Shown: positions 1-64,000 of the stretch, one piece after another | How positions within the stretch are numbered: the stretch's first letter is position 1 | Layout: every line of letters begins with the position of its first letter | NCBI RefSeq assembly: GCF_001730525.1 | Contig: NZ_MDFN01000019.1 | Location: forward strand, 1-64,000 | Length of the DNA stretch: 64,000 bases | Direction: 5' to 3' | From: Arcticibacter eurypsychrophilus | Lineage (GTDB): Bacteria > Bacteroidota > Bacteroidia > Sphingobacteriales > Sphingobacteriaceae | Notes under the pieces: model-generated | What the model saw: only the letters and a program-made list of their open reading frames with translations | Told to the model about the DNA's origin: nothing | Database searches by the model: none | Translations under genes and position numbers: made by a program

Positions 1-62
1 CAAGTGTATAGTTATTTTAGGATCTGACAGAGTCCTTCCCTTCCTTTCTCAGTGCCCAATGA

Positions 63-138
63 TAGTCCTGAAGTAGTTATACACATCGAATTCATATTTT
101 AAATATGCCAATACTGCTGGATTTGTAGTCCTGAAGTA
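63..138. repeat. 13-bp direct repeat pair upstream of dnaB
   Basis: The 13-mer TAGTCCTGAAGTA occurs at 63-75 and again, identically, at 126-138, with starts 63 bp apart. The surrounding bases differ, so only the 13-mer is shared. No coding frame runs through it. The role is unknown; a binding-site pair or chance are both possible. Confidence 0.5.
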
Positions 139-258
139 TTAATTTGAACATTCTGTAGACAATACTTAAACTATAGTGCTCGACAATGTATATAAAAATT
201 TGAATGACTTTATTCGTTGTATACCACATTACACAACGTGATTGTGTATTTTTGCGGT

Positions 259-1830
259 ATGAGTTTAGAAATGGAGAATGGAGGATTTACTTCGGAGAGG
301 AAAAGCGGTACTGGTACAGACAGGCGAACTCGTCTTACAAATACAGTGAGTAGCCTTGGAAAGCTGCCTCCTCAGGCTATTGATCTTGAAGAAGCTGTTC
401 TTGGTGCTTTAATGCTCGAAAAAGATGCACTCTCCGCCGTTATTGATATTCTAAAACCTGAGCTTTTTTACAAAGAAACTCATCAGAAAATATTTCAGGC
501 CATCTCCACTTTATTTCAAAAATCATCTCCTGTTGATATTTTAACCGTCATCTCACAGCTTAGAATACAAGGAGAACTGGAGATTGTTGGAGGTGCTTAT
601 TATATAACAGAACTGACAAATCGTGTCGTTTCGGCTGCTAATATTGAATACCATGCCCGAATCATATCCCAAAAATTCATACAGCGTGAGCTAATCAGAA
701 TTTCTACAGAGATCATTCAGAACGCGTATGAAGATACGACAGACATATTTGATTTATTAGATCATGCAGAAAAAAACCTGTTTGATATTGCGCAGAATAA
801 CTTGCGACGTGATTCAAGAAAAATGGATGATATCATTCGTGAATCATTGGATTCTCTTGAAAAATTGCGCGATAAGGAAGACGGTTTAACTGGTGTTCCA
901 TCTGGGTTCACCGCCTTAGATAGGATCACCTCAGGATGGCAGCCATCGGATCTTGTTATTATAGCTGCTCGTCCGGCAATGGGTAAAACAGCGTTTGTGC
1001 TAAGCTGCGCCCGTAATGCCGCTGTTCAATTCAATAAACCAGTAGTTGTGTTTTCATTAGAAATGTCCTCTGTTCAGCTGGTCAACAGGTTAATTTCCGG
1101 AGAAACAGAGATTGAACAGGAAAAAATACGTAAAGGAAGTCTTGCTGAATGGGAATGGCAGCAGTTGCACTCAAAAATTGGTACCTTAACTGAAGCTCCT
1201 TTATTTATAGATGATACCCCTGCGTTAAATATTTTTGAATTCAGAGCGAAGTGTCGTCGATTAAAAGCTCAGTACGACATACAAATGGTCATTGTGGATT
1301 ATTTACAGCTGATGCATGGTAAAGGAGAAGGAAAAGGTGGAAATCGTGAGCAGGAAATCGGTAGTATTTCCAGGGCATTGAAGTCTGTTGCGAAAGAGCT
1401 TAACGTTCCGGTAATTGCCCTTTCTCAGTTAAGTAGAGCTGTAGAGAGTCGCCCCGGTGCAAATAAAAAGCCGATGTTATCCGATTTACGTGAGTCCGGA
1501 TCAATTGAACAGGATGCCGACATGGTACTGTTTTTATACCGCCCTGAATATTATGGGCTAACCGAAGATGAAGAAGGGCGGTCAACAATTGGCGTAGGTG
1601 AAGTGATTATAGCGAAGCATCGTAATGGAGAAACAGGTACAGTTCCACTTCGTTTTATAGGTAAGTACGTAAAGTTTACCGATTTAGAAGATGATTTTGG
1701 TGCTGGCTCACCTGCTAAAAGCAATGATCAGTTTGCGGGTATGGCTCCTTCTGCAGACTTTGACAAGCCCGGAAACTTCATCATTAGACCATCAAGAATG
1801 GATGATATGGAGGATGAGGCACCTTTTTAA
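259..1830 (+). CDS. dnaB: Replicative DNA helicase DnaB
   Basis: This is the hexameric 5'-3' helicase that unwinds the replication fork and recruits primase. The N-terminal DnaB domain begins near residue 37 (LPPQAIDLEEAVLGALM). The RecA-like ATPase domain holds Walker A ARPAMGKTAF (GKT at about 242-244), Walker B MVIVDYLQLM and the DLRESGSIEQDADMV motif with the arginine region behind it. The C-terminal tail is acidic (DDMEDEAPF). At 523 residues it is a normal full-length DnaB. I chose ATG 259; an upstream TTG at 217 would add 14 residues unlike the family. A TATTTTTG box at 247-254 sits only 4 bases before ATG 259, so if it is the -7 element the mRNA would be almost leaderless, or ATG 271 would be used. 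No good -33 element is seen at the usual distance. It converges with and overlaps the chrA-like gene by 4 bp. Confidence 0.95.
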   Translation: MSLEMENGGFTSERKSGTGTDRRTRLTNTVSSLGKLPPQAIDLEEAVLGALMLEKDALSAVIDILKPELFYKETHQKIFQAISTLFQKSSPVDILTVISQLRIQGELEIVGGAYYITELTNRVVSAANIEYHARIISQKFIQRELIRISTEIIQNAYEDTTDIFDLLDHAEKNLFDIAQNNLRRDSRKMDDIIRESLDSLEKLRDKEDGLTGVPSGFTALDRITSGWQPSDLVIIAARPAMGKTAFVLSCARNAAVQFNKPVVVFSLEMSSVQLVNRLISGETEIEQEKIRKGSLAEWEWQQLHSKIGTLTEAPLFIDDTPALNIFEFRAKCRRLKAQYDIQMVIVDYLQLMHGKGEGKGGNREQEIGSISRALKSVAKELNVPVIALSQLSRAVESRPGANKKPMLSDLRESGSIEQDADMVLFLYRPEYYGLTEDEEGRSTIGVGEVIIAKHRNGETGTVPLRFIGKYVKFTDLEDDFGAGSPAKSNDQFAGMAPSADFDKPGNFIIRPSRMDDMEDEAPF

Positions 1831-3050
1831 ATCAGGAGACCTAAAAGGAAGCCTGCTAAGATTAGCCAAGGGGTTCTTATTTTGGTGAAGTGTAAAATCA
1901 ACATGGTCGCACTAACGATTGACAGGTCGAAGAGTGCATTTGAAGAAGATTTACTTAGCAAAGGTTGAAGTAAGAAAATAAAGGCTGCAATCACAAAACC
2001 TACAGCCACTGCATTTATCCCTGATAGTGATCTTTTGATGCTTCCTATCTTTTTTAAATCATTCCAGAATGGTACAAAGAAGAGTACCAGTATTACGCCT
2101 GGCAAATTGATTCCTAAAGTTGCAACAATGCTTCCCATAATCTGTCCGCCAAGTCCACTTCCTGAATTTTGCATCGCCATCGTACCTACAAAAGAGGTAA
2201 ATGAGAAGGTTGGTCCGGGCAAGATCTGTTGAAAAGCATAACCACTTAGAAACTGGTCGGCAGTAAGGTATTCTTTCATTTCTACAAATTCCGTAAACAT
2301 CAAAGGAACAAGAACCTGTCCTCCACCAAAAATAATAATGCCGTTTCGGTAAAAATTTTCAAAGAGCCTTATTGGTAAACTAAAGGGAGATGTTTGATTA
2401 ATAATAGCTCCAAGGGTAGCAAAAAGAAGCAAAATACCTAAAAAGTAAAAAATCTTTTTCTGATTGATGTTTTTAAACAGGTTGCTCTGAAGGTTAGGTT
2501 CTTCCTGTGTGTCCTCAATAGCTGAGGATATGATGCCTCCTAACAAAATTAGAATAGGGAAAACAAACGCATTTTTTAAAATTAAGGTAGCTACTACTGC
2601 TGAGAAAGCAAGCCATAGGGAAAGTTTGGATTTGAGCTGTTTAAGTCCTAAAGTGATTGCGGCAGACCCTACAATTCCTACAGCAATAGGTTGAATAAAA
2701 GTCATTACCTCATTGAACTCATTTTTAGCCCCTAGAAAAGAATACATGGTAGCAATACCACATAATATAGCTGCTGAAGGAGAAACCCATATCAGAAAGG
2801 TCAAAATGGATAACCACAACCCCCCTACTTTATATGCAATTCCGACCAATGTCTGCGTGGATGATGGTCCTGGAAGCACCATGGTCATGGCATTCAGTTC
2901 TAAAAGTTCTGATTCGGAAATATACCTCCGCTTCATGACAAAGTCTTTGAGCATAATTGCTAAGTGACCCTGAGCCCCACCAAAAGCTGTGAACGTAAAT
3001 AGTGTTACATCTCTCAGGAATAAAATTTTCTTTGCGTTAAGCTTAATCAT
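1827..3050 (-). CDS. chrA: ChrA-family chromate/anion transporter (two-domain)
   Basis: A 407-residue polytopic inner-membrane protein of the CHR family, long form with two homologous halves. The first half has FGGAQGHLAIM near residues 23-33 and the family PGPSSTQT motif. The second repeats the pattern with FGGGQVLVPLM and ILPGPTFSF. Family members export chromate by chemiosmotic antiport, but many genomic copies have no proven substrate, so chromate resistance here is inference. The start codon overlaps the end of the upstream TPR gene by 8 bases (ATGATTAA), so the two are co-transcribed and probably translationally coupled. Its 3' end overlaps that of dnaB on the other strand. Confidence 0.88.
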   Translation of the reverse strand: MIKLNAKKILFLRDVTLFTFTAFGGAQGHLAIMLKDFVMKRRYISESELLELNAMTMVLPGPSSTQTLVGIAYKVGGLWLSILTFLIWVSPSAAILCGIATMYSFLGAKNEFNEVMTFIQPIAVGIVGSAAITLGLKQLKSKLSLWLAFSAVVATLILKNAFVFPILILLGGIISSAIEDTQEEPNLQSNLFKNINQKKIFYFLGILLLFATLGAIINQTSPFSLPIRLFENFYRNGIIIFGGGQVLVPLMFTEFVEMKEYLTADQFLSGYAFQQILPGPTFSFTSFVGTMAMQNSGSGLGGQIMGSIVATLGINLPGVILVLFFVPFWNDLKKIGSIKRSLSGINAVAVGFVIAAFIFLLQPLLSKSSSNALFDLSIVSATMLILHFTKIRTPWLILAGFLLGLLI

Positions 3051-3378
3051 TCTCGTAATCTGGCCCTGTTACCGATAAATATACGGTTTGCAGCTCCGAA
3101 AACGCATGCATATCATTAGCCATCTTTGCTATAGCCATTCCTTTTTCATATACTTTTATGGCTTCTGCAGGTCTGCCCATCGTTTCATATAATTTTCCTG
3201 CATGGTAATAGGTTCCCACATAATTTTCATTATTCTTCAAAAGATCTTCATAATAAATAAGAGCTTGTTTCTGATCTTTTTGTTTCATATATTCAGTTGC
3301 AAGAGCATATTTTATGAAAGGGTCAACAGGATCATTATCCAAAAAAGCTAAAAGCTTTTGTAATCGGTCGTTGTTCAT
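3043..3378 (-). CDS. Small tetratricopeptide-repeat protein
   Basis: A 111-residue soluble protein with no signal peptide. It contains roughly two TPR units: residues about 18-50 (DPFIKYALATEYMKQ, then QALIYYEDLLKNN) and about 52-85 (YVGTYYHAGKLYETMGR, then AIKVYEKGMAIAK). TPRs make helical protein-binding surfaces; the partner is unknown. It is the first gene of a two-gene unit with the ChrA-like transporter, whose start codon lies inside its stop region. It is divergent from the BFN gene, 68 bp away. Confidence 0.8.
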   Translation of the reverse strand: MNNDRLQKLLAFLDNDPVDPFIKYALATEYMKQKDQKQALIYYEDLLKNNENYVGTYYHAGKLYETMGRPAEAIKVYEKGMAIAKMANDMHAFSELQTVYLSVTGPDYEND

Positions 3379-3409
3379 TGTAATTAAATGCTTTTTTAAT
3401 CTATTTTTG
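3378..3409 (+). promoter_or_regulatory. Bacteroidota-type promoter for the BFN/UVR gene
   Basis: A TTG at 3378-3380 is followed after 21 bp by TATTTTTG at 3402-3409, a perfect match to the TAnnTTTG -7 element used by the primary sigma factor of this phylum. Transcription would begin near 3415 and give a leader of about 30 bases before ATG 3447. Confidence 0.6.
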
Positions 3410-3446
3410 CAAAATAAAACAAAACAGGCGATTAAGGGTAAACGGA

Positions 3447-4046
3447 ATGAAAAAAATAAAATTAGATATTGTAGGGTTATCGTATAGTCAAACTCAATCT
3501 GGCGCTTACGCCTTGGTTTTGGGGGAAGTCAACGGTAGACGACGCCTTCCTATTATTATTGGGGGGTCTGAGGCTCAAGCTATTGCTGTTGAAATTGAAA
3601 AGATGACACCTACCCGTCCTCTTACTCATGACTTGTTTAAGTCCTTTGCATTATCTTTTCATATCAATGTACAAGAAGTAATTATTTACAATTTGGTCGA
3701 CGGAATCTTTTATGCCAAGTTGATCTGTAGTGATGGAGAACATCTGCATGAAATTGATGCACGTACGTCAGATGCAGTGGCTCTTGCCGTTCGTTTTGAA
3801 TGTCCTATACATACATATGAATTCATTTTGGCCACTGCAGGGATCATGATTGAGGGAAATGATTTTGTTTTTTTAGAAAACATTGATCCGAACACGGCTG
3901 AAGATAAACCAGAAGCAACACCTCAAGGATACTCTTCCTTTAGCGTAGAAGAGCTAAAAGAGAAACTTCAGCAAGCCTTATTAGAGGAGGCCTATGAAAA
4001 AGCAGTAAAAATAAGAGATGAGTTATCCAAAAGAAAGTCTTCATAG
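3447..4046 (+). CDS. Bifunctional nuclease (BFN/DUF151) domain protein with UVR motif
   Basis: A 199-residue cytoplasmic protein. Residues about 3-130 form the BFN domain, recognisable from LPIIIGGSEAQAIAVEIE, RPLTHDLF and the conserved ARTSDAVALAVR segment. The C-terminal 35 residues (FSVEELKEKLQQALLEEAYEKA) match the UVR motif, a helical hairpin found in UvrB, UvrC and regulatory proteins. The BFN-UVR combination is common in Bacteroidota. BFN proteins have reported nuclease activity in plants, but the bacterial role is unsettled, so the enzyme name is by homology only. A well-formed promoter lies just upstream. nupC follows 46 bp later on the same strand. Confidence 0.85.
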   Translation: MKKIKLDIVGLSYSQTQSGAYALVLGEVNGRRRLPIIIGGSEAQAIAVEIEKMTPTRPLTHDLFKSFALSFHINVQEVIIYNLVDGIFYAKLICSDGEHLHEIDARTSDAVALAVRFECPIHTYEFILATAGIMIEGNDFVFLENIDPNTAEDKPEATPQGYSSFSVEELKEKLQQALLEEAYEKAVKIRDELSKRKSS

Positions 4047-4092
4047 CTTATTCAAATTCCCACAACATAAAACAATCACACACAAATAATAA

Positions 4093-5364
4093 ATGGAAAG
4101 ATTCACCGGCTTGATTGGTATACTACTAATTTTTGCCATTGCCTTTTTAATGTCTAACAACCGTAAGGCAATTAATTATCGTTTAGTTTTCTCAGGTATA
4201 GCCATTCAGCTTGTTCTGGCTGTTTTTATTCTTAAAGTTCCCGCAGGAAAATTAATTTTCTCCTGGCTTGGAGCAGGCGTGACCAAGATTCTTGATTTCT
4301 CTCATGCAGGGGCAGATTTTGTTTTTGGTCCTTTAGCAAGCAGGCTTGCGCTTAATACTGCTTTTGGCGTAAATACGATATTCTTTTTTAACATCGTACC
4401 CACCATAATATTTGTGGCTGTACTGGTTAGCGTGGCCTATTACCTGGGTATTATGCAACGGATCGTGAAGGTGCTCGCCTTTGGTGTTTACAAGCTTATG
4501 GGTGTATCAGGAGCAGAAGCATTGTCTAATATTGCCAGTGCTTTTGTTGGACAGGTTGAGGCTCAAATCATGATTAAACCTTATTTAAAAGGAATGACCA
4601 TGTCTGAGCTACTGGCCTCCATGACAGGAAGTATGGCTTGTATCGCCGGTGGCGTGATGGCCATTTACATTTCATTTGGTGTTCCTGCCGAATACTTATT
4701 AGCAGCCAGCATCATGGCGGCTCCGGCAGCGTTGGTGATCTCAAAAATTGTATGGCCTGAAACTGAAATATCAGAAACGAAAGGTGCGGTATCATTGGAG
4801 ATTAAAAAAACGAGTGCTAACCTGGTTGATTCCATATCGCATGGAGCCAGTGACGGTCTAAAAGTGGGCCTAAATGTAATTGCTATGCTAATTGGTTTTA
4901 TTGCAATCATCGCCCTGGTAGATTATGTACTGGGAGGAATTGGCTCTATGCTGGGCAGTATTGGTTTGTCGCTTTCATTTGTAGGAATAGACATCAATCA
5001 TTTAAGCTTAAATCAAATTTTAGGTGCACTATTTTCAATCTTTGCCTGGGCAATGGGTGTGCCATATAAAGATATTCATACTGCAGGATCGCTAATGGGT
5101 ACCAAGATGGTTATAAACGAGTTTGTTGCTTATTTAGACCTTGTTAAAGTTCAAGGAGTTATAGAACCCAAAACATTGGTAATCACCAGTTTTGCTTTAT
5201 GTGGCTTTGCAAACTTTAGTTCTATCGCCATTCAGGTAGGTGGAATTGGAGAATTAGCTCCGGAACGAAGATCTGATCTGGCCAAATTAGGTGTAAAGGC
5301 TTTAATATGCGGAACATTAGCTTCTTATCTTTCTGCCACTATTGCTGGGATCTTAATCGGCTAA
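4093..5364 (+). CDS. nupC: Concentrative nucleoside transporter (NupC family)
   Basis: A 423-residue inner-membrane protein with about ten hydrophobic segments. It imports nucleosides by ion symport. The signature of the CNT family, (G/A)xKxxxNEFVA(Y/M/F), is seen as GTKMVINEFVAY near residues 338-349, and the N-terminal half has the conserved GQVEAQIMIKPYL segment. Length and order of features are those of a complete CNT protein. Nucleoside specificity and the coupling ion (H+ or Na+) cannot be read with confidence. It follows the BFN gene closely and ends in a strong bidirectional terminator shared with gltA. Confidence 0.92.
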   Translation: MERFTGLIGILLIFAIAFLMSNNRKAINYRLVFSGIAIQLVLAVFILKVPAGKLIFSWLGAGVTKILDFSHAGADFVFGPLASRLALNTAFGVNTIFFFNIVPTIIFVAVLVSVAYYLGIMQRIVKVLAFGVYKLMGVSGAEALSNIASAFVGQVEAQIMIKPYLKGMTMSELLASMTGSMACIAGGVMAIYISFGVPAEYLLAASIMAAPAALVISKIVWPETEISETKGAVSLEIKKTSANLVDSISHGASDGLKVGLNVIAMLIGFIAIIALVDYVLGGIGSMLGSIGLSLSFVGIDINHLSLNQILGALFSIFAWAMGVPYKDIHTAGSLMGTKMVINEFVAYLDLVKVQGVIEPKTLVITSFALCGFANFSSIAIQVGGIGELAPERRSDLAKLGVKALICGTLASYLSATIAGILIG

Positions 5365-5365
5365 T

Positions 5366-5427
5366 AGTAAAGCGTATAAAAAAAGCCGGCTTATGAAATT
5401 AAGCCGGCTTTTTTTATGCGCTTTACT
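5366..5427. terminator. Bidirectional rho-independent terminator between nupC and gltA
   Basis: A long hairpin has outer arms AGTAAAGCG (5366-5374) and CGCTTTACT (5419-5427), and an inner stem AAAAAAAGCCGGCTTA pairing with its complement around the loop TGAAAT. A-runs and T-runs flank the GC core on both sides, so it can serve the convergent genes on both strands. Confidence 0.92.
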
Positions 5428-5430
5428 ACT

Positions 5431-6720
5431 TTATACTCTATCAGCAATAGGAATAAATTGTTTATTTACTTCACCAACATAAACCTGTCTGGGTCTTCCA
5501 ATAGGCTCTTTATTCTCTCTCATTTCTTTCCACTGCGCAATCCAACCAGGTAAACGTCCCAATGCAAATAACACGGTGAACATATCGGTTGGAAAACCAA
5601 GTGCCCTGTAAATGATTCCGGAGTAAAAATCCACATTTGGATATAACTTACGTTCAACAAAATAAGGATCATTCAAAGCTGCATCTTCCAGCTTCTTGGC
5701 AATCTCTAATATGGGATCATTGATACCTAATTTATCCAGGATCTTATCGCATGCTTTTTTAATGATATTTGCCCTTGGATCGAAGTTTTTATAAACCCTA
5801 TGACCAAAGCCCATCAATAGGAAAGGATCGTTTTTATCTTTCGCTTTATTGATCCATTTTTCGGTATCTCCTCCGTCATTTTTAATCAACTCAAGCATTT
5901 CTATTACTGCCTGGTTTGCGCCACCATGCAGTGGTCCCCATAGAGCAGAAATACCTGCGGAAATAGATGCTGGTAGGTTACAGCCGGAAGATCCGACGAT
6001 GCGAACGGTAGAAGTAGAACAATTCTGTTCATGATCAGCATGTAGAATAAGTAATTTATCCAATGCGTTCACTACTACAGGATCAATTCCTATCTCTTCC
6101 GTAACCTGACCAAAAGTCATATTCATAAAGTTAGCTACGTAATCAAGCTGGCTTTTGGGATATATGAATGGCTCCCCTAATGAACCTTTATAGATCCAGG
6201 AAACGATGGTCGGCATTTTAGCAATCAGTTTAATGATTCCTAAATCAATATCTTCCTTAGAAGGATTTGGATTTAAGCTTTCGGGTGAAAAAGCGGACAA
6301 TGAACTTACTAAAGAACACAACTGACCCATTGGGTGGGCCTTTGGAGGAAAGGCGTCGTAGAACTTCTTCATATCCTCATGCAAAAGGGTATGCTTGCTG
6401 ATCTGAAGCTTGAAGTTATCTGTTTCTGCCTGAGTAGGTAAATTGCCATATATAAGCAAATAGGCAACTTCTATAAAAGTTGATTTTTCTGCGAGATCTT
6501 CAATAGCATAACCTCTATACTTTAATAAACCCTGTTCTCCGTCCAGAAAAGTGATCGCACTTTTAGTACATCCTGTGTTTTTAAAACCACTGTCCAATGT
6601 AATATAACTGGTTTGATCTCTAAGCTTTGAAATATCAATAGCCTTTTCATTTTCTGTACCAGTAACGACTGGTAACTCGTACGTTTTATTACCTAGGTTT
6701 AAAGTAGCTTTTTCTGACAT
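5431..6720 (-). CDS. gltA: Citrate synthase
   Basis: It condenses acetyl-CoA with oxaloacetate to citrate, the entry step of the TCA cycle. The family motifs are clear: LLILHADHEQNCST, WGPLHGGANQ and the catalytic-site block GFGHRVYKNFDPRA, then an arginine-rich C-terminus (GRPRQVYVG). The protein is 429 residues, typical of the hexameric type II enzyme. I place the start at ATG 6720 (MSEKATLNLG); an in-frame ATG at 6744 would overlap the -7 promoter element and adds residues unlike the family. It stands alone, convergent with nupC across a strong terminator. Confidence 0.96.
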   Translation of the reverse strand: MSEKATLNLGNKTYELPVVTGTENEKAIDISKLRDQTSYITLDSGFKNTGCTKSAITFLDGEQGLLKYRGYAIEDLAEKSTFIEVAYLLIYGNLPTQAETDNFKLQISKHTLLHEDMKKFYDAFPPKAHPMGQLCSLVSSLSAFSPESLNPNPSKEDIDLGIIKLIAKMPTIVSWIYKGSLGEPFIYPKSQLDYVANFMNMTFGQVTEEIGIDPVVVNALDKLLILHADHEQNCSTSTVRIVGSSGCNLPASISAGISALWGPLHGGANQAVIEMLELIKNDGGDTEKWINKAKDKNDPFLLMGFGHRVYKNFDPRANIIKKACDKILDKLGINDPILEIAKKLEDAALNDPYFVERKLYPNVDFYSGIIYRALGFPTDMFTVLFALGRLPGWIAQWKEMRENKEPIGRPRQVYVGEVNKQFIPIADRV

Positions 6721-6741
6721 ATTATTTTGGATGTTGCAACG

Positions 6742-6771
6742 CAAAAATAATTAAATATGAATATCCTCAAA
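6742..6771 (-). promoter_or_regulatory. gltA promoter
   Basis: On the minus strand TTTG (6771-6768) and TATTTTTG (6749-6742) are separated by 18 bp, a full match to both elements of the Bacteroidota primary promoter. The transcript would begin near 6736, which fits a translation start at 6720 and argues against 6744. Confidence 0.7.
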
Positions 6772-7000
6772 GTTAATTATGATTATGTAATGTAATTTTT
6801 TTGATAATTTGAATTTACATTAAAACTGCATTTTTTGAGAAAGTATGTAAATGTTTGTTCTAAAGATTTTACCAATATACCATATTTGTGAATTTTAATG
6901 TAACATAATTGTGTATATTTATAAACAAAACTTATACAACCTTTTGTTTTATGACTCGTAGAAGGCTAGAAAGTAAATACAAAGGTTAATTATCCTGCTT

Positions 7001-7384
7001 ATGAAAAAAGAAATACTTATAGTTGATGATGAGATAAGTATCTTAAAGCTTTTGAATTTTGTATTAGCTAAAGACTATGATCTGATCATTAAGAATAGCG
7101 GTATTGAAGCAATTAGTTGGTTGGAAGACGGGAACACACCTGCATTAATTATATCGGATTTGCATATGCCCTATTTTGATGGTAGTTCATTCGTTCGTAA
7201 TCTAAAAGTCAGTGGTTATTATCGTGACATTCCTGTTATTCTTCTTTCGGGTGCCGAAGATCTGGACAGTGTAGCAGAAGGGATGTCACATAAGGCAGAA
7301 TCGTATATTCAAAAACCATTCAATCCAACTGCATTAAAAACAGAAATCATTAAACTACTTATAATTCCCACCTCAATTAATTAG
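7001..7384 (+). CDS. Stand-alone receiver-domain response regulator
   Basis: A 127-residue CheY-like protein made only of a receiver domain. All phosphorylation residues are present: the acidic pair D9/D10 (IVDDE), the phospho-acceptor D53 (IISDLHMP), S83 (ILLSGA) and K105 (YIQKPF). It has no output domain. Only 4 bases separate it from the sugar-phosphate transferase downstream, whose N-terminus is itself receiver-like, so a role in phospho-control of polysaccharide initiation is a reasonable inference. No histidine kinase lies next to it. Confidence 0.92.
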   Translation: MKKEILIVDDEISILKLLNFVLAKDYDLIIKNSGIEAISWLEDGNTPALIISDLHMPYFDGSSFVRNLKVSGYYRDIPVILLSGAEDLDSVAEGMSHKAESYIQKPFNPTALKTEIIKLLIIPTSIN

Positions 7385-7388
7385 CACG

Positions 7389-8474
7389 ATGGTATCTATA
7401 TCCACATTAAACTTACCGCAATCAGGCATCCATGCACGGGTATTGTATGCGGGTACAGAACTGAGAGATTATTTATCCGGTGAATTGTCCAACCAGTTCT
7501 CACTTGATTCAAATGATTTGAACATTAAAAATCTTGAAAAGTTCCTAAATGATCAGTCCTTACTCACTTTACCTGATATTCTGTTGATTGAAGCAGATTT
7601 TAAGGGTGACTGGATTAATGTTATTTCGAATATCAAGAAAAATCCTCTTTTAGGAGGTATGATTATTGTTCTATTATCTGCCTTTATCAACAAGCAGTGG
7701 AGGGCAAAGGCTATGGCACTGAAGATTCATGATTTTTATAGTTACCCTTTCCCTGTTGAAGATCTTTGTGAGCGATTGCAATTCCTGGTAAAGTTCAGGC
7801 TGATTAAACCAAAACTAACAGAGTTGTCAGGGAGGGTGGATGTTCGGTATACACTTCCGGCTTATAAAAGAATCTTTGACATTATTACTTCCGGATCTGC
7901 ATTATTAGTTTTATCTCCCTTATTTCTTGTTGTAGCCGCATGTGTTCTTTTCGAATCAAAAGGACCTGCTATATATAAAAGTAAACGGGTAGGTACAGGA
8001 TATAAGATCTTTGACTTCTATAAATTCCGATCGATGCGTACAGGTGCTGATAAAGAAATGACAATGCTATCTGCTTTAAATCAATATACCGATATCGAAA
8101 AGGGGAAATCTGCATTTATCAAACTTAAAGACGACCCTAGAATTACAAAACTGGGTAAGTTCATCCGGATGACTAGTATTGATGAGCTTCCCCAACTTTT
8201 TAATGTACTGGTTGGGGACATGTCAATGGTTGGAAATCGTCCATTGCCATTATATGAGGCGGAGATGCTTACTTCCAATGAATGGACAACACGCTTTCTT
8301 GGTCCTGCCGGACTAACCGGTTTATGGCAAATTAGCAAACGGGGGAAAGCTGACATGTCTGAACGCGAAAGAAAGAAGTTAGATAACTTTTACGCATCTA
8401 ACTATTCCTTCTGGTTAGACTTAAAAATTCTGTTAAAAACATTTCCTGCATTGTTGCAAAAAGAAAAGGTTTAA
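7389..8474 (+). CDS. Initiating sugar-phosphate transferase with receiver-like N-terminus
   Basis: The C-terminal two thirds (about residue 158 onward) is a bacterial sugar transferase of the WcaJ/WbaP/PglC superfamily, which moves a sugar-1-phosphate onto undecaprenyl phosphate to start a polysaccharide repeat. Signs are one hydrophobic segment at about 165-188, FDFYKFRSMR, TSIDELPQLFNVL, GDMSMVGNRP and GLTGLWQISKRG. Residues about 15-140 look like a degenerate receiver domain: LLIEAD with D70 at the acceptor site, LLSA with S97, and YSYPFP where the invariant lysine is replaced by Y119. This N-terminus replaces the multi-helix region of WcaJ-like enzymes. It is coupled to the upstream CheY-like gene by a 4-base gap. 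It probably starts the polysaccharide made by the cluster from 15.2 kb. Confidence 0.88.
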   Translation: MVSISTLNLPQSGIHARVLYAGTELRDYLSGELSNQFSLDSNDLNIKNLEKFLNDQSLLTLPDILLIEADFKGDWINVISNIKKNPLLGGMIIVLLSAFINKQWRAKAMALKIHDFYSYPFPVEDLCERLQFLVKFRLIKPKLTELSGRVDVRYTLPAYKRIFDIITSGSALLVLSPLFLVVAACVLFESKGPAIYKSKRVGTGYKIFDFYKFRSMRTGADKEMTMLSALNQYTDIEKGKSAFIKLKDDPRITKLGKFIRMTSIDELPQLFNVLVGDMSMVGNRPLPLYEAEMLTSNEWTTRFLGPAGLTGLWQISKRGKADMSERERKKLDNFYASNYSFWLDLKILLKTFPALLQKEKV

Positions 8475-8486
8475 TCCCTTTTCTTT

Positions 8487-10616
8487 TTACCTGTCATTAC
8501 AATTCTGTTGAGTGAGGTTCACTCCATTTATAATAACATCAAATTCAGTACGACGGTTCAGTTGCTGATTAGCTTCCGAACACACCACACCATCATAGCA
8601 GCGGTTCACCAAGCGTGTTTTACCATAATATTCTATTTTTACCCTGCTCCCGCTTATTCCTTTTGATACCAGGTAATTCTTTGCTGATCCACCTCTTCTA
8701 AGCGATAGATTACGGTTATATCCTTCAGAAGCACGACTGTCGCAATGGCTTGAAGTAATCACGGTCATTTCGGGATGTCTTTTCATCAAGGCCGCTAAAG
8801 CATCCAGTGAAGGTCTTGCATCGGAACGTATTTCATCCCTGTCAAGATCATAGTAAATGTTATCCACAGCGAAAACACGTTTTAGCGAGTCGCAGTTATT
8901 AATTACATATTGCTGAAGGCTTTCCGTTTTATTCAGCTTCATATCCAAGCGTATAACAGAATCTGTAGTAATGCCCACCGAAGTAGTAAAAACCATTTGA
9001 CTGATATATCCTAATTTTTGAGCAGTAACCTCATAATCAGTTTCCTTCTTCAGGTTATACTTAAATTCCCCTCTTGAATTAGCCGTAATGGTATCAATTC
9101 TATCTAGTGTTTTCAATAGTAACCGGCTCCCTGCGAGCGCAATGCGTGTCCTTGCATCAGTAACTAATCCTTCAAGTGAAATTCGATATGTAGCCTGACT
9201 GAAATTATAGATGTTGTCATTACCAGTTCTGTTGGAACTAAAATAGCCACTTTTACCATCATCGGACCTGATCAAGCCAAAATCATCTTTAGATGAGTTG
9301 ATAGGCATACCCAAATTTCTTGGGTTATACTGAGGTTTCATATCCTTCAACATCACTTCAAAAACATCCAAACCTCCTAAACCAGCATGTCCGGTTGACG
9401 AGAAGAATAAGGTGCCATCTTTGGAAAGAGAAGAAAATTGTTCGTTTCCCTCCGTATTAATCTGTTTTCCCAGATTTATAGGTCTTGTCCATTGTGTCCC
9501 TGAGCGAACGGAATAGTATAGATCCGTTCCACCAAAACCTCCGGGCATATCGGATGAAAAAATGAGGATGTTACCATCTGCGGTCAATGCAGGATGACCT
9601 GTTGAATATTCATTGCTGTTGTATGGGAATTCAGTTATCTTGTCCAGATTCTTTCCTGTGGCCAGATACAACTTCAACTTATTAATGCCGGTCTTGCTCT
9701 TTTTTGCGGTCCCTTTATAATAATTATTTCGGGTAAAAATAAGTGAGCCATCAGGGAATACAGCAGCAGGACCTTCATGAAATCGGGTATTTACATTTCC
9801 CTTCAAGAGGTGGATATTACGATTTGGATGCATCATTGTTCCTGATGAATCCAAATAAAAGGAAGAATTGTATTGGCCTAGCGTCCTGCTATCATTACTG
9901 GTAGGTGCAGTATCGTCATCATTGTATACACTTGAATTTTTAGAATCGGCCCTATTACTGCCGATTGCATCAGAATTTACATCACCTATGTCTGATAGCT
10001 TTGCAATGTAAAATAAGTTTGTATAAGGCGTATTATCCCAGGGAAAAACCTTCTTAATGGTTGCACCCATTGCTCTGTTGCTATTAAAGAGAAGACCCTG
10101 TTTGTAGTATACAGGTGAATATTCCGAAGCCGAAGTATTTAGGTTTGTTAGGGCTACTTTCCAGAACTCACTGTTTGGCGATAATGAACCCGTGTTTGAG
10201 CGGGCAAAAGCAGAAGCTCTTTTATCTGATGGAACCATACTTAAATAGGCGCGATACCAGTTTTCCGATCTTTCATATTGCTGCGCATTAGCAAGAGCCT
10301 CTGCATAGTACAATACCCATTCCTGTTTCAATGGTTTTTGTTTACTCAGTTTCTCATACCAAGTTAAAGCTTCCGGATATTTTTTTGTTTGCCGGTAGCT
10401 AAATGCAATCATTTCCAGTGCTTGAACATTGCCGGAATCAATAGCTAAGACCTTTTCTAAATTGGCGATGGCGTTCAAATATTTTAAAGATTGAAAATCA
10501 GAAGTTGCCTGCAGCATCAATTTATCCCGAGAGGATTGAGCAAAAGCAGTGTTGATCACGAAAGTTGTGAGAATATAAAAACAAATCAGATAACGCATGG
10601 ATAACTTCATAATCAT
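8487..10616 (-). CDS. PorE-like OmpA-family lipid/peptidoglycan anchor (TPR, PD40, OmpA)
   Basis: A 709-residue exported protein. After the signal peptide (ending about AFAQ) come TPR repeats at about residues 30-130, a WD40-like PD40 propeller at about 165-480 (for example GHPALTADGNILIFSSD and GGLDVFEVM), a carboxypeptidase-like beta domain at about 490-560 and a C-terminal OmpA peptidoglycan-binding domain (FAVDNIYYDLDRDEIR, then SSHCDSRAS and YNRNLSLRR). This order is that of PorE of the type IX secretion system. The start overlaps the porP stop by one base (TAATG), so the two are translationally coupled. A second in-frame ATG at 10610 is equally plausible. It is the last gene of the three-gene unit. 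Many Bacteroidota have several paralogous copies, so this may be an accessory rather than core component. Confidence 0.85.
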   Translation of the reverse strand: MIMKLSMRYLICFYILTTFVINTAFAQSSRDKLMLQATSDFQSLKYLNAIANLEKVLAIDSGNVQALEMIAFSYRQTKKYPEALTWYEKLSKQKPLKQEWVLYYAEALANAQQYERSENWYRAYLSMVPSDKRASAFARSNTGSLSPNSEFWKVALTNLNTSASEYSPVYYKQGLLFNSNRAMGATIKKVFPWDNTPYTNLFYIAKLSDIGDVNSDAIGSNRADSKNSSVYNDDDTAPTSNDSRTLGQYNSSFYLDSSGTMMHPNRNIHLLKGNVNTRFHEGPAAVFPDGSLIFTRNNYYKGTAKKSKTGINKLKLYLATGKNLDKITEFPYNSNEYSTGHPALTADGNILIFSSDMPGGFGGTDLYYSVRSGTQWTRPINLGKQINTEGNEQFSSLSKDGTLFFSSTGHAGLGGLDVFEVMLKDMKPQYNPRNLGMPINSSKDDFGLIRSDDGKSGYFSSNRTGNDNIYNFSQATYRISLEGLVTDARTRIALAGSRLLLKTLDRIDTITANSRGEFKYNLKKETDYEVTAQKLGYISQMVFTTSVGITTDSVIRLDMKLNKTESLQQYVINNCDSLKRVFAVDNIYYDLDRDEIRSDARPSLDALAALMKRHPEMTVITSSHCDSRASEGYNRNLSLRRGGSAKNYLVSKGISGSRVKIEYYGKTRLVNRCYDGVVCSEANQQLNRRTEFDVIINGVNLTQQNCNDR

Positions 10617-11551
10617 TAAAAATATCTTGGAGATAAAATTTTACCACGTTCAAAGCCAAACTCATACCTGATCATAATTTCATGACTGCCCGTATTGAAG
10701 TTTCTTAAACGGGTCACACTATGATCATAACTATAGCCTATTCGGATTTGAGGACTAGCCTGAATCTCAAGAATACCTGCCACGTCGGCACTTGTGCGGT
10801 ATTGTGCTCCTACAGCAACGACATCTTTTATCCAGAGCATGGCATTCAGATCCGCTTCCAAAGGAGCCCCTTTAACACCCTTGATTAACAGAGAAGGCTT
10901 CAGCTTTAAATTATCATCCACTTTGAACACATAACCTGTAGCAAAGAAAAGATGCATGTTTTTTAAACTCCCGCCGGTAGTATCATCCGCTGCCTCATAT
11001 GCTGTAATTCGGGAGTTCAATAAGTCCTGAGCAGACAGGCCTATATAAAAGCGATCAGAGTTATAATACACACCCGTTCCGAAATTGAATAAGAATTTAT
11101 TGATGTTCTCTGAAAATGCAGGATCGTACGCACCGGAGTTTCCCAGGTCAACACCAGTATAATTAGCCTGGTATTGAACCGCACTTCCCTGAATCCCAAA
11201 AGCCAGGGAGCCCTGAGCCATTCTGATCCTGTATGCATAACTTAGTGCAGCACCCGTTGTCGAAGTAATGCCCAGTTTATCACTTAATAGCTGCAAACCC
11301 AGACCCACTTTTTTATTATTAAATGGAGCGTCAATAGTGAAAGATGTTGTTTTGGGAGCGCCTTCTAAGCCAGACCACTGACTGCGGTGTAATGCAGTGG
11401 CCGAAACCACATTTCTGCTTCCTGCATAAGCAGGATTTATTGCCAGTGTGTTAAACATATATTGCGTGTACATCGCGTTTTGCTGCGCATCCACAGAGAT
11501 TGCACATCCAAGCAAGCATAGCGCCCCTACTAATTTTTTAAGCCTCTTCAT
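10616..11551 (-). CDS. PorP/SprF family type IX secretion membrane protein
   Basis: A 311-residue outer-membrane barrel protein with a signal peptide ending at about VDAQ. The family N-terminal signature is clear: MYTQYMFNTLAINPAYAGS, followed by LHRSQWSGLEGAP. In gliding and T9SS biology PorP/SprF-type proteins pair with a large secreted substrate bearing the type B C-terminal domain, which is exactly the gene directly upstream; the ATG follows that gene's stop codon with no gap. Partnership with that specific substrate is inferred from order. Confidence 0.9.
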   Translation of the reverse strand: MKRLKKLVGALCLLGCAISVDAQQNAMYTQYMFNTLAINPAYAGSRNVVSATALHRSQWSGLEGAPKTTSFTIDAPFNNKKVGLGLQLLSDKLGITSTTGAALSYAYRIRMAQGSLAFGIQGSAVQYQANYTGVDLGNSGAYDPAFSENINKFLFNFGTGVYYNSDRFYIGLSAQDLLNSRITAYEAADDTTGGSLKNMHLFFATGYVFKVDDNLKLKPSLLIKGVKGAPLEADLNAMLWIKDVVAVGAQYRTSADVAGILEIQASPQIRIGYSYDHSVTRLRNFNTGSHEIMIRYEFGFERGKILSPRYF

Positions 11552-14500
11552 TTATCTGTTAATTGTGAGATATCCCGCTTTCTTTTCCTTATTATCCAAT
11601 ACAACGATGTAATAGTAGGTGCCCACAGGAACATCCTCACCAATATGAATTCCTTCCGTACACTTTCCATTCCATGTGTTCTGATATTCTTTCGACCTGA
11701 AAACCCTGTTTCCCCAGCGGTTAAAGATTTCAATATCTACCTTTTTACCAAGTGTATTTTGAATAATCAGATTATCATTAATCCCGTCGTTATTGGGAGA
11801 AAAACCACCAGGAATAAATAGGGGTTTATTTTCCAGTGTAAACGGAGTGGGATCAGAAGGAGTCGGATCTCCTGAGATCTGAGAATCCGGTGACAATCCG
11901 TTAGTTGACTGATCTGCAGTTTCTGCACCATCAAGTACGGAAACCCCTTTTACTAAAGCCCTGTTCAAAAAAGCAGTCTCATCTGTTGTCACCAAAACAA
12001 CCAGATCAACCACTACGGTTTCTTTATATAGAGGTTGAATGGAGCTGGTGTTTAAAAGCAGTTCCTGATCGGTGATACCATTAAAACTACTATTGATGAG
12101 TAAACTTCCTGAAGCGGCTATGCCGGATACCTTAAATTGATTTCCTGCAAGAGCAGTCAGCAAATTATCCGTTAGACTTAAACGGTCAATACGGTAATCA
12201 CCATAGTTGACAATTGTAAAAGTAAACTTGATAGCATAGCTTCCATCCAGGTTTTTAGAAATTGATGTCAGCGCTTTAGCTAAACCTATTTTAGCAGGAA
12301 TATTAACCGTGATCGTCACTTTTCCTGGCACGGATTGGTTGCCTGCGCCGTCTGTAACAATATATTCAAATTCATCCGGACCACTATATCCAGGTTCAGG
12401 AGTATAAATTAGTTTACCAGTAATTGGATCAGTGGTTAACGTACCATGAGTTGGCCGAGTCGTGATTGTGACAAAACTACCTGTTGGTAAAGGAATATTG
12501 ATAATAGCACTACCATTTGAAGGGACGTTCACCTTTATGGCCGGAGCAATCGGGGGTAGTCCTGTAATCGTAACCGTAACGTTAATAGGTGTAGATTGCA
12601 GTCCTTCGGGAGTAATGAGCGTATACGTAAATACATCAGTTCCGGTATAACCTGCTACCGGTGTGTAAGTAATGATTCCTGTCCCACCAACCACAATGCT
12701 TCCATGCAGAGGATTCGTTTCCGGCTGTACAGTAGTTCCTGTTTTACTCAGATCGTTATCTTTAACCGTAATAGTTACTGGGGTATCACTAGCTGTCGTA
12801 GCCGCATCTGCACTGCCTATTGGGATGACGTCGATAAACACAGTGATAGGGTCAGACTTTAGATTTTGAAGATTTTGTATGACATAGGTAAACGAATCTT
12901 TACCACTGAAGCCGGAAATAGGCGTGTAGGTGAATGTTCCATCCGTTTCCAATACAACTGTACCATGGAGTGGATTCGATAGTTTAAAAACAGTTGCTCC
13001 TGCACGTCCTCTATCATTATCAAGTACTCGTATTAAGACAGGAATGTTCGAATATGTAAACGCGTTATCATTTGAGCCCTCAGGTTTAATATTTACTGCG
13101 ATAGTAACCGTAGCAATGTTTGATTCCAAGGCAAAATTATCCTTAACTGTATACACAAAAGAATCATAGCCGCTGTATGCATCATTAGGACGATAATAGA
13201 TCAATCCTGTAACCGGGTCAACCAGGAGAACACCATGTAAAGGATTAGACTTAATGCTAATACTGCTTTTATCGATCGTAATGTTGCCATCTTCATCTGT
13301 ATCGTTCGCCAATACGGGAATGTAGATAAATGTATTCAAAGCGGTAGTTATTGTATCGTTAACAGCCACAGGTCTTCTGTTTACTGTTAATTTTATATCA
13401 TCCGATAATTCACATCCTCCAGGCGACAAAATAGTCCAACGAAATACATAAACGCCACCTGTCAATTTATTAACCAAAGAATTATAAATTTTAGGACTTA
13501 ATATGGTAGCTACTTCAGGGCCAGAGAGCTGGGTCCAGGTTCCCGTATTTGTGCCCGGAGTACTTCCCTGTAAAATATAGCTACCTGCACCCGTTATAAT
13601 ATTAATCAATGAATCTTTTCCTGCATTAGGCTGCACAGGTATGGCTACATAATTCAACGTTATTATTCCAGGATTAGAACTTATTCCAAAATTGTCTTTA
13701 ACAGTATAATAGCTAGTTACTGTGCCTATTAAGGAAGATATAGGAGTGAAAGATACAGTTCCATCGCTATTCAGAGAAAAAGTACCCTGATTAGCTATAG
13801 TATAGGTGGTTTGGATCCCAACAGTTGAAGGATCCAGATCTATGGAAACTTTATTGATAATACCCCCAATGTTTTTAGTTGCATCATTCGCAGTGACATC
13901 TACTGTTGCCACTTTGCCTGAACACAAAGTTAAGTTATCAGGATTAGCTAAAGGCTCTACTAATTCATTCTTGCTGATTACATCAATAAATACATTTCTA
14001 ATTTCATGAAAATTGGTGCTTGCACCAGTTGAGGAGGATAATCCATAACTTAAATTCTGTGGAGCCAGTTCAGGATAGTAATAATTGTCAATTACGGTTG
14101 TGATTTGCGGAGTAGATCCCCCTCTTGTAATGCGTACAGTAACATTAAATCCTCCGTTTACGTTTGGAACCAGATTAATAAAAACTTTTCGGTAACCGGT
14201 AGAGCTGGCATCAGGACTACGTGTGGTACCTCCATCTGTTAAAGCAAAGGTTAAATCTGCTGTTTTTTTACTTGTCAGAAACTGATAATTACCAACTGTA
14301 AGTGCAACCCCATCTCCTTTTCCTCGTAAAGTAACTGAACCTGGTCGCATTCCTGATCCACCCTGCCTTCCTTCTGTCGGATTGGAGAAATTACCAAATT
14401 CATCTAATCCAATTCCAATGTATCCTTTTGATACACCCGGGGACACAGGAGTTGTTGTTGTAATCTGAGCATATCCTAAGGATCCACCAAAACCACCAAT

Positions 14501-14878
14501 TACAAAAGGGCTGGCGGTAGCATCAAATAAAAATAGGCAGATCCCATCAGCACCTGTTCCACCATAGATAAAATATTCGAATTCAACTGAAAGACCTTTT
14601 GAAGAAGGGAAACTTGCTGTACTGTATATATATCCTTTTTGATTTTTAGTATTATTAGTTAAACGCAGATAACCATTCCCTGCGGCGTCAACACTAGCCC
14701 CTCCTATTCCAGTTCCAGGAGCTGCAGTTAGAAATGCATTAGGAGCTCCACCGAAATTGATACCCGGAGCTGTGCTATTTTTAAAGCTTTCGATGTATGG
14801 AAATTGTGCTTTTGCAGGTTGCGCTAACAGAAGCCCAAACGCAATGATTGCCATAAATAACGGGTAATTTTTTTTCAC
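11552..14878 (-). CDS. Large secreted adhesin-like protein with type B T9SS C-terminal domain
   Basis: A 1108-residue cell-surface protein. A signal peptide (cut near PAKAQ) is followed by a legume-lectin/concanavalin-like domain at about 25-300 (FEYFIYGGTGADGICLF). Next is an Ig-like segment, then four related units of about 90 residues at about 500-870, each with a N-P-L-H-G (or R-P-T-H-G) turn, a Y-x-P strand and a D-x-F-x-Y strand, like tandem cadherin-like domains. A DUF11-like repeat (LAKALTSISKNLDGSY) precedes the C-terminal gliding-type domain (FIPGGFSPNNDGINDNL, then IEIFNRWGNRVF and PVGTYYYIV). It is probably exported by T9SS and anchored or released via the adjacent PorP. The ligand is unknown. 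It is first in a tightly packed three-gene unit. Confidence 0.88.
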   Translation of the reverse strand: MKKNYPLFMAIIAFGLLLAQPAKAQFPYIESFKNSTAPGINFGGAPNAFLTAAPGTGIGGASVDAAGNGYLRLTNNTKNQKGYIYSTASFPSSKGLSVEFEYFIYGGTGADGICLFLFDATASPFVIGGFGGSLGYAQITTTTPVSPGVSKGYIGIGLDEFGNFSNPTEGRQGGSGMRPGSVTLRGKGDGVALTVGNYQFLTSKKTADLTFALTDGGTTRSPDASSTGYRKVFINLVPNVNGGFNVTVRITRGGSTPQITTVIDNYYYPELAPQNLSYGLSSSTGASTNFHEIRNVFIDVISKNELVEPLANPDNLTLCSGKVATVDVTANDATKNIGGIINKVSIDLDPSTVGIQTTYTIANQGTFSLNSDGTVSFTPISSLIGTVTSYYTVKDNFGISSNPGIITLNYVAIPVQPNAGKDSLINIITGAGSYILQGSTPGTNTGTWTQLSGPEVATILSPKIYNSLVNKLTGGVYVFRWTILSPGGCELSDDIKLTVNRRPVAVNDTITTALNTFIYIPVLANDTDEDGNITIDKSSISIKSNPLHGVLLVDPVTGLIYYRPNDAYSGYDSFVYTVKDNFALESNIATVTIAVNIKPEGSNDNAFTYSNIPVLIRVLDNDRGRAGATVFKLSNPLHGTVVLETDGTFTYTPISGFSGKDSFTYVIQNLQNLKSDPITVFIDVIPIGSADAATTASDTPVTITVKDNDLSKTGTTVQPETNPLHGSIVVGGTGIITYTPVAGYTGTDVFTYTLITPEGLQSTPINVTVTITGLPPIAPAIKVNVPSNGSAIINIPLPTGSFVTITTRPTHGTLTTDPITGKLIYTPEPGYSGPDEFEYIVTDGAGNQSVPGKVTITVNIPAKIGLAKALTSISKNLDGSYAIKFTFTIVNYGDYRIDRLSLTDNLLTALAGNQFKVSGIAASGSLLINSSFNGITDQELLLNTSSIQPLYKETVVVDLVVLVTTDETAFLNRALVKGVSVLDGAETADQSTNGLSPDSQISGDPTPSDPTPFTLENKPLFIPGGFSPNNDGINDNLIIQNTLGKKVDIEIFNRWGNRVFRSKEYQNTWNGKCTEGIHIGEDVPVGTYYYIVVLDNKEKKAGYLTINR

Positions 14879-15230
14879 TTATTAATTATTTAAAACGATT
14901 TGATTTTGTTTAGGTGCGTAATTTGTGTGCAGTAATGTAGTTCAATAATAACGCCATTGTGTGATTTTGTTACAAAATAGGCATTTAATGGTGTATAATA
15001 GTTGAAACGTGCAAACTTTAAGTTAATTTTAATCACATTTTTAAATGACAGTTCTCACAATAAGAGCCTTTTTATAATTGATTTCTCGTTTTGGGTCATA
15101 TGTTCTACATCATTACACATATTTATATGTGAAAATATAGCAAGAAATCACTGCTTCTTTATAAATTAGCATAATTCAAATCCTCAGTAATGCGGATGAA
15201 TAAAATAATTTAATCCTTCTAAAATTAACA
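14879..15230. other. 352-bp divergent intergenic region
   Basis: AT-rich spacer between the minus-strand adhesin gene and the plus-strand exopolysaccharide operon. It must hold promoters for both. I found no full TTTG/TAnnTTTG pair. The only marked structure is the dyad at 15116-15131, described separately. No coding frame with family resemblance was seen. Confidence 0.6.
15116..15131. promoter_or_regulatory. 16-bp dyad, possible operator upstream of the EPS operon
   Basis: CACATAT and ATATGTG form a perfect 7-bp inverted repeat around TT, about 100 bp before the first gene of the exopolysaccharide operon. The symmetry suits a dimeric regulator, but it lacks a T-tract and is too AT-rich to act as a terminator. 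No regulator gene is adjacent. Confidence 0.35.
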
Positions 15231-15914
15231 ATGATTATTAAAAAATCATCGATCATCATATTAGTACAAATGCTTCTAATCTGTAACCTTTTGAAAGGAC
15301 AGGAAACCATTATGGCAGATTATTCCGCGGTATATGTGGAGAAACTGGTGGCCGTAGCAAAGGAGAATAATCCTAATGGAAAAGTGTTTGAACACCAGGT
15401 TAACATCGCTAAAAATATGCTGAACGGAGAAAAAACATCTTGGGTAAGTTCATTCACTTTTTCATATTTAGCACGGTCAAACAGTAGTTCAGTCGATATT
15501 GTGAATCCGCAATTATTGACAGGATATCAGTTTGGAGTATCCCTCAATCCCGGTACACTGTTTAAAATACCCTTTAATATTAAAACTGCGAAAGAGCAGG
15601 TAAAAATATCTTATTTAACTAAAGAGGCTTATGATCTTCAATTAGAGAGTGATGTAAAAAGCCGGTATCTGCTTTATTTACAAAGTCTTTCCGGCCTTCG
15701 TTTACAAAACAAAATTGTATTGGATGCTGAAAGTATTTTCAAGGATATGAAGATCAAATATGAGAGGAGTGAAATAACATTTTTGGATTATAATAATGCA
15801 TCTATGTCGCTATCAACTGCATATCTTACCCGTATACAAGCAGAAACAAGTTTAATAGCAGCAAAGGTTACATTGGAAGCATTACTGGCAAAGAAGCTGG
15901 AAGAAATAAAATAA
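15231..15914 (+). CDS. Half-length TolC-like outer-membrane protein
   Basis: A 227-residue exported protein with a signal peptide ending at about LKGQ. The body has the helix-strand-helix look of one half of a TolC/OEP protein: heptad-rich helices such as AVAKENNPNGKVFEHQVNIAK, beta strands (FTFSYLARS, GYQFGVSLNPG) and a C-terminal helix typical of the family (YLTRIQAETSLIAAKVTLEALL). TolC proteins are usually about 420-480 residues, twice this length. It is the first gene of the EPS operon and its stop abuts the Wzz-like start with no gap, so it may supply the outer-membrane step; no Wza-type exporter is present in the window. A truncated copy is less likely because the reading frame is clean and ends normally. 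Confidence 0.65.
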   Translation: MIIKKSSIIILVQMLLICNLLKGQETIMADYSAVYVEKLVAVAKENNPNGKVFEHQVNIAKNMLNGEKTSWVSSFTFSYLARSNSSSVDIVNPQLLTGYQFGVSLNPGTLFKIPFNIKTAKEQVKISYLTKEAYDLQLESDVKSRYLLYLQSLSGLRLQNKIVLDAESIFKDMKIKYERSEITFLDYNNASMSLSTAYLTRIQAETSLIAAKVTLEALLAKKLEEIK

Positions 15915-18095
15915 ATGGAAGAAATTAATAGATTTTTAAGGCTGCTCAAGAAACATCGTCTCATTCTGATCATCGTTCCTGCCATTACAGTAATCATTAC
16001 ATACTTCCTGGTTAGAAATTTGCCTAATTCATACGTTTCGCAAACGCAAATAGCAACGGGTATTGTGGACAATACACAATCTAGTTTAACTGGAGAAGCC
16101 ACTGGCAAAAGCTGGAGTGAAGTAAGTCAGGCATTTGCAAATCTGATGGAAGTAATGCGGTTGAAAAAGATTCTTGACCAGGTATCTTATAAATTGATCA
16201 TTCATGAAATAAGTGCGAAAAAGTCATTCAGACCTATTCCTACCGAATTACAAGTTTATAATCAGCAAGAGCTTAAAAAAGTATTGAGTACCTTTCAGGA
16301 CAAGTATAATAAAACGCAAGGGTTAAATCTCTGGGAAAATGAACAAGTCAAACTTTATAATGTTCTTCGTGCCATTGGCTATGACAGTGAATCAATAAAG
16401 AATAATGTACGGATCAACCGGGTTGGAGACAGTGACTTTATTATGGTAGAAGCTGACACTGAAAATCCAGAGCTATCAGCTTTTATTGTTAATTCGCTTA
16501 CCGAAGAGTTTATTAAGTATTATACTTTTCTGATCAAGCAAAATCAGAGAAAAGCAAATACTTTTCTGGATAAAATGCTCGTTGAAAAAAGAGCCGCCAT
16601 GAATTCTAATGTGAATGCATTGCGTGATTATAAAATCAAAAACAGAGTTTTAAATCTGGAGGAGCAGTCCAGTCAGCTTTACGCTCAAATAATTACTTAT
16701 AATGATCAAAAGCAAAGCATTTTAAAGGATATTGCATCAAATACAGGAGCTGTAAATGAAATTGATGCCCGATTTGATCCAAAGGATCGTAAATATTTAG
16801 AATCTACATTAACAAGCATAAACCAGCGCTTATTATCCACAAAGGAAGAATTACGATCATTATACGATTTATATATTCAGAACGACTTTGAACCCAGTTA
16901 TAAAGAATCAATAGATTCGGTACAACGCATTTTGACCTCTCAGATCAATCAGTCATCAGATCAATATATCAATAGTCCATTAGCTGCTAAACAGGCGTTA
17001 ATTCAACAAAAACTACAGTTAGAAGTTCAACTTGATCTTTCCAGGTATAGTATGAATTCCATTGAAAACGAACTATTGAGCTTGAACGCGCAATTTGATA
17101 AAATGGTTCCGCATGAGGCCCAAGTTCAATCATTAGAAAGAGAGGTTGATATTTCAAGCAAAGAATACCTGGATGCTTTAGAAAAGTTCAATCAGAGTAG
17201 TATGGAATCGGGATTCGCTATTAAAATTAATCAGGTTCAGATTGCAATGCCCGGATTACCGCAGCCTTCAAAGAAAATGCTGTTGGTCATCATAAGTGGA
17301 ATTGTAACTTTTATATTTTGTCTCGTTGTATTATTTATTCTTTACTTTCTTGATGATACCATTAGTTCGCCGAAGGAGCTTGCAAATAAAACAGGTGTGG
17401 CAGTGTTAGGCGGACTGAACACCATACAAGGGTCAGTAGTGGATCTCAATGAAATATGGAATAGTTCTTCCTCTGATAGTATAAACCAGTTCAAGGACCA
17501 GTTGCGTTCTATACGCTTTGAAATAGACAAAGAGATCAAAAACGGTGTGATTGCCATAACGAGTATGAAGGAGTTCGAAGGAAAGACACTTTTAGCCCTT
17601 AGTTTGGCACATGCCTGGAAGATGACGAATAAAAAGGTATTAATTATTGATGGGAATTTTACTAATCCTGGAATCAGCAAATCATTAGATACTTCCATGT
17701 ATATTGAGGATTATTTAAATGGGACAACAGAACTGAGTCAACTCCAAACGGACCAATCTGTCACCGTTTTGGCTAACAAAGGCGCAGATACTTCTCCCTT
17801 AGAAATAGCAGATTCAGAAACGATTAAATTAAAAATTAATCAATTAAAAGAACTCTTTGATCTGATCATTATAGAAACAGCACCACTATCTAAAATGAAT
17901 CAAAGTAAAGAATGGCTCATTTTTGCAGGTAATGTTATAGCTGTTTTTGAAGCAAGACAAAGTTTGAATGATGAAAAATTGAATGATATAGCCTACCTGA
18001 CATCTCTTGGTGATCAATTTACAGGTTGGGTATTTAACAAACAAGAGAGTTCCTTATCTACTCGAAAGAGAATTAAAAGTAGCAAGAACGGATGA
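15915..18095 (+). CDS. Wzz/BY-kinase-like polysaccharide chain-length protein with altered ATP motifs
   Basis: A 726-residue inner-membrane protein of the polysaccharide co-polymerase 2a type. A Wzz domain lies at the N-terminus with TM1 at about 16-32 (LILIIVPAITVIITYFLV), followed by a long periplasmic coiled coil, TM2 at about 455-480 and a cytoplasmic CpsD/tyrosine-kinase-like domain from about 530. The P-loop is reduced to EFEGKT (556-558 GKT). Walker A' reads IIDGN (579-581), with N and T in place of the second D and the R. Walker B has E654 (LIIIETAP) instead of D. There is no C-terminal tyrosine cluster. It may bind nucleotide and steer assembly without being an active tyrosine kinase. 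The ATGA overlap with the next gene shows translational coupling. Confidence 0.85.
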   Translation: MEEINRFLRLLKKHRLILIIVPAITVIITYFLVRNLPNSYVSQTQIATGIVDNTQSSLTGEATGKSWSEVSQAFANLMEVMRLKKILDQVSYKLIIHEISAKKSFRPIPTELQVYNQQELKKVLSTFQDKYNKTQGLNLWENEQVKLYNVLRAIGYDSESIKNNVRINRVGDSDFIMVEADTENPELSAFIVNSLTEEFIKYYTFLIKQNQRKANTFLDKMLVEKRAAMNSNVNALRDYKIKNRVLNLEEQSSQLYAQIITYNDQKQSILKDIASNTGAVNEIDARFDPKDRKYLESTLTSINQRLLSTKEELRSLYDLYIQNDFEPSYKESIDSVQRILTSQINQSSDQYINSPLAAKQALIQQKLQLEVQLDLSRYSMNSIENELLSLNAQFDKMVPHEAQVQSLEREVDISSKEYLDALEKFNQSSMESGFAIKINQVQIAMPGLPQPSKKMLLVIISGIVTFIFCLVVLFILYFLDDTISSPKELANKTGVAVLGGLNTIQGSVVDLNEIWNSSSSDSINQFKDQLRSIRFEIDKEIKNGVIAITSMKEFEGKTLLALSLAHAWKMTNKKVLIIDGNFTNPGISKSLDTSMYIEDYLNGTTELSQLQTDQSVTVLANKGADTSPLEIADSETIKLKINQLKELFDLIIIETAPLSKMNQSKEWLIFAGNVIAVFEARQSLNDEKLNDIAYLTSLGDQFTGWVFNKQESSLSTRKRIKSSKNG

Positions 18096-19288
18096 GTATG
18101 ATAAGTACAATGTGGATATTCTTTCAGGTATTAGTTGGGTATAACCTGATCTTGCCGCTTTTGCTGTATATTATATGGATGAACCGTAAGGCCTCTTCCA
18201 TTATAGCAAACCAATCGCCAAACAGATCGGAAGCTGATTATGCTATTATCATCACTGCCTATGAACAAACTCAAACGCTCTGTGCTGTTGTAACCTCTAT
18301 TCTTAAGTTAAACTATTCAAATTATATCATTTACATCGTAGCTGATAAATGTGATATTTCCACTTTACGGTTTGATGATCCGAGAGTTATCCTATTAAGA
18401 CCGGTTGATACGCTTGCTAGTAATGTGAAATCACACTTTTATGCTATTGATCGTTTTGTTCGTAAACACGACCGCTTAACCATAATCGACAGCGACAATC
18501 TTGTTCATCCTGAATATTTAAATCAACTAAATACCTGTTTTGATCAGGGATTTCAAGCGGTACAAGGTCTTAGGGAAGCTAAAAATTTGGATACTACCTA
18601 TTCATGCCTGGATGCCGCCCGTGACATCTACTATCATTTTTATGATGGAAAGGTTTTATTCGGTTTAGGGTCTTCTGCTACACTATCCGGATCTGGGATG
18701 GCTTTTACCGTTGATCTTTATCGTGACTGTCTGGAGAATAAAGAGGTAAGCGGAGCAGGCTTTGATAAAGTATTGCAATCTATAATTGTGTTGAAAGATA
18801 TTCGAATTGCTTTTACGGAAATGGCTATTGTATATGATGAAAAGACATCCCGTTCAGATCAGCTCGTTCAGCAACGTTCCAGATGGATTAATACCTGGTT
18901 TAAGTATTTCAGCTTAGGTTTTACCATAATGGGAAAAGGTATTCAGAATTTCAGTTCCAATCAGTTTACTTTCGGTTTAGTACTACTCCGGCCGCCTTTG
19001 TTTTTATTTATTTTAGGATCGGGAATTTGCTTTATCTGTGACTTATGGTTTAGTCCTGTGTCATCTTTAATATGGCTGGTAGCCTTTATCCTTTTTGTTT
19101 TAGGCTTTTATATAGCATTACAAAAGTCATCAACTGATAAGCGTATCTACAATTCACTTGTGAATATACCCAACTTTATGTTCTACCAGATTGTGTCTTT
19201 AATGAAAAGCAGGAAAGCAAACAAGACCTCTGTAGCAACAAAACACTATCATACTCATTCTATTGACGATATAAATGACGTAAAATGA
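18092..19288 (+). CDS. Membrane-associated family 2 glycosyltransferase
   Basis: A 398-residue GT2 (GT-A fold) enzyme with an N-terminal membrane segment at about 8-28 and further segments at about 295-355. The catalytic domain has YAIIITAYEQ, the metal-binding DxD as IIDSDN, the acceptor segment GSGMAF and the Q-Q-R-S-R-W motif, reminiscent of the QxxRW motif of processive GT2 enzymes. It probably adds a sugar to a lipid-linked precursor at the inner membrane. Its first codon overlaps the Wzz-like gene (ATGA) and its last codon overlaps the following small gene (ATGA). Confidence 0.85.
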   Translation: MSMISTMWIFFQVLVGYNLILPLLLYIIWMNRKASSIIANQSPNRSEADYAIIITAYEQTQTLCAVVTSILKLNYSNYIIYIVADKCDISTLRFDDPRVILLRPVDTLASNVKSHFYAIDRFVRKHDRLTIIDSDNLVHPEYLNQLNTCFDQGFQAVQGLREAKNLDTTYSCLDAARDIYYHFYDGKVLFGLGSSATLSGSGMAFTVDLYRDCLENKEVSGAGFDKVLQSIIVLKDIRIAFTEMAIVYDEKTSRSDQLVQQRSRWINTWFKYFSLGFTIMGKGIQNFSSNQFTFGLVLLRPPLFLFILGSGICFICDLWFSPVSSLIWLVAFILFVLGFYIALQKSSTDKRIYNSLVNIPNFMFYQIVSLMKSRKANKTSVATKHYHTHSIDDINDVK

Positions 19289-19425
19289 GAGTTGACCCAG
19301 TAATTCCAGATCAAAAAAAAGTTAAAAAAAGAATTTTAAAACGGCAGAATATCTTGAGGAAAGTAGCCATTGCGTTTGTTGCAGCGATCATTTATTTCAT
19401 CTTCGTCAAAATAATGATTCTCTAA
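19285..19425 (+). CDS. 46-residue single-pass membrane protein in the EPS operon
   Basis: A small gene linked to both neighbours by codon overlap: ATG 19285 overlaps the stop of the GT2 gene (ATGA), and its TAA overlaps the start of the Wzy-like gene (TAATG). The product has a strongly basic N-terminal half (residues about 10-26, rich in K and R) and one hydrophobic segment at about 27-41 (VAIAFVAAIIYFIFV). By the positive-inside rule the N-terminus would be cytoplasmic. I recognise no family. The double coupling makes chance unlikely; it may be an assembly or stability factor for the polymerase or the transferase beside it. Confidence 0.75.
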   Translation: MRVDPVIPDQKKVKKRILKRQNILRKVAIAFVAAIIYFIFVKIMIL

Positions 19426-20939
19426 TGGAAAACATTAAGCTGAACTTGAAAAAAATAAAGGGAAGTTGGAGAGATGAAAAACTTAGCGTTTATCTTAAGA
19501 GAATTTTTATAGTTGAAAAACTGACTAATATTCCTGGACTTATTTTTTTGTCTTTGTTTGCTATTGCTTTTTCCTTTGTAATGGATAAATCCGGGATTAC
19601 TGGTGTTTCCCTGATATTAATTGTTATAATTGGGCTGCCTACTATTTTCTGTATCGTTAGGTTTCCTCAAATTGGTATCATTATAATTCTTATCGGCGCG
19701 TATTTCCTCATGTGGATCTATGGATTCATATCAAGCTTTCCTCTAGGAACGGTAATGGATGGCATTGAGGTGCTTCTAATCTTAGGTTTTTTTATTATTC
19801 AAAAAAAGAAATCTGATTGGAGTTTATTTAAAGAGCCGATTGGTGTTATCGTTTTAATTTGGGTAGGCTATAATATTATGCAAATCGGCAATCCAGCTGC
19901 AGAATCACGACTGGCTTGGTTATATACCATCCGTGCAGTTGCAGCTGTCATGCTCATGTACTTCATATTCAGTTATAATATACGAAGTTTGCCTTTTTTG
20001 AAAATAATACTAAAACTATGGTTATTGCTCGCGTTATTTGGTGCTTTTTATGCCTTTAAGCAGGAGTTTATTGGTTTTTCAGCATCAGAGGAAAGAGCGT
20101 TGTCAGATCCTCGTGTAAAAGCATTATACTTTATAAACGGACATTGGAGGAAGTTTTCCATTTTCTCAGATCCAGTTGCATTTGCCTACAACATGGTTGC
20201 GCCTGCTCTATTTTGTATCAGTATGCTTTTCAGTCCTCTTAAAACTTGGAAAAAATTAATACTAAGTATAATGGCTTGTATTTTTCTTCAAGCCATGTTA
20301 TTTTCAGGAACCCGTGGTGCTTACGTTCTGGTTCCTGTTGCACTTGTTCTATTAGTTATTGTTAATTTGAATAGAAATGTAATCATAGTCAGTAGCATAG
20401 GAGCAGTACTTTTTGCTTTACTGATATTTACCCCTAGCTCGAGCCCAAGTATAAGACGATTTCAATCTGCTTTCCAACCATCCGAAGATGCATCCTTTAA
20501 TGTACGAAAGGAAAATCAAAAAAGAATACAACCATTTATACAAACACACCCCTTAGGTGGAGGACTCGGGGCAACGGGTGTATGGGGTACACGATTTTCT
20601 CCTCATTCCATGCTTGCTAAATTTCCTCCTGATAGTGGATATGTTCGTGCAGCGGTAGAAACCGGATCAATAGGATTATTCCTGATATGCACACTGATGG
20701 TAATTATTATCAAAACGGGTATAAATAATTTTTTTTCTATAAAGGATCTGGAACTCAGGTCTTACTGTCTGGCTATGACCATTATTCTGTTTGCATTTGC
20801 TGTTGGGAATTATCCGCAGGAAGCTATTGTACAATTTCCTTCCAATATCTATTTCTATTTATTTACAGCGATAATAACGGTAACTAAAAGGCTGGATATC
20901 GAGAAACAAAAAAAGAACCTTTCCCCAAATTTTTCGTAA
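19425..20939 (+). CDS. O-antigen polymerase/ligase-like membrane protein (Wzy-type)
   Basis: A 504-residue inner-membrane protein with about eleven hydrophobic segments and a large extracytoplasmic loop near residues 340-410. That loop contains the Wzy_C-like region with FSGTRGAY before it and HSMLAKFPPDSGYVRAAVE, followed by a helix with ETGSIGLFL. Proteins of this fold either polymerise repeat units (Wzy) or ligate them (WaaL); the position next to Wzz-like and Wzx-like genes favours polymerase. It is coupled to the upstream 46-residue gene by TAATG. Confidence 0.82.
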   Translation: MENIKLNLKKIKGSWRDEKLSVYLKRIFIVEKLTNIPGLIFLSLFAIAFSFVMDKSGITGVSLILIVIIGLPTIFCIVRFPQIGIIIILIGAYFLMWIYGFISSFPLGTVMDGIEVLLILGFFIIQKKKSDWSLFKEPIGVIVLIWVGYNIMQIGNPAAESRLAWLYTIRAVAAVMLMYFIFSYNIRSLPFLKIILKLWLLLALFGAFYAFKQEFIGFSASEERALSDPRVKALYFINGHWRKFSIFSDPVAFAYNMVAPALFCISMLFSPLKTWKKLILSIMACIFLQAMLFSGTRGAYVLVPVALVLLVIVNLNRNVIIVSSIGAVLFALLIFTPSSSPSIRRFQSAFQPSEDASFNVRKENQKRIQPFIQTHPLGGGLGATGVWGTRFSPHSMLAKFPPDSGYVRAAVETGSIGLFLICTLMVIIIKTGINNFFSIKDLELRSYCLAMTIILFAFAVGNYPQEAIVQFPSNIYFYLFTAIITVTKRLDIEKQKKNLSPNFS

Positions 20940-20950
20940 AGAGTAAAATT

Positions 20951-21805
20951 ATGAATATACCCTATTGGATAGAAAAAGTTAATTTACCATATACTGATTA
21001 TGCGCAAATTCCTCAGGATATATTTGATCAGGTAAACCAAAAACTAGATCATATTCAAGGAGCTGATCCTCTCATTACCATTCTTATTGCTGCCTATAAT
21101 GAAGAAGTTAATATTCTACGTTGTTTGTACTCGCTTTCTCGTATGCAAACCAGCATTCCTTTAGAAATAATTGTGATCAATAATAATTCATCGGACCATA
21201 CCCAAGTAACACTAGACAAACTGCATGTTAAGAAGTTATTTCAGGAAATACAGGGTTGTGGGCCATCACGTCAATTGGGACAGGAGCAAGCAAAAGGAAA
21301 GTATATTCTTCTGGCGGATGCAGATTGTCTATATCCTGATACCTGGGTAGATGAGATGATGAAAGTATTGCAAAAACCAGGTACTGCATGTGTTTATGGC
21401 CGATATTCCTTTATTCCCGAGCTTGGTTATCCAAGGTGGCAACTTTTTTTGCTAGAGAAAATGAAAGACGTCATAGCCGGATATCGTCATATTAAACGCC
21501 CTTACTTGAATGCTTATGGAATAAGTATGGGATATGTAAAAGAATTTGGTTTAAGGGCAGGATTTATTATGGTTAATGTTAGAGGAGATGATGGTCGTTT
21601 AGCTTTTGACATGATGCAATATGGTAAAATTGAACAAGTTAAATCAGCTAAAGCCAGACCATGGACAGGTCCTCGTACACTAGAAAGAGACGGTAGTTTT
21701 ACTAACGCATTAAAAAATAGAGTGCTACGTGAAATTAAAAGATCATTCAGTATGCTCAAAGGAGAAAAGGCCCATGATACCAAAACATCTTCTAACGAGG
21801 ATTAA
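20951..21805 (+). CDS. Family 2 glycosyltransferase
   Basis: A 284-residue GT-A fold enzyme. It has the nucleotide-binding start ITILIAAYNEEVNILRCLYSL, the NNNSSDHT strand turn and the DxD metal motif as LLADADCLYPD. There is no clear membrane segment, so it is probably peripheral. It follows the Wzy-like gene by 11 bases in the same operon. The donor and linkage are not predictable. Its stop overlaps by 4 bases the stop of the minus-strand GT4 gene. Confidence 0.88.
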   Translation: MNIPYWIEKVNLPYTDYAQIPQDIFDQVNQKLDHIQGADPLITILIAAYNEEVNILRCLYSLSRMQTSIPLEIIVINNNSSDHTQVTLDKLHVKKLFQEIQGCGPSRQLGQEQAKGKYILLADADCLYPDTWVDEMMKVLQKPGTACVYGRYSFIPELGYPRWQLFLLEKMKDVIAGYRHIKRPYLNAYGISMGYVKEFGLRAGFIMVNVRGDDGRLAFDMMQYGKIEQVKSAKARPWTGPRTLERDGSFTNALKNRVLREIKRSFSMLKGEKAHDTKTSSNED

Positions 21806-23004
21806 ACTGGTATGTTTTTGTCTTTAGCCACTTGATTAATATATTTCAGAAAGATCTTTACCACTGAAGGCCAGCTATAGGTATGTGCAAACTTGATTCT
21901 TTCCTGTTGTAAATTAGGACTATCCAGTTTCATTGCATTTTCAATAGCTTCAATGTATTCATCAGCTGTAATAGCAAGATAGGTATATGCGCTAAAAACC
22001 TCTTTCATAGTATTGGTAGCGGTAGCCACAACAGGTCTCCCCATCGCTAAATATTCAATTATTTTTAATGGGAAATTTCCGATAGTAATTTCATTAACTA
22101 ATTGAGGATTGATGCATACATCAAAATATCTAACATAGGCAGGAATTAAATTAGTATGCTTCTTTTTGAAAAATGTGATGTTACTTATAGTATGTAAATC
22201 ACTTTTTATAAAATTTTCGTCTTCCTCCCCTATAAATACAAAATCCCAGTCAGCCCTTTTTCTGGCAATAGTTCCTATGAGATTAATATTGATGCGCATC
22301 GAATTCAATGCTCCCACATAACCAACTACAGGCCTTTTGAATGTTTTAAGTTCTTCTGGCTTTTCCCATGACCTGGTATGATCAAAAACTTCCAGATCGG
22401 CACCGTTTCCTATATAAAAACTGTTTGGATTATAAGTCAAAGCTCTCTTGGTGAAATCTAGTGAATTGCATACCACTGCATCACTCTTTTTCATAAGTAA
22501 AGGCTCAAGTGTAGGACCATGTCTTTTCCAATAACCAAATCCAATAGTATAGTCCCGATCCAGATACACATAAAGAGCAGGTCTTAATAGCTCTTTCAAA
22601 TAAAAGCTACGGAACATATCCTTATCATTTACAAGAATAAAGGATTCGAAACCTAACTCTTGTATGGCCTCTTTTATACAAGAGGAAAATCTTTTGTTAT
22701 TTATCCGGTTAAATAAAGAAAACACTGCGGTAAAAGGAATCCAATTAATAGACTCTATTACTTTTTCGGGACTTAATACTGAAAGATGTTCAGTTACTTT
22801 AACTAAACCCACTTTTTTATTCTTTATATCTTGAATATGAGATTGAGTAAAGATGTCATTCGTTTTGGAATACCAAGTTCGGCGGTCAATTGGCGGATTA
22901 ACATATAAAACACGATGCTCTTTAGAGAGTTCCTTGGCAAGACTGGTTGATGTCGATTCCCGATCTGTATTGATACGTTGAAGACTAACGAAGACGAAGT
23001 TCAT
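21802..23004 (-). CDS. Family 4 type glycosyltransferase (GT-B)
   Basis: A 400-residue GT-B fold enzyme. The N-terminal domain begins MNFVFVSLQRINTDRES and the C-terminal domain has the GT4 pattern VGYVGALNS, WDFVFIGEED, then the donor-binding stretch FPLKIIEYLAMGRPVVAT in which the E-x-x-A-M-G-x-P element is typical. It probably uses a nucleotide-activated hexose; the acceptor is unknown. It forms a minus-strand pair with the following GT2, whose end is 18 bases upstream of this start. Confidence 0.85.
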   Translation of the reverse strand: MNFVFVSLQRINTDRESTSTSLAKELSKEHRVLYVNPPIDRRTWYSKTNDIFTQSHIQDIKNKKVGLVKVTEHLSVLSPEKVIESINWIPFTAVFSLFNRINNKRFSSCIKEAIQELGFESFILVNDKDMFRSFYLKELLRPALYVYLDRDYTIGFGYWKRHGPTLEPLLMKKSDAVVCNSLDFTKRALTYNPNSFYIGNGADLEVFDHTRSWEKPEELKTFKRPVVGYVGALNSMRININLIGTIARKRADWDFVFIGEEDENFIKSDLHTISNITFFKKKHTNLIPAYVRYFDVCINPQLVNEITIGNFPLKIIEYLAMGRPVVATATNTMKEVFSAYTYLAITADEYIEAIENAMKLDSPNLQQERIKFAHTYSWPSVVKIFLKYINQVAKDKNIPV

Positions 23005-23022
23005 TTTAATTAGGATAAAAAA

Positions 23023-23793
23023 TTAATACTTAGCAAATAATAGATCAAAATTGTACCTGACCTGTCTGTATGCATATCGAATAGCAAAAATTAAGGGATT
23101 CTTGCTTGTGGTCCAGCTTTTTCTACTCATTGTACTCGGTTCTGCTTCCGAATTATCTTGAGTAAACAAGGTTTTAAAGGCGTTAAAAAACAATCCTTTC
23201 CCCTTATTTTGAATAAAGGAAATACACATTCTATATTCAGTACGATCTCCTTTTATACCTTCCGTATACCGCCCGACCTTTTTAAAGAAGTCGCTTCTCC
23301 TTAAATGAGGATGATCGCTATAGTAATAGATTTTGCCGTAATCGGTATACCAGGGTTTGATCATCATTTCGGAATAGCCTTTTTTGAAGTCTTTCAGGTA
23401 AGGATAAGGAGAGTAAGCATAAAATCTGATGATATCAAAGTCGCTTCTTTCTTTCATGATATCCAAAGCATCTTTAAAATGTACTGAAAAAATTTCTGTT
23501 GGAACAAAATCTTCCTGCACATATAAGGTATAAGGCGTTAATACGGCATCCTGGCCTTTATTTAAATTATTACCAAGACCCTTATTTACAGGAGTTGTTA
23601 CAAGTCTGAAAGATAGTTCGGTCTGAAGTTTCTTGAGATACTCCTGATGTTCTGCAGAACTGCCATCATCAGAAACTACAACATCTTCAAAAATACAATC
23701 TAATTTTTGGAAACTTCTAAGAAGACGCTCTAAAGAGTTGCTCCGGTTATAATGGGTAATTAATAAAGTTACACCTGGAAATTTATTAGTCAT
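23023..23793 (-). CDS. Family 2 glycosyltransferase
   Basis: A 256-residue GT-A enzyme. The N-terminus VTLLITHYNRSNSLERLLRSF and VVVSDDGSSAEHQEYL are typical GT2 elements, with LYVQEDFVPTE in the place of the usual DxD region. Length is normal for a single-domain enzyme. It is first in a two-gene minus-strand unit with the GT4 gene. Substrates cannot be read from the sequence. Confidence 0.82.
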   Translation of the reverse strand: MTNKFPGVTLLITHYNRSNSLERLLRSFQKLDCIFEDVVVSDDGSSAEHQEYLKKLQTELSFRLVTTPVNKGLGNNLNKGQDAVLTPYTLYVQEDFVPTEIFSVHFKDALDIMKERSDFDIIRFYAYSPYPYLKDFKKGYSEMMIKPWYTDYGKIYYYSDHPHLRRSDFFKKVGRYTEGIKGDRTEYRMCISFIQNKGKGLFFNAFKTLFTQDNSEAEPSTMSRKSWTTSKNPLIFAIRYAYRQVRYNFDLLFAKY

Positions 23794-24353
23794 TTAAACA
23801 AGTTAAAAATTAGATTAAGGGTACTTCACCAGACAACTAAGTTAATTCTTTTTATTCCTTTGAAATTACCTTTTATAAACTAATGTTTATAGCAGAGTAT
23901 TTAACATTAGTATGAAGTTTATTTGTCATTATTAAATCGCTTGGGATTTCTTTATTTTTATGCTTATAAGCTATTGACTAATGGTAAAAACTTTTTTATG
24001 AATTATCATTCAACTTAACATAGAGTTAAATATTGAGTACATAAAGGAATATAAGTATACATTTTTATACATAATTTACTCATAATGCCCCATTTGTTTC
24101 TGTTTAGTGTAGTGATAAAATTATGAATAAGGCATTCTTTTTTATATAAATGGCAATTGAAAGGTCTTAATTTGTTTTATAATCTATTTATTCATGATTG
24201 GCATGACTTTAGGGATTATTAAGACAAAATTAGAGAAGATTACGCTATAAATATTTTATAATTTTTAAAGTGTAATCTGATGTACTTTTGATCAATTTTT
24301 AAAATTAATAGTTGTTTAAATTTTTTTCTTATTCCAAATCACTCCTTCAAACC
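23794..24353. other. 560-bp AT-rich intergenic region with one candidate -7 box
   Basis: A long, very AT-rich divergent spacer between the GT2 and GT8 genes. TACTTTTG at 24283-24290 matches the TAnnTTTG element and would start a transcript about 60 bases before the GT8 ATG, but no -33 TTTG is at the right distance. No coding frame with family resemblance, no clear repeat and no RNA fold with a GC core were seen. Confidence 0.5.
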
Positions 24354-25247
24354 ATGTCAAATTCCTGTAAAATTAGTATCGCTGTTGCCTGTGATAATCA
24401 CTATCTGATCATGCTTGCTGCATTACTTAAATCGATAGAAGTCAACCATAAATCGGCAGAGCATATTGATGTTTGGATTATTGAAGATGGCATCACAAAA
24501 CATAACAGGATTAAATTGGAATCATCTTTAGACCCAGTAATGTTTACTTTAAAATGGATTAATCAAAAACAGGTAATTCCAAAGGATATGCATCTGCCGC
24601 TTGATAAAAATACTTATCCACTTAATATTTTCATGCGGATATTCATTCCATATTTTATTCCGGATGAATTAAAAAAGGTGCTTTATCTGGATGTTGACAT
24701 GATCATTAACAGAGACATCTCTGAATTATGGAATACCAATATCGATAACTATATAGCCGCAGCGGTTACTGATTCAACCTGTGTTTATATAAAAAATAAC
24801 GTAAAAAATTATAAAGAATTAAATTTGCCAGGTGACGCGAAATATTTCAATTCCGGATTATTGCTCATGAATATTGACAAGTGGAAAGAGCATGATATCA
24901 CGCGTAAGGTTATAGAAACGGTGAATCAAAACAGACAGTATACTCAATTTAGTGATCAGTATGGTCTGAATGTAAACCTAGTAAACCAATGGCTTGAGTT
25001 AGATCCTTTATGGAATTATTATGCTGATGGGAAACATCCAGAGCCTTTTAATATTCATTTCTTTCATAGAAAGCCCTTCTATAAATCCTATTTCAATAGC
25101 CCGGTATATAAAGATGTTTTCTATAATTACCTGAATAAAACAAAATGGATAAATAGCAAACCTGTAGGTGAAACTAAACGGTATTTTATCAAAACAAGTA
25201 ATGTTCTGGAGAAATTGCCTTTGTATGTTAAGAGCCTGATTTCTTAG
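24354..25247 (+). CDS. Family 8 glycosyltransferase (paralogue 1)
   Basis: A 297-residue retaining GT-A enzyme of the GT8 (LgtC/GspA) type. Visible motifs are ISIAVACDNHYLIMLAALLKS at the N-terminus, the metal-binding VLYLDVDMII, the substrate block KYFNSGLLLMNIDKW, the SDQYGLN stretch, and NIHFFH where LgtC enzymes carry their C-terminal HxxG-like metal ligand. I chose ATG 24354; the TTG at 24312 would add an unlikely leader. It is closely related to the gene on the opposite strand that overlaps its last 20 bases. Confidence 0.88.
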   Translation: MSNSCKISIAVACDNHYLIMLAALLKSIEVNHKSAEHIDVWIIEDGITKHNRIKLESSLDPVMFTLKWINQKQVIPKDMHLPLDKNTYPLNIFMRIFIPYFIPDELKKVLYLDVDMIINRDISELWNTNIDNYIAAAVTDSTCVYIKNNVKNYKELNLPGDAKYFNSGLLLMNIDKWKEHDITRKVIETVNQNRQYTQFSDQYGLNVNLVNQWLELDPLWNYYADGKHPEPFNIHFFHRKPFYKSYFNSPVYKDVFYNYLNKTKWINSKPVGETKRYFIKTSNVLEKLPLYVKSLIS

Positions 25248-26136
25248 AAAAGAATTCGTATCCCTTTTTAATTAGCTTGTTGTATAGCTTCTTAAGCAAT
25301 CGTTTATAACTGTTATGTGGCTTGAAACCATTCCATTGTGTAAGTTGTAAGTAATGGTAGAATCTGTTTTTATAATCCTCATTATAGGCATATGAGGAAT
25401 AAATAGGTTTTATTCCGATGAAATGAATCAGATAAGGATTTGGTTCTTTTGATACGGCATAACAGTTCCATTTGGAATCCAGCTGTAACCACTGATCTGC
25501 AAATACAACATTCAACCCATACTGATCAGGAAAATTAGTATATTTTTTGTTTTCATTAACACATTTTAATATGCGTTCTGTGCAGTTCAGTTCGCGCCAT
25601 TTCTTCGGATTTAATATTAATAAGCCACTATTGAAATATTTTGTATCTGGAGATAAGCCTAGTTCTTTGTAGTTGCTTATTCCTCCCCAGGTGCTACTTA
25701 CTACACCTGAACGATCAACTACCCCTCCAATGACCTTATCTTGCAAATCTATCTTCCACAACTCTTGAATATCTTCCTCCATAATCATGTCTACATCCAG
25801 ATAAATGACCTTCTCTAATAAAGGAGAAATAAAATGGGGAATAAATAACCGTGCATATACATTCAGGGGGAAAGAAGAGGCATCCAGGGGTAAATTTGAC
25901 TTATCTGGTATGATTTCACTTAATTTTAACCAGTAAATATGAAAAACATCCTTACTGACCGATCCGATAATTTTATCTTTATTTTGTTTGATCAATCCAT
26001 CTTCTACTATATAAAGATTGATCGCCGAATCAGCTTTATAATTAACTTCTATTGACTTCAACAGTGCAGCTAATAATACCGCATAATGATTGTCACATAC
26101 AGTTACTACGGTAATTTTTTCTGCCGATTCTTCCAT
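25228..26136 (-). CDS. Family 8 glycosyltransferase (paralogue 2)
   Basis: A 302-residue GT8 enzyme similar to its convergent neighbour along the whole length: ITVVTVCDNHYAVLLAALLKS, VIYLDVDMIM, KYFNSGLLILNPKKW, PDQYGLNVVF and YLIHFIG. The pair looks like an old duplication in inverted orientation; identity appears about half by eye. Two related GT8 enzymes next to a Wzx-like flippase suggest two successive additions of related hexoses, but that is inference. The 3' ends of the two genes overlap by 20 bp. Confidence 0.88.
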   Translation of the reverse strand: MEESAEKITVVTVCDNHYAVLLAALLKSIEVNYKADSAINLYIVEDGLIKQNKDKIIGSVSKDVFHIYWLKLSEIIPDKSNLPLDASSFPLNVYARLFIPHFISPLLEKVIYLDVDMIMEEDIQELWKIDLQDKVIGGVVDRSGVVSSTWGGISNYKELGLSPDTKYFNSGLLILNPKKWRELNCTERILKCVNENKKYTNFPDQYGLNVVFADQWLQLDSKWNCYAVSKEPNPYLIHFIGIKPIYSSYAYNEDYKNRFYHYLQLTQWNGFKPHNSYKRLLKKLYNKLIKKGYEFFSKKSGS

Positions 26137-26285
26137 AGGTTAAATATCATAAAATAAGCTCGTCTAACTTGAATTATTTTTTTTACTTTTCCATACTACA
26201 TGCACAACCTCCTTTTAAAATGGATCCAATTGATTTTTATGAAACATTTTTTCAAAAAAACCATAAAAGGGTATATAAATAAGTA

Positions 26286-27716
26286 ATGAGCTTTAAGAAA
26301 ACGTTTTTTAAGAATATATTGGTAACGGGTGGATATAATTATATATCTCAGCTTATCGTTTTCTTATCTTCCTTTATAACAGCGCGATTACTCCTACCTG
26401 AAAATTATGGTCTTGTGGGATTAATTACTGTGTTTACAAATTTTATATCTGTATTTTCAGATAGTGGTATTTCTTTGGCCGTTATCAAAAGTGATTATGG
26501 ACGATCTTATTACAAAGGATTAGATACTCTTTCTATAATTATCGGAGTGGCACTTTTTTTTCTAACCTCCTTATTAGCCTGGCCTATTGCCTCTTTCTAT
26601 GGTAATCATAATCTTATACTTCCTGCAATCGTGCTTTCTTTGACATTTATTACCAGAAGTATGTCTATCGTAAGAGCGGCTTTACTATCAAAAGCATTAA
26701 ATTTTAATGATATTGGAAAGATCACATTGATTAATACCATTGTAAGCATAATTCTGACTATAATTTTAGCCTACCTGGGAGCTGAACATTGGTCCATTAT
26801 TATTCCTCAAATTGTAACTTCCATCATTGCCGTTGTTTATTATGAACATAAAACGGGATTAGGGTGTAAATTATATCCATTTAAATATGCTAAAATTGCC
26901 TATAAACATACTCAGAACAGTATCAAAAATCTCCTTGGCTTTAATCTGATTAATTATTGGGCAAGAAATTCAGATAACCTCATTGTAGGTAAGTTTTATG
27001 GAGTGAATGACTTGGGTATCTACAATCGGGCTTATAGTTTATTGACTTTACCTTTATCGTTGGTTACCGGATTAATGGGGACGGTTTTATATCCCAGTCT
27101 TAAAAAACTAAAATCTGAAGGTGGCGATATTAACAAAGAGTATGTTTTTGTTCTAAAAATTATATCTATTCTCGTTTATCCTATTGCTTCCATATTTATC
27201 TTGTTTCCAGAACAACTCGTATCATTTCTGTGGGGGCAAAACTGGTTAGCTGTAGGGAAACTTCTACCCTATTTTGGACTACTAATATTTGGACAGTCTT
27301 TATTATCCACTACAGGGAATATCCTGGTGTTGCTGAATAAGGAAAAGAAATTAATGATTAGTGGATGGGTAAGTGCTTTTTTTACCATAGCAGGAATTTC
27401 AATAGGTGCCTATTATTCTTTAGTAGGTATAGCTCAGTTTTATTCCCTTTCCTTCATATTATTTGTTCTGCCCTTCAATATGATCTTCATTTTTTATAAG
27501 GCACTGGCTTTTAATTTAAGACAATTACTACTATTTTGGCTTCCGGTAATCCTCCTTTCTCTTGGTATATGGTTTGCTTGTTTCTATGATCAATTTGAAC
27601 TTAAGCTGTTTTTTCTTTTTCTAATGCTCATAAATCTTGGAATTAGCTCTGGTAAAGAAATCAAAAGCATTTTAACGATTATTTCTAATAAAATTTCTCC
27701 TAGTAAAACAGCATGA
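26286..27716 (+). CDS. Polysaccharide flippase (Wzx/MOP superfamily)
   Basis: A 476-residue inner-membrane protein with about 12-14 hydrophobic segments. The N-terminus (YNYISQLIVFLSSFITARLL, LPENYGLVGLITVF) and the central WARNSDNLIVGKFYG region are typical of the lipopolysaccharide biosynthesis/PST transporter family. It would move undecaprenyl-linked repeat units across the inner membrane for the Wzy-like polymerase. The stop codon overlaps the next gene's start (ATGA). Confidence 0.88.
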   Translation: MSFKKTFFKNILVTGGYNYISQLIVFLSSFITARLLLPENYGLVGLITVFTNFISVFSDSGISLAVIKSDYGRSYYKGLDTLSIIIGVALFFLTSLLAWPIASFYGNHNLILPAIVLSLTFITRSMSIVRAALLSKALNFNDIGKITLINTIVSIILTIILAYLGAEHWSIIIPQIVTSIIAVVYYEHKTGLGCKLYPFKYAKIAYKHTQNSIKNLLGFNLINYWARNSDNLIVGKFYGVNDLGIYNRAYSLLTLPLSLVTGLMGTVLYPSLKKLKSEGGDINKEYVFVLKIISILVYPIASIFILFPEQLVSFLWGQNWLAVGKLLPYFGLLIFGQSLLSTTGNILVLLNKEKKLMISGWVSAFFTIAGISIGAYYSLVGIAQFYSLSFILFVLPFNMIFIFYKALAFNLRQLLLFWLPVILLSLGIWFACFYDQFELKLFFLFLMLINLGISSGKEIKSILTIISNKISPSKTA

Positions 27717-28678
27717 AAATAGACCATATGGAAAGCGAAAACACGACCAATATATTTGTGATTATTGTAACTTACAATGGTGCTAAATGGGTAGAAAAAT
27801 GTTTCGATAGTTTAAAAACATCAATTGTACCACTTCAAATTATAGTAGTTGATAATCAATCTACGGATAATAGTATTGACCTTATCCGTTCTGGGTATCC
27901 TGACGTAAAAATCATTCAAAGCCAAGTGAATCTTGGATTTGGTAAGGCAAATAATATTGGCATTAGCGAAGCCCTCAATCAGGGAGCAGATTATGTGTTT
28001 TTGTTAAATCAAGATGCTTGGATTATGCCTGAAACAGTTGCAACATTAGTTACAGTTCAAGAGAAACATCCCGAATATTTTGTTTTAAGTCCTGTTCACC
28101 TTGATGGTACAGGTAAGAAATTAGATTTTGGTTTTTCAATCTATATCTCGCCCTATCACTGTGAAAATATGGTTTCTGATTTAATATTAAGAAACGAGCC
28201 CCCTCAGGAAGTGTATACCACAACTTTTGTCAATGCAGCCTTTTGGCTAATTAGTCGCCATGCTATTGAACAAATCGGCCTTTTTGATCCGATATTCCCA
28301 CATTATGGCGAAGATGATGATTATATGCATCGCGTTATTTATCATGGAGGGAAAACAGGGATATGCCCTGCCGCATTTGGGTGCCATGATCGGATTCAAG
28401 AACTTGCTAGTGTACAAAAATTTCCTTATGAAAAGCGTTACAAAAGACAAGTTGTAGGATGTTTAATTACACTAATGAACATCAACAGAAGCTTTTACCA
28501 TTGTTTCATGGTGTTCCTTCGATCACGTATGGAATTCTTCTTCTCTGCCTTTTTTAAATTAAAGTTTAAGGAATCTTATTTGGAAATGAAAGTATTCGTT
28601 CATATCTTCTTCATGATTAAAAAAATAAAAAGACATAGACTGAAAAATATGCAAAAAGAAAGCTGGCTTAATCATTAA
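27713..28678 (+). CDS. Family 2 glycosyltransferase, rhamnosyltransferase-like
   Basis: A 321-residue GT2 enzyme. IFVIIVTYNGAKWVEKCFDSL, IIVVDNQSTDNS, NLGFGKANNIG and FLLNQDAW (the DxD region in the N-Q-D form) are typical of the rhamnosyltransferase-like branch of GT2. The C-terminus has a hydrophobic, basic tail. It is translationally coupled to the flippase by ATGA. An internal ATG at 27728 is an alternative start. It closes the polysaccharide cluster. Confidence 0.85.
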   Translation: MKIDHMESENTTNIFVIIVTYNGAKWVEKCFDSLKTSIVPLQIIVVDNQSTDNSIDLIRSGYPDVKIIQSQVNLGFGKANNIGISEALNQGADYVFLLNQDAWIMPETVATLVTVQEKHPEYFVLSPVHLDGTGKKLDFGFSIYISPYHCENMVSDLILRNEPPQEVYTTTFVNAAFWLISRHAIEQIGLFDPIFPHYGEDDDYMHRVIYHGGKTGICPAAFGCHDRIQELASVQKFPYEKRYKRQVVGCLITLMNINRSFYHCFMVFLRSRMEFFFSAFFKLKFKESYLEMKVFVHIFFMIKKIKRHRLKNMQKESWLNH

Positions 28679-28832
28679 TTGACTTCTTCCTTTTGAACTG
28701 ATCGATCTTTGATTTTAATTATCTTTTACCCATAGTTAATTCAAAGGAATGTTCATGATTGTCTTAAAAGTAAATTTATAAGGTCATATATCGTACATAA
28801 AGGCTAAATTGGCTGAATAATCAATTCGAAGA

Positions 28833-28844
28833 AAACGATTTAGC
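28833..28844. promoter_or_regulatory. LacI-type operator-like motif upstream of the sensor kinase
   Basis: AAACGATTTAGC lies about 70 bp before the kinase start. The identical 12-mer is found upstream of the GH2 gene (36808-36819) and a one-base variant upstream of the ROK gene (47834-47845). The central AAACG-TTT core resembles operators of LacI-family repressors. No LacI-family gene is in the window. Confidence 0.5.
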
Positions 28845-28914
28845 TTGAAGTAGATTCGTTGATTTGTGTCAATTTTTATCTTTTTGTACTTTAACCAAAC
28901 CCTAAATAAATATA

Positions 28915-31900
28915 TTGAAACGTTCAGCTTTACTCTTTTTTTTGCTCCTTTCTTTCTGTATCAGTTCTGTTGTTGCCCAACCCTATTATTTTAAACGGTA
29001 TGAAGTTGAAAATGGACTATCCAGCAATTCAGTGTTTTGTTCCCTTCAGGATCATAAAGGTTTTATGTGGTTTGGCACGGTAGATGGTTTGAACAGGTTT
29101 GATGGATTTACCTTTAAAGTGTTCCGACCTGATCGGGATGACTCAAGAAGCATCGGCAATAACAGTATTATTTCTTTAACTGAAGATAATCAGGGAACAA
29201 TATGGACAGGTACGGAAAAAGGACTTTATAAGTTTAATACAGAACACGAGACTTTCTCGAAAGTAAAGTCCACTTTACTTATGGGCATAACAAACTTAAA
29301 TGCAGATAAAAATGGTAACCTGTGGTTTATGGCCGATTCAAAAGCTTTCCGCTATACCCCAAAAACTGATCTGCTCATGCTGTTCAATTTTGAAAATAAA
29401 TTTGATATTTCTTCTTTGTGTATCAGCCCCGACGGAACGATATGGACAGGTACATCAACAGGTTTGATTCGGAAACTAAATATTAAAAATAAATCATACA
29501 GCACTTATAATGTTTTTTTACATTCCAAACCCGCTAAATCGGTTAACATACTCAGGGTCTTTGATGCTAATGCCCAATATCTATTGGTTGGTACCTCCAA
29601 TCAGGGGGTAAAGCTTTTTAATAAGCGAACTAAAACGTATGAGGATATACTGACCTATAATAAAAGCGGTAGCGAAATTTATGTCCGGAACTTTGTTCAT
29701 TATGGTGGAGATGAGTATTGGATTGCAACGGAATTAGGTGTATTTACTTACAATCTCAGAACCAAACAAACGGTTAACCTGGTGAAAAACAATAACAATC
29801 CTTATTCGATCTCTGATAATGCGGTATATACGCTTAGCCGGGATAAGGAAGGAGGAATTTGGGTTGGTAGTTTTTTCGGGGGGCTTAATTATTATCCGAA
29901 GCAATATAATTTGTTCGAAAAGTTCTTTCCTGCAAATGGTGGAGGATCCCTAAGTGGAAATGCGGTTAGGGAGATCTGCAAAGATCAGTATGGTTCTATC
30001 TGGATAGGTACAGAAGATGCCGGACTAAATAAATTTGACCCTAAAACCGGTATTGCAATTCCTTTAAAATCAACAGGAGCTAAAACCGATATCGCGTATA
30101 CCAATATTCATGGGCTACTAGCATTCGGCAACCAGCTATGGATTGGAACTTTCGAACATGGTCTGGATATTATGGATATCCGAACAAATAAAGTGATTCG
30201 CCATTTTGACTACGGAACAGACTCTGGTTCTTTAAAAAGCAATTTTATCGTTAATTTTCTTAAAACAAGGTCTGGTAAACTCTACGTAGGGACTACAAAC
30301 GGATTGTACGCTTACAATCCTGTAAAGAAGAGTTTTAGAAACATCTATTTTCCTGATAATTACCGTCCATTTATTTATTCCACCCTGGAAGATTATAAGG
30401 GAAATATCTGGGTGGGTACAATTAAAGACGGCGCTTATCTCCTTAATCCGAAAAGTGGAAAGATCAAGCAGTTTGTTTATGACCCCAAAGATATTCACAG
30501 TCTAAATAGTAACCGCGTAAATGGGATCTTTGAGTCCAGTGACCGAACCATCTGGCTTACCACTGAGAGTGGTGGAGTTTGTAAGTTTAATTCCTTTAAT
30601 AACACCTTTAAAAGGTACACCACGAAAGATGGATTACCAAGTAACTTTGTTTTTAAAATATTGGAAGATTCAAAGCATAAGTTATGGGTCAGCAGTTCAA
30701 GAGGTTTAGTCCGTTTTGATCCGGCTACTGAAAGGATGCAAATCTTTACCCGGTCTAACGGTCTGCTGAATGATCAGTTTAATTATAATTCAGCCTTTAA
30801 AGATACGCTGAATGGAGATATGTATTTTGGAAGTGTCAAGGGAATGATCCGGTTTAATCCGGATAAGTTCATCCCGAATACCTTCATTCCTCCTGTTTAT
30901 ATCACTAGATTTGAGGTGTATAATAAGGAACTGGTTATCAACAAACACTATTCCCCACTAAAAAAGTCTATCTTATTTACTAATAGCATTACCCTTTCCT
31001 ACGACCAGTCCTCCTTTAATATCGAATTTGCCGCTTTGAGTTATACCTCTCCGGAAATGACGGAATATGCCTATAAACTAGAGGGGCTGGATAAAGGATG
31101 GACCTATTTGAAATCAAACCGAAGAGCCTATTTTACAGAGCTGGCTCCAAAGAAATATATCTTTTATGTAAAAGCAGCTAACAGTATTGGTTTTTGGAGT
31201 AAAAAACCTACCATGTTGATTATATATATTCGTCCCCCTTTTTGGAAAAGTCCATTCGCCTATTTTTTCTATATAATTATTAGTGTATCCTTAATCTTTT
31301 TTCTAATCACATACTTTGATGACAAGATAAAAGAAAAGAACCGGCGTAAATTAGAACAGCTATCCTATAAAAAAGAGAAAGAAGTTTATCAGGCCAAAAT
31401 TGATTTCTTTACTAATGTAGCGCATGAAATCCGGACACCTCTTACCTTAATTCAGGCACCACTCGAAAGAATCATCAGTAAGGTGGATGAAGTTCCTGCG
31501 ATCAAAAAAAATATCCTTGTCATGGAAAGGAATACCAGGCGATTACTGGAACTTACAGAGCAATTACTTGACTTTAGAAAGGTCGAAACGAATAGTTTTA
31601 GTCTCAATTTTGTGGAAACTGATATCGTTGCCTTACTAAATGATGTCGTACAACGGTTTCAACCTGCAGCTGATCAGAAGAATATTATGCTGCAGACAGA
31701 CTTCCCCCTCACCTCTTTTAAAGCCAGTACAGATACCGAAGCCTTAAATAAGATCATCAGTAATGTGATATCAAATGCTATAAAATACTGCGAATCTCAT
31801 GTCATCATTTCATTGTCTGACATCAATATGGAAGCTAACCTATTTTCCATCAAAGTTAAAAGCAATGGGAACCTGATTCCAATAGACATGAAAGAAAAGA

Positions 31901-32079
31901 TTTTTGATACCTTTTTCCGTATTAAAGAGACCCGATCAAAACCGGGAACAGGCCTAGGACTAGGCCTTTCCCGGTCACTTGCTGAATTACTGCAAGGGTC
32001 TTTAATTCTGGATGTCCCGGAAAACAATATGAATGTATTTTCCATCATTTTGACTATCCGTCCGAAACAATCCTACTAA
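28915..32079 (+). CDS. HTCS-like sensor histidine kinase without receiver or DNA-binding domain
   Basis: A 1054-residue membrane sensor. After a signal peptide (about 1-21) come two-component propeller repeats at about 25-700 (for example GFMWFGTVDGLNRFDG and GTIWTGTEKGLYKF), a Y_Y_Y domain at about 705-780, one membrane segment at about 785-805, HisKA with H837 (FFTNVAHEIRTPLT) and a HATPase domain with an N box (NKIISNVISNAIKY) and an intact G2 box (GTGLGLGLS). The G1 box, normally DxGxG, reads SNGNL at 983-987. Hybrid sensors of glycan loci normally continue into a receiver and AraC-type domain to about 1350 residues; this one stops after HATPase and the next gene is convergent 33 bp away. 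The start codon is TTG. It adjoins the mannan genes, so it probably senses a related glycan. Confidence 0.88.
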   Translation: MKRSALLFFLLLSFCISSVVAQPYYFKRYEVENGLSSNSVFCSLQDHKGFMWFGTVDGLNRFDGFTFKVFRPDRDDSRSIGNNSIISLTEDNQGTIWTGTEKGLYKFNTEHETFSKVKSTLLMGITNLNADKNGNLWFMADSKAFRYTPKTDLLMLFNFENKFDISSLCISPDGTIWTGTSTGLIRKLNIKNKSYSTYNVFLHSKPAKSVNILRVFDANAQYLLVGTSNQGVKLFNKRTKTYEDILTYNKSGSEIYVRNFVHYGGDEYWIATELGVFTYNLRTKQTVNLVKNNNNPYSISDNAVYTLSRDKEGGIWVGSFFGGLNYYPKQYNLFEKFFPANGGGSLSGNAVREICKDQYGSIWIGTEDAGLNKFDPKTGIAIPLKSTGAKTDIAYTNIHGLLAFGNQLWIGTFEHGLDIMDIRTNKVIRHFDYGTDSGSLKSNFIVNFLKTRSGKLYVGTTNGLYAYNPVKKSFRNIYFPDNYRPFIYSTLEDYKGNIWVGTIKDGAYLLNPKSGKIKQFVYDPKDIHSLNSNRVNGIFESSDRTIWLTTESGGVCKFNSFNNTFKRYTTKDGLPSNFVFKILEDSKHKLWVSSSRGLVRFDPATERMQIFTRSNGLLNDQFNYNSAFKDTLNGDMYFGSVKGMIRFNPDKFIPNTFIPPVYITRFEVYNKELVINKHYSPLKKSILFTNSITLSYDQSSFNIEFAALSYTSPEMTEYAYKLEGLDKGWTYLKSNRRAYFTELAPKKYIFYVKAANSIGFWSKKPTMLIIYIRPPFWKSPFAYFFYIIISVSLIFFLITYFDDKIKEKNRRKLEQLSYKKEKEVYQAKIDFFTNVAHEIRTPLTLIQAPLERIISKVDEVPAIKKNILVMERNTRRLLELTEQLLDFRKVETNSFSLNFVETDIVALLNDVVQRFQPAADQKNIMLQTDFPLTSFKASTDTEALNKIISNVISNAIKYCESHVIISLSDINMEANLFSIKVKSNGNLIPIDMKEKIFDTFFRIKETRSKPGTGLGLGLSRSLAELLQGSLILDVPENNMNVFSIILTIRPKQSY

Positions 32080-32111
32080 CATTAAACTTATCAATAGGCG
32101 TATGCAGGATA

Positions 32112-33536
32112 TTATGATTGAACCAATAAATGCGGTTTTTCCTGGTAAGTTTTCCATAAGAGCTCTCCGAACAAGGTATTCGCCCAGGCGAACCAGGAAC
32201 GGGAAAACTTCTTAGGATCATTTTTATGAAATGTTTCATGCATAAAACCAGTATCGCCATGTGTCTTACGAAGCGTTTCAATGCAATTTTTGATCTCTGC
32301 ATCGTCCGTACTGGTTAAACCTCTCATGATGATAGCCATTGGCCAAATCATATCCTGTCCCACGTGGGGACCGCCAATCCCCTCTGCCGCAGTTCCTTTA
32401 AAGTAAAAAGGGTTGTCTTCAGACAGAATAAATTTGCGGGTACTCATATAAAGAGGATCAGTGGTTTTTACTGCTCCCAGGTAAGGTAAAGATAAAAGAC
32501 TTGGCACATTTGCATCGTCCATAGTCAGATAGCTACCAAAACCATCGGTTTCAAAAGCAAACATTTTTCCATATTTCTCATTATCTACTATAGCAAATTG
32601 TTCAAGTGCAGCTTCCACTTCTTTAGATAACAAGGTAAGTTGGTCAGCAGTTGATTGATCTTTAAAGATTACCTGCATCATCTCCGCAGCCTCCTTTAAA
32701 CTGACCACTGCAAAGAAATTAGAAGGAATCAGAAAGGAGAATACCGTAGCATCATCACTAGGCCTGAAGGCCGAACAGATCAGTCCTACTCCTTTAACCG
32801 GATAGCCAAACCCATCCATAGTTAGCGTATCTGTCGCTTTGGCTGTTTCTCTTTGAAAATGATAAGGGCCCAGGCTATCTTTCCGCTGTTGTTCACGAAA
32901 AACATGCAGGATGGTTTTAATCGCTTGTTGCCATTGCTCACCAAATGGAGATGAATCCCCACTGGTCTTCCAGTAATGATACCCAAGCCGTATAGGATAA
33001 CAAAGTGAATCAATTTCCCACTTCCGCTCATGCACTCCCGGTTTCATATCTGTTTTGTCCGTGCTCCACTCTCCTACTTTGTTTGCGTCATGATAAAAGG
33101 CATTCGCATACGGATCTTTCAATATATAGGTAACCTGTCGGTTTATAACACCGGCTATAAGCTGCTGTAAGGGTTTATCCTCTTTAATAAATTGCATGTA
33201 CGGCCAAACCTGCGCACTGCTGTCACGCATCCACATGGCATCAATATCTCCAGTGATTACATAAGTATCGGAAACCCCACTTTTAACTTCATGAAATACA
33301 GTCGTATCTAAGGTATTCGGAAAACAGTTTTCAAATAACCAACCCAATTCCGGATTTTTTACTTTCTTTTTGAATTCGGTAATAGCCTTTTCTACTGCTT
33401 TACTGGTAAACTTCCTGGATCCTGCGGCTGTTCTAACCACAGGAAATGCTGGAGATGCTGCGAAACTTAAGTTATTACTTAACATATATCCTGCGCTTAA
33501 TACTCCTGCACTTTTTATAAATGTCCTTCTTTTCAT
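32112..33536 (-). CDS. GH125 exo-alpha-1,6-mannosidase
   Basis: A 474-residue exported glycosidase of the GH125 (DUF1237, metal-independent alpha-mannosidase) family. Diagnostic blocks are VKSGVSDTYVITGDIDAMWMRDSSAQ near residue 82-107, WEIDSLCYPIRL, GFGSYLTMDDANVPSLLSLPYLG and GIGGPHVGQDMIWPM. Known members remove terminal alpha-1,6-linked mannose. The N-terminus has a twin-arginine-like signal (KRRTFIKSAG and a hydrophobic stretch). It follows the GH2 gene by 23 bases and is convergent with the sensor kinase. Together with the GH76 it points to alpha-mannan or N-glycan-type mannans. Confidence 0.92.
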   Translation of the reverse strand: MKRRTFIKSAGVLSAGYMLSNNLSFAASPAFPVVRTAAGSRKFTSKAVEKAITEFKKKVKNPELGWLFENCFPNTLDTTVFHEVKSGVSDTYVITGDIDAMWMRDSSAQVWPYMQFIKEDKPLQQLIAGVINRQVTYILKDPYANAFYHDANKVGEWSTDKTDMKPGVHERKWEIDSLCYPIRLGYHYWKTSGDSSPFGEQWQQAIKTILHVFREQQRKDSLGPYHFQRETAKATDTLTMDGFGYPVKGVGLICSAFRPSDDATVFSFLIPSNFFAVVSLKEAAEMMQVIFKDQSTADQLTLLSKEVEAALEQFAIVDNEKYGKMFAFETDGFGSYLTMDDANVPSLLSLPYLGAVKTTDPLYMSTRKFILSEDNPFYFKGTAAEGIGGPHVGQDMIWPMAIIMRGLTSTDDAEIKNCIETLRKTHGDTGFMHETFHKNDPKKFSRSWFAWANTLFGELLWKTYQEKPHLLVQS

Positions 33537-33559
33537 GTTTTAACTGGTTTTGTATTTTG

Positions 33560-36781
<3,222 letters not shown>

Positions 36782-36791
36782 TTAGTTATAC

Positions 36792-36822
36792 TAAATATAC
36801 ATGTATTAAACGATTTAGCAAA
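36792..36822 (-). promoter_or_regulatory. Promoter of the GH2-GH125 unit with embedded operator-like motif
   Basis: On the minus strand TTTG (36822-36819) and TATATTTA (36799-36792, one mismatch to TAnnTTTG) are 19 bp apart. The motif AAACGATTTAGC (36808-36819) fills the spacer and touches the -33 element, so a bound repressor would block polymerase. The ROK promoter has the same arrangement. The leader to the GH2 start would be about 85 bases. Confidence 0.55.
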
Positions 36823-36921
36823 AATTATTGATCTTTTGAAGGTACTAATGCGTCTATATATTTCTTGACTCAGTTTAATCAATCAATTCCTTATTATAAA
36901 TTAATAGTCCGCATAAACAAA

Positions 36922-37309
36922 TTATAAAATCAGTTCAACAAAAGAAATTGCTTGCCCACCACCTTTAGCCATTACTATATCCATTGAATCCGTAGATTTA
37001 ATGTTCACGTATAGTTTTGTTCTCTCCCCAAGGCTGATGCCATATTACATCTTTCTTGTCGTACAAAACTTTGTGAACAGTAAAATCCTAATTTAAATTT
37101 ACACCATTTTTAGCTATTAATCCCAGTAATGAAGAAGAAATTAGGGGCTTTTTATTGGAAGTAACTTGATAATAAGGTGTACCGCTTTTATCTAACCAAA
37201 ATTTTAATTGTGTGTTTTTATTCGGTGAATAAACTTCCTTTGAAGAAGCGCCTTTAGTTAAGCAGCAAATTAATAAAAATAAACAAAAGGTGATATTACC
37301 TATATTCAT
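36922..37309 (-). pseudogene. Decayed GH97 glycosidase (N- and C-terminal remnants)
   Basis: The first 73 codons encode a signal peptide and the start of a GH97 N-terminal domain (KEVYSPNKNTQLKFWLD, GTPYYQV, LISSSLLGL). A TAG at 37088-37090 interrupts it. Reading through in the same frame continues the domain (HKVLYDKKDVIWHQPWGE, then NKTIREH) and meets TAA. In a shifted frame the next bases encode an end resembling GH97 C-termini (VNIKSTDSMDIVMAKGGG, then QAISFVEL and a stop at 36922). The whole catalytic barrel of about 500 residues is missing. So this is a gene broken by nonsense mutation and a large internal deletion, between the GH2 and GH76 genes. Sequence up to WGE is the firmer part; the C-terminal part is less sure. 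Confidence 0.72.
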
Positions 37310-37336
37310 TATTTTATAGTTAGTAATTTTTTTAAA

Positions 37337-37389
37337 GTAGTGTGTTAGCAGGAGATTTATAATCTATAAATCTCCTGCTAACACACTAC
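37337..37389. repeat. Perfect 25-bp inverted repeat (3-nt loop) downstream of the GH76 gene
   Basis: Arms 37337-37361 and 37365-37389 are exact reverse complements around the loop ATC, beginning GTAGTGTGTTAGCAGGAG. It lies 22 bp past the GH76 stop codon and 28 bp before the GH97 remnant. Neither side has a clear T-tract, so a classical terminator is doubtful; it could still end or protect the susC-to-GH76 transcript, or be the footprint of the rearrangement that destroyed the GH97 gene. Confidence 0.85.
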
Positions 37390-37410
37390 AAGTGAACTAG
37401 TTTAATCTTA

Positions 37411-38568
37411 CTAATCAAGAAAACCTTCATTTTTAAGCATGGCCAGTGATTCCATCAGCATGCATCCACTTAATTCAGCGCGCAAACTAGCATTTGCTTC
37501 AGGAGCTTGCCACCAATGATAACCATATAAAATAACAGGATTTTTGCTAGTTCCTGCAGTCCATAATATCTCTGCGTTATGCTTTAAAAAATTGACATAT
37601 CTTTTTCTTGCAGTTTCTGGCAAATCTTTATTTAGGATAAGTTGGGTAAGATACCGAACAAAAATACCTTTAAACAGATTCACATCATGATCTTGTTGTT
37701 CAGCCCAATCACTAAGTACTTTATTGGTTGAATTTACCAAAGTACTTGTAGTCCAATCAGCTGTTTTCATAGCATCATTTAAGTAAACTTTATTACCGGT
37801 AATTTTATAAAACTCTAATGCGGCACCGATATATGTTCCTGCATTATAGGTCCAATCGCCATTTTTATCAGCGAAATTATCATATACCCGTCCTGATTGC
37901 TGCACAACCCGGTTTTCTTTCATCCAATTGTAAATATGCGAGAGCCAGTATAAATTATTATGGCCGTTAATAATTTCGGCTTCCCCATATTTTTGCCAAC
38001 GTCTGGCTGCTATAATTGCAGCTGGACCATTTGATGGAACCCCTTTGCTCTTTCCTTCAGTTGTATTTTCATGGTTCCATGGTATTCCTCCGCCGTCATC
38101 TTCATTCCAACCGGCTGCAATCCATTCCCAAAGTTGTTTTGACGATACTTCATAACGAACGTCTCCGGTTGCTTCAAATGCGCGTAGATGAGCCAGCCCA
38201 TGCCAGCCCATGTCGTCATAGTAATTATTGTAAAAACGCCCTCCATTCTTTGCTTTGACTCCTTCATAAAAATCAGAGATTCGTTGCTTATATGCATCAT
38301 TTTTTGTTCTTTGATAGGCGTCAACCATAACGTCAAGGCCATGAGCTTCAGGCCAGTAATCATATTGGCCAATTGCGCCCAAATTGTCATTATTAAAATG
38401 ATGTTTTGTAGAGTTCCAATATACGCTCACGAAACTCATGCTACTACTGTCAGCAGCAGCACTCCAGTCAACAGGGTACGTGGTATTCCTATTTATATAT
38501 TCGTCCTCGATTTTCCCACAAGAACTACTTATAAGTGCTATTCCAGCAATTAATATTATTGTCTTCAT
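37411..38568 (-). CDS. GH76 endo-alpha-1,6-mannanase, lipoprotein
   Basis: A 385-residue surface or periplasmic lipoprotein of family GH76. The catalytic aspartate pair is D118-D119 in NNYYDDMGWHGLAHL, followed by the aromatic-rich alpha/alpha-barrel motifs NEDDGGGIPWNH and NGPAAIIAARRWQKYG. Known members cut the alpha-1,6-mannan backbone of fungal and related mannans. I chose ATG 38568, which gives a lipoprotein signal with cysteine at residue 17; a start at 38616 would add 16 unlikely residues. It is the last gene of the susC-susD-susE-GH76 unit. Confidence 0.9.
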   Translation of the reverse strand: MKTIILIAGIALISSSCGKIEDEYINRNTTYPVDWSAAADSSSMSFVSVYWNSTKHHFNNDNLGAIGQYDYWPEAHGLDVMVDAYQRTKNDAYKQRISDFYEGVKAKNGGRFYNNYYDDMGWHGLAHLRAFEATGDVRYEVSSKQLWEWIAAGWNEDDGGGIPWNHENTTEGKSKGVPSNGPAAIIAARRWQKYGEAEIINGHNNLYWLSHIYNWMKENRVVQQSGRVYDNFADKNGDWTYNAGTYIGAALEFYKITGNKVYLNDAMKTADWTTSTLVNSTNKVLSDWAEQQDHDVNLFKGIFVRYLTQLILNKDLPETARKRYVNFLKHNAEILWTAGTSKNPVILYGYHWWQAPEANASLRAELSGCMLMESLAMLKNEGFLD

Positions 38569-38624
38569 TTGTTTTTTGTTAAATAAAAAACTACAATTAA
38601 CAATTCGTGCTTTCATATGCCGAT

Positions 38625-39743
38625 TTAGTATATTATTTGATGGGTATATTTTTCGCTGTCAGAGCTAAAGGATACAACTATACTGCATTTTTTAGTTGTT
38701 CTATTAGGGAATTTAAATGAATAATCCCATTGATTCTTGTCCGATGAATTCAACTGTAACGAAAAATATGCTCCTGTTGTAGTTGATGGAGGTTGATTGT
38801 CTTTATTTATGCTAGCCAATTTTTGTTCCGTTCCTCCCATTGTCAACCAGAAGAAATATCTATCATCTCCCCAATTTGTTGTGAAATCTGGTACAACATC
38901 ATTTACTCTCCACACTCCTTTTCCTTGATAGGCTAATGTTGCCCTTTGTTGAGGAGTACACATAAAGAAATCTAATTTTGTGATTTCCTTTATTGAAATA
39001 GCTGTTGTATTAAAGTCTAAATTAATCTTATATATTCCATCCTTTGCAACTGTTGCTCCATTCTCGTTTTCTTTGAAGGTAGTACCTGCCGCATCTACTG
39101 AGAATGTTCTTGATACCTTACTCTTTGAATCAACAAAACTGTATTTCTTACCTGCAAGTATCTTGGTATAAATTTCAAATTCAGTACCTCCACTGAGTGG
39201 CTTTACAGTTAATGCATTTGCTAACTCTGCACCGCCTTCAGTTCCTTCGCCTGTAAGATACAATGCACTTGGGGCGTCGATACCACTTAACCTGGTAATA
39301 TTTATTTTACGGCTTTGCTTTGACATTACTTTTGTGAGCCCTCTGGAAGATACTACGGTCCATTTAAGTACCCCTTCTGTCGAAGATGGAATACCCGCCA
39401 GGCCGCCAATTTTATTCAGTACTTTATGAGTTATGCTTGCTCCTGTGCTTATTCCGTTATTGTCAGCAGTGACAACGAAGATCGGATTGGAGAAGTCACC
39501 GTCCTGTTTATCAAATAAAACATCGTAATAAACTAAACCATTGTCCTGGGCTACAGCTTTTTCCCACTCAAAGTATAAACTAGATGTTGCCGATTGTAAT
39601 ACGATATTTCGAGCATCATCTGGTGAATAAAGAGTATTAACTTCAGTTACAGTAACTTCCTTAAAATCTTCATTTTTATCGCAGCCCAAAAAGGCCATAA
39701 TTAATATTAAAGAAAAGCAAATTGACAATATATTCTTTTTCAT
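38625..39743 (-). CDS. SusE/SusF-like outer-membrane glycan-binding lipoprotein
   Basis: A 372-residue lipoprotein (lipobox MAFLGC after MKKNILSICFSLILI). The N-terminal Ig-like SusE domain is shown by EVNTLYSPDDARNIVLQS, LYFEWEKA and YYDVLFDKQDGDFS. C-terminal beta domains (YKINLDFNTTAISI, YFFWLTMGGTEQ) resemble the starch-binding-type modules of SusE/SusF. It would hold mannan at the cell surface for the SusCD importer. Position between susD and GH76 supports this. I chose ATG 39743; a longer reading to 39824 overlaps susD. Confidence 0.82.
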   Translation of the reverse strand: MKKNILSICFSLILIMAFLGCDKNEDFKEVTVTEVNTLYSPDDARNIVLQSATSSLYFEWEKAVAQDNGLVYYDVLFDKQDGDFSNPIFVVTADNNGISTGASITHKVLNKIGGLAGIPSSTEGVLKWTVVSSRGLTKVMSKQSRKINITRLSGIDAPSALYLTGEGTEGGAELANALTVKPLSGGTEFEIYTKILAGKKYSFVDSKSKVSRTFSVDAAGTTFKENENGATVAKDGIYKINLDFNTTAISIKEITKLDFFMCTPQQRATLAYQGKGVWRVNDVVPDFTTNWGDDRYFFWLTMGGTEQKLASINKDNQPPSTTTGAYFSLQLNSSDKNQWDYSFKFPNRTTKKCSIVVSFSSDSEKYTHQIIY

Positions 39744-39760
39744 AATAGTCTTTTTAATAA

Positions 39761-41392
39761 TTAATATCCTGGGTTCTGTATTAAATTGGGATTTAAAAGG
39801 AGTTCTTTCCTTGGTATTGCCCATAAATAATCACGGTTTCGGCTAAAGTTTCCAGCAGGCAGTTTGATGTAATCGTAGCTTCCACTGCTTTTATCAAATT
39901 TAGCACCACGAGAAGGTTGTGTCAATACAATTTCGGCTGTTTTCCAACGACGAATATCAAAGACCCTAAATCCTTCTAAAGCCAGTTCGCAACGGCGTTC
40001 ATTATGAATAACTTCACGTAGTGTTGCTTGTGTACCAACAGGTAGATTCAAAGCTTCACCTGTGTTGTCGAAACCAGCTCTTTGTCTTAACTTTCTTATG
40101 GTTAAATCCCAAACTGAAGCGTCCATCTGGCTTAATTCATTTTTTGCTTCCGCATACATTAGTAACACATCGGCGAAACGAATCAAAGGAATGTTGAGAC
40201 TTGAAGCCCAACCACCACCCGAGTATGTTAAAGGGTCAGGATCACAAAATTTACGATAGTAATAACCTGTAGGAGTTTGTGCGGTTCCCGCTCCTGTATA
40301 CTTATCTGACGATTTCCCTGCAGGAACAGTACCATCCGGATGGATAACAACAGTGTATTCTGTTCCTGTCCTGTCTTTCCATTTGGATCCATCATATACG
40401 ATACTCGCATTTAAACGTAGATCGCGGTTGGCGTAATCAGGATCAGCGGTTGTCCATTTATTACCATTTTTCATTAGGTAACTGTCAACAAGACCCTGAG
40501 TCGGACCTGCTAAACATAGACGAGCACCGGCAGACATGGGCGCAAAATCAACCAGATTTCCCCAGGTTTTTACTTCAGGAACGTATTGAATGCTTAGGAT
40601 GATTTCGTTGTTATATTCATTCTTTGCCCAAAACAATTCTTCATAGTTGGGAAACAACCCATATGTGCCATTTGCTGTAGTGTTAATGAGTTTGTCACAA
40701 TATTCTGCAACCTTGGCCCAATCATTATCATATAGATAAGCACGTGCGTTAAGTGCAACAGCCGCACCTCGTGTAATCCTACCATTATCTGCTGCTTGAT
40801 ATTCTTCCCGACTAGGTAAAATAACGGCAACTTCGTCTAATTCCTGGTGAATCCATTGCATTATTTCTGCGTGGGACTTAGGCTTAAGCGCCTTTGATTC
40901 ATCCAGTGTAATATCACTAGTGAAATGAGGTACTGCGCCGTACCATGTCGTAAGCTCCAGATAGAGTGAGGCACGTATAAAGCGAATTTCAGCTTTTCTT
41001 TTTTCTTTCAGTTCCGGATCCATACCCGTAACTCTATCTATATTGGCCAAAAAAGTGTGACAGGTTTTAATTCCTCCATAGCAGGCGCCCCATTCACTTT
41101 CAAATCGTGCGTTTGAAGCATCCGCCAGACCCGTTGCAATGATCTTTTCGGTAGAGGATCCGTAACCGTTATAAACGTTGTCGCTCAATATCTCATTTGC
41201 CATGAAGTAATCGCTGCTAAACATCTGCCGATATGCCATGTTTAATACAGAGTTAGCCTTATCTAAAGATGTCCAGTAAGTTTCATCTGTAAACTTACTG
41301 GTAGGCACAACATCCAGCTTTACGCATCCTGCAAAAGATAAACATGTTATCATTAAAGCAAGAGTGCTATATTTTATATATTTCCTTTTCAT
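39761..41392 (-). CDS. SusD/RagB-family glycan-binding lipoprotein
   Basis: A 543-residue outer-membrane lipoprotein (LSFAGC lipobox, cysteine near residue 22). The TPR-like SusD fold is shown by ETYWTSLDKANSVLNMAYRQM, KAEIRFIRASLYLELTTWYG, GAAVALNARAYLYDNDWAKV and the C-terminal LRQRAGFDN, REVIHNERRCELALEGFR and FDIRRWK motifs. It forms the lid on the SusC pore and captures oligosaccharide. It follows susC by 37 bases. Confidence 0.95.
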   Translation of the reverse strand: MKRKYIKYSTLALMITCLSFAGCVKLDVVPTSKFTDETYWTSLDKANSVLNMAYRQMFSSDYFMANEILSDNVYNGYGSSTEKIIATGLADASNARFESEWGACYGGIKTCHTFLANIDRVTGMDPELKEKRKAEIRFIRASLYLELTTWYGAVPHFTSDITLDESKALKPKSHAEIMQWIHQELDEVAVILPSREEYQAADNGRITRGAAVALNARAYLYDNDWAKVAEYCDKLINTTANGTYGLFPNYEELFWAKNEYNNEIILSIQYVPEVKTWGNLVDFAPMSAGARLCLAGPTQGLVDSYLMKNGNKWTTADPDYANRDLRLNASIVYDGSKWKDRTGTEYTVVIHPDGTVPAGKSSDKYTGAGTAQTPTGYYYRKFCDPDPLTYSGGGWASSLNIPLIRFADVLLMYAEAKNELSQMDASVWDLTIRKLRQRAGFDNTGEALNLPVGTQATLREVIHNERRCELALEGFRVFDIRRWKTAEIVLTQPSRGAKFDKSSGSYDYIKLPAGNFSRNRDYLWAIPRKELLLNPNLIQNPGY

Positions 41393-41429
41393 GATTCCTT
41401 ATTATATAGTTTTAATTTTATGCTCTCAG

Positions 41430-44400
41430 TTAAAACTGAATATCAAAACCACCACCAATATATTTAAGTAGAGGATAGTTACGCCCACTGTTAGCACCTG
41501 ACGCATTCATACTTCCACCAAATTCTGTAGATTCTGGATCAATGAAAGAGTTCTTTGTGAAAGTAATTAGGTTCTGTCCACTGATGAAAACACGCACTGT
41601 GTTCAGACCCATATTAGAAACCAATTTTTTGGGTATGGTATAACCAATTTGAATGTTTTTCATACGCAAGTATGCAGCGTTGAAAATATTTAGGTCAGAC
41701 CCTTTACCGTAATTATTAATGGTAGATGCAGTACCTGGAGCAGTAAGCCTTGGCCTTGATGCATCAGGATTTGCAGGTGTCCAATAATCTAGTTGATGTT
41801 CAAACATAACAAAGGAATAGCCCCCATGAAACGGCTCAATAGATTCACCACGTAAAGCCATATCGCGTTTGCCAACACCTTGCCATAACATATTCAAGTC
41901 AAACCCTCTCCACTGAACATCGTAAGTTATTCCGAAAGTATAGCGAGGGAAAGCATGTCCCAAAACATATCGGTCACTGTCATCAATAATACCATCACCG
42001 TTACGATCTTTATATTTGACATCTCCAGGCTGGGGTGACACTCCTATAGGTAGGGCAGAATTCTTAACATCTTCCTCATTTTGGAAAAATCCTTCTGTTT
42101 TATATCCGTAATAACTAAATAACGGTAAACCTATTCGAACAATCCGTTCAATCTCATCAGATTTTGAGATCTGTTCATTCCCTTCAAATTTAATTACTTC
42201 ATTACGGGAATCACCAATATTGAATCCGAATGAATGACTAAATCTATTATGTCGCAGATTATAATTAAGGGAGAACTCCCAACCTTGATTGACTATTTCC
42301 CCTAAATTTGCATTGGGTACTGCTCCTCCTAAAGTAAGTGGGGTTTGAGGTACTAATAGAATATCCTTAGTTGTTTTATGAAAATAGTCAAAAGTTGCCC
42401 TTAGTCTGCTTTTAAAGAAAGATGCATCTGCCCCAATATTTAATGTTGTCGTCGTTTCCCATTGTAATCCTGGGTTGCCGAAGGTATATCCAGTACCTGG
42501 CACTGATACATTATTAAAGCCGTATTGACTGGGATATATCGTATAAGTTGCAAATGTTTGATAATCATCTACGTTTTGATTACCAAGCTTACCATAAGAA
42601 CCCCTTATCTTCAAATCTCCTACTCTATCTTTCCAAGATTCGAGGAAGTTTTCTTCTGAAGCACGCCATCCCAAGGATACTGCAGGGAAAAATCCCCATC
42701 GTTTGTCTGGAGCGAACCTCGAAGATCCATCATATCTAAAACTTGCTTCAGCAAGATATTTATCATTATAAGAATATCCTACCCGTCCAAACCCTGAATA
42801 AATACTTCTTTCGGTAGTTCCACCTACAGTATTATAACTGCTTTCATCTGTAATAGTTCCTTCAACAGGTGTTCCTAATATAGGATCTACAAATTTTTTC
42901 TTTACTTCTTGCCGAAGTTGACGGTATGATTCGTTGGATACTCCAGCAAGAAGAGAGATGTTATGAACTTTTGCAAATGAATGCGTATAATCTAACATTG
43001 CTTGTACATTCAAAACAGTTGCTTTTGCGCTATAATCTTCAATACTATAGTTCTTCGAATCATTTTGATTTACTGGAGTCTCATCGCCCGACAAATTGTA
43101 CACCGGCCAGTAGAACCTCCTGATTAAACGGTTTTCGGGACGAAGGTCTAACCCTAATAATCCCTTTGCCTTTAACCCTTTCAACAGTTCAACTTCTCCG
43201 TTTAAACTTCCCTGAAAATGATCATTCACTGAATTTATATAACCACCATGCTCTAAATTCGCTAATGGATTACCAGCAGTCAGTACTTCATTCGTATAGT
43301 ATCTCCCATTTTCATCTTTTAAAACGTAGGTATTATATACCGGAATACGGGATGCATCAGCTATTAAGAACCCATTATCTCCTTGATAAGCTTTACTATC
43401 ACTTCTGTCATACCACAAAATGGTGGAAAGTTTCAATCGTCCAATATCGGTAGTAATATTCGAACGAAAGTTGTAGCGTTTTGTGCCATAATCTGGCCCT
43501 TTATAATTACTTTTCTGATCATAATATCCAAGAGAGATCATGTAAGCCGTATTGGTTGATCCCCCTTGTACATTTATATTATAATTTTGCTGTAATCCAT
43601 CCTTTAAAATTCCATTCAGAAAATATTCGCTGTCACCAGTAGCAAACTGACTTATTTGCTCGGAAGAATATATGGGATTCGCTCCTGAATTTACGTAAGA
43701 GTCATTTCGTAGCAATGCGTTCTGATATCCTTTTAAAGGGGTCATCAACACTTCGGCGTTTTGAGTTCCAACAATTCCACCGAATCTGATGACAGGCTCC
43801 ATGCCTTTTTTGCCTTTTTTGGTTGTAATTAAAATAACTCCATTGGCCGAACGTGATCCATAAATGGCTGAACTCCCAGCATCTTTTAAAACCGAAACGC
43901 TTTCAATATCATTCGGATTCAGATTGTTCATATTATTAATGTCATCACTGATTATCCCATCAATCACCAATAAGGGAGAATTATTCCCAATAGTGCTAAC
44001 CCCTCTAAGATTGATATTCATAGCGTTGTCATTAGGATTCATGCTTCGCTGTTGAATAACAAGGCTTGGCGATGACCCTTGAAGTGCTTGAGTAACATTG
44101 CCTACCGGACGATCTTCAATCTGACTCGCTTTAATCTGATCTACCGCTCCCACCACACTTGATCTACGCTGCGTTCCGTAACCCACTACTACAACTTCTT
44201 CTAAAGCTTTTTGCTCTGGAATCAGGCTCACTGAAATGGTAGTTTGTCCTGTAATAATTACTTCTTTAGCAGCATAACCGATAAAAGAAAATACAAGTAC
44301 CCCGTTGTCATTAGGAGTGCTGATTTTAAACCGACCATCCACATCCGTGCTGGTTGCTATTGAAGTTCCCTTGAGTCGTACACTTACCCCCGGAAGCGCA

Positions 44401-44843
44401 TCACCCTTTTCATCCGTTACCCTTCCTGTAAGGTTAACAGCTTGATTGAAAGACGTACCTGCAAAGGTTTGAGTCCTTTCAGTTTTCTTCCTGACTACAA
44501 TTGTGTTCCTTTCAATCACAAAGGTCAGGGGTTGTCCGGCAAAACATTTTACAAGTACATCCTCAATAGAGGCATCTTTTACAGAAATATTAATAGGTTT
44601 GGTTTCCTGCAACATATCAAGATCATAGAAGAAATCATAATTGGTTTGTTTCTTGATTTCTTTGAAAACCTTTTCAATGGTTACATTATGTTCCGCTAAA
44701 TTAATTTTCTGTGCGTATCCTTTCGCGCTCACTTGTAAAAATGCTGCCATCATTAAACAAATGGTTAGTTTCATGGCGAGCAAAAATTTAAAAGATATGC
44801 GGTTCATGTAACTGCATATTAATCCAGTACAAATTTTATACAT
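41430..44843 (-). CDS. SusC-type TonB-dependent transducer with N-terminal signalling domain
   Basis: A 1137-residue outer-membrane importer. After the signal peptide (to about KGYAQ) comes an STN domain at about 45-125 (TIEKVFKEIKKQTNYDFFYD), then a carboxypeptidase-like domain (LTGRVTDEKGDALPGVSV), the plug (VVVVGYGTQRRSSVVGAV, then LVIDGII) and a 22-strand barrel ending in an aromatic residue. The STN domain marks it as a transducer that reports substrate to the FecR/ECF sigma pair upstream. It pairs with SusD to import mannan fragments. ATG 44843 is kept; ATG 44807 (MNRISFKFLL) is an alternative. Confidence 0.95.
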   Translation of the reverse strand: MYKICTGLICSYMNRISFKFLLAMKLTICLMMAAFLQVSAKGYAQKINLAEHNVTIEKVFKEIKKQTNYDFFYDLDMLQETKPINISVKDASIEDVLVKCFAGQPLTFVIERNTIVVRKKTERTQTFAGTSFNQAVNLTGRVTDEKGDALPGVSVRLKGTSIATSTDVDGRFKISTPNDNGVLVFSFIGYAAKEVIITGQTTISVSLIPEQKALEEVVVVGYGTQRRSSVVGAVDQIKASQIEDRPVGNVTQALQGSSPSLVIQQRSMNPNDNAMNINLRGVSTIGNNSPLLVIDGIISDDINNMNNLNPNDIESVSVLKDAGSSAIYGSRSANGVILITTKKGKKGMEPVIRFGGIVGTQNAEVLMTPLKGYQNALLRNDSYVNSGANPIYSSEQISQFATGDSEYFLNGILKDGLQQNYNINVQGGSTNTAYMISLGYYDQKSNYKGPDYGTKRYNFRSNITTDIGRLKLSTILWYDRSDSKAYQGDNGFLIADASRIPVYNTYVLKDENGRYYTNEVLTAGNPLANLEHGGYINSVNDHFQGSLNGEVELLKGLKAKGLLGLDLRPENRLIRRFYWPVYNLSGDETPVNQNDSKNYSIEDYSAKATVLNVQAMLDYTHSFAKVHNISLLAGVSNESYRQLRQEVKKKFVDPILGTPVEGTITDESSYNTVGGTTERSIYSGFGRVGYSYNDKYLAEASFRYDGSSRFAPDKRWGFFPAVSLGWRASEENFLESWKDRVGDLKIRGSYGKLGNQNVDDYQTFATYTIYPSQYGFNNVSVPGTGYTFGNPGLQWETTTTLNIGADASFFKSRLRATFDYFHKTTKDILLVPQTPLTLGGAVPNANLGEIVNQGWEFSLNYNLRHNRFSHSFGFNIGDSRNEVIKFEGNEQISKSDEIERIVRIGLPLFSYYGYKTEGFFQNEEDVKNSALPIGVSPQPGDVKYKDRNGDGIIDDSDRYVLGHAFPRYTFGITYDVQWRGFDLNMLWQGVGKRDMALRGESIEPFHGGYSFVMFEHQLDYWTPANPDASRPRLTAPGTASTINNYGKGSDLNIFNAAYLRMKNIQIGYTIPKKLVSNMGLNTVRVFISGQNLITFTKNSFIDPESTEFGGSMNASGANSGRNYPLLKYIGGGFDIQF

Positions 44844-44906
44844 TTGATTTTAGGTTTAATTATAGGATATTGTTAGTCAAAATCTTGCTGGTTAGCCTCA
44901 TTGTTT

Positions 44907-44932
44907 ACAGGAGCGGGCCGAATCGCTCCTGT
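44907..44932. other. Hairpin between fecR and susC
   Basis: ACAGGAGCG and CGCTCCTGT form a 9-bp perfect stem with an 8-nt loop in the 120-bp gap between fecR and susC. The stem is GC-richer than its surroundings but no T-tract follows on the minus strand, so it may be an RNA-processing or partial attenuation element rather than a full terminator. Confidence 0.5.
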
Positions 44933-44963
44933 TTATTCAGGTTAAGCGCTTGTTAGTATAGTT

Positions 44964-46169
44964 TTATGGCATAACTGTAATCCTCCTTTCTTCAATTCCG
45001 AAGTGAATAACTCCTGTTAACTCCATTATTTTTAGCACTTCAGAGACGTTTTTGAACTTAGAAATAGTTCCCCCAAATCGTTTATTCTGAATGTTTCCTT
45101 TATATTCGATATCCACATTGTACCATCGGGAAATCTTTCGCATAATACTGCCAATATTTTCATTTTCAAATACGAAATAACCGTTTTTCCAGGCAAGCAC
45201 CTCCTCTGTATCTACATTGGATAGTTGAATGTCATGGGCAACTTTTGCTTGCTGACCGGGATGCAATAACCGGGTAGTATGTGTGGCTAATTGAGTAACA
45301 CGGACAGATCCTTCCAATAATGTGGTTTTGGATACCGCTTCATCTGCATAAGCATTTATGTTGAAATGGGTGCCCAGTACACGGATTTCCTGTTCTCTTC
45401 TATCCCCTTCCTCACAAATTGTATGTACGATAAAAGGCATTTTATCATGTCCTTTCTTTGCTATTATCGTTTTTACCTCAAAATAAGCCTCCCCTGTCAA
45501 TTCTACTTTTCGTGTTCTTCCTGAAAACTGTGCGGGAAATTTTAGAGATGATGCTGCGTTGAGCCATACCCGGGTACCATCGGGTAGAATAATCATATAT
45601 TGTCCTCCTTTTGGCGTACTAATGGTATTGTATGCCAAGTTGCGGGAATCAGCATCAGCATGTCCGCCTTTCAAAATCTGAAAAACAACCTGACCATCCT
45701 GATCATTCCTGATTGCGATATTACCGCGGTTAGCCAGAAGACCTTTTTTCTCTTTATTCAGGATGATTTGCGAGCCGTCGGAAAGAGTCAGGATCGCTTT
45801 GTTTCCACCTGGGTTGATGTCCTTAAATTTAGTGCTGACAATTTGGTTCTTCTGAGAAAAGTTAATTTGGATGTACTGATATGCCCCGAATGATAAAACA
45901 AGAAGTACAACAGCTGCAGCTGCCAAAATATATTTAATAATTGCAGTTCTTTTAATGTGAGGTATGTGCTCATGGGTATTTTTCAAAATAGCCGAATAGA
46001 GACGTTCTTTAAGCTCCTCGGGTGTTTCGGCTGATTCACTTTCCAGTATACGGTCGTCAAATGAAGCGTACCAGGTATTGAACGATACTTTTTCCGCATC
46101 AGTAATCGTACCTAGCCTCCACTTCTCAGCAAGTTCATACATACGTTTTTCTGTGTTTTGATCGGGCAT
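44964..46169 (-). CDS. FecR-family anti-sigma regulator
   Basis: A 401-residue inner-membrane protein. The cytoplasmic N-terminus (RMYELAEKWRLGTITDAE) would hold the ECF sigma factor. One membrane segment lies at about 75-95 (IIKYILAAAAVVLLVLSFGAY). The periplasmic part has the FecR domain (YNTISTPKGGQYMIILPDGTRVWLNAASSL is its signature region) and a C-terminal secretin/TonB short-N-like domain (GGTISKFKNVSEVLKIMELTG) that contacts the SusC STN domain. I chose ATG 46169 (MPDQNTEK). It is 76 bases after the sigma gene. Confidence 0.93.
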   Translation of the reverse strand: MPDQNTEKRMYELAEKWRLGTITDAEKVSFNTWYASFDDRILESESAETPEELKERLYSAILKNTHEHIPHIKRTAIIKYILAAAAVVLLVLSFGAYQYIQINFSQKNQIVSTKFKDINPGGNKAILTLSDGSQIILNKEKKGLLANRGNIAIRNDQDGQVVFQILKGGHADADSRNLAYNTISTPKGGQYMIILPDGTRVWLNAASSLKFPAQFSGRTRKVELTGEAYFEVKTIIAKKGHDKMPFIVHTICEEGDRREQEIRVLGTHFNINAYADEAVSKTTLLEGSVRVTQLATHTTRLLHPGQQAKVAHDIQLSNVDTEEVLAWKNGYFVFENENIGSIMRKISRWYNVDIEYKGNIQNKRFGGTISKFKNVSEVLKIMELTGVIHFGIEERRITVMP

Positions 46170-46245
46170 ATTGGCGTTCTTTCTATAATAGCCAAACCTG
46201 TAGCACAAATCCCTTAGTCCAAATGCAAATAAATTTAGTGTAGAT

Positions 46246-46821
46246 TTAAATAAAGAGTATAATCCAGTTGAACAGGTTCCCGAATGAGCTTCGAAGGGTT
46301 TTGCGTGCTCTGGATAAATGCACTTCTACGGTTTTTTCAGAGATGCAGAGTTCTTGTGCAATCTGTCTTTGCGTATAGCCCTTTTCATGTTTAAGTGTAA
46401 ATACCAAACGGCACTTATCTGGTAGTGTATCAATAGTATGCTGAAGCCTGGTTTTTAGTTCATTCAGATCAAGCGTTTGTAAGGTAGTATAATCCAATTC
46501 GGAATACGATCTGGCTGCTTCCTTTTGATATACCTGCTGCCTGACTCGCTTTGCCAGCCGATTAATCACTTCAAACTTCACTGCCGTTGCAAAGTAATTG
46601 CTGAAGCCTGTTGTTAAAACAAAATAATCCCGCCTGCGCCATAGATTGCAGAAAATATCCTGTACTACTTCCTCTGCTTCCAGTTCATCATTCAAGCGTT
46701 TACTGGCAATAACGTATAATTTATCCCAGTAACGATCGTATATTTCTCTAAAAACATTCCTTTCGCCATTTTTAAGAAGTACTGCCAGGTCAAAATCGGT
46801 TAATTGGTTATAAGCTTGCAT
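46246..46821 (-). CDS. ECF sigma factor (SusC/FecR-associated)
   Basis: A 191-residue RpoE-type sigma factor. Region 2 is visible as FREIYDRYWDKLYVIASKRL and EAEEVVQDIFCNLWRRRD; region 4 as LPDKCRLVFTLKHEKGYTQ, then RQIAQELCISEKTVEVHLSRA. It would be released by the FecR neighbour when SusC binds its glycan and then transcribe susC and downstream genes. It heads the sigma-fecR-susC series. Confidence 0.94.
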   Translation of the reverse strand: MQAYNQLTDFDLAVLLKNGERNVFREIYDRYWDKLYVIASKRLNDELEAEEVVQDIFCNLWRRRDYFVLTTGFSNYFATAVKFEVINRLAKRVRQQVYQKEAARSYSELDYTTLQTLDLNELKTRLQHTIDTLPDKCRLVFTLKHEKGYTQRQIAQELCISEKTVEVHLSRARKTLRSSFGNLFNWIILFI

Positions 46822-46908
46822 TGAGCTGGTATTTAAGCTAAGCTAATTTAAATCCTTTTTCTTGAATTACTGATTTTATTATCGATCAGGTTTTCAATAG
46901 AATAAGTA

Positions 46909-47787
46909 TTATGATAGTATATTCTCTCTCCATAGCGAAGACGCTCCTACTAAAATGGCTTCCTCCCCTAATTTTGCTTTTAAAATGGGAATAGTGCTAT
47001 ATTGAGGTAAAAGTCCAACACGGAGCGCATCTTCAAATAAATAGAAAGACTGCGCAATATTTCCTCCCAATATCACGGCCTCCGGATTTTCTATTTCAAT
47101 AAACATATTTAAGAAAGCAGCTAGATTTGTTCCGAATTCTTCAAACAATTGGTCAATGTGAGGATTACTTTCTGCCATACTGACCAGCGTTTTTACATCT
47201 GTTACTTTTTTCCCGCTGAGCTCAAAATAACGCTGAGCAAACCAGCGCGTAGATAAATAATCTTCGGCAATAGTATCTTTAAAAGGATTATTCCACCGAT
47301 CTGCATCATGTGCCACTCCTTTCCTATACCAGGAAGATCCCAGTCCGGTTCCTAATGTTAATCCTATCACAGAATTATAATCAGCCCCTGCTCCTCCGAA
47401 TGCTTCGCCTTGCAGAAAACTGGCCGCATCATTCATCAAGCGGATATGATCCGCTGGGATTTCTAGTTTTTTCGATAACAGTTCTTTTAGATTCAAACCA
47501 TACAGGGTATCGTATTTGTCCTGGTTTTTTATATAACTAACTCCGGTATCATAATTAAGTGGCCCTGGTATTCCAATTCCTATCTTCTTATCATCTGTTT
47601 TTAAATGGCTAAATACATTATTTATTAATTCAGCCCAGGATTCAATAATTGCATTAGCCTTAGCATGAGAATCTATATGTTTGCGTAACCAGGTTTCTGG
47701 TAGTATTTGTTTATTATCAAGATCAACTAAAGCTGCTGTTATATGAGAGCCACCAATATCTACTCCCATCACTATTGAACTATTCAT
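46909..47787 (-). CDS. ROK-family sugar kinase without the zinc motif
   Basis: A 292-residue cytoplasmic kinase of the ROK family. The phosphate-binding start MGVDIGGSHITAALVD, the IGIGIPGPLN segment, the catalytic D120 in LMNDAASFLQGEAF and GLTLGTGLGSS are all present. The CxCGxxGCxE zinc motif seen in most ROK proteins is absent, and there is no cysteine in the whole protein. No DNA-binding domain is attached, so it is a kinase and not a repressor. In this setting it may phosphorylate mannose or glucose brought in by the MFS importer upstream; substrate is inferred. Confidence 0.86.
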   Translation of the reverse strand: MNSSIVMGVDIGGSHITAALVDLDNKQILPETWLRKHIDSHAKANAIIESWAELINNVFSHLKTDDKKIGIGIPGPLNYDTGVSYIKNQDKYDTLYGLNLKELLSKKLEIPADHIRLMNDAASFLQGEAFGGAGADYNSVIGLTLGTGLGSSWYRKGVAHDADRWNNPFKDTIAEDYLSTRWFAQRYFELSGKKVTDVKTLVSMAESNPHIDQLFEEFGTNLAAFLNMFIEIENPEAVILGGNIAQSFYLFEDALRVGLLPQYSTIPILKAKLGEEAILVGASSLWRENILS

Positions 47788-47816
47788 ATTAATTTATGCT
47801 GATTTATAATGTCAAA

Positions 47817-47848
47817 CAAACATATAAATAGTAAAACGTTTTAGCAAA
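47817..47848 (-). promoter_or_regulatory. ROK gene promoter with embedded LacI-type operator
   Basis: On the minus strand TTTG (47848-47845) and TATGTTTG (47824-47817) are 20 bp apart, matching both primary promoter elements. Between them TAAAACGTTTTA (47832-47843) is a perfect 12-bp palindrome with the central CG of LacI-family operators, and AAACGTTTTAGC (47834-47845) matches the motif found upstream of the GH2 gene and the sensor kinase with one change. Confidence 0.68.
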
Positions 47849-47975
47849 TAATTAAATGGATTTATCAATTATTATTAAAGTTTGCTTTGTTTTTAGAGAT
47901 CTTCTTGATATGATTAGATTTAGTTCAAATTAGGGTAATATGATTTTTCTGAGCTGAAGTTCGGCGGACAGACAT

Positions 47976-48019
47976 AAAAAAAGGACTATAAAGATCAGAC
48001 GATCCTAATAATCCTTTTT
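47976..48019 (-). terminator. Terminator downstream of the MFS sugar transporter
   Basis: AAAAAGGA and TCCTTTTT (arms 48019-48012 and 47985-47978 on the minus strand) enclose a second small stem around GATC-GTCT-GATC, and the hairpin ends in seven T residues. It separates the transporter transcript from the ROK gene promoter. Confidence 0.6.
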
Positions 48020-48062
48020 CAAGCTGGTTATAGTATTGAATTTAATTTTATATCAGAGGTGC

Positions 48063-49481
48063 TTAGGGCAGCTCTGACAGTTTTACGTTTTTTGCGCAAA
48101 AGATACCATAAAACAGGATATATCCATAACAAATCACAGGAACGATAAAAGAATGATGGATGCCAATTGAATCAGCAAGAGCTCCCTGTATTAACGGAAC
48201 TACAGCACCACCTAAAATCGCCATTACCAGAAGGGAAGATCCCTGACTAGTATATCTTCCTAAACCTGCAATTGAAAGTGTAAAGATGTTCGAAAACATA
48301 ATCGAGTTAAACAGACCTACGCTCAACAGTGTCCACATGGCCACAGGGCCAAATGTGAAGATACTGGTAAGTACCAGGATCATGTTCACAACGGCGAAAA
48401 TAGCAAGCGTACGTGCCGGTGCTGATTTACCAATGAAGAAACCAATCAGGTTAAGCACGATAAAGCCTAAGAAAGCGCTAATCTGCATAAAGCTTAGATC
48501 TACAATGCTGAAAAGTAAAGCGAATACAACGATTGCAACACCGATCATATAGATTAATTTCTTAGAAGCCGTCAATGTTTGATTTAACGATATTGCACCC
48601 AGGAACCTGCCGATCATTGCACCTCCCCAGTATAACGCCAGGTAGTTTTTACTTACTGATTCAGGGATATTCATAATATCTTCATGCGCCAGGTAATTAA
48701 TCATAAAACTACCAATGGAAACCTCGCCTCCTACATAAAAGAAAATTCCCAAAATACCTAATCTCAGTTGTGGGAATTTGAATGCACCAAGACCACCATG
48801 TTCCGTTTCATCTGATTTAAATGTAGGCAGATTGATCTTATACACGATAAATGCAACAACAAGAAAAATGATTGTAAATGCGATATAAGGTGTTTTAGTG
48901 GCATCAGCAGACAATACGCCATTGTTTGAGAATAATTCGAATATTAAAAATCCACCTAATATCGGAGCAATCGTTGTTCCCAGGGAATTGAATGCCTGTG
49001 CGAGATTTAACCTGCTTGAAGCACTTTTTTCATCTCCCAAAAGGGATACATATGGATTTGCTGCAATTTGCAACAGCGTAAAACCTAAGCCTAGAATGAA
49101 CAACGCACCTAAAAATAAGCCATATATTGATAATACAGATGCTGGATAAAATAGAAAGCATCCAAGTGCGGAAACCACAAGACCTAACAGCATTCCATTT
49201 TTGTAACCAATTTTATTAATTGGGTCACCTTTATAATAAGAAATGATGAAGTAGCAAAGCGAGCCAATGAAATAGGCACCAAAGAAGCAAAATTGTACCA
49301 GCATCGATTGCAGATAACTGAGCGAAAAAAGTTCCTTTAAATGAGGAATTAAAATATCATTCATGGAGGTTATGAATCCCCACATAAAAAACAAAGAAGT
49401 CAGTGTAGCAAAAGGTACAGTGTAATTCTTTGATGTTTCAGCACTGGGTTGGTGACCAGTCTCAATTGTGTTTCCTACCAT
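48063..49481 (-). CDS. FucP/GluP-type MFS sugar importer
   Basis: A 472-residue inner-membrane protein with about twelve hydrophobic segments. The start of the fold (LTSLFFMWGFITSMNDILIPHL) is the hallmark of the FucP/glucose-galactose branch of the MFS, and ILGLGFTLLQIAANPYVSLLG and GRYTSQGSSLLVMAILGGAVVP also match. It would import the monosaccharide released in the periplasm by proton symport. Sugar identity is not certain; mannose or glucose fits the neighbours. It lies upstream of the ROK gene but has its own terminator. Confidence 0.9.
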   Translation of the reverse strand: MVGNTIETGHQPSAETSKNYTVPFATLTSLFFMWGFITSMNDILIPHLKELFSLSYLQSMLVQFCFFGAYFIGSLCYFIISYYKGDPINKIGYKNGMLLGLVVSALGCFLFYPASVLSIYGLFLGALFILGLGFTLLQIAANPYVSLLGDEKSASSRLNLAQAFNSLGTTIAPILGGFLIFELFSNNGVLSADATKTPYIAFTIIFLVVAFIVYKINLPTFKSDETEHGGLGAFKFPQLRLGILGIFFYVGGEVSIGSFMINYLAHEDIMNIPESVSKNYLALYWGGAMIGRFLGAISLNQTLTASKKLIYMIGVAIVVFALLFSIVDLSFMQISAFLGFIVLNLIGFFIGKSAPARTLAIFAVVNMILVLTSIFTFGPVAMWTLLSVGLFNSIMFSNIFTLSIAGLGRYTSQGSSLLVMAILGGAVVPLIQGALADSIGIHHSFIVPVICYGYILFYGIFCAKNVKLSELP

Positions 49482-50188
49482 ATTAGGTTTATAAGATTTA
49501 TATAATTAAATAAGTTTATTGGTTTTGCCTTCCTCAAGACTTTGCAAAGGTAATATTATTTGTTTCATGCTAAATTAATTTATTAAGCTTGAAATGAACT
49601 TTTTTTAGCATTTTAATTGTTTATTGAACGATTAAAACCTGGATCTCTCCCCTAATATTTTTTAGGACCTTTATTATGAATACGTGTTACGATTTGAATG
49701 ATTGATTTTGCTGCCTGGTTTGATTTCTGCATGCCCTATAATCCTGTTTGGAATCTCAATTTATTGTGTTTAACTCTAATATACCCCTATTTCTATAAAG
49801 TAATCTTAGTAATTTACTATTAATGCTACGATAATGAATCTGACAATAGTCCATGTTAAGTCCATGTTTTTATGGAAAAACATGGACTTAACATGGACTT
49901 AACATGGACTTAATATAGAATTATTTTGCTTTGAATAATAAAAAGGTCATAACCGGATATCTATTTATGCATGGCAAACTCTTACCGTGTTTGTCTTTAG
50001 CATGGACATAATCAAATTAAAATGCAATCTTTATGCTTTACAAGATTATAGCAACTTTGGCTAAAAAAGTATTATAATCCAGATTTTAATCTCATGTTAT
50101 TTGAATAATTTTAAAATCAATTGAACAGCTTACTGTATTTCTGCTTCCTTTGATTCAAATACTTTCTTGATATAACAGACCCTTTTAT
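49482..50188. other. 707-bp divergent intergenic region with a repeat array
   Basis: AT-rich spacer between the MFS importer and the CE2-GH26 unit. TACCTTTG on the minus strand (49552-49545) matches the -7 element about 65 bp before the importer start, without an obvious -33 partner. TTGAACGATTAA at 49624-49635 loosely resembles the LacI-type motif seen elsewhere. The main feature is the 11-bp repeat array at 49848-49912, described separately. No coding frame was recognised. Confidence 0.55.
49848..49912. repeat. Tandem and inverted 11-bp repeats (ACATGGACTTA)
   Basis: Three perfect head-to-tail copies of ACATGGACTTA occupy 49880-49912. Just before them, two copies in reverse orientation form, with the first two forward copies, a perfect 24-bp inverted repeat (49848-49871 and 49876-49899) around a 4-nt loop. 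It lies about 370 bp from the MFS start and 280 bp from the CE2 start. Confidence 0.9.
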
Positions 50189-51328
50189 ATGCCTAAAATT
50201 AAATTCATTTCTATCTTACTTTTTGTGATTGGCCTTTTTACAGGTCTTTCCTCTGTTTTTGGTGAACCTTATGCGCCGGAATCCTCAAAGGACCCGAATC
50301 AAAAACTTGTTTTTTATAGTGCAAAAGAGAAAAGTTTTCAATACACAGGCCGTATCGATTTTACAAATCCTGCTTTACCTCGTTTTTATTCACCCGGAGT
50401 ATACATTAAAGCAAATTTTGAAGGCAGCAGCTGCCAGATTGAGTTGAATGATGAAGTATTATATGGTACGAGTCACAACTACATTTCCGTGGTGGTTGAT
50501 AATAACGTTCCAAAGCGAATTAAACTCACTGGTAAAAATAACATTTTGACGGTTGCTGAAAACCTGACCGGCAAAACTCATACCCTATTGATCTGCAAAT
50601 CCACAGAATCAGGTATAGGTTACCTGGAGTTTGTAGGGATCCGTTGTAAAAAGCTTTTGCCCCCATCTCCACGACCTGTTCGTAAAATTGAATTTATTGG
50701 AAATTCTATTACCTGTGGCACAGGCAGCGATTTAACTATACCATGTGAAAGTACAAAAGATTGGTATGATCAGCATAATGCGTATTTGAGTTATGGGCCT
50801 CTGACTGCACGTGCCCTTCAGGCCGAATGGGTACTAACTTCAGTTTCTGGGATTGGCTTAATTCATAGTTGCTGTGAATTGCCCGTCACCATGCCGCAGG
50901 TATTTGATAAACTTAACATGCGTGATAACAAGATCTCCTGGGATTTCTCCCGTTATCAGCCAGATATTGTGACTGTTTGTCTGGGTCAAAATGATGGACA
51001 GCAGGATTCTGCTGCTTTTTGTAACGCCTATGTGGATTTTATTGGAACGATCAGGAAACATTACCCGGAAGCTTCTATCGTTTGCCTAACTAGCCCCATG
51101 GCCGATTCTATACTGGTTCCTTTTATGAAGAAAATGTTAACCTCCGTAGTAGCCAATGTACTGGCACAGGGAGATAAAAATGTATATACTTACTTCTTCA
51201 CTAAAAGATTCAGTAAAGGATGTGGCGGGCATCCTGATTTAACGGAGCATCAGGAAATAGCCAATGAACTAACCGGCTTTATAACGAACATTAAAAAATG
51301 GCAATTTGAAATCAGGAATGAAATGTAA
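50189..51328 (+). CDS. CE2-like SGNH carbohydrate acetyl-esterase
   Basis: A 379-residue exported esterase. After the signal peptide (about 1-25) an N-terminal beta jelly roll (GRIDFTNPALPRFYSPGVYI) precedes an SGNH hydrolase domain: block I IEFIGNSITCGTG with nucleophile S173, block III VCLGQNDGQQ, and a C-terminal GGHPDLTEHQEIA with H348. The two-domain order matches family CE2, which removes acetyl groups from mannan and xylan oligosaccharides. It overlaps the GH26 mannanase by 11 bases, supporting action on acetylated mannan. Confidence 0.85.
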   Translation: MPKIKFISILLFVIGLFTGLSSVFGEPYAPESSKDPNQKLVFYSAKEKSFQYTGRIDFTNPALPRFYSPGVYIKANFEGSSCQIELNDEVLYGTSHNYISVVVDNNVPKRIKLTGKNNILTVAENLTGKTHTLLICKSTESGIGYLEFVGIRCKKLLPPSPRPVRKIEFIGNSITCGTGSDLTIPCESTKDWYDQHNAYLSYGPLTARALQAEWVLTSVSGIGLIHSCCELPVTMPQVFDKLNMRDNKISWDFSRYQPDIVTVCLGQNDGQQDSAAFCNAYVDFIGTIRKHYPEASIVCLTSPMADSILVPFMKKMLTSVVANVLAQGDKNVYTYFFTKRFSKGCGGHPDLTEHQEIANELTGFITNIKKWQFEIRNEM

Positions 51329-52457
51329 GAATTTGTTTATAGCAGCGCTCGCAATGGTTAGTCTGCATGTTATCGCCCAAGATAATGAATCTATGAGAGG
51401 CTTAACGGATCAGAAAGCTAACCTTGAAACACAGGCACTGTTTAAAAATCTGAAAGCTATTTCAAGACATCAGATTTTGTTTGGACACCAGAGTGCAACA
51501 GAATACGGACATGGCTGGTACGGTGATAAAAATCGCTCAGATGTCAAATCGGTCACCGGATCTCATCCTGCGGTGATTGGTGTTGATTTTTCGAGTTTAT
51601 GGGGAAAATCAACGGAGAGTATCAGTAAATCAAAAGCTTTTTTGAAGAAATCTATCAGGGATACTTACAGGAGAGGTGGAGTGACTACTGTAGCGTGGCA
51701 TTTTAACAATCCCGTTACCCCTGAAACCGGGTTTTACTGGAAGGATTCGGTATCTGCTCCAGCAGTTCCGGATATTATTCCCGGAGGATCGCATCATGAG
51801 CAGTACAAGAAGATTTTAAAAACGCTTGCTGAAGTGGCTAAATCTGCAAAAGGTAAGGATGGCCAAGCAGTTCCCATGATCTTCCGCCCGTATCATGAGT
51901 TTGATGGCGATTGGTTCTGGTGGGGCAAGCCTTATTGCAAAAAAGAAGAATTTATTAGTTTATGGCGGTTTACGGTGACTTACTTAAGGGATTCTTTGGA
52001 TGTACATAATTTTATTTATGCGTTTTCGCCTGATGTCAGGTTTACTACTGAAGAAGAATACTTGGATCGGTATCCGGGCGATGCCTATGTGGATTTGGTG
52101 GGCATGGATGATTATGCCGATTTTGGACGCGAAGGGAAGTACGACTTGGATGCGGCTGTAAAAAGACTGCGTATTGTATCTGATTATGCAAAGAAAACAG
52201 GTAAGCTTGCGGCCTTTACGGAAACTGGACTGGAGACGATTCCAAATCCGGTATGGTGGACAGATGTGCTACTGAAAACATTAAAGAGCGCTAACCTGGA
52301 ACTTTGTTATGTTTTGGTTTGGAGAAATGATTCTAAAAGTGCAACACATTTTTATGCGCCATACCCTGGTCAGCAAAGTGTTCCAGATTTTATTAAATTT
52401 TACAAAGATCCATTTATACTTTTTGAAAAAGACCTAAAACATATTTATAAGAATTAA
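51318..52457 (+). CDS. GH26 beta-1,4-mannanase
   Basis: A 379-residue exported endo-mannanase. The signal peptide ends near VIAQ. GH26 motifs are ILFGHQSATEYGHGW, VTTVAWHFNNPV, the acid/base E194 in FRPYHEFDGDWFWW and the nucleophile E302 in AFTETGLE. It hydrolyses internal beta-1,4-mannosyl links. I chose ATG 51318, which overlaps the CE2 stop; an upstream TTG at 51306 is less likely. With CE2 it makes a compact unit for acetylated beta-mannan, unlike the alpha-mannan enzymes on the opposite strand. Confidence 0.93.
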   Translation: MKCKNLFIAALAMVSLHVIAQDNESMRGLTDQKANLETQALFKNLKAISRHQILFGHQSATEYGHGWYGDKNRSDVKSVTGSHPAVIGVDFSSLWGKSTESISKSKAFLKKSIRDTYRRGGVTTVAWHFNNPVTPETGFYWKDSVSAPAVPDIIPGGSHHEQYKKILKTLAEVAKSAKGKDGQAVPMIFRPYHEFDGDWFWWGKPYCKKEEFISLWRFTVTYLRDSLDVHNFIYAFSPDVRFTTEEEYLDRYPGDAYVDLVGMDDYADFGREGKYDLDAAVKRLRIVSDYAKKTGKLAAFTETGLETIPNPVWWTDVLLKTLKSANLELCYVLVWRNDSKSATHFYAPYPGQQSVPDFIKFYKDPFILFEKDLKHIYKN

Positions 52458-52521
52458 AACATCTTTTTGGATCCAGGAATGACGTAATTTCTGTTCATCT
52501 TTGTGTGATAAAGCATATAAG

Positions 52522-52854
52522 ATGAATTGGATCATATTGATTATTGCGGGCTTGTTTGAAGTAGGCTTCGCTTCCTGTCTGGGAAAGATGAAAGAAACCA
52601 GCGGTAATACTGCTTTATTGTGGGGAACAGGTTTTGTTTTTTGCCTGTCTGTGAGCATGCTTTTACTCATTAAAGCAACGCAAACTTTGCCTATAGGAAC
52701 GGCTTATGCGGTATGGACAGGTGTTGGTGCAGTGGGGACTGTTTTAGTGGGGATACTGGTTTTTAAAGAACCGGCTACATTGGGTAGGCTATTTTTTATT
52801 ACCACTCTTATCGGCTCGATAATTGGATTAAAATTTATGTCTTCAGCTGGATAA
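52522..52854 (+). CDS. SMR-family exporter, Gdx/SugE type
   Basis: A 110-residue four-helix membrane protein that works as a dual-topology dimer. MNWIILIIAGLFEVGFAS with the essential glutamate E14, and TLPIGTAYAVWTGVGAVGTVLVG, are closest to the SugE/Gdx branch, whose characterised members export guanidinium. I chose ATG 52522; a TTG at 52501 would add seven residues. No guanidine riboswitch fits in the 64-bp upstream gap, so the guanidinium assignment rests on protein similarity only. Confidence 0.87.
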   Translation: MNWIILIIAGLFEVGFASCLGKMKETSGNTALLWGTGFVFCLSVSMLLLIKATQTLPIGTAYAVWTGVGAVGTVLVGILVFKEPATLGRLFFITTLIGSIIGLKFMSSAG

Positions 52855-52855
52855 A

Positions 52856-52888
52856 CGTAGTACACCGAGATTAAAAAGGTGTACTACG
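52856..52888. terminator. Hairpin between convergent Gdx and hypothetical genes
   Basis: CGTAGTACACC (52856-52866) and GGTGTACTACG (52878-52888) form a perfect 11-bp stem with an 11-nt A-rich loop. It begins at the Gdx stop and lies 10 bp before the end of the minus-strand gene, so it probably ends transcription from either side although the T-tracts are short. Confidence 0.55.
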
Positions 52889-52898
52889 CTTTAAATTA

Positions 52899-53123
52899 TT
52901 ATGCTTTATAGGCTATGATCTCCCGACCAATCCGATTTACTTCTTCATCTTCTGCGAATAAGGGCAGATCTGTATCTGGATCTAATTTTAGCCATTGCAA
53001 TTCAGTGTCTTTCTGTATTTTAACGTATTCCTGACCGTCTTTAAAAACAGTATACACATCTTCTTCTTCTGGAAATATAGAATACTCTATTCCTCCGACG
53101 GCGATATCAAATGGTTCATCCAT
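52899..53123 (-). CDS. Small acidic hypothetical protein
   Basis: A 74-residue protein rich in D and E with no signal peptide or membrane segment. The pattern (GGIEYSIFPEEEDVYTVFKDG, VKIQKDTELQWLKLD) suggests a small beta-rich fold. I recognise no family. It lies 6 bases after the DEAD-box-like gene on the same strand and is therefore almost certainly co-transcribed with it. Confidence 0.72.
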   Translation of the reverse strand: MDEPFDIAVGGIEYSIFPEEEDVYTVFKDGQEYVKIQKDTELQWLKLDPDTDLPLFAEDEEVNRIGREIIAYKA

Positions 53124-53129
53124 GTTTAT

Positions 53130-54422
53130 TTAATTATGTTTACGCTTCATATTTAATTTTGCCTTTTTACCGGCACCGATATTAAAGTCTTTACTGTTTT
53201 TCTCTGATTTTTCATGAAAAGCTTCTCCCCTTTCGGACTCTTCAACTCTTTTTACGGTAGTCTTTATTTTAGTCTTCGTTTTGCTTTCCACATCGATAAA
53301 CAGGTCTTCAGGTAATGAAAGAACCAAAAACTTTAGACCCAATGCCTGTTCAATTTTCCTGATGCTTGCCAGTTCTATATCGGTTGAAAATACAATACAT
53401 TCCCTTTCTTCATCATCACTTGCCTTAATCACTCTGGAGATATAGGTTTCTTTTTCTACAGGTGGTTCCAGGTGAATCAGTTTGTCTACTCCCTGAAGAT
53501 CAAGCGAGGGCGTTAATTCATTGGCAATGACCAGGATACTCAATGCTTCCGAATCAAGAAATTCTCCAACCGAACTCACACCCTTTGATTCAAAGAATAC
53601 CGGGTTTAGAATGGCGGCCATGTGTTTATTGCGGGAAGTCAAGCTATTGTAGACCTTCTCTGCGGTAAGTCGTGTGTTGACAAATACGACCGTTTTAGGT
53701 AGCTCATTGATAATCAACAGATCGTTTAACAGATTGAGCTTAGTCCTGAAGTTTGGAACCTGGTAAAGCTGTTGTCCAAAGACTGCTGCTACGGTATCCG
53801 TTTCCTCTTCTATCTCAATGTGTACCGGGTTTCGCATAAAGGGATCGATCATCTGGCTGATCCGGGCATGCATTAGCTCTGCGAAGACCAGACGCTGGCA
53901 TTTGATGATACTGTTGGCTAATTCGTTTACCGGTAATTGGAGCCCATGTTTAACGATTAATTCTGCATCATCTACGATAAAGAGTTGAATTTTGTTTAGG
54001 TCCAGCGCAAGCTTAAGATAAATTGCACGTGCACGGTCAGGAGTTGCTACAATAATGTCGGCGCCATCGGCAAGGTCATTCAGCTGATTTTCCATTGCAG
54101 CTCCAGGAACCAGGGATACCGTGCGCAGTGAAAGGTTTTTGTTCAGCAGGTTTATTTGAGCAACCACAGCATCAACGCGGTCTTTATCAGGAACAAGAAT
54201 CAACACCCTTGGAGCATCCTCAGGCATTTGTTTTAAGCGCATTAATGCGCCCAGTATATATGTGGTTGTTTTACCACAGCCTTCAGGACCGGTAACAATG
54301 ATATCCTGTCCACCTATAATACGTGACATTGTTCTAAGCTGAACTTCCTTGGGTACAAGGTATCCGGCTTCAGTGACTGATCTTACAAGTTGTTTACTAA
54401 GCTTTAATTTTTCTAACCACAC
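53130..54422 (-). CDS. Degenerate DEAD-box helicase-like protein
   Basis: A 430-residue protein with the two-RecA-domain layout of DEAD-box RNA helicases but altered motifs. Motif I is intact (GPEGCGKTT, 45-53) and Q28 may be the Q motif. Motif Ib TPDRAR is present. Motif II is DDAE (151-154) not DEAD; motif III SAT is replaced by FAE (180-182); motif V reads PSLDL; motif VI, normally HRIGRTGR, is SRVIKASDDEE with only R330 kept, so the arginine finger is missing. A basic tail follows (GAGKKAKLNMKRKH). It may bind RNA and ATP without true unwinding. It is followed by the acidic 74-residue gene. Confidence 0.85.
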   Translation of the reverse strand: MWLEKLKLSKQLVRSVTEAGYLVPKEVQLRTMSRIIGGQDIIVTGPEGCGKTTTYILGALMRLKQMPEDAPRVLILVPDKDRVDAVVAQINLLNKNLSLRTVSLVPGAAMENQLNDLADGADIIVATPDRARAIYLKLALDLNKIQLFIVDDAELIVKHGLQLPVNELANSIIKCQRLVFAELMHARISQMIDPFMRNPVHIEIEEETDTVAAVFGQQLYQVPNFRTKLNLLNDLLIINELPKTVVFVNTRLTAEKVYNSLTSRNKHMAAILNPVFFESKGVSSVGEFLDSEALSILVIANELTPSLDLQGVDKLIHLEPPVEKETYISRVIKASDDEERECIVFSTDIELASIRKIEQALGLKFLVLSLPEDLFIDVESKTKTKIKTTVKRVEESERGEAFHEKSEKNSKDFNIGAGKKAKLNMKRKHN

Positions 54423-54489
54423 AATACTAAATATTAAAAATAGGGAAATGCAAATTTACGATTTTATACGTTGAAAAAAACTCTCGGTG

Positions 54490-55176
54490 TTAAACTAATT
54501 CCCAGCCCATCAGGAGCATGACCCTACGAAACTCTTCCTGCAGTGGAGCTTCTATCAGGATTGCCTCATTGGTGATAGGGTGGTTAAAGGAAAGAGATGA
54601 AGCGTGGAGCAGCATCGTGGTCATTTCCCATGTTTCTTTAAAGAGTTTATTTTGTTTATTGCAGCCATGTTTCCGATCGCCTATAATAGGGTGAAATACA
54701 TGAGCGAAGTGTTTTCTTAGCTGGTGCATCCTTCCTGTTTCGGGTTTGGCCTCCACCAGGGAATACCTGGATGTGGAGTGTGATCCCAATGCGACCTGTA
54801 ATTCTGCCCGCTTGAGAGTATGATAATGCGTGAAGGCCTCCTGAATTGTACCATTTTCTTTTTTCAAAGCATAGTCAATATCTTCTTCATCCGGCGTATG
54901 TCCGCGTACAATAGCCAGATATTTCTTAATAACCTTTTTCTCCTGAAATTGAATATGCATGGCTACTTCGGCTTCTTTGTTTAAAGCAAAAAGCAGGACA
55001 CCTCCTGTCTTGCGGTCCAGTCTATGAACTGGACTCACATAATGATCAATCTGATCACGCAAGAGCTGCAGTGCAAATTCTTGCACATCGATAGCTATTG
55101 GTGAACGATGGACTAATAACCCATGAGGTTTGTTAACGGCGATGAGGTGCTCATCTCTGAATAGTATATCTAGCAT
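54490..55176 (-). CDS. truC: RluA-family tRNA pseudouridine synthase, TruC-like
   Basis: A 228-residue single-domain pseudouridine synthase. The catalytic aspartate is in HRLDRKTGGVLLFAL, with the substrate-binding ETGRMHQLRKHFAH and the AVNKPHGLLVH start. There is no S4 domain. Length and motifs match TruC, which modifies U65 of tRNA; another RluA-type target is possible. It stands alone, with a candidate promoter about 130 bp upstream. Confidence 0.88.
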   Translation of the reverse strand: MLDILFRDEHLIAVNKPHGLLVHRSPIAIDVQEFALQLLRDQIDHYVSPVHRLDRKTGGVLLFALNKEAEVAMHIQFQEKKVIKKYLAIVRGHTPDEEDIDYALKKENGTIQEAFTHYHTLKRAELQVALGSHSTSRYSLVEAKPETGRMHQLRKHFAHVFHPIIGDRKHGCNKQNKLFKETWEMTTMLLHASSLSFNHPITNEAILIEAPLQEEFRRVMLLMGWELV

Positions 55177-55310
55177 GTAATTAATAGCAAACTTACAGAT
55201 TTTTTATCCATAGCGTCTGCTACAAGTTTATTTATGGTCAAACTCCCACATAAAATAAATTATGCATATAGAGAATATAAAGAACTCAATCATGATGGCC
55301 TCCCTTTGTT

Positions 55311-55341
55311 CAAATTTACGAACAGTATGAATGGAAACAAA
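55311..55341 (-). promoter_or_regulatory. Candidate truC promoter
   Basis: On the minus strand TTTG (55341-55338) and TAAATTTG (55318-55311) are 19 bp apart, matching both promoter elements. The leader would be about 130 bases. Another -7-like box, TAAGTTTG at 55195-55188, is closer to the start codon but lacks a -33 partner. The rest of the 404-bp gap (55177-55580) holds the terminator at 55527-55563 and no gene that I can see. Confidence 0.5.
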
Positions 55342-55526
55342 CTTGTTACTTCAAAAATGAGCAATTTATGAACGATTTACAAGTATTGAACTTAATCGCT
55401 TTAATGCTAATGTAAAGAGTAATGCTTCTTGGGTTTTATTGTAAATTCTACACTTATATAGCTGTGTTGCTGTGCATAGAAGTGTGTAAAGTTTTAGAGG
55501 GTCTACTTGATGTAGATTATAAAACG

Positions 55527-55563
55527 AAAAAAGCCCTTTTGGAATGACCAAAAGGGCTTTTTT
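55527..55563 (-). terminator. Rho-independent terminator of the LruC gene
   Basis: Arms AAAAAAGCCCTTTTGG (55527-55542) and its exact complement (55548-55563) enclose AATGA. Read on the minus strand it follows the lipoprotein stop by 17 bases and ends in six T residues. Confidence 0.9.
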
Positions 55564-55580
55564 AATGAATTCTTTTATTA

Positions 55581-58013
55581 TTATTTTGCAAAGATGCTGC
55601 TGATGTTCTTATAACCTGTGGAGGTATTGGAATACCAATCGGTATAACTTGTTCCACCTGATATAGCCCACTTTGCAAAGTGCAGATAAGCTTTGGTAAT
55701 ATCCGTTTTCTCTGTTGGGTAAGAGAAAGCAGATACCGGAATTTCCAACGCCCATGGCAAACCTGTTTTATTAAAGTAAGGTTTTGCTGTGGTTGAATTA
55801 TCGTCTGCAGTTCCAAAAAGTGCGGTATTAGCCAATTTAGTTGGTTTCTTTCCGGCTAGGTGAGTTTCATATCCGCGTCCGCTACCTGCATTCCAAATAA
55901 ACACATTGTAGTTACCTACACCTAATTTAGCAATAGTAGGTCCGTTTTTAATCTTTAGTGTCATGGAATATTCTTTTGCAGTAGCTTCTGTTCCTACTGA
56001 AGTGTTCCAGTTTGTTTGTTCGTTCCGGCTATTGCTGAAAAGAATTACGACTAAGCTATCTTGATTAGTTTCTACAGTAGCACCAGTAATACTTTCCAGA
56101 TTTGCGGCAGGGATATTAAACTGTATACCAGTACCATTCTTATATGAACCACCTGTGGCAAGTAATTTATAGTCCGCTTTTATTTCCACTACAATATTGG
56201 CAGCATTTGAGGCTACTTCATAGCGATAGTTAAGGACGATGTCGTTCATATCATAGTCTCCCTTTGAAGGCCATGTATCTTCGAAAGCAACAGTTGATCC
56301 GCCATTTGCATAATTGGCTTGTAGGTTGCGGTATGCTTTGGTTGGATCGGAAGGATAATCGTCTTTTAAGTCAATTACACCATCTTTATCAGTATCCACT
56401 AATACAGGAGCAGGTGCCGTTCCATAACCATCGGTACAATCGCTGGAAGGGATATAGATGCCGCAGCCATTTTTTGCATTGTTTGAAAAATGTCGGGCAT
56501 CCAGTGTGCGCAGGTTATCACAATATAACAGATTACCAGTAAATATTCCGCCCTCACTATTCAAAGCGGCTGCTGATGTGCCGGTTACTTTAAAGAGAGA
56601 CCATACAGTTCCAGATGATGGACCGGAAATGGTGTTGGTGCTTCTTGCAATATCTTTAGTTTGGAAGATTGCATTGGCTGATAACTGCATATTGGAAGTA
56701 AGCGTAGATTTTGTCTGGACGTCAATGAAAGAAGCATTTTTCATTACTGTTCCATTCAGAACGAACTGATCGGAGATGATTAACTTACAATTGTTATTGA
56801 ATGTTCCATTTAATGCATTTAAGGTTTTCAACCGTATTGTTCCGTCATTGGTGAATAGGCCTGAGAAACTTAAGGTTGATGTTAATGCAGTGAAAGTTCC
56901 TGTATTGGTGATGATAGAGGAAGCATCCATGATCACATTATTACCAAGAGTACTGGTAAAGGTACCATTGTTATTGAATTTGCTGGAGCTTCCACCTACA
57001 GTGAAGATGCCTTTGGTAGTTAGAAGGCTATTGTTAATAAATTGACCACCATTTTGCATATTAAAAGTACCTAATGCGTTTACAGTACCTTCATTAGTGA
57101 ATACCCCTCCGTTAACCCATATAGATGTGTTGGCGTTAATAGTTCCAAAATTAGTTATTGTTCCTGATACCAGGGTTAAGTTCTCTGTATTGAAAGTTCC
57201 TGCATTATATATAGAACCAACTACCTGTTGATCCCATTGGGCTGCATTCATCTTTAGTGTTCCAAAATTTTTGATTGAAGCAGTTGCATTCCACTGCACG
57301 CTGCTGTTAATGGTTAGGCTACCTGTACTGGTTACTATAATTTTTAACCCGTTTATGTTGCCGCCATTTAAGATGACATTCTTACCGCAAACAACAAGTG
57401 TTGCATTATGGGTATAGCTTAAGTTGATGGTTACATCATCTGCTTTTACAGCATAAACACCTCCGCTAACGGGAAAGGATGCTTGCCAGGAATATTGAGG
57501 TGCAGCCCACACTATTCCGGTACCACAATCAGGACTTGTTTCAACAACTGCTGAGGTGCTGAATGTAGTTAATGATTTTGAGGCTGCTGCTGATATGGAT
57601 TGAACAATACTGGATGTTCCTATCGCAATGGAAACCTGTGTGCTGGTAATAGCTATTTTGTCTGAAACTGTGGATCCGTCAGGAGATGTTTTAACCACAT
57701 ACACTTCGGTTAAAGTGGATGGTATATAAATCTTGGTATTAAAAGCAGCGATTAATGTTGCACTTCCTTTTGATAATAAGGAACCGCCATTTGCCGGATC
57801 GCCTGCATATATGGAGATCACATGAATGCTGTTTGCGAAACGTGAATCGGTAATGGAGATATTGAAGCTGACATCTCTGGATGTTCCCCAATTGAATGAT
57901 GATGGAACAACAAGTACGGTTGTGTTTTCTACCTGGTCAGTAATATCGCTTTTCTGGCAGGAGGTGATGAAAACAACAAATAGTATTAGGATTGAGAATA
58001 AATATTTGTTCAT
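55581..58013 (-). CDS. LruC-domain lipoprotein with repetitive beta-rich middle
   Basis: An 810-residue exported lipoprotein (FVVFITSC lipobox, cysteine at about 19). The middle (about 190-470) is a run of short strands each with an N-x-G-T-F/I pattern (GTITNFGTINANTSIWVN, NEGTVNALGTFNMQNGG), suggesting a beta-helix or solenoid. A DTDKDGVIDLKDDYPSDP calcium-binding-like segment leads into the LruC domain (AFEDTWPSKGDYDMNDIVLNY to the C-terminus). LruC domains were defined in Leptospira outer-membrane proteins; the function is not known. It is probably a surface protein. It is single, with a strong terminator. Confidence 0.85.
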   Translation of the reverse strand: MNKYLFSILILFVVFITSCQKSDITDQVENTTVLVVPSSFNWGTSRDVSFNISITDSRFANSIHVISIYAGDPANGGSLLSKGSATLIAAFNTKIYIPSTLTEVYVVKTSPDGSTVSDKIAITSTQVSIAIGTSSIVQSISAAASKSLTTFSTSAVVETSPDCGTGIVWAAPQYSWQASFPVSGGVYAVKADDVTINLSYTHNATLVVCGKNVILNGGNINGLKIIVTSTGSLTINSSVQWNATASIKNFGTLKMNAAQWDQQVVGSIYNAGTFNTENLTLVSGTITNFGTINANTSIWVNGGVFTNEGTVNALGTFNMQNGGQFINNSLLTTKGIFTVGGSSSKFNNNGTFTSTLGNNVIMDASSIITNTGTFTALTSTLSFSGLFTNDGTIRLKTLNALNGTFNNNCKLIISDQFVLNGTVMKNASFIDVQTKSTLTSNMQLSANAIFQTKDIARSTNTISGPSSGTVWSLFKVTGTSAAALNSEGGIFTGNLLYCDNLRTLDARHFSNNAKNGCGIYIPSSDCTDGYGTAPAPVLVDTDKDGVIDLKDDYPSDPTKAYRNLQANYANGGSTVAFEDTWPSKGDYDMNDIVLNYRYEVASNAANIVVEIKADYKLLATGGSYKNGTGIQFNIPAANLESITGATVETNQDSLVVILFSNSRNEQTNWNTSVGTEATAKEYSMTLKIKNGPTIAKLGVGNYNVFIWNAGSGRGYETHLAGKKPTKLANTALFGTADDNSTTAKPYFNKTGLPWALEIPVSAFSYPTEKTDITKAYLHFAKWAISGGTSYTDWYSNTSTGYKNISSIFAK

Positions 58014-58305
58014 GGTAGAATTTTACAATTTTATAGAAAGTGTGCAACATATGTGCCAACAGTTATTTCACAGCTTTAAATAACGTAATACCTGTTAATA
58101 AGATGAATGTTAACTTTATATGAAGTAAAGATACACAAACTGGGAAATTAATTTCCCTTCAGTTTTTAATTATTTTCCTAACCTACTATTTTGTTTTGAA
58201 TCGGTAAAGCTTTGATTGACAATAGAAAATTATAAATTTCCTTTTTAGCTTTTCTTAAAACTATACCTTTTAAGTGGTTGTTGCTAACTTTAAAATGAGC
58301 TAATT

Positions 58306-59184
58306 ATGAAATGGATGGGCAGACGCGAAAGCGGGAATATTGATGATCAAAGAGGTAACGGAAGGGGACTTGCTGTAGGAGGTGGATTAACAGCTGTCGT
58401 AGCAGTTGTTTTTGCTCTTCTGACCGGGCAGAACCCACTGGAATTTATTGGCATGGCCCAACAAGGGGGAACTAGCTCTTCTTCGGAACAGAAAGATCTG
58501 TCTACAGATCTTCAGAGTGACGCGAATGCGCATTTTGTAGCCACTGTGCTGGGTGATACGGAAGAGGTATGGGATAGTATCTTTACTGCCAATCAAATGC
58601 GTTATGAAAAACCAGTGCTAACTTTATTTACTGATCAGATCAGTTCAGGTTGTGGGGCCGCCAGTTCGCAAACTGGTCCTTTTTATTGTCCGGCGGATAG
58701 TAAAGTTTATATCGATCTGAGTTTTTATAATGATTTAAAGGAGCGGTTTGGTGCTCCCGGAGATTTCGCCATGGCTTATGTTGTAGCACATGAAGTGGGA
58801 CATCATATTCAGCATCTATTAGGTACAACAGACAGAATAGATAACATGCGGGGCAGATTGAGTGAATCGAAATTGAATGAGCAGTCAGTTCGTTTAGAGT
58901 TGCAGGCAGATTTTTACGCAGGCGTATGGGCCCATTATATTCAAAAGAAAACTATATTGGAAGATGGGGAAAGGAAAACTGTACTGGAAGAAGGGGACTT
59001 TGAGGAAGCATTGAATGCGGCTAATGCAATTGGAGACGACAGACTTCAAATGGAGGCTCAGGGTCATGTTGTACCTGATGCTTTTACACATGGAACTTCT
59101 GCACAGCGAATGAAGTGGTTCAAGAAAGGCTTTGACACGGGTGATATGAGTGCGGGTGATACATTTTCTACCTCATCGTTGTGA
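58306..59184 (+). CDS. YpfJ-family putative neutral zinc metallopeptidase
   Basis: A 292-residue protein of the KPN_02809/YpfJ family. The N-terminus MKWMGRRESGNIDDQRG is the family signature, followed by a membrane segment at about 25-42. The zinc site is HEVGHH (H162, E163, H166), with the later RLELQADFYAGVWAHY carrying the third ligand region. The substrate is unknown. It is monocistronic by its flanks. Length is normal for the family. Confidence 0.9.
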   Translation: MKWMGRRESGNIDDQRGNGRGLAVGGGLTAVVAVVFALLTGQNPLEFIGMAQQGGTSSSSEQKDLSTDLQSDANAHFVATVLGDTEEVWDSIFTANQMRYEKPVLTLFTDQISSGCGAASSQTGPFYCPADSKVYIDLSFYNDLKERFGAPGDFAMAYVVAHEVGHHIQHLLGTTDRIDNMRGRLSESKLNEQSVRLELQADFYAGVWAHYIQKKTILEDGERKTVLEEGDFEEALNAANAIGDDRLQMEAQGHVVPDAFTHGTSAQRMKWFKKGFDTGDMSAGDTFSTSSL

Positions 59185-59358
59185 AATTGTATGGTATGAG
59201 GTACAATATGACCTGCAAACGAAACATATTTGCAACATGAGCATTTGTGTATACCTTAAGTAATGCCCTCATTTTTAACTCTTTCTTTATTATTTCGCAT
59301 TTAGGCTGTGTATTTGCCATACAGGGTAACATACTTAATATGTTAAAAAGTAAATAAC

Positions 59359-60024
59359 ATGAGAAAAATAATTCTACTAGCAGCTGTAACCCTTATAGGA
59401 GGTGCTGCGATTGCACAGTCTACATCACCAACTAAATTTGGTTTAAAGGTGGGTATAGCTTTACCGAAATATCATTTCACCAATACGGATGGTGATGATT
59501 ATGAAACAGAAGCTAACACTAATTTTAATGTAACCGGTTACGCTGATCTTCCTATTGCATCTGGCTTTTCTGTTCAACCAGGAATTTCTTTACAAGGAAA
59601 GGGTAGTAAAACAACAGGATCCGCTTTTGGTGTAAATGGTGTGTCTAAGGATAATTCTTTATATGTCGAGATTCCTGTAAATCTTGTTGGAAAGGTTCCT
59701 TTAGGAGTAACAGGAGCTAGTTTGTATTTAGGCGCAGGCCCTTATGCAGCATTTGCAGTTTCAGGAGAAAGAAAGCTAACTGTAGAATCTGGTGGATCTA
59801 GTTCAGAGTCAACAAGTGATCTTAATTTTGGTAATGGTGATAATGATGACTTTAAAAGTGGTGACTTCGGAGTTAACATTTTAGGAGGAATCCAGTTAAA
59901 TAGTGGTTTTAATTTTGGAGCTAACTATGGAATAGGTTTATCTGATATACGTCCTGGTAATAATAATGACAATGGTAAAATAACCAACCGGGTTTTGTCT
60001 TTTAACGTGGGTTATTCATTTTAG
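59359..60024 (+). CDS. Outer-membrane beta-barrel protein (porin-family/OmpW-like fold)
   Basis: A 221-residue exported protein. The signal peptide ends at about GAAIAQ. The rest alternates short amphipathic strands (FGLKVGIALPKYHF, SGFSVQPGISLQGKG, SLYLGAGPYAAFAV, FGANYGIGLSDI) and ends RVLSFNVGYSF, with a C-terminal F as in barrel proteins. An eight-stranded barrel is likely. Function unknown. A good terminator follows. Confidence 0.82.
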   Translation: MRKIILLAAVTLIGGAAIAQSTSPTKFGLKVGIALPKYHFTNTDGDDYETEANTNFNVTGYADLPIASGFSVQPGISLQGKGSKTTGSAFGVNGVSKDNSLYVEIPVNLVGKVPLGVTGASLYLGAGPYAAFAVSGERKLTVESGGSSSESTSDLNFGNGDNDDFKSGDFGVNILGGIQLNSGFNFGANYGIGLSDIRPGNNNDNGKITNRVLSFNVGYSF

Positions 60025-60048
60025 AGATTAGGTTAATTTAAACAATCT

Positions 60049-60085
60049 AAAGCCCTCAAATATTATTTGGGGGCTTTTTCTTTTT
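60049..60085 (+). terminator. Rho-independent terminator after the outer-membrane barrel gene
   Basis: AAAGCCCTCAAAT (60049-60061) pairs with ATTTGGGGGCTTT (60065-60077) with one G-T wobble, followed by TTC and TTTTT. It starts about 25 bp after the stop codon. Confidence 0.88.
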
Positions 60086-60133
60086 ATTGCTGATGCTGAT
60101 TATATTTGTCGGTGCTTTTATAGCACCATAATC

Positions 60134-60679
60134 ATGATAAAAACAAGAATTTTACTTTTCGCTTCTCTGCTCCTTTTGGGCTTTAATAGTATGGCACTGT
60201 CCAAAACAGATATTATCAGCAACTTTATTGTAAAAGAGAATCTGTTAAAGAATGATAAGCTTGCTATTATAGCTGCTGATGATCAGGAAAGGCCTGTAGA
60301 ATCCGTAAATGGGACATTTTTGTTCAGTATTAATGGGTTCAAGCAATCGTTGATTTTTCATGATGGTGTGGCGGTTGCTCCGCAGCAAATTGATAAATCA
60401 ACGTTCGTGTACCTGAAACATACCAATGAATCCTCCACTCCTGCTAAACTCTATTATGTACTAAAAAAGGATGGTGGACTTAATCCGATCAAAATTAATT
60501 GGATGATGCTGGTTATTATACCATTGGCCTTAGTTGTTTTGGCCAGTGTCTTCAGGAAGTTTATTGTATTTGCAGTTATTATCCTTGTGGTTTTAATGGT
60601 ATTTAACTCCAATAAAGGTTTAGGGATCCCCACCGTTTTTGAGACCATCTTTGATGGTATTAAGAATAGTCTGTTTTAA
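60134..60679 (+). CDS. Hypothetical exported membrane protein
   Basis: A 181-residue protein. A signal peptide or N-terminal membrane segment (about 1-22) is followed by a short beta-rich extracytoplasmic region ([22 protein letters not shown]) and two adjoining hydrophobic segments at about 124-155 ([35 protein letters not shown]). I recognise no family. It is convergent with the TamL gene, only 10 bp apart. Confidence 0.7.
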
Positions 60680-60689
60680 TCAGCTGTTT

Positions 60690-63074
60690 TTAAAAAGGCA
60701 TTCCAATTCCGAAGTTGTATTGTAAAAAGCGGTAGGTATCCGGAGAATTTGTAAGATCATACTGGTCTTTGAAATCCTTCCTATCGCTGCTACTGAAAAA
60801 ATGTTTAATCACCCAGTTATCAGACCCGGTAAATTGTGGGTCTTTTATTTTTGCCCCGACATCAAAGCGGAATACAAAGTATTGAAGATCAAACCTTAGC
60901 CCTGCTCCTGCTCCTATAGCCAGCTGATCGAGGAATTTGTTAAATTTAAACTGTCCGCCTGGAACTAAAGTGCTTTCATTGAGTCGCCAAACATTACCGA
61001 AATCAGTAAATGTAGCGCCCTTCAGTTTAGAGCCGAAGAAATTATTCATAAGCTTGAAACGATATTCAAGGTTTCCTTCGATTTTTATCTCTCCATACTG
61101 ATCCAGATAGGTCAGGTTTTTACGTGTTTCTTCGTCAGAAATGGAACTGCGGTTGTAATTTCCGGGACCGATTGTTCTGGCTTGCCATGCCCGTACTCCA
61201 CTTGATCCACCTGCATAGAAATTGCGCTCGAAGGGAAGTTCAAGGGATTTAGAGTTGCCATAGGGCAATGCTATTCCTGGATTAATGCGTGCCACAAGTT
61301 GTCTTTCTCCTCCAAAAGACCGGTAGAGCCGTAAATCTATTTCTGTTTTTGCATATTGCAGGTAAGGAAGTCCTAAAATGTTACGTGATCCGTCTTCGTC
61401 TCTATGAAACTTAAATACATTACTCAGTAACCCTAAGCTATTTCCTGCGATGTCTAAGAATCCCCTGAAGTAGGTGAAATTGGTATAGGTGCTTAATTTA
61501 GGTGCATTTAGCGTAAAGTTGTATTGGGTTCCCAGGTTTAAAAACTGGCGGTCATTAGTGCGGACATAAAGGAGATTTCCATTATTCTCCAGACTGTCTT
61601 TAAACGCTTGAGCCAGACGCCCATCCCGATATTCCAGATTAAAAGGAGTTAAACTATGCAGCTTATTTTTACTTTGTACCCAATCGTAGGTAATAGAGTT
61701 AATGAATATGCGGTTTCTGAAGGCACCGGGTTGATCAAAAATCTGCATACTACTGGAAAATGTGGTATGAGGCACACCTGCGCCAATTTTTTCAGGGATG
61801 TTTAGGGGACTCACGATACGTGGTATAGTTAAAGTCGCGCCAATTTGAATATCTCTGTTGAAGACATCACTGAATAACTTTTGGTTTTGCCTTGAATCAA
61901 ACAAGATCCCGTATCTGAATTTTATATCTAACCTTTCAGCGCCACCAAATAAATTGCGGTTGGTGTAGGTGTTTCCTATATTAAACCCATTTCGACCAGA
62001 ATTGAAAGTGTACTCCCCTTCTATCCTGTTACTGTTCCTCTTTAGCGGGGTAATTTCCATTCTGACATTCAGACTGGTGCTATCAGGGTCTTTCTCGTAT
62101 GAGATCTTAATATTACGGAATACGTTTAACTCATATAAGCGATCGTAGGTGAGATTTTCTTCTTGTACACTGTAAGGTCTTCCATAATTAAAAAAAATAT
62201 AATGGGACAGTGCGTTGAAGTTGAATCGGTGCGAATAGTCGCGAAAGAAATACTGCGAATCAACCATTGCGCTGTCGGGCAATCTTCTTCCATGTTGAAG
62301 ATTACTGTTCGTGATATCTATCTCGGTTTTATTATTGATGAAGTAGCGGGAATGAGTTGACTTTCCAGGGGGATTGTAAATGTGTAATTTCATGTCAACC
62401 TGGTTAGTCGACAAGGTGCTATCTGCATCCAGATGAATATAGGGTTTTAGAAAGTCGTAATACCCATTTGACTTCATCAGATTATACACACTATTAATTC
62501 CATTCATAATGGAATCTACATCATAACGGCTACCTGCTCTGATCTTCGTTAAGCTTTCCCGGTTTTGAATATAAAGATTTTTTACTGCGGTATCTGAAAT
62601 GCTGTAAGTCACGTTGCGGACGTGAAATGAAGGCCCCTGAACAGCTGTAAAGGTAATATGCGCCTTTTTGTTTTTAACCCGAATGTCACTGGTCACTTTT
62701 GCATTAAAAAAGCCTTTATACACCAGGTATTTCTGAATTTCCCGATTGGAGATGTCTACTAATGAACTGTCCAGCAGATGAGGTGCCTCACCTATATTTT
62801 TGATCCGGTCGGACCTGTATTTATTTTTATGGGTATTCAACAGATTATATAAGGCGAGGTTCACCCTTGAATTCGGGCGAATGTCCTGCTGTACATAAAG
62901 ATAAGAAGCTTCAGCGAACTCGTTATCAATTCCTTTCAGCTTCACGTCTTTAACAAGCGCCTGATCCTCATTCAAATATTTTGTAGCCGAACATCCGCTC
63001 ATAATAACTGTTAAAAACAGTATACTTGCACGCAAAAAAATACCAACACTATTATTATATGCTTTCAAAATCAC
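60690..63074 (-). CDS. TamL-type BamA/TamA family outer-membrane lipoprotein
   Basis: A 794-residue outer-membrane assembly protein. The N-terminus is a lipoprotein signal ending TVIMSGC, which marks it as the Bacteroidota TamL form. POTRA-like domains (about 40-330, with DISNREIQKYLVYKGFFNAKV and FHVRNVTYSISDTAV) precede a 16-stranded Omp85 barrel with ERNFYAGGSSGVRAWQARTIGPG and a terminal NFGIGMPF. It would act with TamB in outer-membrane biogenesis. The GTG at 63074 overlaps the divergent methyltransferase start by 16 bp; a TTG at 63035 also gives a full lipoprotein signal, so the start is open. Confidence 0.9.
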   Translation of the reverse strand: MILKAYNNSVGIFLRASILFLTVIMSGCSATKYLNEDQALVKDVKLKGIDNEFAEASYLYVQQDIRPNSRVNLALYNLLNTHKNKYRSDRIKNIGEAPHLLDSSLVDISNREIQKYLVYKGFFNAKVTSDIRVKNKKAHITFTAVQGPSFHVRNVTYSISDTAVKNLYIQNRESLTKIRAGSRYDVDSIMNGINSVYNLMKSNGYYDFLKPYIHLDADSTLSTNQVDMKLHIYNPPGKSTHSRYFINNKTEIDITNSNLQHGRRLPDSAMVDSQYFFRDYSHRFNFNALSHYIFFNYGRPYSVQEENLTYDRLYELNVFRNIKISYEKDPDSTSLNVRMEITPLKRNSNRIEGEYTFNSGRNGFNIGNTYTNRNLFGGAERLDIKFRYGILFDSRQNQKLFSDVFNRDIQIGATLTIPRIVSPLNIPEKIGAGVPHTTFSSSMQIFDQPGAFRNRIFINSITYDWVQSKNKLHSLTPFNLEYRDGRLAQAFKDSLENNGNLLYVRTNDRQFLNLGTQYNFTLNAPKLSTYTNFTYFRGFLDIAGNSLGLLSNVFKFHRDEDGSRNILGLPYLQYAKTEIDLRLYRSFGGERQLVARINPGIALPYGNSKSLELPFERNFYAGGSSGVRAWQARTIGPGNYNRSSISDEETRKNLTYLDQYGEIKIEGNLEYRFKLMNNFFGSKLKGATFTDFGNVWRLNESTLVPGGQFKFNKFLDQLAIGAGAGLRFDLQYFVFRFDVGAKIKDPQFTGSDNWVIKHFFSSSDRKDFKDQYDLTNSPDTYRFLQYNFGIGMPF

Positions 63075-63805
63075 AAATCAGTTTTGTAAATGCATTACAT
63101 GTAAAAAAAAACAGAAAGGACCTAAGTCTTTTTCTGGTTGAAGGGGTTAAATCAATTTCCGAATTCCTGAACTCAGCTTTTATAGTAGAATCAATTTATT
63201 GCTCTTCTGCAACGCTCATCAAGTTTAGTAAATTATCTCCTACTGTCAAATTTTATGAGATAACAGATGCTGAGTTAAAAAAGATCAGCACACTTAGCAC
63301 TCCTCAGGATGCAGTTGCAATTATAAGGATTCCTGTTAAAACCCCGTTACGTCCTGAAAGTTTTAAAGATAGATTTACTATTATTTTAGATGGGATACAG
63401 GATCCGGGAAATATGGGTACGATTATCCGGACAGCAGATTGGTTTGGTTTTTCGGAAATAATCTGTTCAGAGGATACGGTAGAAGTATATAACCCAAAGG
63501 TAGTTCAGGCTTCTATGGGCTCTCTTTCCCGGGTAGCTGTGCATTATACAGATTTGTCACAATTGGTTTCAAACAGTGGAATTCCCGTTTATGGTACTTT
63601 GCTGGCAGGTGAATCGATCTATGAAACTTCTTTTACTGATCCTGGGTTTATTGTATTAGGTAATGAAGGTAAGGGGATTTCAGATGTTGTTATTCCTTTG
63701 ATTTCCAATCGGATTACCATTCCACGGTTCGGAAATGCAGAGTCATTGAACGTTGCCATATCTGCTGCAATAGTGTGTTCAGAAATAAAAAGAAGAGGGA
63801 TTTAA
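63059..63805 (+). CDS. TrmH/SpoU-family RNA 2'-O-methyltransferase
   Basis: A 248-residue SPOUT methyltransferase. An N-terminal substrate-binding domain (FLVEGVKSISEFLNS) is followed by the knotted catalytic domain: motif 1 LDGIQDPGNMGTIIRTADWFG, motif 2 IVLGNEGKGIS and motif 3 IPRFGNAESLNVAISAAI. It transfers methyl from AdoMet to the ribose of an rRNA or tRNA residue; the target is not predictable. I chose ATG 63059; the ATG at 63026 would put more overlap with tamL. A tRNA-Cys gene follows. Confidence 0.92.
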   Translation: MLSKSQISFVNALHVKKNRKDLSLFLVEGVKSISEFLNSAFIVESIYCSSATLIKFSKLSPTVKFYEITDAELKKISTLSTPQDAVAIIRIPVKTPLRPESFKDRFTIILDGIQDPGNMGTIIRTADWFGFSEIICSEDTVEVYNPKVVQASMGSLSRVAVHYTDLSQLVSNSGIPVYGTLLAGESIYETSFTDPGFIVLGNEGKGISDVVIPLISNRITIPRFGNAESLNVAISAAIVCSEIKRRGI

Positions 63806-63825
63806 ATTGTTTTTTCAAATAATTG

Positions 63826-63855
63826 TTGCGAGGATACAATTAATTATTATTTTTG
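63826..63855 (+). promoter_or_regulatory. tRNA-Cys promoter
   Basis: TTG (63826-63828) and TATTTTTG (63848-63855) are 19 bp apart, a good match to the primary promoter, with the tRNA beginning 15 bases after the -7 element. Confidence 0.7.
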
Positions 63856-63869
63856 CACTCCTTACAAAG

Positions 63870-63940
63870 GGTCGGATGGCCGAGTGGCTAGGCAGAGGTC
63901 TGCAAAACCTCCTACAGCGGTTCGAATCCGCTTCCGACCT
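63870..63940 (+). tRNA. tRNA-Cys (anticodon GCA)
   Basis: A complete 71-base cloverleaf. The acceptor stem is GGTCGGA/TCCGACC, the D stem GCC/GGC, the anticodon stem GAGGT/ACCTC with loop CTGCAAA (anticodon GCA at 63902-63904), and the T stem AGCGG/CCGCT with loop TTCGAAT. The discriminator is T at 63940, the identity base of cysteine tRNAs. The 3' CCA is not encoded and must be added. Confidence 0.97.
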
Positions 63941-63971
63941 CACAGGATAAAAAAATATTAAAAAAAAAACA

Positions 63972-64000
63972 ATGGGAGTTACACGTTTAAAGAGAAAAGA
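63972..64000 (+). CDS. Start of a further gene, cut by the window end
   Basis: ATG 63972 begins a frame encoding MGVTRLKRK, basic from the start, and runs off the end. It lies 31 bases after the tRNA behind an A-rich stretch. Only nine codons are visible, so no function is assigned. Confidence 0.5.

Follow-up and report, generated by a model that had tools for sequence, protein, structure and literature searches.

In Myxococcus xanthus, the phosphorylated single-domain response regulator (RR) EpsW stimulates the phosphoglycosyl transferase (PGT) EpsZ post-translationally, a control supported by proximity labelling, heterologous expression and modelling (PMC12802240). In the model, the regulator contacts both the DUF and the catalytic domain. 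The discussion of that paper, citing O'Toole 2021, adds that receiver domains can occur on small PGTs and that regulation of PGTs by receivers may exist in other systems (PMC12802240). Control of this kind bears on two wider questions, namely how bacteria divide the limited undecaprenyl-phosphate carrier between the cell wall and surface polymers, and by what means Bacteroidota adjust their surface polysaccharides quickly. Receiver domains fused to small monotopic PGTs were reportedly described by O'Toole, Imperiali and Allen in PNAS in 2021. The terms 'receiver' and 'response regulator' were absent from the available part of the main text of the eLife paper on WbaP, and a search of the open-licence literature by title or abstract start found no publication on an RR-PGT gene pair of Bacteroidota. 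Both the principle and the fusion thus have antecedents in the literature; the wide pairing in Bacteroidota, the lost phosphorylation site and the phosphorelay context were not found in print.

The locus described here lies in the window, which is the whole 64,000-nucleotide stretch of DNA that was analysed. The sequence-only reading of this DNA knew of no named system of its kind, a statement overtaken by EpsW/EpsZ, which is a close precedent (PMC12802240). In both systems a single-domain RR goes together with the PGT that initiates a Wzx/Wzy pathway, the pairing in our case being seen in gene context. The architectures are different: EpsZ has a transmembrane (TM) bundle and a DUF, whereas the Bacteroidota enzyme combines a small-PGT core with an apparently dead receiver. 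Additionally, the genes of the Bacteroidota pair are adjacent, unlike those of EpsW/EpsZ, and where a candidate source of the signal is linked to them, it is a hybrid kinase that has an Hpt domain, in contrast to the Dif chemosensory kinase of EpsW/EpsZ. The combination of a receiver with a small PGT is shared with the O'Toole 2021 fusions, as cited in PMC12802240. The features of the pair are as follows.

7001-7384, plus strand: single-domain response regulator, 127 aa; codon of D53 at 7157-7159.
7389-8474, plus strand: pseudo-receiver fused to a monotopic PGT, 361 aa, from the open reading frame, PF02397 and the structure model.
7431-7805, plus strand: putative pseudo-receiver domain, residues 15-139, from alignments, the AlphaFold2 model and structure searches.
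7590-7592, plus strand: codon of E68, at the phospho-acceptor position.
7596-7598, plus strand: codon of D70, two residues past the acceptor position.
7743-7745, plus strand: codon of Y119, at the position of the conserved lysine.
7866-8456, plus strand: Bac_transf catalytic domain, residues 160-356 (PF02397, E 9.2e-59).

The PGT reading frame begins 4 bp after the end of the RR gene, and the sequence-only reading had placed both genes and this gap correctly. It had also called the first product a canonical phosphorylatable receiver with D53 and K105, which agrees with our results: PF00072 was its sole Pfam match (E 2.8e-18), without an output domain, and the phosphorylation residues were complete (D9, D10, D53, S83 and K105). 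D53 and K105 were present in 80 of 80 family RR sequences, the window's RR included. We found a subfamily signature consisting of W40, G44-N45-x-P47, S71-G72 and K105-P-F-N-P109. In the fetched loci, W40 occurred in 111/119 partner RRs versus 1/44 other receivers, P109 in 119/119 versus 10/44, and S83 in 118/119 versus 8/44. The acid pair, the aspartate and the lysine were all retained in 52 of 53 representative partner RRs; in the exception (locus L089, minus strand, positions 1968-2372 of the locus), serine replaced the phospho-aspartate. Since another RR-PGT pair of the same genome (G080), at L186, has its residues intact, the L089 pair is possibly a decaying duplicate.

As evident from its PF02397 domain, its DX12P re-entrant helix (D164-P177) and its catalytic dyad (D265-E266), the second product is a monotopic PGT; by pattern, the DX12P motif and the DE dyad were found in 130 of 132 unique PGTs of the clade. 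The closest named match came from Arcticibacter svalbardensis, of a genus in Sphingobacteriaceae, with 95% identity. The window enzyme shares the PF02397 catalytic family and both motifs with Salmonella WbaP and E. coli WcaJ, and differs from them in that neither a TM bundle nor a DUF was seen and the NCBIfam cut-offs were not reached (TIGR03023 for WcaJ, 191.9 versus 410.75). Hydrophobic windows occurred only from residue 162 onward; no 19-residue window ahead of it exceeded 1.6, and no four-TM bundle like that of the large PGTs was found before the catalytic domain. The earlier label 'WcaJ-type' is therefore apt for the catalytic domain and not for the rest of the protein.

The sequence-only reading had suggested that the N-terminus of the enzyme resembles a second receiver, and structure prediction of the window PGT gave a receiver fold. 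The AlphaFold2 model, built from 41 family sequences, revealed the strand-helix order of a receiver with block-mean pLDDT values of 74-90 over residues 21-130; the catalytic half had low confidence, so that the mutual placement of the two domains is not fixed by the model. In Foldseek, 50 of the 50 rows listed were response-regulator chains, with a probability of 1.00 and a TM-score by target of up to 0.83. VIA-align superposed the model on RR468 (3dgf) with a Z-score of 16.6 and an rmsd of 1.7 Å over 116 residues; one of its 50 rows (8oyp, Z 14.9) was titled as a ubiquitin protease. Pfam left the receiver in the window PGT unrecognised (Response_reg E 0.12, 12.9 bits versus a cut-off of 30.2). 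Of 28 representative proteins scanned singly with Pfam, 12 had Response_reg at E 0.1 or better, the window's own protein not among them. A profile of 28 N-termini, run against PDB sequences, gave six matches at E 1e-5 or better, all of them receivers and PleD among them.

A decayed cytoplasmic DUF (PF13727-type) of the large PGTs would occupy the same position in the chain and would also be an α/β domain. The comparison of profiles weighs heavily against it, as the N-terminal profile matched the profile of the partner RR family at 72.8% (E 3.2e-5) versus 0.2% for the DUF regions of 11 large PGTs, and the structure matches were response regulators. The decayed DUF is rejected for the window family by this profile comparison, and we regard it as extremely improbable. 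Large PGTs were absent among the matches listed by Foldseek and VIA-align, which proves nothing taken alone. The N-terminus of the window family is thus predicted to fold as a receiver. This prediction covers the window family; the Bacteroidales-type N-domains are without profile support, as those of Bacteroides finegoldii, Phocaeicola massiliensis, Parabacteroides distasonis and one more (L180, L182, L183 and L196) scored 0.6% against the RR profile, which is no match. The RRs at these four loci have asparagine at position 71 instead of serine, hinting at either a co-varying contact or a different N-domain.

Three alignments (the joint alignment of RRs and N-termini, the profile against PleD and the profile-profile comparison with the RR) placed E68 at the phospho-acceptor position. 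D70, which had been taken for the retained phospho-aspartate, is not at this position; the replacement of the conserved lysine by Y119 was borne out by the joint alignment and the profile against PleD. The Mg-binding acidic pair is missing, with G22-T23 in its place, and all three marks of a phosphorylatable receiver (acidic pair, aspartate and lysine) are consequently missing from the fused domain. Because E68 rather than D70 lies at the acceptor position, the acidic pair is missing and Y119 replaces the lysine, the fused domain of the window is, judged by its residues, a pseudo-receiver. In 81 family sequences, the window included, E68 was found in 81, D70 in 79, P120 in 81 and Y119 in 57. 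Across the phylum, 54 representative fused domains, for the most diverged of which the residue alignments are uncertain, had the acid pair in 2 cases, aspartate in 12, glutamate in 22 and lysine in 5; none of the 54 combined acid pair, aspartate and lysine. Since the fused domain in the window appears to have no phosphorylation site, only the separate RR would be left to receive the phosphate.

The RR was unusually conserved at W40, GN44-45, P47 and S71, sites that, by receiver topology, we take to lie off the α4-β5-α5 face. Among the helices of the pseudo-receiver, α5 was the most conserved and α1 the least. The conservation of α5 would fit use of the canonical α4-β5-α5 dimer face, and that of these RR sites would fit it less well.

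We found the RR gene directly upstream of the PGT gene in 79 of the 80 close loci (the best 80 of 264 relatives by PGT similarity). The exception, Hufsiella ginkgonis (L014), carries a family RR at another place in the genome, which scored 214.5 bits as opposed to 79.7 for the next receiver. In the best-match loci among 395 genomes of the class, the RR was adjoining in 30 of 30, one of which is the window itself. When the unique PGTs with the N-domain were pooled (total length of at least 340 aa; 21 duplicate rows removed, repeats of the window included), the RR was directly upstream in 119 of 120, many of which are close relatives, so that the counts are not independent; the earlier reading had named a lack of adjacency in relatives as a refutation, and the adjacency was borne out. 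The N-domain itself was seen by profile in 119/120, the profile being partly built from the same sequences, and by the RR profile alone in 61/120. The distance from the RR stop codon to the PGT start, taken as the first possible codon, was at most 50 bp in 112 of the 119 pairs. Outside the best 80 loci, the RR was adjacent in 41 of 41, the window counted among them, and these loci carried 15 family labels of the genome collection in addition to records of a Flammeovirgaceae strain, B. finegoldii, P. massiliensis and P. distasonis. As controls, the best 30 PF02397 loci of the class (28 proteins of 448-499 aa and two of 383 and 402 aa) had no RR in the fetched stretch, in which about 600-900 bp upstream was in view, and none was found in the fetched stretches of the three PGT paralogues of the window's own genome. 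The gene pair is real, conserved and adjacent in many Bacteroidota. Simple synteny of close relatives was ruled out by the varied neighbour contexts and the class-wide loci.

The distribution of the clade was scattered, with matches in about a tenth of the sampled genomes: 48 of 395 genomes of the class at E 1e-60 or better and, in the phylum survey, 32 of 296 at 1e-70 or better, PGTs with and without the N-domain taken together. No match at E 1e-60 came from three genomes in the family to which the window belongs. In a tblastn search of plasmids, the only survey beyond Bacteroidota, at least 80% of the query was covered in 2 of 946 matching records. The records of L180 (NZ_OY725918.1), L182 (OY725990.1) and L183 (NZ_OY725779.1) are labelled plasmids, and the B. 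finegoldii record among them bears trp and other housekeeping genes; these records may be pieces of chromosome, and mobility of the pair is therefore not to be inferred from them.

The polysaccharide genes of the window lie further downstream.

15231-18095, plus strand: TolC/OEP-family protein (227 aa, 15231-15914; PF02321, E 4.3e-22) and Wzc-like protein (726 aa).
18092-28678, strand not specified: rest of the polysaccharide cluster, by Pfam, including further glycosyltransferases and the next three genes.
18092-19288: GT2 gene, by Pfam.
19425-20939: Wzy_C gene, by Pfam.
26286-27716: Wzx-type flippase gene, by Pfam.

The Wzc-like protein of the window matched Wzz (E 5.4e-5) and AAA_31 (E 7.3e-5), both under their cut-offs; in relatives, 'Wzc-like' denotes similarity to this gene, and the P. 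distasonis protein is without a Pfam match. In the best 80 loci, a short TolC-family gene and a Wzc-like gene directly followed the pair in 62, with a Wzy-type gene as well in 61; in these 62 loci the pair stands first in an exopolysaccharide operon. OmpA/PorP genes on the other strand followed the pair in 10 loci, as in the window, where the TolC-Wzc-GT-Wzy genes begin at 15231, beyond the OmpA/PorP/gliding block; neither arrangement was present in 8 loci, two of which are at contig ends. The block that parts the pair from the polysaccharide genes in the window (8487-14878, minus strand) comprises OmpA/PD40, PorP/SprF (type IX secretion) and large repeat-protein genes. The order RR-PGT-TolC-Wzc-like-Wzy was also found in P. 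distasonis and Hymenobacter. In two loci (L179 and L180), the pair was accompanied by glycosyltransferases, and no TolC/Wzc-like gene was seen in the stretch. The TolC/OEP-family gene was short throughout: 227 aa in the window, which we take to be about half of a classical TolC, about 240-307 aa in the extended loci (e.g. L183:5856-6641) and 273 aa in the annotated Hymenobacter. Because this gene is short and Pfam scans of 22 window genes gave no Wza/OPX match, export through a half-TolC is possible.

The conserved neighbours suggest control of slime at its first chemical step in Bacteroidota. We consider it probable that exopolysaccharide synthesis is gated at its first committed step by a phosphorelay that ends on this dedicated single-domain RR. 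The phosphate would reach D53 of the RR via an Hpt domain from a hybrid kinase, whose gene is linked to the pair in some lineages only, and the phosphorylated RR would bind the PGT encoded beside it, where the enzyme's own non-phosphorylatable receiver could be the dock or a relay. Binding would change the activity or the oligomeric state of the PGT, most likely switching it on by analogy with EpsW/EpsZ, and the PGT would supply the Wzx/Wzy-type cluster at 15231-28678 with a sugar linked to undecaprenyl diphosphate. The observations behind this proposal are the residues of both domains, the fold predicted for the N-terminus, the uneven conservation of RR and fused domain, the pairing of the genes and the operon contexts; binding, phosphorylation, the direction of the effect and the sugar specificity belong to the proposal itself. 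If true, it would carry the principle of EpsW/EpsZ, for which support has so far come from myxobacteria, into a second phylum, where the architecture is different. The pair is a compact candidate for fast post-translational control of the first step in environmental and gut Bacteroidota, the gut habitat of some pair-bearing species being presumed from their names.

A rather different target for the RR is suggested by the members of the clade without the N-domain (12 unique PGTs of 227-284 aa). The RR was found upstream in 5 of these 12 (Hymenobacter, three of one genus and one more) and was missing in the other seven (Aureispira and six others), one of which (L201) has a gene for a weakly similar receiver on the other strand. 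The five RRs beside domain-less PGTs retained KPFNP in 5/5, W40 in 4/5 and the full W-GN-P set in 3/5, those three being of one genus. Since the signature is retained beside domain-less PGTs, it is not explained by the pseudo-receiver, and its role may lie with the kinase or with the catalytic domain; the retention of KPFNP and W40 also means that the pseudo-receiver need not be the partner of the RR. The RR could accordingly act on the catalytic domain or the membrane-proximal face of the PGT, with the fused domain a later accessory, e.g. for dimerisation or tethering. We regard this as unlikely, although the regulator in the EpsW model touches both the DUF and the catalytic domain (PMC12802240). 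In 43 non-redundant RR/PGT pairs (43 or 48 depending on gap treatment), the distances of the RR correlated about equally with the two domains of the PGT, the partial correlations being 0.48 for the N-terminus given the catalytic domain and 0.44 for the catalytic domain given the N-terminus; the correlation was significant and did not tell the two domains apart. What counts against the catalytic domain as target is that the RR accompanied 119/120 PGTs with the N-domain versus 5/12 without it (Fisher p 5e-8, relatedness uncorrected) and that S71 tracks the N-domain. This residue, in the α3-β4 loop of the RR, was present in 114/119 RRs beside domain-bearing PGTs versus 0/5 beside domain-less ones; outside the close family it occurred in 31/36, and serine was found in 5/44 other receivers. 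The apparent tracking is only a lead, because three of the five domain-less cases share one genus.

The same five RRs weaken a strict receiver-receiver switch. The sequence-only reading had proposed that a receiver/pseudo-receiver dimer switches the first step directly, without transcription; the direct switch is the best-supported reading and has an experimental precedent in EpsW/EpsZ (PMC12802240), whereas the dimer does not stand as its necessary mode. A fuller version, in which a hybrid kinase with Hpt acts through an RR of the W40/KPFNP type on glycan initiation, by way of a heterodimer of live RR and dead receiver and in Bacteroidota of many families, is put forward only tentatively. The acceptor aspartate, fixed as glutamate (E68) in the window family, would then mimic the phosphorylated state by nature and may keep the docking face in its active shape. 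Our confidence in this heterodimer, low from the outset, was reduced slightly because the profile comparison did not identify the Bacteroidales-type N-domains as receivers.

Single-domain RRs can be phosphate sinks or act elsewhere. The pair could thus be co-transcribed while the RR serves the Wzc-like protein, transcription or the removal of phosphate as a sink, the role of the fused domain being structural alone. Against it, the pair is retained next to differing operons and in the two loci with glycosyltransferases and no TolC/Wzc-like gene seen (L179 and L180), and we judge it improbable.

For the favoured reading, in which a phosphorelay gates the PGT, a possible source of the signal was found among 12 extended loci, hand-chosen rather than random. 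In 4 of the 12 (L215-L217 and L220), a hybrid kinase with a C-terminal Hpt domain was encoded directly upstream of the RR; L215-L217 belong to one genus and have a PGT without the N-domain, and L220 has a PGT with it. The Hpt domain was identified by Pfam in L215, L220 and a partial read of the L216 protein, and by phmmer labels only in L217. No kinase was linked to the pair in the window, and none of the four Hpt matches in its genome lay on the contig of the pair. A two-component regulator-propeller histidine kinase of 1054 aa is encoded at the end of the polysaccharide cluster away from the pair (28915-32079), and nothing ties it to the RR. In two further extended loci (L222 and L223), kinases without an Hpt label were located further away, and a kinase-like reading frame was found in 6 of the 80 close loci, with flanks of up to about 6 kb. 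In Hymenobacter, an Hpt gene lies three genes upstream.
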